Shown: positions 1 through 41,801 of the stretch, in pieces
Layout of the letters: each line of letters begins with the position of its first letter
Position numbering within the stretch: the first letter of the stretch is position 1
Assembly (NCBI GenBank): GCA_036273515.1
Contig: DASUHM010000073.1
Coordinates: forward strand, 1 to 41,801
Reading direction: 5' to 3'
Length of the DNA stretch: 41,801 nt
From: Gaiellales bacterium
GTDB lineage: Bacteria; Actinomycetota; Thermoleophilia; Gaiellales; JAICJC01
The notes under the pieces: generated by a model
Seen by the model: only the letters and a program-made list of their open reading frames with translations
What the model was told of the DNA's origin: nothing
Database searches by the model: none
Program-made: the position numbers and the translations under genes

Positions 1-616
1 GGAACGCCGGCTCGCCGCGGATCGGGTCGAGCGTCGAGTCCTTGCCCGCGATCGCCCGCATGCGCGGCGTCACGAGCGCCAGTTTGAGCTGCTCGATCGC
101 CTCCTCCGGGCGGCCGGCCCGAAGCTCGCAGCACGCCAGCATGTAGCGCAGCATCGGCAGCCCCGGGTTCGCCTCGGCGAGCTCGCGGCTGCGATCGGCG
201 GCCTCGGCGAACCGGCCGGCCTCGTAGATCGGCGTGACCGGCGCCCACAGCTCCCACCCGTCCGGCTGCCAGGGCTCGCCCGGCCGGCCGCCGATGGCGA
301 GGATCGTCGTCCCGGGCTCCTCGGCGAACGCCGTCCGCTTCACGCCGGGCGGGGCGAAGACGAACGTGCCCGCGGGAGCGTCGACCGGCGCGCCGTCGAG
401 CTCGAAGGTCGCCCGGCCGGTATGCACCAGGTAGAGCTCCTCCGCGTCGTTTGCCTCGTCGTGCTCGTACAGGATCCGATCGCCGGCCGCGGTGCCGGTC
501 CAGGCGTTCAGGCCGAACGACGTCAGGCCGAAGTGGTGGCGGACCGGCCGGCACGGGATCCCGCCGTCGGCGAGCACCGGGATCTCCTCCAGGCGCGCGA
601 CCGAATAGGCGCTCAC
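1..616 (-). CDS. Cupin domain protein with C-terminal TPR-like helices (partial)
   Basis: The frame opens with GTG at 616 and runs off the left edge, so only about 205 N-terminal residues are visible. Residues about 35-110 look like a cupin beta-barrel: an H..E pair in YEHDE...AEELYLVHTG, then the glycine and proline of GTFVFAPPGV. The histidine usual in the second cupin motif is replaced by KR, so metal binding may be lost. After about residue 125 the sequence becomes helical and reads as tetratricopeptide repeats (FAEAADRSRELAEANPG, then AGRPEEAIEQLKLAL). The start lies only 4 bp past the stop of the small membrane gene, so this is probably the last visible gene of the leftward operon that begins with the oxoamine synthase. 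Such cupin-TPR proteins are common in actinobacteria but have no settled role. No function is assigned. Confidence 0.75.
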   Translation of the reverse strand, partial: MSAYSVARLEEIPVLADGGIPCRPVRHHFGLTSFGLNAWTGTAAGDRILYEHDEANDAEELYLVHTGRATFELDGAPVDAPAGTFVFAPPGVKRTAFAEEPGTTILAIGGRPGEPWQPDGWELWAPVTPIYEAGRFAEAADRSRELAEANPGLPMLRYMLACCELRAGRPEEAIEQLKLALVTPRMRAIAGKDSTLDPIRGEPAF

Positions 617-620
617 CGTG

Positions 621-776
621 CTAGCCCATATGGCGGCGCGCGCCGAGGAGCACGCCGACGACGATCCAGGCGATGCCCATCGCCCATACCCCGATGGCGA
701 CGCTCAGCGAGTTGCCCGCTGCTGCGGCACCGACGACGAGCAGGGCGGCGGCGCCCAGCATCCAGTTCCCCTCCAT
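621..776 (-). CDS. Small two-helix membrane protein, 51 residues
   Basis: This short frame starts at ATG 776 (MEGNWMLGAA) and ends with TAG at 621. It encodes two hydrophobic stretches, residues about 6-19 and 25-43, joined by a small polar turn, and ends in a basic tail (GARRHMG), so it should be an inner-membrane hairpin. A longer version from 818 would overlap the end of the MFS gene, and the extra residues do not look like protein, so I prefer the short one. It is packed 13 bp after the MFS stop and 4 bp before the cupin gene, which supports a real coding gene in an operon. I do not recognise the family. It could be an accessory subunit of the neighbouring transporter, which is inference. 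Confidence 0.5.
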   Translation of the reverse strand: MEGNWMLGAAALLVVGAAAAGNSLSVAIGVWAMGIAWIVVGVLLGARRHMG

Positions 777-789
777 CGTGGCGACCGTA

Positions 790-2160
790 TCACGGATGCA
801 TGCGCCGGGCCGCGGCAACCGCCGGCGCCCGGTGCAGGACGGTAGCCACGATTACCACGTCGACGGGAAGGTCTGCCGGCGCCTCGGGCTCGGCGACCGG
901 CGCGTCGCGCTCGACGTCGCGCATGCCCGGCAGGAACAGCGCGGCGAAGGTGATCACGGCCCCGCCGACGCCCGCGCCGACGAGGGTCATCCGCGCGCCG
1001 ATCATCTCGGTGACGGGCGCGGTGAGCGCGAAGGAGAGCGGCAGGAGGCCGATCGAGATCAGCCAGTCGAGGCTCGAGACCCGGCCCAGCATCGAGGCGG
1101 GCACGTGGCGCTGCTTGAGCGTCGCCCACACGATCGTCCCGGCGGTCTCGAGCGCGTTGAAGAGCAGGCAGGCGACCACCAGCTGCCAGGTCGCGGTGGC
1201 GAGGCCGTAGCCGGCGACGGCGAGGGTCGCCAGCGTCCAGACGACGTAGATGAAGGTCACGTGGCGGCGGGGCTGGTCGCGCTGGCCCATGAGGACGGCC
1301 GCGCCGATCGAGCCGATGCCGCCGGCGGCGAACACCGCTCCGAGCATCCCGGCCGAGCCGTGCAGGCCGTTCTTGACGACGTACGGCAGGAGCACCTCGG
1401 TCGGGCCCAGGAAGAGCAGGTAGGCGAACGCCGCGGAGACGAGCGTCCCCCAGATCCAGGTGCGGCCGCGGATGAAGCGCAGGCCGCCGCGGATGTCGGC
1501 CATGACCGAGAGCCCCTCGGGCACATGCCGCGGCAACGGCCGCATCGCCAGCACCGCGGCGCCGGCGGCGGCGAACGACGCCGCGTCGGCCGCGAACGCG
1601 ATCCCGGGCCCGAAGGCGGCGATCAGCCAGCCGCCGACGGCCGGGCCGGCCAGGCGGAGGGCGATCGGGCGGACGAACTGGTCGAGCGAGTTGGCGGCAG
1701 GGAGGTCGGACGCGGGCAGGATGTCCGGCACGAGCGCCTCGAACGCCGGCGTGAAGAACGCGGTGCCGGCGCCGTAGACCATCGCCAGCACGGCGATCTC
1801 CCAGATCTCGACCCGACCGGTGATCGAGAGCCCGGCCAGGACCGCGATCGCGAGGGCCCGCACCGCGTCGGCGGCGAGCATGATCCCGCGGCGGCTGAGC
1901 CGGTCGCTGACGACGCCGCCTGGCAGCAGGCAGACGATGGTCGGCACGGTCATCGCGATCCCGACCATCGAGAGCGCGGCCGGCGCGTTCCAGACCGCGT
2001 ACACCTGCCAGGCCATCGCGACCAGAAAGATGCCGTCGCCGAGCAGCGACACCGTCATCCCCGACCACAGCAGCCGGAAGTCGCGGTGCCGCAGCGGCGC
2101 GAGCAGGTTCAGCCGGGTGAACCCGCCGGGGCGGTCGAGCGCGTCGTAACTATGCTGCAT
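790..2160 (-). CDS. MFS transporter, EntS-like exporter type
   Basis: A 456-residue integral membrane protein with about 12 predicted helices. It begins with a polar stretch and the sequence FRLLWSGMTVSLLGDGIFLVAMAW, typical of the MFS_3 group that contains the enterobactin exporter EntS and macrolide-efflux proteins. The loop after helix 2 (GGVVSDRLSRRGIML) matches the MFS signature between helices 2 and 3. The C-terminal 40 residues (after PGMRDVERD) are hydrophilic and probably cytosolic. The ATG at 2160 overlaps the end of the GGDEF/EAL gene by 11 bp, so translation is likely coupled. The substrate cannot be read from sequence. Its position in an operon with an oxoamine synthase makes export of that enzyme's product a reasonable guess. 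Confidence 0.88.
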   Translation of the reverse strand: MQHSYDALDRPGGFTRLNLLAPLRHRDFRLLWSGMTVSLLGDGIFLVAMAWQVYAVWNAPAALSMVGIAMTVPTIVCLLPGGVVSDRLSRRGIMLAADAVRALAIAVLAGLSITGRVEIWEIAVLAMVYGAGTAFFTPAFEALVPDILPASDLPAANSLDQFVRPIALRLAGPAVGGWLIAAFGPGIAFAADAASFAAAGAAVLAMRPLPRHVPEGLSVMADIRGGLRFIRGRTWIWGTLVSAAFAYLLFLGPTEVLLPYVVKNGLHGSAGMLGAVFAAGGIGSIGAAVLMGQRDQPRRHVTFIYVVWTLATLAVAGYGLATATWQLVVACLLFNALETAGTIVWATLKQRHVPASMLGRVSSLDWLISIGLLPLSFALTAPVTEMIGARMTLVGAGVGGAVITFAALFLPGMRDVERDAPVAEPEAPADLPVDVVIVATVLHRAPAVAAARRMHP

Positions 2161-5100
2161 CGGCCTGAGCCTCTGGCCCGGCCGAGTCGTACACGCTGTC
2201 CAGGTAGCGCATCAGGTCGGGCGAGCTCATGGCCTTGGCGAACAGGAAGCCCTGCCCGAGCCCGCACCCGAGGTCGCGCAGCACGGTTGCCTGGTTGGCC
2301 AGCTCGATGCCCTCGGCGACGACCTCGAGGTCGAGCGTCTCGCCGATCTTGACGATCGCCTGCGGCAGCGCCGAGACCGCCTCGCCCGAGGTGAGGAACG
2401 AGCGATCCATCTTGAGGATGTCGACCGGCAGCTTGTTCAGGTAGCTGAGCGACGAGTAGCCGGTGCCGAAGTCGTCCATCGCCACCTTCACCCCGAGCGC
2501 CTTGAGCGCGTTCAGCCGCTCGACGGCCAGATCCATGTCGACCATGAGGACGGACTCGGTGATCTCGAGCACGAGGCTCGCCGGCTTCATCCCCGAGGTC
2601 GCGAGCGCATCGCGGACGTCATCGACGATCGTCTCGGACTGGAGCTGCTTCGCCGACAGGTTGACGCTGATCGAGAGCGGCGACTCGCTGCCGAACCGTT
2701 CGGTCAGCAGCGCTCCCTGGGTGCAGGCCTGGTTGAGCGTCCAGCGGCCGATCGGAATGATCAGGCCGGTGTCCTCGGCGACCGGGATGAACTGCGTCGG
2801 CGGGATGTTCCCGCGCGTCGGGTGATGCCAGCGCAGCAGGGCCTCGAAGCCGTAGACGGTGGTGCCGGAGAGGCGGATCACGGGCTGGTAGTGCACCTCG
2901 AGCTGGCCCGTCTCGATCGCGCGCTGCAGGTCGGCGCGCATCTCGAGCCGCTCGACCACCTCGCGGTGCATGTCGGGCTCGAAGACGCGGTAGCCGCCCT
3001 TGCTCTCGCGCTTGGCCATGTACATGGCGACGTCGGCGTTGCGCAGCAGGTCGGCCGCGTCGGCGGTGCCGTCGCTCGTCAGGCAGAGTCCGATGCTGGC
3101 GGCGACGACGAGCTCCTTCTCGCCCATGTCGATCGGCTCGGCCAGGCCCTCGAGCACCCGCTCGGCGACATCGACGGCCTCCTGCGAGCGCTGCACCTCC
3201 TCGACCAGGACGGCGAACTCGTCGCCGCCGAAGCGGGCGACCGTATCGGTCGGGCGGACCGCGGCGCGCAGCCGGTGGGCGACCTCCTGCAGCACCGCGT
3301 CGCCGGACGCGTGGCCGAGGCTGTCGTTGATCGTCTTGAAGTCGTCGAGGTCGATGAAGATCACGCCGACCGTCGACTCCTCGCGGGATGCGCGGGCAAG
3401 CGCGTGGCCGACGCGGTCGGCGAAGAGGGCGCGGTTGGCGAGCCCGGTGACGGGGTCGTGGAAAGCCTGGTGGGCGAGCTGGTCCTCGTAGAGCTTGCGC
3501 TCGCTGATGTCGCGGCAGTTGAGGACGATGCCCTGCACGGACTCCTCGGCCAGCAGGTTTCGGTGGTGCACCTCGAACTGGAGCCACTCGCCGGTGCGGC
3601 TGCGCAGGCTGCACTCGATCATGCCGGAGGTGCCGACGCCGGCGTCGGCGCTCTCGACCACCTGCAGGAGGCGGGTGCGGTCGCTCGGGCGCACGAGCAG
3701 GTCGAAGTGGGTGTTCACGACGTCCTCGACCGCGTAGCCGAGCACCTCTTCGATCGCCGGGCTCTGGTAGAGGATCGTGCCGCTGCGGTCGAGCACGGCG
3801 ATCAGGTCGCTGGAGTGCTCGAGCAGGGCGCGGAAGCGGGCCTCGCTGCGGCGCCGGTGGAGGTCCTCGGCCAGGAGCGCACCGTCGATGGCGAGCGACA
3901 TCTGGGTGGACAGCGTCTCGAGCGCGCCGCTCATCTCGCTGCCGTGGCCGCCGGGGATGCCGACGAGCAGGAAGGCGCTGCCGGCGGCGCGGCCGGCCAG
4001 GCCGATCAGGGCGTAGTGCGACTCGCGGGCCAGCTCGAGCTCGCCGAGCAGCTCGCCGGGCACGTCGATCCAGCGCACCGGCGGACCGTCGCCGGAGGCG
4101 GCGGCGAGCCACTCGCGCACGGTCGGCGAGACGGCGTCCTCGGACGGATCCTCGTGCAGGGTGATGAGGCGCGCGTCCGCGGCGGCGCCGGCCAGCTCGC
4201 GCACGGCGGCCTTGGCGGCGTTCTCCATCTGGTCGATGTCCGCGGCGCCGACGAGCGCGACGCCCGCGCGGCGCAGGGCGCGCTGGCGTGCGACCGCGCG
4301 CTCCTCCTGGCGCACCAGGCCCGACATGCGGGCGAGCACGAACATGAACATGACCATCGAGGCCACGATCACGACGATCACGTCGGTGTTGCCCCACTCC
4401 TGGAAGAAGCGGATGCCCGGCGCGATCAGGACGGCGACGCACAGGAACCCGAGGCGCACGGGCGTGAGCCGGGTGCGGCCCTCGGCGGGCTGCTCCAGCG
4501 TGCGCATCGACGGGTGCAGCGCGGCGGCGCCCCAGAGCAGGTAGTAGAAGATCCAGCCCACGTCGAGGATCACCTGGCCGTTGTAGGTGCCGTCGAGGAG
4601 CATGCGGTTGTAGACCGAGTCGGTCGTGAGCAGGCAGACGATGCTGCCGGCGAGCAGGTAGAACGCCGGGGCGCGCACGCCGCGGTCGACCGCGAGCCGG
4701 ATCGCCGCCGCGAGCAGGAGGATGTCGCCGACCGGGTAGGCGATCGACACGGCCTCGGGCAGCCAGTTGCCGCCGAGCTGGATGTTCGGGGCGATCAGGA
4801 ACACCCATGACAGCAGGGCGATGCCGAGGGTCAGGATGAGCGAGTCGATGGCGCCGGCCCGGTCGGTGCGCGGGTTGCGCCGCCGCACGAGCAGGAGCAG
4901 GCCGGCCATCAGCGCCGGGTAGACGGTCAGGTAGAGCGCGTCGCCGGGCGAGGGGAACCCGACGTTCAGGCCGAACAGGCTCGGCAGGCTGTACGTGTAG
5001 AAGTCGCCGACCAGGAACAGGGCCTGGCCGAGGGCGAGAAAGCCCCACGCCACGAGCGCCTTCGGCCGGTGCATGCGCATGCCGGCGAGGATGGCGGCGA

Positions 5101-5278
5101 CGCCCGAGAAGCCGAGCGCGTTGATGAACGGCCCGTGGATGGCACTGCCGCGCTGGAAGACGGGCACGACCGCGTAGAGGTACGTGAAGAGCGAGCCGGC
5201 CAGCAGGTACCACAGCCAGACGGTGCGCGGCGAGAGCGGCCACAGGCCCGAGCGGAGGGACCGGGTCAGGCGGGTCAT
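2150..5278 (-). CDS. Membrane GAF-PAS-GGDEF-EAL protein (cyclic-di-GMP turnover)
   Basis: A 1042-residue protein. Residues 1-330 hold about nine to ten hydrophobic helices forming a membrane sensor domain that I cannot name. About 345-500 is a GAF-like region, about 505-625 a PAS domain (FRALLEHSSDLIAVLDRSG) with its PAC end (NCRDISERK). The diguanylate cyclase domain carries an intact GGDEF at 684-688 and an inhibitory I-site RPTD at 675-678, exactly five residues before it. The phosphodiesterase domain carries EAL at 812-814 followed by LRW, then SVNLS, ITES, DDFGTGYSSL, a lysine in ILKMD and VAEGIE, so the metal and catalytic residues look complete. Both activities are therefore possible; which dominates cannot be told. 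The ATG at 5278 overlaps the TGA of the upstream oxoamine synthase (ATGA), and the MFS gene overlaps its end. Confidence 0.93.
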   Translation of the reverse strand: MTRLTRSLRSGLWPLSPRTVWLWYLLAGSLFTYLYAVVPVFQRGSAIHGPFINALGFSGVAAILAGMRMHRPKALVAWGFLALGQALFLVGDFYTYSLPSLFGLNVGFPSPGDALYLTVYPALMAGLLLLVRRRNPRTDRAGAIDSLILTLGIALLSWVFLIAPNIQLGGNWLPEAVSIAYPVGDILLLAAAIRLAVDRGVRAPAFYLLAGSIVCLLTTDSVYNRMLLDGTYNGQVILDVGWIFYYLLWGAAALHPSMRTLEQPAEGRTRLTPVRLGFLCVAVLIAPGIRFFQEWGNTDVIVVIVASMVMFMFVLARMSGLVRQEERAVARQRALRRAGVALVGAADIDQMENAAKAAVRELAGAAADARLITLHEDPSEDAVSPTVREWLAAASGDGPPVRWIDVPGELLGELELARESHYALIGLAGRAAGSAFLLVGIPGGHGSEMSGALETLSTQMSLAIDGALLAEDLHRRRSEARFRALLEHSSDLIAVLDRSGTILYQSPAIEEVLGYAVEDVVNTHFDLLVRPSDRTRLLQVVESADAGVGTSGMIECSLRSRTGEWLQFEVHHRNLLAEESVQGIVLNCRDISERKLYEDQLAHQAFHDPVTGLANRALFADRVGHALARASREESTVGVIFIDLDDFKTINDSLGHASGDAVLQEVAHRLRAAVRPTDTVARFGGDEFAVLVEEVQRSQEAVDVAERVLEGLAEPIDMGEKELVVAASIGLCLTSDGTADAADLLRNADVAMYMAKRESKGGYRVFEPDMHREVVERLEMRADLQRAIETGQLEVHYQPVIRLSGTTVYGFEALLRWHHPTRGNIPPTQFIPVAEDTGLIIPIGRWTLNQACTQGALLTERFGSESPLSISVNLSAKQLQSETIVDDVRDALATSGMKPASLVLEITESVLMVDMDLAVERLNALKALGVKVAMDDFGTGYSSLSYLNKLPVDILKMDRSFLTSGEAVSALPQAIVKIGETLDLEVVAEGIELANQATVLRDLGCGLGQGFLFAKAMSSPDLMRYLDSVYDSAGPEAQADAA

Positions 5279-6597
5279 GCGGCCTCCCGCAGCTCGTCGG
5301 GGCGCTGCATCTCGAAGCGCCGGGCCAGCCGGTCGAGGACGTCGATCAGCTCGTCGATCTCGTCGTCGCCGTTGGCCGCGGTGACCTGGATGCGGAACCC
5401 GACCTCGTCCTTGGGGACGAGTGGGTAGGCGGCCAGGGTGACGTAGATGCCGTTGTCGAACAGGAAGCGCCCGACCGAGCCGATGTCGCGGTGATCCGAG
5501 AGCGGGATCTCGATGATCGGGAAGCCGGAGTGGTTGAGCGTGCGCACGCCGATCCGGCGCAGGGCGTCGAGGACGCGGCCCGTCCGCTCGAAGAGGACGC
5601 GGCGCAGCTCGTCGCCGCGGCGCGCGTTCACGTCGAACCCGGCGAGGGTGGTCGCGAGCGAGGCCACCGGCGGCGGCCCGGAGTAGAGGTACGGGGGCGC
5701 GGCCGTCTTCAGCATCTCCTTGAGCGGCGTCGGGCAGGCGATGAACGCGGCCAGCGACGAGTAGGCCTTGGAGAAGCCGCCGACCAGGATGAGCCCCTCG
5801 TAGGTCTCGTCCAGGTGGCGGACGATGCTGTTGCCGCGCGAGCCGTACGGGGAGAGCTCGGAGGCCGAGCGCTCGCCGATCACGCCGAAGCCGTGGGCGT
5901 CGTCGACGTAGAGCAGCGCGCCGTGGCGGCGGGTGACGCGGGCGAACGCGGCCAGGTCGGGGGCGTTGCCGGTGATGCTGTTCACGCCGTCCATGCACAC
6001 GAGCTTCTGGTCGGAGCGATCCTCGATCAGCAGCCGCTCGAGATCGTCGGGATCCTCGAAGCGGAAGCGCTTCAGGGTGGCGCCGCGGGCGACGGCGAAC
6101 TGGCAGCCGTCGTAGATCGTCTTGTGCGCCCGGCTGTCCATGAACACCGTCCCGCCGGCGGCGAGCACCGGGATCACCGCCATGTGGATGTGGGTGATCG
6201 TCGGCAGGACGAGGGTGTCCTCGCAGCCGAGCAGCTCGGTCAGGTGCTCCTCGATCTCGCCGAACAGCGTCGGGCTGCCGAGCAGCCGCGACCAGCTCGG
6301 GTGGGTGCCCCAGCGCTCGACCTGAGCCGGGATCGACTCCATGATCTCGCGGTCGAGGTCGAACCCGAGGTAGTTGCACGACGCGAAGTCGGCCAGCCAC
6401 TGGTCGCCGACCCGGATCCGGCGCCCGTCGATCTCGTCGATCACGGCGTCGGTCATCGGGTTCGAGCGCTTCAGCTCGTCGAGGTCGGCGCAGGCGGCCA
6501 GCCAGCGGTCAATCCACTTGACCTGGTCACTGGAGCGCCTGCGCTCGGGCATGCTGCGACGATCGGGGTTCACAGGCGGGGTATCGGCCGTGGGCAC
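5275..6597 (-). CDS. Alpha-oxoamine synthase family PLP enzyme (AONS/KBL/CqsA-like)
   Basis: A 440-residue fold-type I PLP enzyme of the family that condenses an amino acid with an acyl-CoA (8-amino-7-oxononanoate synthase, 2-amino-3-ketobutyrate ligase, serine palmitoyltransferase, CqsA). Visible marks are CNYLGF near residue 75, a histidine-rich stretch THIHM where the cofactor ring stacks, DDAHGFGVIG holding the aspartate that pairs with the PLP nitrogen, and GGFSKAYSS with the probable Schiff-base lysine K277. It is longer than the usual 390-400 residues because of a polar N-terminal extension. The GTG at 6597 is used here; an ATG at 6552 is an alternative and neither has a clear ribosome site. 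No biotin, threonine-catabolism or sphingolipid genes are nearby. Its coupling to a cyclic-di-GMP enzyme and an exporter suggests a signal or lipid product, which is inference. Confidence 0.85.
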   Translation of the reverse strand: MPTADTPPVNPDRRSMPERRRSSDQVKWIDRWLAACADLDELKRSNPMTDAVIDEIDGRRIRVGDQWLADFASCNYLGFDLDREIMESIPAQVERWGTHPSWSRLLGSPTLFGEIEEHLTELLGCEDTLVLPTITHIHMAVIPVLAAGGTVFMDSRAHKTIYDGCQFAVARGATLKRFRFEDPDDLERLLIEDRSDQKLVCMDGVNSITGNAPDLAAFARVTRRHGALLYVDDAHGFGVIGERSASELSPYGSRGNSIVRHLDETYEGLILVGGFSKAYSSLAAFIACPTPLKEMLKTAAPPYLYSGPPPVASLATTLAGFDVNARRGDELRRVLFERTGRVLDALRRIGVRTLNHSGFPIIEIPLSDHRDIGSVGRFLFDNGIYVTLAAYPLVPKDEVGFRIQVTAANGDDEIDELIDVLDRLARRFEMQRPDELREAA

Positions 6598-6715
6598 GAG
6601 TTCTTGAGCGGGGAGGCGAGGGGTCGGCAGGCACGACGGAGGCGGTGTTTTGCCTGCAGTTCCTGCATCGGCGGAAATGGGGCCGGGATCGTCCCCCGTT
6701 CGAGGGACGACCGAC

Positions 6716-6721
6716 TACGGT
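6716..6721 (+). promoter_or_regulatory. Candidate -10 element of a leaderless gene
   Basis: TACGGT lies 8 nt before the GTG at 6730, the spacing expected if transcription starts at the start codon. No Shine-Dalgarno sequence is seen. The 132-bp divergent gap 6598-6729 holds nothing else I can name. Confidence 0.35.
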
Positions 6722-6729
6722 TCCGGCTC

Positions 6730-7518
6730 GTGGCTGAGCGACGCGCGATCCGGGTCGGCGTGCAGGTGCAACCCCAGCATGGGACGGCATCGGACATGCG
6801 CGACACGTGGCTGCGGGCCGAGGAGCTCGGCGCCGACACGGTGTTCACGTGGGACCACTTCCATCCGCTCTCGGGCGACCCCGACGGCAACCACTTCGAG
6901 TGCTGGACGTGGCTCGGTGCGATGGCCGAGGCGACCGAGCGGGTCGAGATCGGCGCGCTCGTCTCGTGCAACAGCTACCGCAACCCCGAGCTCCTGACCG
7001 ACATGGCGCGGACGGTCGACCACATCTCCGGCGGCCGGCTGATCCTGGGCATCGGGTCGGGCTGGTTCGAGCGCGACTACGACGAGTTCGGCTACGAGTT
7101 CGGGACGGCGCCGTCGCGCCTGCGCGACCTGGACGCGGCCATGCCCCGGATCCACTCGCGCATGGCGAAGCTCGTCCCCCCGCCGGTGCGAAACCCGATG
7201 CCGATCATGATCGGCGGCAGCGGCGAGCGCGTCACCCTGCGCATCGTCGCCCAGCACGCCGACATCTGGAACGGCTTCGGCGACCCGGAGCGGGCGAAGC
7301 AGAAGTGCGACATCCTCGACGACTGGTGCCGCAAGGTCGGCCGCGACCCGGCCGAGATCGAGCGCTCGATCGGCGGCATCCGCGCGAACGCCCTGCCCTA
7401 CCTCGACGGCTATCTCGACGTCGGCGTGACCCACCTCATCATGGGCATCAGCGGCCCGGAGTGGGATCTCAGCCTGCTGCCGAAGCTGGTCGAATGGCGA
7501 GATTCTCGCCAGGGCTGA
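6730..7518 (+). CDS. LLM-class F420-dependent oxidoreductase
   Basis: A 262-residue luciferase-like TIM-barrel protein. It starts at GTG 6730 (VAERRAIRVGVQVQPQ), where the first barrel strand begins. The family marks are WDHFHPL near residue 41, SCNSYRNPELLTDMARTVD, then HISGGRLILGIGSGW and, later, PIMIGGSGERVTLRI, which bind the deazaflavin and phosphate. The frame upstream of 6730 is open but not protein-like. Members of this group use reduced or oxidised F420, not FMN, and the cofD/E/C genes 1 kb away support that. The substrate is unknown. Its 3' end overlaps the convergent EamA gene by 50 bp. Confidence 0.88.
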   Translation: MAERRAIRVGVQVQPQHGTASDMRDTWLRAEELGADTVFTWDHFHPLSGDPDGNHFECWTWLGAMAEATERVEIGALVSCNSYRNPELLTDMARTVDHISGGRLILGIGSGWFERDYDEFGYEFGTAPSRLRDLDAAMPRIHSRMAKLVPPPVRNPMPIMIGGSGERVTLRIVAQHADIWNGFGDPERAKQKCDILDDWCRKVGRDPAEIERSIGGIRANALPYLDGYLDVGVTHLIMGISGPEWDLSLLPKLVEWRDSRQG

Positions 7519-8446
7519 CGGGCAGCTCGACCGGCAGGCGGTGCAGGAGGGCGATGGTGGCCCAGAGGATGGCGAAGCCGGCCACCTGGGTCGCGCTGAC
7601 CGTCGCGTCGAGCGCGAAGTAGTTCACGACGAGCGCCGTCGCCGGGAAGGCCAGCTCGGCGAACGTCGCGACCGACGCCGGCGTCTGGACGAGGCCACGG
7701 TAGTAGAGCATGAGGGCGAAGAGGCCGGGGACGAGCGCGAGCCCGACGAGCCGCGTCCAGTCGGACGCATCCGCCGAGGCGGGCGGCGCGACGACGCCCT
7801 CGTAGAGCGCGATCACGAGGAGCAGCGGCAGCGCGAGGGTGAACCGGGTCGCGGTCACGAGCTGCGGCTCGAGGCAGACGAGCGTCCGCCGCCCGAACGC
7901 CGTCGCGGCGCCCCACAGTGCGGCCGCCAGGAGGGCGAGCAGCGCCGCCCGCCCCTCCGCGCCCGTGAAGGCGTCGCGCGGCGACATCGTGCCGAACGAG
8001 AGCAGGTAGGTGCCGAGGAGCGCCGGGGCCAGGAACCAGCCCAGCTGGCGCAGCGGCCGCTCCCGCATCACCACCGCGGCGGCGGCGATCGCCCACAGCG
8101 GCTGGGTCTTCTGCAGGAGCACGACCACGTCGGGGTTGCCGTACTCGAAGGCGGTCGTGAACGCCAGCGTCGCCAGCGCCGACCCGCCCCACGCCACCCC
8201 GAACGCCGCCAGCCACCCGCCCCGGTCGAGCCGGCGCAGGCCGTGGCGGTGCCGGATCAGGAACGGCAGCACGATCGCGGTCAGGATCACGTGCTCGTAG
8301 AGCACGATCGTGTACGGCGACCAGCGCGCGACCGGCGACACGAGCGGCTGGCGGAAGGCGCCGTCGGTGCCCCAGAGCGCAGCGCCGATCGCGACGAGCG
8401 CCACGCTCGCCACGGGTGCGGTGAAGATCGCTCGCCTGCTGTTCAC
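7469..8446 (-). CDS. EamA/DMT-superfamily permease
   Basis: A 325-residue membrane protein with about ten hydrophobic helices arranged as two EamA repeats. The first repeat starts at VALVAIGAALWGTDGAF and the second at LLALLAAALWGAATAFGRR; both carry the W-G pattern usual in this family. The GTG at 8446 (VNSRRAIF) is chosen because residues before it in the open frame are proline- and arginine-rich and not membrane-like. DMT permeases export amino acids, purines or other small metabolites. The substrate here is unknown. The gene is transcribed toward the LLM gene and shares 50 bp of antisense coding sequence with it. It sits between F420 genes but has no obvious part in that pathway. Confidence 0.85.
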   Translation of the reverse strand: MNSRRAIFTAPVASVALVAIGAALWGTDGAFRQPLVSPVARWSPYTIVLYEHVILTAIVLPFLIRHRHGLRRLDRGGWLAAFGVAWGGSALATLAFTTAFEYGNPDVVVLLQKTQPLWAIAAAAVVMRERPLRQLGWFLAPALLGTYLLSFGTMSPRDAFTGAEGRAALLALLAAALWGAATAFGRRTLVCLEPQLVTATRFTLALPLLLVIALYEGVVAPPASADASDWTRLVGLALVPGLFALMLYYRGLVQTPASVATFAELAFPATALVVNYFALDATVSATQVAGFAILWATIALLHRLPVELPVSPGENLAIRPASAAG

Positions 8447-8507
8447 GAGCCCGGGTAACCCCCCATCCGTCGCATCCGGCCCCTCGGAGCGGCCATGATA
8501 TGCGGGC

Positions 8508-9452
8508 ATGCCCGAACGTCGCGTAACGGTGCTCGCCGGGGGTGTCGGCGGCGCGCGGTTCCTCCAGGGCCTCCTGGAAGTCCTGGACCCGGCCGCGGTC
8601 ACGATCGTCGGCAACGTCGGCGACGACCTCGAGCCGTACGGCCTGCACGTCTCGCCCGACCTCGACACCGTGCTCTACACGCTCACGGGCCGGATCGACG
8701 CCGAGAAGGGCTGGGGCGTCCGCGGCGACACGCCGCGCGCGCTCGAGCAGGCGCGCGCGCTGGGCGCAGAGGCGTGGTTCTGGCTGGGCGACCTCGACCT
8801 GGGCCTGCACATGGCCCGCACCGAGATGCTGCGCGCCGGGATGCCGCTCTCCGCCGTCACCGCGCGGCTGGCGGAGGCGATGGGTCTGCGCGCCGCCCTG
8901 CTCCCCTCGACCGACGACCGGCTGCGGACGATGATCACGATCCCCGCCGGCGAGGTCGACTTCCAGACCTACTACGTGCGCCGCGCCCACGCCGATCCGG
9001 TCTCGGCGATCCGATTCGACGGCGCCGACTCCGCGCGGCCGGCACCCGGCGTGCTCGAGGCGATCGCGACCGCCGACGTGGTCGTGATCGCGCCGTCGAA
9101 TCCGTTCATCTCGATCGACCCGATCCTGGCGGTGCCCGGGATCCGCGACGCGGTCGCCGCCCGCCGCGACCGGGTCGTCGCGGTGAGCCCGATCGTCGCG
9201 GGGAAGGCGCTGCGGGGGCCGGCGGCGGGGATGCTCGAGACGCTCGGCCACGAGACGTCCGTCGTCGGCGTCGCCGAGCTCTACCGGTCGCTGGCGGGGA
9301 CGCTCGTGATCGACGAGGAGGACGCCCCTGCCGCCGCCCGGGTCGAGGGCCTCGGCCTGCGCGCGCGGGTAACGGCGACGGTGATGGCGAATCTGGACGC
9401 CAGCCGGGCCCTCGCCGCGCAGACGCTCGCCGCCGGCGGGCTCCCTCCGTGA
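8508..9452 (+). CDS. cofD: 2-phospho-L-lactate (or phosphoenolpyruvate) transferase CofD/FbiA
   Basis: This 314-residue enzyme transfers the lactyl-phosphate or enolpyruvyl-phosphate group from the GDP-activated intermediate to the deazaflavin Fo, giving F420-0 or its dehydro form. The start LAGGVGGARFLQGL is the nucleotide-binding loop. NVGDDLE and HVSPDLDTVLYTL follow, and PSTDDRLRT at about residue 136 and APSNPFISIDPIL at about 204 are family motifs. The length matches FbiA (about 310-330). In actinobacteria the substrate is thought to come from phosphoenolpyruvate. The ATG at 8508 follows a short gap from the divergent permease. Its TGA overlaps the GTG of cofE, so the two are translationally coupled. 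Confidence 0.96.
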   Translation: MPERRVTVLAGGVGGARFLQGLLEVLDPAAVTIVGNVGDDLEPYGLHVSPDLDTVLYTLTGRIDAEKGWGVRGDTPRALEQARALGAEAWFWLGDLDLGLHMARTEMLRAGMPLSAVTARLAEAMGLRAALLPSTDDRLRTMITIPAGEVDFQTYYVRRAHADPVSAIRFDGADSARPAPGVLEAIATADVVVIAPSNPFISIDPILAVPGIRDAVAARRDRVVAVSPIVAGKALRGPAAGMLETLGHETSVVGVAELYRSLAGTLVIDEEDAPAAARVEGLGLRARVTATVMANLDASRALAAQTLAAGGLPP

Positions 9453-10186
9453 CCGAGCGGATCGAGGTGCTTCCGCTCGCCGTCGCCGGCGAGATCGAGG
9501 CGGGCACCGACCTGGCGGAGCTGGTGCTCGCGGCCGCCCCGCCCCTGCGCGACGGCGACGTCGTCGTGGTCGCCCACAAGGCGGTCTCGAAGAGCGAGGG
9601 CCGCGTCGTCGACCTGGCCACGGTGACGCCGTCGGCGCGGGCGCTCGAGCTCTCGCAGGAGGGCGGCGACCCGCGCATGGCCGAGCTCGTGCTGCGCGAG
9701 AGCCGCCGCATCGTCCGCCGCCGCGCGGGCCTCCTGATCGCCGAGACCCACCACGGCTTCGTGTGCGCGAGCGCCGGCATCGACCGCTCGAACGGCCCGG
9801 CCGCCGGCTGGGCGGTGCTGCTTCCGGTCGACCCGGACGCCTCCGCCGCGCGGCTGCGGGCCGGGCTCGAGCGCCGCAGCGGCGCGCGGCTGGCCGTCGT
9901 CGTCGCCGACACGATGGGGAGGGCGCTGCGACGGGGGATCGTCGGCACCGCCATCGGCGCGAGCGGCCTCGACGCGCTTCGCAGCTACGCCGGGACGGTC
10001 GACCCGGCCGGCTACGAGCTGCGGACGACGGCCGTCGCCGTGGCCGACGAGCTGGCCTCGGCCGCCGACCTCGTCCTCGGCAAGCTCGTGCGTGTCCCGG
10101 CGGCGCTGATCCGCGGCTTCGAGGCGCGCGGCGAGGGCAGCGGCCGCGACCTGATCCGCGACCCGGCCGAAGACCTGTTCAGGTGA
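9449..10186 (+). CDS. cofE: F420-0:gamma-glutamyl ligase CofE
   Basis: A 245-residue GTP-dependent ligase that adds glutamates to F420-0. The motifs HKAVSKSEGRVVDL, ESRRIVRRR, ETHHGFVCASAGIDRSN and VVVADTMGRALRRGIVG are those of CofE and of the N-terminal half of mycobacterial FbiB; the histidines and aspartates in them bind metal and GTP. The protein stops at about 245 residues, so the C-terminal nitroreductase-like FMN domain of FbiB, which reduces dehydro-F420-0, is missing. That step must be done by another protein if the phosphoenolpyruvate route is used. The GTG at 9449 overlaps the cofD stop (GTGA). The 3' end overlaps the convergent cofC by 8 bp. Confidence 0.95.
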   Translation: MTERIEVLPLAVAGEIEAGTDLAELVLAAAPPLRDGDVVVVAHKAVSKSEGRVVDLATVTPSARALELSQEGGDPRMAELVLRESRRIVRRRAGLLIAETHHGFVCASAGIDRSNGPAAGWAVLLPVDPDASAARLRAGLERRSGARLAVVVADTMGRALRRGIVGTAIGASGLDALRSYAGTVDPAGYELRTTAVAVADELASAADLVLGKLVRVPAALIRGFEARGEGSGRDLIRDPAEDLFR

Positions 10187-10784
10187 CGCAGGCGCCGGCC
10201 GTGACGAGGCGGCGGACGGCGGCCAGGTCGGCCGGGGTGTCGACGTCGCGGGCGAGCCCCGGCCGGTCGAGCATGACGACGTCGAGCCCGTGGGCACGGG
10301 CGCGGCGGGTGTGGACGGCAGCGCTCCCGGCCGCGCCAAAGGCGGGCACCAGTGCGCCCGCGGGGCACACCCAGAGCGCGTTCGTCCCGCCGTCGTGGGC
10401 GCGGCCGATCACCGCGGTCCGCTCGCCGCCGGCCTCGAGGAGCGCGACGACGTCAGCCGCGTCGACCAGCGGCAGATCGCCCGCCAGGTAGAGCACGGCG
10501 GCCGCGGGCCGCTCCAGCAACGAGCGGGCGTACACCAGGCCCTCGTTCCACGGGAGGCCGCCGTCGGAGACGCACTCGACCCCGAGCCGGCGGGCGAGGC
10601 CGGGCGCCGACGGATCCGAGCTGGCCAGCGCGACCCGGCCCGCGCCGGCGCGCACGGCAGCACGGGCGACCCCGGCGAGCATCCCCGCCATGAGCCGCCC
10701 GCGCTCGTCGTTCGTCAGCGCCGGCGCAAGCCGTGTCTTGGCCGCATCGAGCCGCTTCAGCGGGATGAGGACATCCGTCTCCAC
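10179..10784 (-). CDS. cofC: Phosphoenolpyruvate/2-phospho-L-lactate guanylyltransferase CofC/FbiD
   Basis: A 201-residue nucleotidyltransferase that activates phosphoenolpyruvate or 2-phospholactate with GTP for CofD. It opens with VLIPLKRLDAAKTRLAPAL, the GTP-binding loop of the family, followed by LYLAGDLPLVDAADV, where the aspartates bind metal, and GRAHDGGTNALWV. The length fits FbiD (about 210). The GTG at 10784 has TACCAT five nt upstream on the same strand, a candidate leaderless promoter. The gene is convergent with cofE and its end overlaps it by 8 bp, so the three F420 genes do not form one operon. The Fo synthase (cofG/cofH or fbiC) is not in the window. Confidence 0.94.
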   Translation of the reverse strand: METDVLIPLKRLDAAKTRLAPALTNDERGRLMAGMLAGVARAAVRAGAGRVALASSDPSAPGLARRLGVECVSDGGLPWNEGLVYARSLLERPAAAVLYLAGDLPLVDAADVVALLEAGGERTAVIGRAHDGGTNALWVCPAGALVPAFGAAGSAAVHTRRARAHGLDVVMLDRPGLARDVDTPADLAAVRRLVTAGACVT

Positions 10785-10802
10785 CCCGACATGGTACGGC
10801 GG

Positions 10803-11501
10803 CTAGTTGCTCAGCTTCACCCAGTCGATATCGCCCGTGTAGTAGTCGCAGGTCGTCTTGATCTGGTCGCAGTTCAGCTTGCCGCCGATCGTGACCGGCC
10901 GCGTGTTGGAGATGTTCCCCGTGCTGCCGTGCGCCGTGTCGACCACGCTGCCGTCGATGGTCAGCGTGAGCGCGTTCGCCGTGCGGGTGCACGTGGCGAC
11001 GTGGAAGGCGCCGTTGCTCAACACCGCCGGCGACGTGACCGCCTTGCGGACGAGCTTGCCGGACACCACACCGCGGAACACGCAGTTGATCTGGCCGTGC
11101 GGGTTCTCGACCTTGAAGTAGCCCCCGGGCGATCCGGCCTGGCCCTTCTGGACGATGTTGCCGAAGTGCTGCGTCGTCCGGTACCGGAGCGACACGGTGT
11201 ACGTCCCCGAGCCGGGATTGAGCGAGTTGCTGTTCGCCTGCACGATCCGCTCCGGCTTGGGCGGCGGGGCGGTCGGGCTGGCGAAGGGCCAGCGGTAGAC
11301 GGTCGCGCCCATCACGCTGACGCCCGTCTGCACGGCCGAGCCGATCGTGCCGTTCACGTGCCCGCTCGAGTCGATCATCGTGGTCGCGCCTGAGCCCTCG
11401 TTCATCTCCCAGTCGGCCAGCGTCGCCGCCGACGCGGGTGCCGCCACGGCCAGCGTCAAAACGACGGCAGCCGCAAGCGACTTGCCCAGTCTGTGCCTCA
11501 T
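10803..11501 (-). CDS. Secreted LamG/concanavalin-like domain protein
   Basis: A 232-residue protein with a clear signal peptide: MRHRLGKSL, a hydrophobic run and a likely cut after APASA. The mature part begins TLADWEMNEGSGATTMIDSS, the typical first strand of LamG-like jelly-roll domains, and ends GDIDWVKLSN, the usual last strand. Four cysteines cluster in the second half (INCVF, VATCTR, KLNCDQ, TTCDY) and may form disulfides. A strong ribosome site, AGGGAGG, sits four bases before the ATG at 11501, which settles the start. Such domains bind carbohydrates or protein surfaces outside the cell. The gene lies 18 bp upstream of cofC in the same direction, but I see no functional link. Confidence 0.82.
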   Translation of the reverse strand: MRHRLGKSLAAAVVLTLAVAAPASAATLADWEMNEGSGATTMIDSSGHVNGTIGSAVQTGVSVMGATVYRWPFASPTAPPPKPERIVQANSNSLNPGSGTYTVSLRYRTTQHFGNIVQKGQAGSPGGYFKVENPHGQINCVFRGVVSGKLVRKAVTSPAVLSNGAFHVATCTRTANALTLTIDGSVVDTAHGSTGNISNTRPVTIGGKLNCDQIKTTCDYYTGDIDWVKLSN

Positions 11502-11588
11502 ACGTCCTCCCTCTGCCTCGTAGGGTGCGCCAGTCACTGTAGCTTCACTCGACGCCGACTACCCGAACGGGCGGCCGAATTGCCGATC

Positions 11589-11594
11589 TAGACT
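11589..11594 (+). promoter_or_regulatory. Candidate -10 element of fgd (leaderless)
   Basis: TAGACT ends 7 nt before the GTG at 11602 and no ribosome site is present, so the message probably begins at the start codon. A divergent TACAGT at 11535-11540 on the minus strand may serve the LamG gene. Confidence 0.35.
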
Positions 11595-11601
11595 CACCCT
11601 C

Positions 11602-12603
11602 GTGCTGGAGATCGGGTACAAGGCGTCGGCGGAGCAATTTCCAGCCGCGCAGCTGCTCGGGTTCGCCCGGCTGGCCGAGGAATGCGGGTTTGGGAGCGTC
11701 GCCGTGTCGGACCACTTCCAGCCCTTCCGGCACACGGGCGGGCACGCGCCGGCGGCGCTGCCGTGGCTGGGCGCGCTCGCGGCGACGACGAGCCGCATCC
11801 GCATCGGGACGAGCGTGTCGACGCCGACGATGCGCTTCCACCCCTCGATCATGGCCCAGGCGTTCGCGACGATCGAGAACCTCGCGCCGGGCCGGATCTT
11901 CCTCGGCGTCGGCACCGGGGAGTCGGTGAACGAGGTGCCGGCGACGGCGATGGAGTGGCCGGGCTTCTCGGAGCGACTTGGCCGGCTCGAGGAGTCGGTC
12001 GAGCTGATGCGGCGGCTGTGGACGGAGGAGCGCGTCAGCTTCGACGGGCGCTGGTACCGCACCGCCCGCGCGACGGTGTACGACCGCCCGGCGCAGCCGA
12101 TCCCGATCCTGGTCGCGGCGGCCGGGCCGCGGGCCGCGCGCTTCGCCGGCCGGGTCGGCGACGGGTTCATCACGACGAGCGGCAAGCCCGCCGAGCTCTA
12201 CCGCGACACGCTGCTCCCCGCAGTGGCCGACGGGATCGAGAAGGCCGGCCGCGACCCGGACGCCTACGAGCGGCTGCTCGAGGTGAAGGTGTCGTATGCC
12301 GCCGACGTCGAGACGGCGATCGCCGACTGCCGCTACTGGGCGCCGCTGGCCCTACCCGCAGAGGCCAAGCAGGGCGTCGACGACCCGCTCGAGCTGGAAC
12401 GGCTGGCGGACGAGGAGCACGTCCGCCCCGAGAGCCGCTTCATCGTCTCGGCCGACCCCGACGAGGTGGCCGAGCGAATCGGCGCGAACGTCGCGCTCGG
12501 CTTCCGCCACCTTGTGATCCACGGGCCCGGTGCCGACCAAGCGGGGTTTATCCGCCGCTTCGCCTCGGACGTCATCCCGCGTCTGCAGGAGCGGTTCGGC
12601 TGA
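11602..12603 (+). CDS. fgd: F420-dependent glucose-6-phosphate dehydrogenase-like
   Basis: A 333-residue luciferase-like protein that lines up along its length with mycobacterial Fgd1. It should oxidise glucose-6-phosphate (or another sugar phosphate) to the lactone and supply reduced F420. The start GYKASAEQF matches Fgd1, VSDHFQPFRH holds the catalytic pair D37 and H38, and GTGESVNE holds the acid E107. The residues that bind the sugar phosphate are also kept: K195 in SGKPAEL, K256 in EAKQGVDD and R279 in SRFIVSADPDE. The aromatic residue that is Trp44 in Fgd1 is Phe42 here. The GTG at 11602 is chosen because it gives the normal N-terminus. With cofD, cofE and cofC within 4 kb, it would keep the local F420 pool reduced for the two LLM enzymes. 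Sugar specificity is not certain. Confidence 0.9.
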   Translation: MLEIGYKASAEQFPAAQLLGFARLAEECGFGSVAVSDHFQPFRHTGGHAPAALPWLGALAATTSRIRIGTSVSTPTMRFHPSIMAQAFATIENLAPGRIFLGVGTGESVNEVPATAMEWPGFSERLGRLEESVELMRRLWTEERVSFDGRWYRTARATVYDRPAQPIPILVAAAGPRAARFAGRVGDGFITTSGKPAELYRDTLLPAVADGIEKAGRDPDAYERLLEVKVSYAADVETAIADCRYWAPLALPAEAKQGVDDPLELERLADEEHVRPESRFIVSADPDEVAERIGANVALGFRHLVIHGPGADQAGFIRRFASDVIPRLQERFG

Positions 12604-12640
12604 GCGTCCAGGGCGGCTGGGTGAGCCAGCGGCGTTCGGC

Positions 12641-12651
12641 GTGCCAGGCAC
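12641..12651. repeat. Degenerate REP-like palindrome core
   Basis: GTGCCAGGCAC, an 11-nt palindrome with 5-bp arms around a central A, is identical to the centre of the palindrome at 13995-14019. The outer arms are absent. It lies in the 167-bp gap 12604-12770 between the convergent ends of fgd and the next LLM gene; nothing else is recognisable there. Confidence 0.4.
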
Positions 12652-12770
12652 AACCGCACCGTCACCCGAGAACCCAGCTTGATCTTCGGTGCGCCGCAGC
12701 TCCGCCACCCTCACGATGGGAGCGCTCCGCTGCAGCGGGAGTCAGAGGCCGGGGCGCGGTTCGGCGTAGC

Positions 12771-13721
12771 TCAGCCGACCGCAGGCACGAGCTCGCGGCC
12801 GAACATCTCCACCGCGTCAAGGTCGTCGTGCAGGAGGTGCTGGAGCATCATCCGCTCGACGCCGGCGCCCGCCAGTTCGCGCAGCCTGGCGACCGCCTCG
12901 TCGACCGTCCCGCACACCCAGGTGTCGCGGTTCTCGGCCAGCACGGACGCGCCGTCGCCCCGCTCGAAGCCGAGATCGACCAGCCGCTGCGCCCGCGCCT
13001 CGGCCTCGGCCGGGTCGGAGCCGACGCAGACCATGCACATCGCCGAGAGGACGAGCGTCCGGGGATCGCGGCCGTGCCGGGCGCAGGCCTCGTCCATCCG
13101 CCGGCGCAGGTCGCGGCACTCCTCGACCGTCGGGCCGACGACGTTGTACTCCTGACCGATCCGCGCGGCCACCTCGACGGTGCGGCGCTTGCCAGAGCCG
13201 CCGATGATCACGGGCGGGTGGGGCCGCTGGACAGGGCGCGGCAGCGCGTCGCAGTCCTCGAGCTTGTAGTGGCGGCCCGAGTAGGAGAAGGACTCGGTCG
13301 TCCACTGGCCCACGATGATCTCGGCCTGCTCCTCGAACACCTCCATCCGCTCGCCCAGGGAGCCGAACGGGAAGCCGAAGGCGCGATGCTCGCGCTCGTA
13401 CCAGCCGGCGCCGAGGCCGAGCTCGGCCCGTCCCCCGGAGATGTGGTCGACGGTCGTCGCCGCCCGGCCGAGCACCGACGGATGGCGGAAGGTGGCCGGC
13501 GAGACCATCGTCCCGAGCCGGATCCGCTCGGTGCGGGCGGCCAGGCCGGCGAGCGTCGTCCAGGCGTCCAGCGACCCGCGGGTGGCGCCCTCGTCGACCG
13601 AGACGTAATGGTCGGAGCGGAAGAGGCCCTCGAGCCCGACCCGCTCGCAGGTCTCGGCAAGGGCGATCCACTGCGGCCAGGTGACGTCCTCCTGGCCCTC
13701 GATCATCAGGCACAGCCGCAT
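12771..13721 (-). CDS. LLM-class F420-dependent oxidoreductase
   Basis: A 316-residue TIM-barrel protein of the luciferase-like family. The ATG at 13721 (MRLCLMIEGQEDVTW) is preferred to an upstream frame start because it gives the usual first strand. Visible motifs are RSDHYVS near residue 37, RIRLGTMVSPATFRHPSVL, TTVDHISGGRAELGLGAGWYE, which contacts the cofactor, and PPVIIGGSGKRRTVEVAARI in the phosphate-binding loop. This subfamily is annotated as TIGR03560-type F420 enzymes; the substrate is unknown. A TAGCGT element (13730-13735 read on the minus strand) lies 8 nt before the ATG and a perfect inverted repeat lies just upstream, so the gene is probably leaderless and repressor-controlled. 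Confidence 0.9.
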   Translation of the reverse strand: MRLCLMIEGQEDVTWPQWIALAETCERVGLEGLFRSDHYVSVDEGATRGSLDAWTTLAGLAARTERIRLGTMVSPATFRHPSVLGRAATTVDHISGGRAELGLGAGWYEREHRAFGFPFGSLGERMEVFEEQAEIIVGQWTTESFSYSGRHYKLEDCDALPRPVQRPHPPVIIGGSGKRRTVEVAARIGQEYNVVGPTVEECRDLRRRMDEACARHGRDPRTLVLSAMCMVCVGSDPAEAEARAQRLVDLGFERGDGASVLAENRDTWVCGTVDEAVARLRELAGAGVERMMLQHLLHDDLDAVEMFGRELVPAVG

Positions 13722-13739
13722 GGCGGCTGACGCTACCAC

Positions 13740-13770
13740 GCAATTGACATCCGCACGGAGTGTCAATTGC
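13740..13770. promoter_or_regulatory. Perfect inverted repeat, candidate operator
   Basis: The arms GCAATTGACA (13740-13749) and TGTCAATTGC (13761-13770) are perfect 10-bp inverted copies around an 11-nt spacer. The site covers the -35 region of the leaderless promoter proposed for the LLM gene that starts at 13721. The size and symmetry suit a dimeric repressor such as a TetR or MarR type. No regulator gene is adjacent, so the protein is unknown. Its AT-rich arms stand out in this GC-rich gap. Confidence 0.6.
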
Positions 13771-13870
13771 GCGGCCCGCCGCCGAGAGAATTCACCGCAC
13801 GTTTACGAATGGTTTTCCGCGCGGTAACCCAATGCGCCCGCGCGGAGACCAAACTGCATCTCGCCGTACC

Positions 13871-13975
13871 GCAGCGGCGCGCTCCCCCGGGCGCGCCGCG
13901 ACCAAGGTTTGGGCCGCTGCAAGGTTCCCCGGAGGGGGAAAACGCCCGGGGCTCCGCTGTGAGGGAGCTCCGGGC
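13871..13975 (+). other. Hairpin-rich segment upstream of glgE, possible structured RNA
   Basis: Three strong hairpins follow each other on the plus strand. The first pairs 13874-13882 with 13891-13899 (9 bp) and competes with an outer helix pairing GCAGCGGC (13871-13878) with GCCGCTGC (13913-13920). The second pairs TTCCCC (13925-13930) with GGGGAA (13935-13940) over the loop GGAG. The third pairs 13944-13955 with 13964-13975 (12 bp, one G-U) over an 8-nt loop. The REP-like palindrome at 13995 follows. I could not match it to a riboswitch class I know. If the TAGCGT at 14056 is the glgE promoter, the segment lies upstream of the transcript and would not be its leader. The rest of the 350-bp gap shows nothing further. 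Confidence 0.4.
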
Positions 13976-13994
13976 CACCACCCCTGTCGCATGC

Positions 13995-14019
13995 ATACCC
14001 GGTGCCAGGCACCGGGTAT
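13995..14019. repeat. REP-like palindrome, GGTGCCAGGCACC type
   Basis: A 25-nt perfect palindrome with 12-bp arms (ATACCCGGTGCC and GGCACCGGGTAT) around a central A. It is followed by GTATTCAGCG (14016-14025), the same ten bases that flank the palindrome at 29873 on the other strand. This shared flank and the common core pattern mark one repeat family. Confidence 0.65.
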
Positions 14020-14055
14020 TCAGCGCGGCGGTCGCTCCGGAGGGCATCAATCGTC

Positions 14056-14061
14056 TAGCGT
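14056..14061 (+). promoter_or_regulatory. Candidate -10 element of the glgE operon
   Basis: TAGCGT lies 10 nt before the ATG at 14072. It would drive the whole seven-gene operon without a leader. A GGAGGG at 14039-14044 is too far away to be a ribosome site for either ATG 14072 or the in-frame GTG at 14060. Confidence 0.3.
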
Positions 14062-14071
14062 GCAAACCCCC

Positions 14072-16086
14072 ATGGCGAGGGCAGCCAGCGAACTCACCGG
14101 CAGCGCCGTCCCCGACGCCGACGGCAGGCGGCGGGTCGTCGTCGAGAACGTGCGCCCGTGCGTCGACGGCGGCCGCTTCCCCGTGAAGCGGGTGGCCGGC
14201 GACCAGGTCGAGGTGACCGCCGACGTGCTCGCCGACGGCCACGACGTCGTCGCCGCCGTCGTCCGCCACCGCCGCGACGGCGAGCGCCGCTTCCGCGAGG
14301 TGCGCATGCAGCCGCTCGGCAACGACCGCTTCGCCGCGTCGTTCCCGGTCGAGGTGCTCGGCCGCCACGCGTTCGCGGTGCGGGCCTGGATCGACCGCTT
14401 CGCCACCTGGCGCGACCAGCTCGACCGCCGGGTCGAGGCGGGGCAGGACGTGCGGGTCGAGCTGGCGGTCGGCGTGGAGCTCGTCGAGGCGGCGGCCGGA
14501 TCGGCCCCGGCGGCCGCGGCGACCGAGCTTCGCAAGTGGCGCGCCCGCCTGGCCGGCGACGATCCCGAGGCGGCCGCGGCGGCCGCGCTCGACCCGGCCC
14601 TGGCAGACCTGATGGCCGCCCACGACCCGCGCCCGCACGCCACCGACTCCGACCTGGCCGTGCCGGTGTGGGTCGACCGGCCGCTGGCCCGGTTCTCGGC
14701 CTGGTACGAGCTTTTCCCGCGCTCGCTCGGCGGCGGCCGCCACGGCACGCTCCGCGACGTCCGCGACGAGCTCGAGCGCATCGCCGGCATGGGCTTCGAC
14801 GTGCTCTACCTGCCCCCGGTGCACCCGATCGGCGAGACCCACCGCAAGGGCCGCAACAACACGCCCGCCGCCGGGCCGGGCGACGTCGGCAGTCCCTGGG
14901 CGATCGGCGCCGCCGCGGGCGGGCACACCGCCGTCCACCCCGATCTCGGCAGCGTCGCCGACGTCCGCCGGCTGGCCGAGGCGTGCGCGAAGCGCGGCAT
15001 CGCCCTCGCGCTCGACATCGCCTTCCAGTGCTCGCCCGACCACCCCTGGGTCTCCGAGCACCCGGAGTGGTTCCGGCATCGGCCCGACGGCTCGATCCGG
15101 TATGCGGAGAACCCGCCGAAGCGCTACGAGGACATCTACCCGCTCGACTTCGAATCGGAGGACTGGGCCGGGCTGTGGCGGGCCCTCGCCGACGTCGTCC
15201 GCTTCTGGCTGCGCCAGGGCGTCTCCGTCTTCCGGGTCGACAACCCGCACACGAAGCCGTTCGCGTTCTGGGAGTGGATGATCGCCGACGTGACCCGCGA
15301 CCACCCGGAGACGATCTTCCTGGCCGAGGCGTTCACCCGGCCGCGGGTGATGGAGCGGCTGGCCAAGGCCGGGTTCACCCAGTCGTACACCTACTTCGCC
15401 TGGCGCAACGGCAAGCACGAGCTCGAGGGCTACCTGCACGAGCTGACCCAGACGGGCCTGCGCGACTACTTCCGGCCCAACTTCTGGCCGAACACGCCCG
15501 ACATCCTCACCGAGCCGATGCAGACCGGCGGCCGCCCGACGTTCGCCGCGCGGCTCGTGCTGGCAGCGACGCTCTCGCCCAGCTACGGCATCTACGGGCC
15601 GGCGTTCGAGCTCGTGGAGCAGCGTGGCCTCCGGCCGGGGAGCGAGGAGTACCTCGACTCCGAGAAGTACCAGCTGCGCGGCTGGGACACCGCCGGCCCC
15701 GACTCGCTCGAGCCGCTCGTGACGGCGGTGAACGCCGCCCGCCGCGCGCACTCCGCGCTGCAGACGAACGACCGGCTGGAGTTCCGGTACGTCGACAACG
15801 ACATGCTCGTCGCCTACACGAAGCACACGGAGGATCGCGGCGACGTCGTGCTCTGCATCGTCAACCTCGACCCCCACCACACCCAGTCGGGCTGGATCGA
15901 CCTCCCGCTCGAGCACCTCGGCATCGATCCCGACGGCCCCTACCAGGTGCACGACCTGCTCGCCGACGCCACCTACACGTGGCAGGGCGGGCACAACTAC
16001 GTGGAGCTCGACCCGCACCGCTCCTCCGCCCACGTCTTCCACATCCGCCGGCGCCTGCGCACCGAGCACGACTTCGAGTACTACGC

Positions 16087-16090
<4 letters not shown>
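14072..16090 (+). CDS. glgE: Alpha-1,4-glucan:maltose-1-phosphate maltosyltransferase GlgE
   Basis: A 672-residue GH13_3 enzyme that adds maltosyl units from maltose-1-phosphate to the growing end of an alpha-1,4-glucan. The N-terminal 190 residues form the beta-sandwich domain ([21 protein letters not shown]) typical of GlgE, and [10 protein letters not shown] begins the catalytic barrel. [15 protein letters not shown] holds the nucleophile D390, [10 protein letters not shown] the acid E419 and PNTPDILTE the third carboxylate D477. The length matches actinobacterial GlgE (about 660-700). The ATG at 14072 is preferred; an in-frame GTG lies at 14060. Its TGA overlaps the ATG of the next gene, which makes the enzyme's substrate, so the pathway is co-translated. 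Confidence 0.97.
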
Positions 16091-19394
<3,304 letters not shown>

Positions 19395-19398
<4 letters not shown>

Positions 19399-21316
19399 CC
19401 CTCGCCGTCGACCGCGGCGCGCTCGAGGCGCTGGCCGCGGCCGAAGGCGTGCTGCGGTCGTACACCGAGACGACCGGCCGGCGCCGGCGGGCGTCGCCGG
19501 AGGCGCTCGCCGCCGTGCTGCGGGCGCTGGGGCACGACGTGGACCAGTCGGGAGGCGGCGCCGCGGAGGCGCTGCGCGCGGCCGAGGCGGATCGCGCCGG
19601 GCGGCTGGCGGAGCCGGTCGCGGTCGCCTGGGGGCGGGCGCACTGCCGGATCCCGGTGGCGGGCAAGGAGCGGCCGGCCTGGACGCTCGCGCTCGAGCAG
19701 GGCGGCGAGGTGCACGGCCGTGCCGTCGACGGGACGGTCGAGCTGCCGCGGCTCCCGTACGGCTGCCACGTGCTGCACCTGGAGGCCGGGGGCCGGACGC
19801 AGGACGTGACCGTCCTTCAGGCGCCACGCCGGGCACCCGCCGGCCCGGAGCGCTCGTGGGGCCTGTTCGTGCCGGTGTACGCGCTGCCGGGGCCGTTCGG
19901 CCCGGGCGACTTCACCCGGATGCGCATGCTGTCGGAATGGACGGCCGGGCTCGGCGGCGACCTGGTCGGCTCGACCCCGCTGAACGCCGCCTTCCTGGGC
20001 GAGCCGTTCGAGCCGAGCCCGTACCTGCCCGTCAGCCGCCTTCACTGGAACGAGCTCTACGCCGACCCGGCCGCGACGCCCGAGTGGGACGCATCGCCCC
20101 GCGCCCGCGACATGGCCGCCGCCTTCCGCCCGCCGGAGGGCCGGCTGATCGACTACCGCGCGGCGGCCGCCGCCAGGCGGGCCGTGCTCGAGGCGCTCCT
20201 GGCCGACCTGGGCAGCGCCCGGCTCGACGCCTTTGAGCGGTATCTGCACGCCCACCCCGACCTGGCGGCCTACGCCGATTTCCGGGCCCGCTGCGAGCGC
20301 GAGCGGGCCGGCTGGCGCGACTGGAGTCATCCGGCTACCCCGGCGGTTGGCGGCGTTCGCATGTGTCATTCCCAGGTGGGCGAGGCCGCCGCCGCCCGCT
20401 ACCACGCGTACGCCCAGTGGTTGTGCGAGGAGCAGCTTGGCCGCGTCGGCGCGGGCGGCGCGGGCCCCTATCTCGACATGCCGCTCGGCGTGCATCCCGG
20501 CGGCTACGACACCTGGCGGTTCCGCGAGCTCTTCGCCGAGGGCGTCTCCGTCGGCGCCCCGCCGGACGACTTCTTCCAGGGCGGCCAGGACTGGGGTCTG
20601 GCGCCGCTTCACCCCGGGCGGTTGCGCGAGGGCGGGCACGCCTACCCGATCGCGTGCGCGGCGGCCCTGTGCCGGCACGCGGCCGCCGCCCGCATCGACC
20701 ACGTCATGGGCCTTCACCGCATCTTCTGGGTGCCTCACGGCCTGCCGGCGACCGAAGGCGTCTACGTCCGCTACCCGTTCGAGGAGCTCTACGCGGTGCT
20801 CTGCATCGAGGCGGGCCGGCACGGGACGCGGCTCGTCGGCGAGGACATGGGCACCGTCCCCGGCGGCGTCCGCCGCACCATGGCGGCGCACGGCCTGCTG
20901 CGCACCTACGCCGTCCAGTCGGAGCTCGGCGACGGGGCCGATCCGTTCGACCGCGTGCCTTCTGCGGCGATGGTGGGCATGAATACCCACGACATGCCCA
21001 CGTTCGCCGCATTCTGGGAGGCCGACGGCCGCCGTGACGCGCTGCGCGCACGGCTCGAGCGGCGCGGCCACGCCGTCGCCGACGGCCCCGCCGCCCTCGA
21101 CGCGAGCCTGCTCGAGCTGGCCGGCTCGGACGCCCGCGCGCTGCTCGTGAGCCTCGAGGACATGTGGTGGGAGCGCGAGCCCCAGAACGTGCCCGGCACG
21201 ACGACCGAGCATCCGAACTGGCGGCGGCTGGCACGCTACGGCGTGGACGAGCTCGACACCGTTCCCGACCTGGCGCCGCGCCTGCGCCGGATCGCCGACG
21301 CGAGGAGGTCTCCCCG

Positions 21317-21320
<4 letters not shown>
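19395..21320 (+). CDS. malQ: 4-alpha-glucanotransferase MalQ
   Basis: A 641-residue GH77 amylomaltase that moves maltodextrin segments between chains and releases glucose. An N-terminal region of about 145 residues precedes [20 protein letters not shown], which starts the barrel. [17 protein letters not shown] contains nucleophile D435, [10 protein letters not shown] acid E483, and [11 protein letters not shown]533. The [12 protein letters not shown] stretch is also typical. It starts with ATG at 19395 on the stop codon of treS-mak and ends on the start of glgB. In this operon it probably recycles the short chains that GlgX releases and TreY cannot use. Confidence 0.95.
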
Positions 21321-23253
<1,933 letters not shown>

Positions 23254-23257
<4 letters not shown>

Positions 23258-25081
23258 GGCATGCCCGCCCCCGCCTGGGGGCGACACCGGAGGCGGATGG
23301 CAGGGGCACGCGGTTCGCCGTGTGGGCGCCGCATGCCGACCGGGTCGACGCCGTGCTGCTCGACCCGGACGAGGTGGTCGTGCTCGCCCCCGCGGGCGAC
23401 GGGTTCTTGGCCGGAGTCGCCGCGGGCGCCGGCCCGGGCCGGCGCTACCGCTACCGGCTGGACGGCGGCGACGAGCTGCCGGACCCGGCCTCGTCGTTCC
23501 AGCCCGAAGGGGTTGCCGGGCCCTCGGAAGTGGTTGCCCCCTGGGACGGCTGGACCGACGCGGGCTGGCGGGGCGTGCCGCTCGCGGAGCTCGTGCTCTA
23601 CGAGTTGCACGTCGGCACGTTCACGCCGGAGGGCACGTTCGACGCGATCGTGCCGCGGCTGGCCGAGCTGCGCGAGTTGGGGGTGACCGCGATCGAGCTC
23701 ATGCCGGTGGCGCAGTTCCCGGGCGCGCGCAACTGGGGCTACGACGGCGTCTTTCCCTACGCGGTGCAGGACTCCTACGGCGGGCCGGCGGGATTGAGCC
23801 GGCTCGTCGACGCCGCCCACGCGGAGGGGCTGGCCGTGTGCCTCGACTGCGTGTTCAACCACCTCGGCCCGGAGGGCAACGTGCTGACCCGGTTCGGGCC
23901 GGTCTTCACCGAGCGATACCGCACGCCCTGGGGCGCCGCGATCAACATGGACGGCCCGGGCTCGGACGGCGTGCGCGGGTTCCTGATCGGGAGCGCTCTG
24001 CGCTTCATGGAGGAGTTCCATGTCGACGCCCTGCGGCTCGACGCCGTCGACCAGATCGCCGACGCCTCGGCGACCCACTTCCTGGCCGAGCTCGCCGACG
24101 CCGTCGCCGAGGCCTCTGAGCGGGCCGGCCGGCCGCTGCACCTGATCGCAGAGAGCGACCTGAACGACCCGCGCATGATCACGTCGCGAGCCGCCGGCGG
24201 CCTCGGCATGGACGCCCAGTGGAGCGACGACCTGCACCACTCCCTGCACGCACTCGTCACCGGCGAGGGGTCGGGCTACTACGCCGACTTCGCCGGCCGG
24301 GGCACGCGCATGGTCGCGCGCGCCTACCGCGAGGGGTTCGCCTACACCGGCCAGCGGTCACGCCACCGCGGCCGCCGCCACGGGGCCCCGGCGGCGGGCA
24401 TCCACGGCAGCCGGTTCGTCGTCTTCGGCCAGAACCACGACCAGGTCGGAAACCGCATGCTGGGCGACCGGCTGGCGCACACCGCCGGCTTCGAGGCGGC
24501 CAAGCTGATGGCCGGCGCGGTGCTGCTCGCCCCTCAGGTGCCCCTCCTCTTCATGGGCGAGGAGCACGCCGACGACGCGCCCTTCCCGTTCTTCACGAGC
24601 CACTCGGGGGCCGAGCTGATCGAGGCTGTGCGGCGCGGCCGGGCGGAGGAGTTCCGGTCGTTCCGCTGGGCCGGCGAGCCGCCCGATCCCCAGGCCGAGG
24701 AGACGTTCCGAAGCGCCGTCCTCCACTGGGACACGCGCCGCGAGGGCGGCCACGGCCAGATGCTCGATCTCTACCGCGAGCTGCTGCGCCGGCGGCGGGA
24801 GCTCCCGCCGCTGCGCGACCTCGCTCCCGACCGGGTCGAGATCGCGCGGACGGACGACCCCGCGGTCGTATGGCTGCTCCGGGGCGACCCGGCGAGCGAG
24901 ACTGTGCTCGTGTGCCTCCACTTCGGACCCGAGCCGCGCCTCCTCGATGTCCCGTTCACGGGCGAGCGGACGACGCTGATCGACTCCGCCGACGCCCGCT
25001 TCGGCGGGCCGGGCGCCGTGGCGCCCAGCGGCGGCGCGGTCACGGCCCAGCCGCAGTCCTTCCTCGTGCTCGGCGACGCCC

Positions 25082-25089
<8 letters not shown>
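23254..25089 (+). CDS. treZ: Malto-oligosyltrehalose trehalohydrolase TreZ
   Basis: A 611-residue GH13_10 enzyme that cuts trehalose from the end of maltooligosyltrehalose made by TreY. A short CBM48-like domain ([19 protein letters not shown]) is followed by the barrel ([18 protein letters not shown]). Catalytic sites are [12 protein letters not shown] with D263, [12 protein letters not shown] with E300 and [11 protein letters not shown] with D396. The [19 protein letters not shown] motif is characteristic of TreZ. The GTG at 23254 overlaps the glgB stop. treY is not next to it; glgX lies between them, a shuffled version of the common treX-treY-treZ set. Confidence 0.96.
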
Positions 25090-27210
<2,121 letters not shown>

Positions 27211-27214
<4 letters not shown>

Positions 27215-29523
27215 GGCTCCCGGCCTCCTGCTACCGCCTCCAGCTCTCGCCGGAGTTCACGCTCGGCGACGCCCGCAGGGCGGCGCCATACCTGCGCGAC
27301 CTCGGTGTCGGCGACATGTATCTCTCCCCGATCCTGGCTGCGCGGCCGGGGAGCACGCACGGTTACGACGTGTGCGACCCGTCGCGGGTCAACCCCGAGC
27401 TCGGCGGCATCGAGGCGCTGGAGCGGCTGTCGGCCCAGCTGCGCCGGCTCGACATGGGGCTCATGGTGGACGTCGTCCCGAACCACCAGGCGGCCGACCA
27501 CCGCAACCCGTGGTGGTGGGACGTGCTGCTGCGCGGCCGGGAGTCGGCGTGGGCGCACGCCTTCGACATCGAGTGGGACGCGCCTGGCGCGAACGGCCGG
27601 CTGGTGCTGCCGTTGCTCGGGTCGGAGCGGGCCGATGCGATCGCGCGCGGGGAGCTGCGGTTGGTGGAGGAGGACGGCGAGGCCCGGGTCGCCTACTTCG
27701 ACGGGCGCTATCCGGTGGCGGCGGGAACCGAGGGCGATGACGTCGAGGCCGTGCTGGCCGCCCAGCCCTACCGGCTCGAGGACTGGCGCACGGGCGTGCC
27801 CAACTACCGCCGCTTCTTCGACATCGCCGACCTGCCTGCCGTCGCGGTGGAGCACGAGGACGTGTTCGCGGCGACGCATGCCGAGATCGTGCGGCTGGTG
27901 CGTGCCGGGATCGTCACGGGCCTGCGCATCGACCACATCGACGGCCTGCGCGATCCGGCGGAGTATCTCGAGCGGCTGCGCGACGAAACCGGCGGGGCGT
28001 ACGTCGTGGTCGAGAAGATCCTGGCCCGGGACGAGTCGCTGCCGGCGGGATGGGCGACCGCCGGGACGACCGGCTACGAGTTCCTCGCGTTGGCCGGCGG
28101 GCTCTTCGTCGACCCGGACGGGTTCGCGCGGATGAAGGCCCTCCACCGGCGGCTGACGGGGCAGCCGACGCGGTTCGAGGACATCGCCGCGGCGGCGAAG
28201 CGCGCCGCGCTCGAGGGGATGCTCGCGCCGGACGTCGCCCGCGTGGCGCGGACGGCGCCGGCAGGGGTGGAGGCCGGGGCGGTGCGCGACCTGACGGTCG
28301 CGCTCGACGTCTACCGCACGTACCTCGGCGACGGGGACGCGGGCCCAGCCGACGCGGCGCGGCTGCGGGCGGCGGGCGAGCGGGCCGGCGGCGACGCGGA
28401 GGCGCTGGCCGCCGCGATCGCGCGCCCGTCCGACGAGCTGCGCCCGTTCGTCGCGCGCTGGCAGCAGCTGACCGGCCCCGCCGCCGCCAAGGGCGTCGAG
28501 GACACCGCCCTCTACGTCGACGCCGCCCTGCTCGCCCGCAACGAGCCGGGCTGCGCACCGGACTGGCCGTGCACCGATGTCGTCGAGCTGCATGCGCGCC
28601 TGGCCGAGCGGGCCGGCGGCCACCCGCTGAACGCCACCTCCACGCACGACACCAAGCGCAGCGAGGACGTGCGCATGCGCATCTCCGCCCTCACCGAGCT
28701 GGCGGGCGACTGGGAGGCGGCGTTCGCCCGCTGGCACGAGGGCAACGCCCCGCTGCGCCGCCGCCCCGACACCGCGCCGGACGCGAACGAGGAGTGGCTG
28801 CTGTACCAGACGCTGGTGGGCGGCTGGCCAATTGACATTCACCGCGTGCGCCAATTCGTCTTGAAGGCGCTCCGCGAGGCGAAGGTGCACACGAGCTGGG
28901 CCGCCCCGGACGAGGCCTACGAGGCCGACGTCTTCGCCTTCGCCGAGGCGATCCTGGACTCGCCCGAGTTCACCGGCGACATGGCGGCCTTCGCCGATCG
29001 CTGCGCCGCGATCGGCGCCCGCAACTCGCTCGCCCTGCTCGTGCTCAAGCTGGCCGCGCCGGGCGTCCCGGACATCTACTGGGGCAACGAGGACTGGGAC
29101 CTCTCGCTGGTCGATCCCGACAACCGCCGGCCGATCGACTTCGCCGCCCGCGCCGAGGCGGGTGCGTGCCGGAGCGACAAGATCGCGCTCACGAGGGCCG
29201 GCCTTGCGCTGCGCCGCCGCGACTCCGAGTTGTTCGCCGACGGCGCCTACGTGCCGGTCGGCGTCACGGGCCGGCATGCCGACCGCGTGGTCGCGTTCGC
29301 CCGCATCCACGAGGGGCAGTGGGTGCTCGCCGCAGTCTCGCGGCTGACGGCGGACATGGACGGTTGGGACGACACCCGGCTCGTCCTCCCCGACGGCGCG
29401 CCGGAGCGCTGGCACGACGTCCTCACCGACTCCCCGGCGGGCGACCTCTCCGCCGACACGCTCTTCGCGACGTACCCGGCCGCGCTGCTCACCAGCAGTT
29501 ACGGGCCGCCCTCGAGCCCATAG
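27211..29523 (+). CDS. treY: Maltooligosyl trehalose synthase TreY
   Basis: A 770-residue GH13_26 enzyme that turns the reducing-end alpha-1,4 bond of a maltodextrin into the alpha,alpha-1,1 bond of trehalose. [17 protein letters not shown] is the typical TreY start, and [18 protein letters not shown] follows. [12 protein letters not shown] holds nucleophile D241, [11 protein letters not shown] acid E268 and [13 protein letters not shown]480. [22 protein letters not shown] near the C-terminus is diagnostic. It is the last gene of the operon; ATG 27211 overlaps the glgX stop. Its 3' end overlaps the convergent small gene by 25 bp, with no room for a terminator between them. Confidence 0.97.
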
Positions 29524-29855
29524 ACGACGTAGCACCTGCTGCTCGGCTCGGCCGCGACGACGACATCGGCGGGCCCACTGGGCGACGGCGCGCTCTCCAC
29601 GAGCGGGATATCGCTCCCGAGCACGGCAGGGATCGCGCCCACCCGCACGGGTCTCTGCCGTACGAACGGCGTGTGTTGCCGCGTCACACACCCACCGGGG
29701 TTGCCGTACGACCGGCCGTCAAGATGGATCGAGGCGGGCAGCCGCAGCGGCCAGCGAGTCGCCCAGCCGGCGCGCGTCGCGACCGCGGGAACGGCGAACA
29801 CCCACAGAGCCGCCACGCCGATCAGCGCGACGGCGACGTAGGCGAGCCGGCGCAT
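29499..29855 (-). CDS. Small membrane-anchored or secreted protein, unknown
   Basis: A 118-residue protein with a basic start (MRRLAYVAV) and a hydrophobic segment at about residues 5-26, which may be a signal anchor. The remainder is polar and extracytoplasmic if so, with two cysteines (GGCVTR and SSRCYVVY) that could form a disulfide. I do not recognise a domain. The ATG at 29855 starts 40 bp downstream of the proA stop, and the REP-like palindrome lies between. The 3' end is antisense to the last 25 bp of treY. Codon use matches its neighbours, so it is likely real. Confidence 0.6.
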   Translation of the reverse strand: MRRLAYVAVALIGVAALWVFAVPAVATRAGWATRWPLRLPASIHLDGRSYGNPGGCVTRQHTPFVRQRPVRVGAIPAVLGSDIPLVESAPSPSGPADVVVAAEPSSRCYVVYGLEGGP

Positions 29856-29872
29856 CTACCGCCCCCGCCGCT

Positions 29873-29901
29873 GAATACGCGGGGTCTGACCCCGCTTATT
29901 C
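29873..29901. repeat. REP-like palindrome, GGGGTCAGACCCC type, over the proA stop
   Basis: A 29-nt palindrome with 14-bp arms, one mismatch (29878 with 29896), centred on 29887. Its minus-strand core is GGGGTCAGACCCC. The proA stop codon TAA (29898-29896) lies inside one arm. The minus-strand flank GTATTCAGCG (29878-29869) is identical to that of the palindrome at 13995. It could act as a transcription terminator or mRNA stabiliser for the arg-pro operon. Confidence 0.65.
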
Positions 29902-31086
29902 ACGCACGTGGCCGTCGCCGTGCACGACGTACTTCGTCGTCGTCAGCTCCTCCAGCCCGACCGGACCGCGGGCGTGCAGGCGGTTGGTGGAGTTGCCGAT
30001 CTCGGCGCCCATGCCGTACTCGCCGCCGTCCGTGAAGCGGGTCGAGGCGTTCACGTAGACGGCCGCGGCATCGACCTCGGCGCAGAACCGGGCGGCGGCG
30101 GCCTCGTCGTCGGTCACGATCGCCTCGGAGTGGCCGGTGCCGTAGCGGTTGATGTGGTCGATCGCCTCGTCCAGCGAGTCGACCGTGCCGACCGCCATCC
30201 GCAGGTCGAGGAACTCGGTCGCGAAGGCCCCGTCGCCCTCCTCCAGCTCGACCCCGGCGGACTCGAGCTCGGCCGAGATCCGCTCGAGCAGTTCGGGCCG
30301 GTCGCGGTGGACGAGCAGCGTCTCGGCCGCGTTGCAGACGCCCGGCCGCTGCACCTTCGCGTTCAGGGCGATGGCGACAGCGCGGTCGGCGTCGGCCGCC
30401 GCGTCGACGTAGACATGGCAGTTCCCACCGGCCGCCGCGAGCACCGGGATGCGCGACTCGCGCAGCAGGAGCTTCTTCAGCTCCTCGCCGCCGCGGGGGA
30501 TGACGACGTCGGCCGTGGCCGGGTCGGCGATCAGCGCGGCCAGCTGGTCGTGGCCGCCCTCGACGGCGGTGACGGCATCGACCGGCAGCCCCGCCTCGGC
30601 GAGGCCGGCGCGGACGATGTCGGTGAGCACGCGGTTCGTGCTCGCGGCCATCCGCGAGCCGCGCAGGATGCAGGCGTTGGCGGACTTCAGGCACAGCGCC
30701 GCGGCGTCGACCGTCACGTTCGGCCGGGCCTCGTAGACGACGAGCACCACGCCGAGCGGCACGCGCACCTTCTGGATGCGGATCCCGCTCGGCGGCCGCA
30801 GCTCGCGGATCGTCTCGCCGACCGGGCTCGGCAGGGCCGCGACGGCGCGCACGGCGGCCGCCAGCGCGGCGACCCGGTCGGGGTCGAGCGCGAGCCGGTC
30901 GCGGATCGCCGGCCGCTCGCCCGCCGCGGCCTCGCCGTCGAGCGCGTTCGCCGCCAGGATCTCGTCGACGCGGGCCTCGATCCCAAGGGCCATCTGCTCG
31001 AGCGCGGCGTCGCGCTCGGCCTCGCTCGCCGCCGCCAGCCGGCGGGCCGCGCTGCGGACGTCGGGCTTGACGGTGGCGAGGCTCAC
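29896..31086 (-). CDS. proA: Glutamate-5-semialdehyde dehydrogenase ProA
   Basis: A 396-residue NADPH-dependent reductase that converts glutamyl-5-phosphate to glutamate-5-semialdehyde, the second proline step. It belongs to the aldehyde-dehydrogenase superfamily; RPGVCNAAETLLVHR contains the catalytic cysteine C251. VPLGVVLVVYEARPNVTVDA, CILRGSRMA and PRGGEELKKLL are ProA motifs, and the protein ends with GPVGLEELTTTKYVV, as usual. The GTG at 31086 overlaps the proB stop (GTGA), consistent with the known ProB-ProA complex that protects the labile phosphate. The next proline enzyme, ProC, is not in the window. It is the last gene of the operon that starts at argR. Confidence 0.96.
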   Translation of the reverse strand: MSLATVKPDVRSAARRLAAASEAERDAALEQMALGIEARVDEILAANALDGEAAAGERPAIRDRLALDPDRVAALAAAVRAVAALPSPVGETIRELRPPSGIRIQKVRVPLGVVLVVYEARPNVTVDAAALCLKSANACILRGSRMAASTNRVLTDIVRAGLAEAGLPVDAVTAVEGGHDQLAALIADPATADVVIPRGGEELKKLLLRESRIPVLAAAGGNCHVYVDAAADADRAVAIALNAKVQRPGVCNAAETLLVHRDRPELLERISAELESAGVELEEGDGAFATEFLDLRMAVGTVDSLDEAIDHINRYGTGHSEAIVTDDEAAAARFCAEVDAAAVYVNASTRFTDGGEYGMGAEIGNSTNRLHARGPVGLEELTTTKYVVHGDGHVRE

Positions 31087-32174
31087 AGCAGCACCAGGTC
31101 GTCTCGGCGCACGGCCTCGGGCAGCCCGCGGCGGCCGACCGCCTGGGCCAGGTCGCCCGCTCCGTAGCGGCTCACGCCCACCGCGAACGCGCCGCCGTCC
31201 GGGCCGACGAGCTCGACCGCATCGCCCGCGCTGAAGGAGCCGTCCACGGCCACCAACCCTACCGGGAGGAGGCTCGTGCCCCGCTCGGCGACGGCCTGGC
31301 GGGCGCCGTCGTCGCAGACCAGGCGGCCGCGGACGGGCGTGCCGTGCCGCAGCCACAGCTTGTACGCCGAGGGCAGCTGGTCGGCCGCCGGCATCCGCGT
31401 GCCGGACGCCTCGCCGGCCACGGCGGCAGCGATGGCGCCGGGAGCGAGACCCGATGCGATGACCGCCTCGACGCCACCCGTGCTCGCCATCCGGGCCGAA
31501 CGGAGCTTGGCCGCGATCCCGCCCGAGCCCCACCCGGACGTCCCGGCCGGCGCCTCGTCGGCGACGGCGTCGACCTGGGCCTGATCGAGGATCTCGGGGA
31601 TCAGGCGCGCGTCCGGCCGCGCCGGGTCGCGGTCGTAGACGCCGTCGATGTCGGTCAGCAGCACGAGCAGCCGCGCCTGCAGCATCACCGCGACGTGGGC
31701 CGCCAGCGCGTCGTTGTCGCCGAACGTGATCTCCTCGGTCGCGGTCGAGTCGTTCTCGTTCACGACCGGGACGACGCCCCACGACATCAGCCGCCGCAGC
31801 GCTCGGCGCGCGTTCACATACGACGCGCGGCGGTGGATGTCGGCCTCGGTCAGGAGCACCTGGCCGGTGCGGACGTCGAGGCCTCCGAACGCCCGCTCCC
31901 AGTGCAGCTGGAGCAGCGTCTGCCCGAGCGCGGAGGCGGCCTGCAGGTCGCCCAGCCCGCGCGGGCGGATGGTCTTTCCGAGCTCGCCGATCCCGAGCGC
32001 GACCGCGCCCGAGCTGACGACGACGACCGGCGTGCCGGCCGAGACGAGCTCGGCGCACTCGCCCGCCACCCGGGCGAAGACAGGCCGGCGCGGCCGGCCG
32101 CCATCGTCGACGAGGGTGCTCGACCCGATCTTGACCACGACGACGCGGCGCAGTCCGGGCCGGCGGTCAGCCAC
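31083..32174 (-). CDS. proB: Glutamate 5-kinase ProB with PUA domain
   Basis: A 363-residue kinase that phosphorylates the side chain of glutamate. RVVVVKIGSSTLVDD is the ATP-binding start, VVVVSSGAVALGIGEL and PVVNENDSTATEEITFGDND line the glutamate site, and GSGGIAAKLRSA holds the catalytic lysine region. Residues about 275-360 form a PUA domain (GRLVCDDGARQAV), present in most bacterial ProB and linked to proline feedback. The GTG at 32174 overlaps the argH stop by 8 bp. Having proB-proA behind argH joins the two glutamate-derived pathways in one transcript, so arginine control through ArgR could also reach proline synthesis; that is inference. Confidence 0.96.
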   Translation of the reverse strand: MADRRPGLRRVVVVKIGSSTLVDDGGRPRRPVFARVAGECAELVSAGTPVVVVSSGAVALGIGELGKTIRPRGLGDLQAASALGQTLLQLHWERAFGGLDVRTGQVLLTEADIHRRASYVNARRALRRLMSWGVVPVVNENDSTATEEITFGDNDALAAHVAVMLQARLLVLLTDIDGVYDRDPARPDARLIPEILDQAQVDAVADEAPAGTSGWGSGGIAAKLRSARMASTGGVEAVIASGLAPGAIAAAVAGEASGTRMPAADQLPSAYKLWLRHGTPVRGRLVCDDGARQAVAERGTSLLPVGLVAVDGSFSAGDAVELVGPDGGAFAVGVSRYGAGDLAQAVGRRGLPEAVRRDDLVLL

Positions 32175-33429
32175 CGGACACCGCCGATCGCGCCCGCGCC
32201 AGCTGGGCGTGCAGCGCCGCGAGCGGCTGCCGCGCCGCGGCGGCCTCGGCCGCGGTGGGCGACTCGAACCGCTCGCCGGCGGCGACGCGGCCGGCCACCT
32301 CGGCGTGGGCGTGACGGAAGGGCATGCCCTCCTGTACGAGCTGTTCGGCCAGATCGGTTGCCACCGTCGTGCCGTCGCCGGCCGCGGCCGCCATCCGCCC
32401 AGTGTCGAACGTGATCCCGGCGACGCAGACGCGCAGCGCCGCCAGCGCGCCCTGCAGGTCGTCGACCTGGTCGAAGCAGGCCCGCTTGTCCTCCTGGAGG
32501 TCGCGGTTGTAGGCGAGCGGCAGCCCCTTCAGCGTCGCCAGCAGTCCCGCCAGCCGGCCGACCGCGGTGCCCGCCTTGCCGCGGGCCAGCTCGGCCGGGT
32601 CGGGGTTCTTCTTCTGCGGCATGATCGAGGAGCCGGTCGCGGCCGCGTCGTCGAGCTGCGCGAACCCGTACTCCGCCGACGTCCACAGCACGAGCTCCTC
32701 GGCCAGGCGCGACAGGTGCACGAAGCAGAGGGCGCAGGCGAAGACGAGCTCGGCGCAGTAGTCGCGGTCGGCGACGGCGTCCATCGAGTTCTCGAAGACG
32801 GCGCCGAACCCCAGCTCCGCGGCCACCGAGGCCGGATCGATCGGCAGGCTCGAGCCGGCCAGCGCGCCGGCCCCCGCCGGGCTCGTGTCGGCGCTCGCGC
32901 GCGCGGCGTCCAGGCGGACGACGTCGCGGCGCAGCGACCATACGTGGGCGGCCAGGTGGTGGCCCAGCCAGACCGGCTGCGCCCGCTGGCCGTGCGTGTA
33001 GCCGGGCATGAGCGCCTCGCCGTCGCGGTCGGCCACGTCGAGCAGCGCCAGCGCGAGGCCGCGCACGCCCTCGGACAGCCGGCCGCAGGCGTCCTTCACC
33101 CACAGCCGCATCGCGGTCTGCACCTGGTCGTTTCGGCTGCGGCCGGCGTGCACCCACGGGCCGAGCTCGCCGAGCAGGCGCTCGATCGCGGAGTGGACGT
33201 CCTCGTCCGTCGCGTCCGGCTCGATCTCGACCGTCGCAAGCGCCGCACAGATCTGCTCGGCCTTCTCGGCCGGGATGAGTCCCTGGCGGCCGAGCATGCG
33301 CGCATGCGCCGCCGACGCCTCGAGGTCGAACGGCAGCAATCGCCGGTCGACCCCGAGGGAGGCGGTGAAGCCGAGGACGGCGGGGTCGAGCCCTCCGGCC
33401 AGCCGCCCGGCCCAGAGCGCGGAGCTCAC
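32167..33429 (-). CDS. argH: Argininosuccinate lyase ArgH
   Basis: A 420-residue member of the fumarase/aspartase superfamily that splits argininosuccinate to arginine and fumarate. HAGRSRNDQVQTAMRLW, YTHGQRAQPV and the signature GSSIMPQKKNPD with the catalytic serine are intact, as is LAYNRDLQEDK. It is about 40 residues shorter than the common 455-470 because the N- and C-terminal ends are trimmed; the core is whole. The GTG at 33429 overlaps the argG stop (GTGA), and the stop overlaps proB. It therefore sits directly after the enzyme that makes its substrate. Confidence 0.96.
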   Translation of the reverse strand: MSSALWAGRLAGGLDPAVLGFTASLGVDRRLLPFDLEASAAHARMLGRQGLIPAEKAEQICAALATVEIEPDATDEDVHSAIERLLGELGPWVHAGRSRNDQVQTAMRLWVKDACGRLSEGVRGLALALLDVADRDGEALMPGYTHGQRAQPVWLGHHLAAHVWSLRRDVVRLDAARASADTSPAGAGALAGSSLPIDPASVAAELGFGAVFENSMDAVADRDYCAELVFACALCFVHLSRLAEELVLWTSAEYGFAQLDDAAATGSSIMPQKKNPDPAELARGKAGTAVGRLAGLLATLKGLPLAYNRDLQEDKRACFDQVDDLQGALAALRVCVAGITFDTGRMAAAAGDGTTVATDLAEQLVQEGMPFRHAHAEVAGRVAAGERFESPTAAEAAAARQPLAALHAQLARARSAVSGG

Positions 33430-34658
33430 GCCGGTGCGGCCGCCTGGGCCGGCTGGGTCGACTCCGCCGCCTCCGTCGCGGCGGCCCACGTCTTCGTCGG
33501 GAGGGACCAGACGTGGATGAAGCCCGCGGCGGCCCCGTGCTGGAAGCTGTCCCCTTGCTCGTAGGTGGCGAGGCCATGGTCGTAGAGCGACGAGCCGGCC
33601 TTGCGCCCGATCACGGCGCAGCTGCCCCGGTAGAGGCGCACCCGGGCGGTGCCGGTGACGGCGCCGGCGGCCGTGTCCATGAACGCAGCCATGGCAGCCC
33701 GGAGCGGCGAGAACCAGAGGCCGTTGTAGACGAGCGTCGCGTAGCGGCCGGCCAGCTCGGCCTTGGCGTGGGCGAGGTCGCGCTCGCAGACGAGCTCCTC
33801 GACGCCCGCGTAGGCGGCCATCAGCAGGGCAGCCGCCGGCGTCTCGTACACCTCGCGGCTCTTGATCCCGACCAGGCGGTTCTCGATCATGTCGATGCGG
33901 CCCACGCCATGCGCGCCGGCCAGCGCCGCCGCCCGCGCGATCAGGTCGACGAGGCCGAGGCGCTCGCCGTCGATCGCGACCGGCACGCCGGCCTCGAACT
34001 CGACCTCGACCTCGTGCGGCGCGGCGAACGCGCGCTCGGGCGCCATCGTCAGCGCATAGGCCGCCTCGGGCGGCTCGAGCCACGGGTCCTCGAGCGGGCC
34101 GGCCTCGATCGAGCGGCCCCACAGGTTGTGGTCGATCGAGTACGCCGCCCCGGACTTGACCGGCACCTCGATGCCGTGCTCGTGCGCGTAGGTGATCTCC
34201 TGCTCGCGGGTCATGCCCCAGTCGCGCACCGGCGCCAGCACCGCCAGGTCGGGCGCGAGCGCGGCCACGGCCGTCTCGAACCGCACCTGGTCGTTGCCCT
34301 TGCCCGTGCAGCCGTGGGCGACGGCGGTGGCGCCGTGCTCGCGGGCGACGCGCACGAGCCAGCGCGCGATCAGCGGCCGCGAGAGGGCGGACACGAGCGG
34401 GTAGCGGCCCTCGTAGAGCGCGCCCGCCTGCAGCACCGGGAGGACGTAGTCGGCCGCGAACTCGTCCCGCGCGTCGGCGATCACGACCTCGCTCGCACCC
34501 GCGGCACAGGCGCGGCGCTCGACCTGCTCCGCGTCGATGCCCTGGCCGACGTCGACGAGCAGCGCGATGACCTCCGCGCCGTACTCGTCGGCCAGCCAGC
34601 GCAGCGCCACCGACGTGTCGAGACCACCCGAATACGCGAGCACGATCTTCTCAGCCAC
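33426..34658 (-). CDS. argG: Argininosuccinate synthase ArgG
   Basis: A 410-residue enzyme joining citrulline and aspartate with ATP. VLAYSGGLDTSVALRWL is the PP-loop that binds ATP, AHGCTGKGNDQVRFE follows at about residue 115, and DHNLWGRSIE and IENRLVGIKSREVYETP are further family signatures. The C-terminal 20 residues are an alanine-rich tail not needed for the fold. The GTG at 34658 has a GGAAGGA ribosome site seven bases upstream on the minus strand. It lies 21 bp after argF, whose product citrulline it uses. The C-terminal region overlaps the argH start. Confidence 0.97.
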   Translation of the reverse strand: MAEKIVLAYSGGLDTSVALRWLADEYGAEVIALLVDVGQGIDAEQVERRACAAGASEVVIADARDEFAADYVLPVLQAGALYEGRYPLVSALSRPLIARWLVRVAREHGATAVAHGCTGKGNDQVRFETAVAALAPDLAVLAPVRDWGMTREQEITYAHEHGIEVPVKSGAAYSIDHNLWGRSIEAGPLEDPWLEPPEAAYALTMAPERAFAAPHEVEVEFEAGVPVAIDGERLGLVDLIARAAALAGAHGVGRIDMIENRLVGIKSREVYETPAAALLMAAYAGVEELVCERDLAHAKAELAGRYATLVYNGLWFSPLRAAMAAFMDTAAGAVTGTARVRLYRGSCAVIGRKAGSSLYDHGLATYEQGDSFQHGAAAGFIHVWSLPTKTWAAATEAAESTQPAQAAAPA

Positions 34659-34679
34659 CGTTCCGTCCTTCCGTTTCGT

Positions 34680-35630
34680 CTACACGATCACGGCCAGCAG
34701 CGCCTTCTGGGCGTGCAGCCGGTTTTCCGCCTCGTCCCACACCGCCGAGCTCTCTCCCCAGAGGACGTCCTGCGTGATCTCCTCGCCGCAGTGCGCCGGC
34801 AGGCAGTGCAGGACGACATGGCCGGGCGCGGCGCCCCGCAGGAGCCGCGCGTTCACCTGGTAGGGGGCGAGGGCGGCCAGGCGCGCCTCGCGCTCGGCCT
34901 CCTGGCCCATGCTCGTGAACGTGTCCGTCACGACCGCGTCGGCGCCGGCGACCGCGACGGCCGGGTCGTCCACGACCTCGACCGCGTCGGCGGCGGGACC
35001 GAGCTCGTCGGCGAACGGCTCGTAGCCGTCGGGCGCCGCGACGACGACCTCCATCCCCATGGCGACGGCGGCCGCGGCCAGCGAATGGCACACGTTCGAG
35101 CTGCCGTCGCCGACCCACGCCAGCCGCCGTCCGGCCAGCCCGTCGAGCCGTTCGCGCAGCACCTGCAGGTCGGCGAGCGCCTGGCAGGGGTGGTGCTCGT
35201 CGGTGAGGGCGTTGACGACCGGCACGGCTGCCGCCGCGGCCAGCTCGTCCACGCGTGCATGTGCATGCGTGCGGATGACGATGGCGTCGAGGTAGCGCGA
35301 GAGCACCGCGCCCGTGTCCTCGATCGGCTCGCCGCGGCCGAGCTGGCTCTCGCCCGCCGACAGGTGGACGGCGTGGCCGCCCAGCTGCACCATGCCGACC
35401 TCGAACGAGACCCGGGTGCGGGTCGAGGGCTTCTCGAAGATCATGCCGAGCGTCCGGCCGGCCAGCCAGGGATGCGGCAGCCGGCGCGACTGGAGCGCCT
35501 TCAGGTGGTCGGCCAGGTCGAGCACGGCCTCGATCGCGGCCGGGCTCAGGTCGTCGACGCGCAGGAAGTCCTGGCCCTTCAGGCCCGCGGCGGCGAGCGG
35601 CGAGTCGAGAGCGGGGTCATGCGTGAGCAT
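34680..35630 (-). CDS. argF: Ornithine carbamoyltransferase ArgF
   Basis: A 316-residue enzyme that makes citrulline from ornithine and carbamoyl phosphate. EKPSTRTRVSFEVGM contains the STRTR carbamoyl-phosphate site; HPCQALADL, TDTFTSMGQE and HCLPAHCGEEI are the other conserved sites, the last holding the catalytic cysteine. The ATG at 35630 is preceded by GGAGG with six bases of spacing, and it overlaps the end of argR by 14 bp. The set argF-argG-argH makes only the last three arginine steps; the acetylated early enzymes (argC, argJ, argB, argD) are not in the window. Confidence 0.97.
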   Translation of the reverse strand: MLTHDPALDSPLAAAGLKGQDFLRVDDLSPAAIEAVLDLADHLKALQSRRLPHPWLAGRTLGMIFEKPSTRTRVSFEVGMVQLGGHAVHLSAGESQLGRGEPIEDTGAVLSRYLDAIVIRTHAHARVDELAAAAAVPVVNALTDEHHPCQALADLQVLRERLDGLAGRRLAWVGDGSSNVCHSLAAAAVAMGMEVVVAAPDGYEPFADELGPAADAVEVVDDPAVAVAGADAVVTDTFTSMGQEAEREARLAALAPYQVNARLLRGAAPGHVVLHCLPAHCGEEITQDVLWGESSAVWDEAENRLHAQKALLAVIV

Positions 35631-36081
35631 GCGCAGCCTCCGCGCCGATCCGGTCGCACAGCTCGAGGATGTCCGCGCCGGAGTACGGTTCGCGCCCGAC
35701 GACGAGGACGACGTCGTCGCCCGCCACCGTCCCCGCCACCTCGGACAGGTCGGCGACGTCGAACGCCCGCGCGACCGGCATCGCGTTGGCCGGAGCGGTC
35801 TTCAGGACGGCGAGGGTGCCCGAGGGCTCCATGCTGCGGACGAGCACGAGCGCGTCGCGCAGCCGCTGCATCGGATCGGCCGGCTCTTCCTCCGCCGGCA
35901 GGGCGTAGACGAGGTGGCCGTCCTTGCGCACGCGCACGGCGCCGAGCCGCTCGAGATCGCGCGACACGGTGGCCTGGGTGACATGCACCCCCTGGTCGGC
36001 GAGGAGCGAGACGAGCTGGGGCTGCGACGTGACCGAGACGCGGTCGAGCAGCGAGGAGATGAGCTGGCGGCGATCCGGCAT
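35617..36081 (-). CDS. argR: Arginine repressor ArgR
   Basis: A 154-residue regulator that binds DNA as an arginine-bound hexamer. The N-terminal winged helix (ISSLLDRVSVTSQPQLVSLL, then VTQATVSRDLERLGAVRV) is typical. The C-terminal half carries the hexamer and arginine-binding motifs, GTLAVLKTAPANAMPVARAF and GTVAGDDVVLVV. The ATG at 36081 is preferred over a GTG at 36096 because a TATAGT element (36088-36093 on the plus strand) ends six bases before it and would overlap the longer start. The gene leads the arg-pro operon, so it controls itself and the genes after it. Confidence 0.95.
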   Translation of the reverse strand: MPDRRQLISSLLDRVSVTSQPQLVSLLADQGVHVTQATVSRDLERLGAVRVRKDGHLVYALPAEEEPADPMQRLRDALVLVRSMEPSGTLAVLKTAPANAMPVARAFDVADLSEVAGTVAGDDVVLVVGREPYSGADILELCDRIGAEAAHAHA

Positions 36082-36117
36082 TGCATGACTATACACAGAT
36101 GCGGATTTTCATGCGAA
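36081..36117 (-). promoter_or_regulatory. argR promoter with candidate ARG half-boxes
   Basis: TATAGT (minus strand, 36093-36088) is a good -10 element six bases before the argR ATG. TTGCATGA (36081-36088) and TCATGCGAA (36109-36117) form inverted half-sites on either side, close to the CATGCA-type ARG boxes of actinobacteria. One extra base breaks the symmetry, and the distal half-site lies inside the end of hisA. Confidence 0.45.
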
Positions 36118-36843
36118 GGTGATGCGGCCGTCGAGCATGGCCTTGCCGACCACGACGGCATCCGCACCGGCCGCGACGGCGGCGCCGACGTCGTCCGCCG
36201 ACCCGACGCCGCCCGCCGCGAGCAGCAGCCCCGGCACCCCGACGCGCACCGACGCGAGCAGGTCGACATCCGGCCCGCGGCCGGTGCCGTCGCGGTCGAT
36301 CCCGGTGACGAGGAAGTCACGTGCGCCCGCGCGGGCGAGGCGGGCGACGAGGTCAGCCGGCGTCTGCCCGGCGTCCTCGAGCCAGCCGTGCGTGCGCACC
36401 CTGCCGTCCCGGCAGTCCAGGCCGGCGACGACGCGGCCTGTCTCGGCCGCCAGCCGCCCCACCAGCTCGGGCTCGGCGGCGGCCAGCGTGCCGACGATGA
36501 CGCGGTCGGCCACGCCGGCCAGCGCCGCCCGGATCTCGGCCTCGCCGCGCAGGCCGCCGCCGAGCTGGATCCGCAGGCCCGGCACGGCCCGCAGCTCGCG
36601 CAGGAGGGCGGCGTGCTCGGGCGCGCGCACGCCCGTGCGGGCGGCGTCCAGGTCGACGACGTGCAGCCAGGGCGCCCCGGCCTCGGCGTACGCGCGGGCC
36701 AGAACCGCCGGCTCGACCGGATAGGCGGTCACGCGGTCGTAGCGGCCCTGCTCCAGGCGGACGACGCGGCCGCCGAGCAGGTCGACGGCGGGCACCGCCC
36801 GGCCCTCGCGGAGATCGACCGCTCCCTGGTCGCGTGTTAGCAT
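36109..36843 (-). CDS. hisA: HisA, ProFAR isomerase
   Basis: A 244-residue (beta-alpha)8-barrel that isomerises ProFAR to PRFAR in histidine synthesis. AVPAVDLLGGRVVRLEQG is the usual first strand, with catalytic aspartate D21; the second, D183, is in TGIDRDGTGRG. QLGGGLR and AAGGVGSADDV are the phosphate sites. HisA normally starts near the VPAVDLL sequence, so the first 16 residues are an extension. A GTG at 36795 with a GAGGG ribosome site would give the usual length. The ATG at 36843 is six bases after a TAGCAT element and would be leaderless. I report the longer form but am unsure. The actinobacterial dual-function form PriA cannot be excluded. It is divergent from the rest of the his genes. 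Confidence 0.93.
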   Translation of the reverse strand: MLTRDQGAVDLREGRAVPAVDLLGGRVVRLEQGRYDRVTAYPVEPAVLARAYAEAGAPWLHVVDLDAARTGVRAPEHAALLRELRAVPGLRIQLGGGLRGEAEIRAALAGVADRVIVGTLAAAEPELVGRLAAETGRVVAGLDCRDGRVRTHGWLEDAGQTPADLVARLARAGARDFLVTGIDRDGTGRGPDVDLLASVRVGVPGLLLAAGGVGSADDVGAAVAAGADAVVVGKAMLDGRITFA

Positions 36844-36855
36844 GCTAAAATGCTA
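36837..36855. promoter_or_regulatory. Divergent his promoter with TAGCATGCTA operators
   Basis: A perfect palindrome TTAGCATGCTAA (36837-36848) is followed at once by AATGCTA, giving a second half-site. TAAAAT (36846-36851) is the -10 of the rightward regulator gene, nine bases before its ATG. TAGCAT on the minus strand (36855-36850) is the -10 of hisA, six bases before its ATG. Both promoters are therefore inside the operator, so a repressor bound here would block both directions. The most likely repressor is the TrpR-like protein encoded next to it. Confidence 0.55.
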
Positions 36856-36860
36856 CCACG

Positions 36861-37172
36861 ATGGCGAATGGCACATCCGTAGACGCCAGCTGGCGCACCG
36901 CCGAGGTCGACGATCTCTGCGACGCGCTGCTCCTCCTCCGCTCCCGCGACGAGGTCGCGGCGTTCCTGCGCGACGTCTGCTCGCTCCACGAGCTCGAGGT
37001 GCTCTCCCACCGCTGGCACGCCGCCCGCCTGCTCGACCAGGGCGTCCCCTACGCCCAGGTCGCCCAGCGCGTGCGCGGCTCGACCACCACGGTCACCCGG
37101 GTGGCGCACTGGCTGCGGCACGGCGAGGGCGGATACCGGCTCGTGCTCGACCGCAGGAAGACGCGGCGATGA
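36861..37172 (+). CDS. TrpR/YerC-family regulator, probable histidine repressor (HisR-like)
   Basis: A 103-residue all-helical protein of the TrpR superfamily, YerC/YecD branch. The region WRTAEVDDLCDALLLLRS, then LHELEVLSHRWHAARLL and PYAQVAQRV, leads to the recognition helix GSTTTVTRVAHWLRHGEGGY, whose spacing is that of YerC proteins. In other bacteria members of this branch are predicted or shown to repress histidine genes. The ATG at 36861 follows a palindromic promoter, and the gene overlaps hisG (ATGA). A role as a self-regulating repressor of hisA and the hisG operon, with histidine or an intermediate as co-repressor, is inference. Confidence 0.85.
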   Translation: MANGTSVDASWRTAEVDDLCDALLLLRSRDEVAAFLRDVCSLHELEVLSHRWHAARLLDQGVPYAQVAQRVRGSTTTVTRVAHWLRHGEGGYRLVLDRRKTRR

Positions 37173-38026
37173 GCCGCCGCTTCCGCCTGGCGCTGCCGTC
37201 CAAGGGCCGCCTGCACGACCCCGTCCTCGACCTGATGCGCGGCGCCGGCTTCGAGCTCGAGGGCAACGGCCGCGCGCTCTACGCGCAGTGCTCGCAGTGG
37301 GACGTCGAGGTGCTCTTCACCCGGGCCGAGGACATGCCCGCATGGGCGGTCGACGGCGCCGTCGAGGCGGCCGTGGCCGGCCGCGACCAGGTACTCGAGG
37401 GCGGCGCCGGGCTCGACGAGCTCGTGCCGCTCGGCTTCGGCCGCTGCTCGCTCCAGGTGGCTGTGCCGGCCGAAGGCGTGGCCACGGTCGAGGAGCTCGA
37501 CGGTGGCCGGGTGGCGACGTCGCATCCGCGGATCACGGCCGGCTACTTCGCCCGCCGCGGCATGCAGGTCGAGACGGTGGCGGTGCGCGGCTCGGTCGAG
37601 CTGGCGCCGCGGCTGGAGGCGGCCGAGGCGGTCTGCGACCTCGTCCAGAGCGGCGAGACGCTGCGCCAGAACGGCCTGCGCCCCATCGCCACGGTGCTCG
37701 AGTCCGAGGCGGTGCTGGTCGCGCGTCCCGACCTCGACGACGACCAGCGCCGCGTCGCCGACGAGCTCGCCACCGTCGTTCGCAGCGTGATCGACGCGCG
37801 CAGCCGCCGCTACCTGATGCTGAACGCGCCCGACGACTCGCTCGACGCGATCGTCGACCTCCTCCCCGGCCTCGACTCGCCGACCGTGCTGCCGCTGGCG
37901 CGCCCGGGCTGGCACTCCGTCCATGCGGTCGTCGACCGGCGCCAGGTGATGGAGCTGCTCGCGCCGCTGCGCGCCGCCGGGGCGCGGTCGCTGCTCGTGC
38001 TCCCGATCCACCACCTGATCCCGTGA
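37169..38026 (+). CDS. hisG: ATP phosphoribosyltransferase HisG (long form)
   Basis: A 285-residue enzyme that starts histidine synthesis by joining ATP and PRPP. LALPSKGRLHDPVLDLM is the usual start, and DAVCD-like EAVCDLVQSGETLRQNGL contains the PRPP-binding stretch. The last 75 residues (LMLNAPDDSLDAIVDLLPGL onward) form the ACT-like regulatory domain of the long form, which is inhibited by histidine and does not need HisZ. The ATG at 37169 overlaps the regulator's stop and its own stop overlaps hisCB. It is the committed step, so its place directly after the regulator fits tight control. Confidence 0.96.
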   Translation: MSRRFRLALPSKGRLHDPVLDLMRGAGFELEGNGRALYAQCSQWDVEVLFTRAEDMPAWAVDGAVEAAVAGRDQVLEGGAGLDELVPLGFGRCSLQVAVPAEGVATVEELDGGRVATSHPRITAGYFARRGMQVETVAVRGSVELAPRLEAAEAVCDLVQSGETLRQNGLRPIATVLESEAVLVARPDLDDDQRRVADELATVVRSVIDARSRRYLMLNAPDDSLDAIVDLLPGLDSPTVLPLARPGWHSVHAVVDRRQVMELLAPLRAAGARSLLVLPIHHLIP

Positions 38027-39636
38027 GCGCGATCGACGTCATCCGCCCCGAGCTGCGCGACCTGGTCGGCTACCGCTGGCAGGACACGCTGCCCGCCGAT
38101 GCGCCGCTCATGCGCTTCGACATGAACACGTCGGCCGTGGCGCCCGAGTGGTACCCCCGCGAGCTGGCCCGGCTCGCCCGCGTGATCCCGAACTCCTACC
38201 CGGACGCGACCTACCTGCGCCTGCGCGAGGCGATCGCCGCGTACTCCGGATTCCCGGTCGAGCAGATCGTGCCGACCGCGGGCGCCGACGAGGCGCTGCT
38301 CCTGTGCGGGCTGCTGGCGCTGGCGCCGGGCCGGCGGGCCTACGTGCGCCGGCCCGCGTACGGCTACTACGGCGTCGTCACCCGTCTGGCGGGCGCCGAG
38401 CTCGTGCACGACCCCGAGGCCGAGGTCGACCTGACCTGGGTGTGCGCGCCACACAACCCGACGGGCGCCGACGCGTCGGCGGAGGACGTGGCCGAGCGAG
38501 CCGGACTGGTCGTGATCGACCAGGCGTACCTCGAGTTCGGCGGCACCGACCTCTCGCAGCTCGTGCGCGAGCGGGAGAACACCGTCTGCGTGCGCACGCT
38601 CTCCAAGGCGTTCGCGCTGGCCGGCATCCGGGTCGGCTACATCCTCGCCCCGGCGGAGATCGCCGAGCGGCTGAACGGCGTGCGCCCGCCCGCGTCAATC
38701 GGCGTGCATGCCGCGGCACTTGTCGAGATCGCGCTCCAGCCCGACCACGTGAACGAGATGCGGGCGCGGGCGGCGGCCACCTGCGCCGAGCGCGAGCGGA
38801 TGGCCGAGGCCCTCCGGGGAGCGGGCTACACCGTGCCGCCATCGTGCACGAACTTCGCCCTCGTCGAGATCGGCAAGCCGGCCGAGGAGTTCGCCCGCGA
38901 GCTGCTCGACCGCGGCCTGGTCGTACGCACATTCGCCGACCCGCTGCTCGAGACCTCGATCCGCTACAGCGTGGCGACGCCGCCCGAGGACGACCGCCTG
39001 CTCGAGGCGCTCGGCGCCGCCGTTCCGGCTCGCCGCCGGCCGACGGCCCGCGGGCGCACGGCCACAATCGAGCGGCGCACGAACGAGACCGACATCCGCT
39101 GCCGGGTCGCGCTCGACGGCAGCGGGCGCGCGACGGTCGCGACCGGCATCGGCATGCTCGACCACATGCTCGGGGCGCTCGCCGCGCACTCGCTGCTCGA
39201 CCTCGACCTGGCCTGCGCGGGCGACCTGTGGGTCGACGAGCACCACACCGTCGAGGACGTGGCCATCGTGCTCGGCCAGACGCTCGACGGCGCGCTCGGC
39301 GACCGGGCCGGGATCCGCCGCTTCGGCGACGCCCGGGCGCCGCTCGACGAGGCGGCCGTCCACGCCGTCGTCGACCTCGGCGGCCGCGGCGCCGCCCGCA
39401 TCGAGCTTCCTTTCGCCGGGGAGCGGGTCGGCGGCATCCCCGCCTCGCTCGTCCCCCACCTCTTCGACAGCCTCTCCCGCCACGGCCGCATGGCCATCCA
39501 CCTGTCCGGGAACGGCGCCGACGACCACCACCTGCTGGAGGCCGCGTTCAAGGCGCTTGCGCTGGCGCTGCGACAGGCGTGGGAGCCCGACCCGGGCCGG
39601 GCCGGCGCCGTCCCGAGCACGAAGGGCAGCCTGTGA
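38023..39636 (+). CDS. hisCB: HisC-HisB fusion: histidinol-phosphate aminotransferase plus IGP dehydratase
   Basis: A 537-residue fusion. Residues 1-340 are HisC, a PLP aminotransferase: FDMNTSAVAPEW, APHNPTGADAS, DQAYLEF and TLSKAFALAGIRVGY with PLP lysine K195. Residues about 347-537 are imidazoleglycerol-phosphate dehydratase: ERRTNETDIRC, IGMLDHMLGALAAHS, DEHHTVEDVAIVLGQTL, PHLFDSLSRHG and DDHHLLEAAFKALALALR, with all metal-binding histidines and acids. The two steps are consecutive, dehydratase then aminotransferase. There is no stop or new start between them; a linker of about ten residues (ARRRPTARGR) joins them. The common fusion elsewhere is phosphatase-dehydratase; this one is different. 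The GTG at 38023 overlaps hisG. Confidence 0.96.
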   Translation: MSAIDVIRPELRDLVGYRWQDTLPADAPLMRFDMNTSAVAPEWYPRELARLARVIPNSYPDATYLRLREAIAAYSGFPVEQIVPTAGADEALLLCGLLALAPGRRAYVRRPAYGYYGVVTRLAGAELVHDPEAEVDLTWVCAPHNPTGADASAEDVAERAGLVVIDQAYLEFGGTDLSQLVRERENTVCVRTLSKAFALAGIRVGYILAPAEIAERLNGVRPPASIGVHAAALVEIALQPDHVNEMRARAAATCAERERMAEALRGAGYTVPPSCTNFALVEIGKPAEEFARELLDRGLVVRTFADPLLETSIRYSVATPPEDDRLLEALGAAVPARRRPTARGRTATIERRTNETDIRCRVALDGSGRATVATGIGMLDHMLGALAAHSLLDLDLACAGDLWVDEHHTVEDVAIVLGQTLDGALGDRAGIRRFGDARAPLDEAAVHAVVDLGGRGAARIELPFAGERVGGIPASLVPHLFDSLSRHGRMAIHLSGNGADDHHLLEAAFKALALALRQAWEPDPGRAGAVPSTKGSL

Positions 39637-40247
39637 CCCACGTCTGCGTGGTCGACTACGGCGCGGGCAACCTGCGCAGTCTGCGCACCGGCCTCGAGCG
39701 GGCCGGCGCCGAGGTGACGGTGACCGACGATCCCGCGCGGGTGGCCGTGGCCGGGCGCGTGCTCGTGCCCGGCGTCGGCGCGGCCGGCGCGGCGATGGCC
39801 GCGCTCGAACGGCGCGGCCTCGCCGGTGCGATCCGCGATGCGGCGGCGGCCGGTGCGTACGTGTTCGGCATCTGTCTCGGCCTGCAGCTCCTGTTCGAGG
39901 CGAGCGACGAGGACGATGTGCCCTGCCTCGCCCTCCTGCCCGGCCGGGCGGTGGCGATGGGCTTCGCCGATCGCCTGCCGCACATGGGCTGGAACGACGT
40001 CACACCGCAGGCCGATCACCCGCTCGCCCGGGCGCTGCCTGCCGTCTGCTACTTCGCCCACTCCTATGCCGTCGAGCCGGGGGAGGCCGGCGCGGTGCTG
40101 GGGACGACGGAGCTCGGCGGCCGCCCGTTCGCGTCGGTCGCCGGCGCCGGCCGTGTGGCCGGGATGCAGTTCCACCCGGAGAAGAGCGGCCCCGCCGGGC
40201 GCGAGCTCCTGCAGGCGTTCCTGCGGTGGAGCGACCGTGCTGCGTAG
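39633..40247 (+). CDS. hisH: Glutaminase subunit HisH of IGP synthase
   Basis: A 204-residue class I glutamine amidotransferase that supplies ammonia to HisF. VVDYGAGNLRSLRTGLE is the standard start, FGICLGLQLLFE holds the nucleophile C81, and MQFHPEKSG holds H181 and E183 of the catalytic triad. PGVGAAGAAM is the oxyanion-strand region, slightly altered from the usual PGVGAFG. The GTG at 39633 overlaps the hisCB stop and the 3' end overlaps hisF by 11 bp, consistent with a stoichiometric complex. Confidence 0.96.
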   Translation: MTHVCVVDYGAGNLRSLRTGLERAGAEVTVTDDPARVAVAGRVLVPGVGAAGAAMAALERRGLAGAIRDAAAAGAYVFGICLGLQLLFEASDEDDVPCLALLPGRAVAMGFADRLPHMGWNDVTPQADHPLARALPAVCYFAHSYAVEPGEAGAVLGTTELGGRPFASVAGAGRVAGMQFHPEKSGPAGRELLQAFLRWSDRAA

Positions 40248-40989
40248 GCGGGTCATTCCCTGCCTCGACGTCCGCGGCGGGCGGCTCGTGAAGGGCGTCC
40301 GGTTCCGCGAGCTGCGCGACTGTGGCGATCCGGTCGACGCGGCCGAACGCTACGCCGCAGCCGGCGCCGACGAGATCGTGTGGCTCAACATCGCCGCCGA
40401 AGCCGAGGAGTGGCGGGAACTCCTGCAGGCAGTCGAGCGGGCGGCGGAGCGGGTGGACATCCCCTTGACCGTCGGCGGCGGCATCGACCGGCCGGAACGG
40501 GCACGCGAGCTGCTGCTGGCCGGCGCGGACAAGGTCTCGGTGAACTCCGCCGCCCTGCGCACGCCGGGGCTGATCGACGAGCTGGCGCAGCGGCTCGGCA
40601 GCCAGTGCGTCGTCGTCGCCATGGACGCCGCCCGCGGCGACGGCGGCTGGTGGACGTACTCCCGCGGCGGCATGCAGGCGACCGGCATCGAGACGGTCGA
40701 GTGGGCACAGGAGGCGGCCCGGCGCGGGAGCGGCGAGCTGCTCGTGACGAGCATCGACTCCGACGGCGGCCGGCGCGGCTACGACCTCGAGCTGATCGGC
40801 CGCATCCGGGAGCGGGTGCGGGTGCCGCTGATCGCCTCGGGCGGTGCGGGCGGCGCCGGCGACATCGTCGCGGCGCTCCGGGCCGGGGCCGACGCGGCGC
40901 TGGCAGCCTCGATCTTCCACGACGGTGAGACGACGCCGGACGACGTCAAGCGGGAGGTGGCCGCGTGCGGCCTGCCGGCGCGGGTGTGA
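40237..40989 (+). CDS. hisF: Cyclase subunit HisF of IGP synthase, with an unusual strand-2 motif
   Basis: A 250-residue barrel that closes the imidazole ring, using ammonia from HisH, and releases IGP and AICAR. IPCLDVRGGRLVKG contains D11 and K19; VVVAMDAARGDGG contains D130; both catalytic acids are present. TVGGGI, KVSVNSAA and ASGGAG are the phosphate-binding loops, and TSIDSDGG holds D174. The second strand reads EIVWLNIAAEAEEW, where the family normally has (F/Y)LDITAS; the residue at position 51 is Asn instead of Asp. The GTG at 40237 overlaps hisH. I still call it HisF because everything else fits and it is in the operon. Confidence 0.95.
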   Translation: MLRRRVIPCLDVRGGRLVKGVRFRELRDCGDPVDAAERYAAAGADEIVWLNIAAEAEEWRELLQAVERAAERVDIPLTVGGGIDRPERARELLLAGADKVSVNSAALRTPGLIDELAQRLGSQCVVVAMDAARGDGGWWTYSRGGMQATGIETVEWAQEAARRGSGELLVTSIDSDGGRRGYDLELIGRIRERVRVPLIASGGAGGAGDIVAALRAGADAALAASIFHDGETTPDDVKREVAACGLPARV

Positions 40990-41552
40990 CGGTCCCCGAC
41001 GGGGCGCCCCTGCCGTGCGTCGTCCAGGACGCCGACACCGGGCGCGTGCTCATGCTGGCCTACGTCGACGCCGAGGCGCTCGAGGCAACCCGGCGCACGG
41101 GCCTCGCCCACTTCCACTCGCGCTCGCGCGACCGCCTCTGGCAGAAGGGCGAGACGTCCGGGAACGTGCTGCGCGTCGTCGACATCCGGGCCGACTGCGA
41201 CTCCGACGCGCTGCTCTACCTGGCCCACCCGGCCGGGCCGACCTGTCACACCGGCGCCGTCTCGTGCTTCGGCGACGGCGCGCCGTTGCTGGGCGAGCTG
41301 GCCGGCGTGATCGCCGAGCGGGCCGGGGCGGACGGCGAGGGTAGCTACGTCGCCGGCGTGCTCAAGGATGCGCGCGAACGGGCCCAGCGCAAGGTCGGCG
41401 AGGAGGCGGTGGAGGTGCTGCTGGCGAAGCCGGGCAGCGAACACCTGGTCTCCGAGGTCGCCGACCTGTGGTTCCACAGCATGCTGCTGCTCGCCCGCGA
41501 CGGCCTCGATCCGCTGGCGCCGCTGGCCGAGCTGCGCAGGCGCCGCCAGTAA
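40986..41552 (+). CDS. hisI: HisIE: PR-AMP cyclohydrolase and PR-ATP pyrophosphatase
   Basis: A 188-residue bifunctional enzyme for steps 2 and 3 of histidine synthesis. Residues about 1-100 are the zinc cyclohydrolase (VLMLAYVDAEALEATRRTG, HFHSRSRDRLWQKGETSGN, DIRADCDSDALLYL and GPTCHTGAVSCF with zinc-binding cysteines). Residues about 110-188 are the pyrophosphatase helices (VLKDARERAQRKVGEEAVEV and SEVADLWFHSMLLL). The GTG at 40986 overlaps the hisF stop as GTGA, the pattern throughout this operon; a GTG at 40965 would add seven residues. It is the last gene of the rightward operon. Confidence 0.95.
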   Translation: MTVPDGAPLPCVVQDADTGRVLMLAYVDAEALEATRRTGLAHFHSRSRDRLWQKGETSGNVLRVVDIRADCDSDALLYLAHPAGPTCHTGAVSCFGDGAPLLGELAGVIAERAGADGEGSYVAGVLKDARERAQRKVGEEAVEVLLAKPGSEHLVSEVADLWFHSMLLLARDGLDPLAPLAELRRRRQ

Positions 41553-41597
41553 GGGGCCAGGCCCCGGCGCGGGACCCGGCCCCGCCCGTCGCCTTAC
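41549..41597. terminator. Inverted repeat between convergent gene ends
   Basis: The outer arms GTAAGG (41549-41554) and CCTTAC (41592-41597) each contain the stop codon of a gene, hisIE on the left and the thioesterase-like gene on the right. Inside lies GGGGCCAGGCCCC (41553-41565), a palindrome of the same pattern as the two REP-like elements. It has no T-tract, so a Rho-independent role is uncertain. A bidirectional terminator is the likely function. Confidence 0.45.
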
Positions 41598-41801
41598 GGC
41601 ATCGCGATGCGGCGCCCGGCGCGCTCCGGCTGCGGCAGCGCCGCATGCCCGGCGGCGATCGCCCGAGCCCGCGCCAGCACCTCGTCGCCGGCCGGCCCCG
41701 CCCGGCCAGTCTTGGCGGACACGTGCAGCATCATCTGCTCGGCCGTCGCGACGAGGTCGTCGCCGCGGTACAGCGAGTGGAAGATGTGGAGCCGCTTCTC
41801 G
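41594..41801 (-). CDS. Thioesterase-like (hot-dog fold) protein, C-terminal fragment
   Basis: The last 69 codons of a leftward gene whose start lies beyond the right edge; it ends with TAA at 41596-41594. The residues read EKRLHIFHSLYRG, then ATAEQMMLHVSAKTGRAG, and finish AALPQPERAGRRIAMP. This pattern resembles the C-terminal part of 4HBT-type acyl-CoA thioesterases, including those fused to or next to carnitine dehydrogenase. Too little is present for a firm call, and the substrate is unknown. It converges on hisIE with 41 bp between the stop codons. Confidence 0.55.
   Translation of the reverse strand, partial: EKRLHIFHSLYRGDDLVATAEQMMLHVSAKTGRAGPAGDEVLARARAIAAGHAALPQPERAGRRIAMP

What the first reader, a model, noticed from the sequence alone, without database searches (positions are those of the whole stretch)
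790..6597. Oxoamine synthase, cyclic-di-GMP enzyme and exporter in one coupled operon
Seen: the stop of an alpha-oxoamine synthase overlaps the start of a membrane GAF-PAS-GGDEF-EAL protein, which overlaps an MFS exporter. Known: relatives of the first enzyme make diffusible alpha-hydroxyketone signals (CqsA, LqsA) or lipid precursors. Inference: the operon could make, export and sense a small acylated signal and tie it to cyclic-di-GMP, which would be unusual for an actinobacterium. No sensor kinase of the CqsS type is visible, so the GGDEF/EAL membrane domain would be the candidate receptor.
Basis: partly seen in the sequence, partly recalled or inferred. Interest (0 to 1): 0.62.

Follow-up and report, generated by a model that had tools for sequence, protein, structure and literature searches.

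The report
Signal-type synthase wired to c-di-GMP sensor

Summary
The operon is real: alpha-oxoamine synthase (AOS), 10-TM/GAF-like/PAS/GGDEF/EAL protein and MFS exporter, with overlapping stops and starts. It is not a local oddity. The AOS is a distinct, catalytically complete clade, apart from BioF, KBL, ALAS, SPT and CqsA/LqsA. In 80 public loci, 20 (all Streptomyces) have sensor and AOS fused in one ~1500-aa protein; 50 more have them adjacent. By elimination the fusion is the orphan c-di-GMP protein CdgF of S. venezuelae (PMC6205966), whose published domain list lacks the synthase. The shared element is the membrane sensor domain: beside some AOS genes it sits on histidine kinases, once with a LuxR-type regulator and exporter; sister FAAL-ACP-AOS enzymes also adjoin it. 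Streptomyces couple the fusion to an amine-N-methyltransferase-like gene. Best explanation: the AOS makes a small acylated aminoketone signal that the membrane domain senses to set c-di-GMP. The coupling is shown; product and ligand are inferred. Against exclusivity: the sensor domain family is broader than the AOS.

The parts
5275..6597 (-). alpha-oxoamine synthase of a new clade (440 aa from GTG 6597; 425 aa from ATG 6552); keeps the PLP lysine K277 and H158, D232, H235, R402
   Evidence: AF2 model mean pLDDT 88, best fold matches ThAOS, SPT, KBL, BioF
2150..5278 (-). membrane sensor (about 10 TM, GAF-like, PAS) with GGDEF and EAL outputs, both with intact active-site motifs and an RxxD inhibition site
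4289..5278 (-). N-terminal membrane domain (residues 1-330), the element shared with histidine kinases beside other AOS genes; candidate receptor
790..2160 (-). MFS transporter of the DHA3/MFS_3 type (EntS and Tet(V) are distant relatives), candidate exporter
   Evidence: conserved after AOS or GGDEF/EAL in most non-Streptomyces loci
6598..6729 (.). short intergenic region between the operon and a divergent luciferase-like oxidoreductase gene; presumed operon promoter region (no sigma-70-like match found)

Best explanation
The operon is a self-contained signalling module. (1) The AOS condenses an acyl thioester with an amino acid, by PLP-dependent decarboxylative Claisen chemistry, to an acyl aminoketone. 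Catalytic residues and clade are shown; substrates are unknown. (2) The product leaves the cell by the MFS carrier; in Streptomyces it is probably N-methylated first. This is inferred from family and gene coupling. (3) The 10-TM N-terminal domain of the GGDEF/EAL protein binds the product (inferred) and, through the GAF-like and PAS domains, shifts the balance between c-di-GMP synthesis and breakdown (both active sites intact, shown). In relatives the same sensor domain drives a histidine kinase, so sensing appears to be the conserved function and c-di-GMP one of two outputs. In Streptomyces the synthase and the sensor/c-di-GMP enzyme are a single protein, by elimination CdgF.
For: Overlapping genes in the window. 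In 80 public loci: 20 fusions and 50 adjacent pairs. Two gene orders, AOS>GGDEF/EAL>MFS and GGDEF/EAL>AOS>MFS. The membrane domain beside AOS is on a histidine kinase in L082 (HK-REC, then LuxR-type regulator, MFS, AOS), L238 and L252 (AOS>HK>MFS>GGDEF/EAL) and probably L074, which has the same layout. Sister FAAL-ACP-AOS proteins lie next to the same domain: GGDEF/EAL in L237, hybrid HK in the same-genus L236; the two domains are 100/100 sisters. Linked sensor domains fall in two main clades that parallel the AOS clades. GGDEF motif kept in 73/73 (two GGDEY), EAL catalytic residues in 73/73. AOS active-site residues invariant and matching SPT H159, D231, H234, K265, R390. A methyltransferase related to amine N-methyltransferases (NNMT/INMT/PNMT) follows the fusion in all 20 Streptomyces loci (partial hits in L118 and L121). 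Even proteobacterial members lie beside sensor kinases.
Against: No product, transport or ligand binding has been measured. The sensor domain family is broader than the AOS: 95 of 396 genomes against 25 of 396, and 19 of 20 strong hits that were not already known to be AOS-linked have no AOS-like gene nearby. The MFS is missing beside the Streptomyces fusions and several others. Solirubrobacter soli L073 and Acidimicrobiia L076/L077 have AOS>MFS without an adjacent sensor of this kind. Deletion of S. venezuelae cdgF gave no developmental phenotype under the conditions used (PMC6205966). In the sister clade, fusion to FAAL and ACP fits lipid or natural-product chemistry as well as signalling.
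Confidence: 0.5

Rival explanations
1. The coupling runs the other way: the GGDEF/EAL protein gates the AOS. The AOS makes a lipid or natural-product building block (sphingoid-like or N-methylated aminoketone), and the membrane c-di-GMP enzyme tethers it and switches it on under certain conditions. The product is an output, not a signal.
For: Fusion in one polypeptide suits local allosteric control. Sister enzymes carry their own acyl-loading FAAL and ACP. An SDR reductase lies between AOS and GGDEF/EAL in L248, on the same strand, as in sphingoid-base pathways. A methyltransferase is coupled in Streptomyces.
Against: The output domain changes between GGDEF/EAL and histidine kinase while the membrane domain stays, which points to sensing rather than c-di-GMP control. 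The EAL and GGDEF active sites stay intact rather than decaying to pure scaffolds.
Confidence: 0.27
2. The module makes and exports a defensive or competitive amine (antimetabolite or antibiotic-like), and the membrane domain senses an unrelated environmental cue that decides when to make it.
For: MFS_3 relatives export siderophores, tetracycline and macrolides. The sensor domain is widespread without the AOS, so its ligand may be something common. Patchy distribution, with 15% of Streptomyces species.
Against: No further biosynthetic, resistance or tailoring genes recur apart from the methyltransferase. AOS-linked sensor domains cluster away from the unlinked ones sampled.
Confidence: 0.13
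3. The AOS has become a sensor subunit (PLP or amino-acid binding) that regulates the c-di-GMP enzyme and no longer makes a released product.
For: Physical fusion in Streptomyces. Departures from canonical AOS positions: T262 to G and R378 to A in SPT numbering, and loss of the GYxAN motif.
Against: The full catalytic set is invariant over 34 diverse sequences. Conserved coupling to an exporter or a methyltransferase makes sense only if there is a product.
Confidence: 0.06
4. Chance neighbourhood without functional meaning.
For: GGDEF/EAL and MFS genes are common in actinobacteria.
Against: 70 of 78 usable loci linked or fused, in two gene orders and several lineages, with one copy of the sensor domain in G000 at E<=1e-8.
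Confidence: 0.01

Closest known systems
CqsA/CqsS and LqsA/LqsS alpha-hydroxyketone quorum sensing (Vibrio, Legionella)
   Same: An alpha-oxoamine synthase encoded beside a multi-TM membrane sensor; in some relatives here that sensor is a histidine kinase, once with a response regulator (PMC3376566)
   Different: The synthase is a separate clade far below the family cut-off (84.8 against 428 bits); the sensor mostly has GGDEF/EAL output; a dedicated MFS exporter or an N-methyltransferase-like gene is coupled; synthase and sensor can be one protein
CdgF of Streptomyces venezuelae (vnz02140)
   Same: Published as 10TM-PAS-PAC-GGDEF-EAL, membrane-bound, all key GGDEF and EAL residues present (PMC6205966); matches the Streptomyces fusion by elimination among five GGDEF/EAL proteins
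   Different: The published domain list has no synthase domain; its function is called undefined (PMC13232838). The vnz02140 sequence itself was not available here
FAAL-ACP-AOS fusion proteins (G257, G309)
   Same: Sister clade of this AOS (100 support), also next to the same membrane sensor domain
   Different: They carry their own fatty acyl-AMP ligase and carrier protein; G000 has no match to the FAAL model NF004509 at E<=1e-20, so the acyl donor must come from elsewhere
Serine palmitoyltransferase, BioF, KBL, ALAS
   Same: Same fold and catalytic residues
   Different: 22-28% identity in the fold search; separate branches; scores far below all family cut-offs

Membership tests
Alpha-oxoamine synthase superfamily | Fold type I with the PLP lysine and the His/Asp/His/Arg active-site set | tested here: met
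   K277, H158, D232, H235, R402 invariant and aligned to SPT K265, H159, D231, H234, R390; AF2 model matches AOS structures
Alpha-hydroxyketone autoinducer synthase (CqsA/LqsA, NF005526) | Score over the family cut-off | tested here: not met
   84.8 bits against 428
Alpha-hydroxyketone autoinducer synthase (CqsA/LqsA, NF005526) | Branches inside the AHK clade | tested here: not met
   AHK and this clade are each monophyletic, 100/100 and 100/98; a sister relation of this clade plus FAAL-AOS to AHK is not rejected (AU p 0.41)
8-amino-7-oxononanoate synthase (BioF, TIGR00858) | Score over cut-off and place in the BioF clade | tested here: not met
   191 against 426 bits; outside the clade
Glycine C-acetyltransferase (KBL) | Score over cut-off and place in the KBL clade | tested here: not met
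   149 against 460 bits; the genome's own KBL is a different gene, G000:C92
Serine palmitoyltransferase | Score over cut-off; conserved active-site Arg378 and Thr262 | tested here: not met
   180 against 500 bits; A390 and G274 at those positions
CqsA/CqsS-type synthase-receptor system | Synthase gene coupled to a multi-TM membrane sensor | tested here: met
CqsA/CqsS-type synthase-receptor system | Sensor is a histidine kinase | tested here: not met
   GGDEF/EAL in the window; histidine kinases with the same domain occur beside AOS in some relatives
CqsA/CqsS-type synthase-receptor system | Sensor binds the synthase product | not testable with these tools
   needs ligand assays
CdgF orthologue (the Streptomyces fusions) | 10TM-PAS-GGDEF-EAL with intact EAL, the only such protein in genomes of species close to S. 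venezuelae | tested here: met
   with the table in PMC6205966
CdgF orthologue (the Streptomyces fusions) | Direct sequence match to vnz02140 | not tested
   that sequence is not in the collections used
MFS_3 (PF05977, DHA3-type drug/siderophore exporters) | Score over the Pfam gathering cut-off | tested here: met
   149 against 27 bits; transport direction not tested

The most novel reading that the evidence does not exclude
A new class of bacterial chemical signal, an acyl aminoketone made by a hitherto unnamed AOS clade, is read directly by a c-di-GMP enzyme or a sister histidine kinase through a shared 10-TM receptor. In Streptomyces the signal synthase and its receptor/second-messenger enzyme are one polypeptide, CdgF.
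Probability: 0.4. Interest if true: 0.92.

Novelty: new variant of a known kind. Interest (0 to 1): 0.75.

Why it matters
c-di-GMP controls development and antibiotic production in Streptomyces, but the signals seen by its membrane enzymes are unknown, and CdgF has no assigned function. If CdgF carries its own signal-type synthase, that question becomes directly testable in a model strain. It would also extend AOS-based chemical signalling, known from Vibrio and Legionella, to a phylum of soil bacteria and tie it directly to a second messenger.

Tried and rejected
Membership in BioF, KBL, SPT, ALAS or CqsA/LqsA: rejected by scores and tree. Exclusive pairing of the sensor domain with AOS: rejected; the domain is broader. 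MFS as a fixed part: rejected; absent beside all 20 Streptomyces fusions. Sensor fold identified from solved structures: the AF2 model gives only weak GAF-type matches and nothing convincing for the membrane part. L076/L077: their GGDEF/EAL neighbours lie on the opposite strand and branch outside the linked clades, so I do not count them. Literature: no paper in the library holds 'GGDEF' together with 'oxoamine synthase', nor 'fatty acyl-AMP ligase' with 'oxoamine synthase'; two papers with 'CdgF', 'Streptomyces venezuelae' and 'GGDEF', and the term searches of them found no aminotransferase domain. A sigma-70 promoter scan found nothing, which says little for an actinobacterium.

Full report
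Observation. Pfam gives Aminotran_1_2; PAS, GGDEF and EAL; MFS_3. The window is a whole contig (C73) of a 4.07-Mb actinobacterial assembly.

The synthase. It scores far below every NCBIfam AOS family: BioF 191 against 426 bits, SPT 180 against 500, KBL 149 against 460, ALAS 102 against 339, CqsA/LqsA-type 85 against 428. Trees put it in a clade of its own (support 99; 100/98), sister to AOS domains found in FAAL-ACP-AOS fusion proteins (100). BioF, KBL, ALAS, SPT and the AHK synthases are separate clades. The deeper order is unresolved: a tree with this clade plus FAAL-AOS as sister to the AHK synthases is not rejected (AU p 0.41). The genome's own KBL is another gene (62% identical to E. coli KBL). 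Catalytic residues are invariant over 34 diverse sequences and map on SPT as H158=H159, D232=D231, H235=H234, K277=K265, R402=R390; T262 and R378 of SPT are G274 and A390 here. So an active enzyme is likely, with substrate contacts unlike SPT.

Distribution and linkage. Close relatives (66-74% over full length, higher in same-genus fragments) occur in 12 of 61 genomes of the order sample, while the other AOS paralogues there are 25-30% identical. In a sample of the phylum 25 of 396 genomes have a match at E<=1e-100, including two FAAL-fused sisters. Among 250 genomes of the Azohydromonas order only Azohydromonas has a member of the clade. Of 80 public loci, 20 are fusions, 49 have the sensor gene adjacent on the same strand, 1 divergently, 2 run off contigs, and 8 are other. 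Of those eight, L085 has an EAL reading frame directly upstream and L082 has the sensor domain on a kinase two genes away. The order is AOS>GGDEF/EAL>MFS in Thermoleophilia and GGDEF/EAL>AOS>MFS in Actinoplanes. G000 itself has one copy of the membrane domain at E<=1e-8.

Fusion and CdgF. In 20 Streptomyces loci one open frame holds membrane domain, PAS, GGDEF, EAL and AOS in that order (Pfam on one). In L128 the membrane domain lies upstream, outside the frame as read. In 199 Streptomyces species 30 have the AOS, 22 of them in frames of at least 1450 aa (frame length only, fusion not checked in each). S. zaomyceticus, S. gardneri and S. narbonensis each have five GGDEF/EAL proteins in the search. 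In the first two I resolved them: two without TM segments and with intact EAL; one membrane protein with a degraded EAL (CdgC); one short membrane protein about 20 kb from it (RmdB); and the fusion. Al-Bassam et al. [quoted passage not shown] By elimination the fusion is CdgF. Their domain list has no synthase, and a 2026 paper says CdgF's function still needs to be defined (PMC13232838). The vnz02140 sequence itself was not available here.

Two outputs, one sensor. The N-terminal membrane domain beside AOS genes is not always on a c-di-GMP enzyme. In L238 and L252 the order is AOS > sensor-histidine kinase > MFS > sensor-GGDEF/EAL; L074 has the same layout (as L245). In L082 it is sensor-HK-REC > LuxR-type regulator > MFS > AOS. 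For the sister FAAL-ACP-AOS enzymes, L237 has sensor-GGDEF/EAL just upstream, and the same-genus L236 a divergent sensor-HK-REC-REC-Hpt; these two sensor domains are 100/100 sisters. The linked sensor domains fall into two main clades that parallel the AOS split. Members without this sensor still lie by signalling genes: TonB receptor, YfiR-like and CHASE8 kinase in Azohydromonas; TonB and hybrid kinase in a Burkholderiales MAG; an EAL gene in Frankia. I infer that sensing is the conserved partner function. The counter-evidence is that the domain family is broader than the AOS: 95 of 396 genomes at E<=1e-25, and of 20 strong hits not already known to be linked only one (L307, FAAL-AOS) has an AOS-like neighbour. 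A common sensor was probably specialised here.

Catalysis of the output domains. GGDEF is kept in 71 of 73 and GGDEY in 2; all EAL catalytic positions are kept in 73 of 73; the RxxD site is present in about three quarters, and in all fusions.

Further coupled genes. After the Streptomyces fusions comes a methyltransferase (frames overlap by 4 nt in L091 and L104), seen in all 20 loci (two partial) and in L249, L114 and L127. Its profile finds NNMT, INMT and PNMT, all amine N-methyltransferases, at weak E-values, and scores below the SCO2525-family cut-off. An SDR reductase lies between AOS and GGDEF/EAL in L248 and, on the other strand, in L240. Both would suit an aminoketone product. G000 has no match to the FAAL model used at E<=1e-20.

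Mechanism and confidence. Shown: coupling, fusion, catalytic completeness, a distinct AOS clade, a shared sensor with two outputs. Inferred: an acyl aminoketone product, export, binding by the 10-TM domain, control of c-di-GMP. I give the signal model 0.5; the reverse model, in which the c-di-GMP enzyme gates a lipid or natural-product AOS, is the main rival at 0.27.

Relation to known systems. It works most like CqsA/CqsS or LqsA/LqsS (PMC3376566): an AOS next to a multi-TM receptor. It is not a member of that family by score or tree. No paper in the library holds both 'GGDEF' and 'oxoamine synthase'; most subscription journals and preprints are not covered, so novelty is judged on a partial library.

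Noticed in passing
window 6730-10784: F420-related neighbourhood: luciferase-like (F420-type) oxidoreductase, CofD, F420-0:gamma-glutamyl ligase and CofC genes, with an EamA transporter
   Followed up: partly
window 14072-29523: GlgE and alpha-amylase-family cluster (GlgE, trehalose synthase/maltokinase-like, branching-enzyme-like genes), a glycogen/trehalose pathway
   Followed up: partly
L237 9730-12993 and L236 7459-10806: FAAL-ACP-AOS fusion proteins, sister to this AOS, next to the same membrane sensor domain; a third truncated copy in L307. No paper in the library holds both 'fatty acyl-AMP ligase' and 'oxoamine synthase'
   Followed up: partly
L104 9329-10204 and equivalents in 20 Streptomyces loci: A conserved methyltransferase related to SCO2525 and NNMT/INMT families follows the fusion gene
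   Followed up: partly
L086 5917-14497: In Azohydromonas australica the AOS lies between a PAS histidine kinase and a TonB receptor / YfiR-like / CHASE8 hybrid kinase set, apparently acquired from actinobacteria
   Followed up: partly
G000 and 94 other genomes of the phylum sample: The 10-TM membrane domain has no Pfam model and is a broad actinobacterial sensor family found on GGDEF/EAL proteins and histidine kinases
   Followed up: partly
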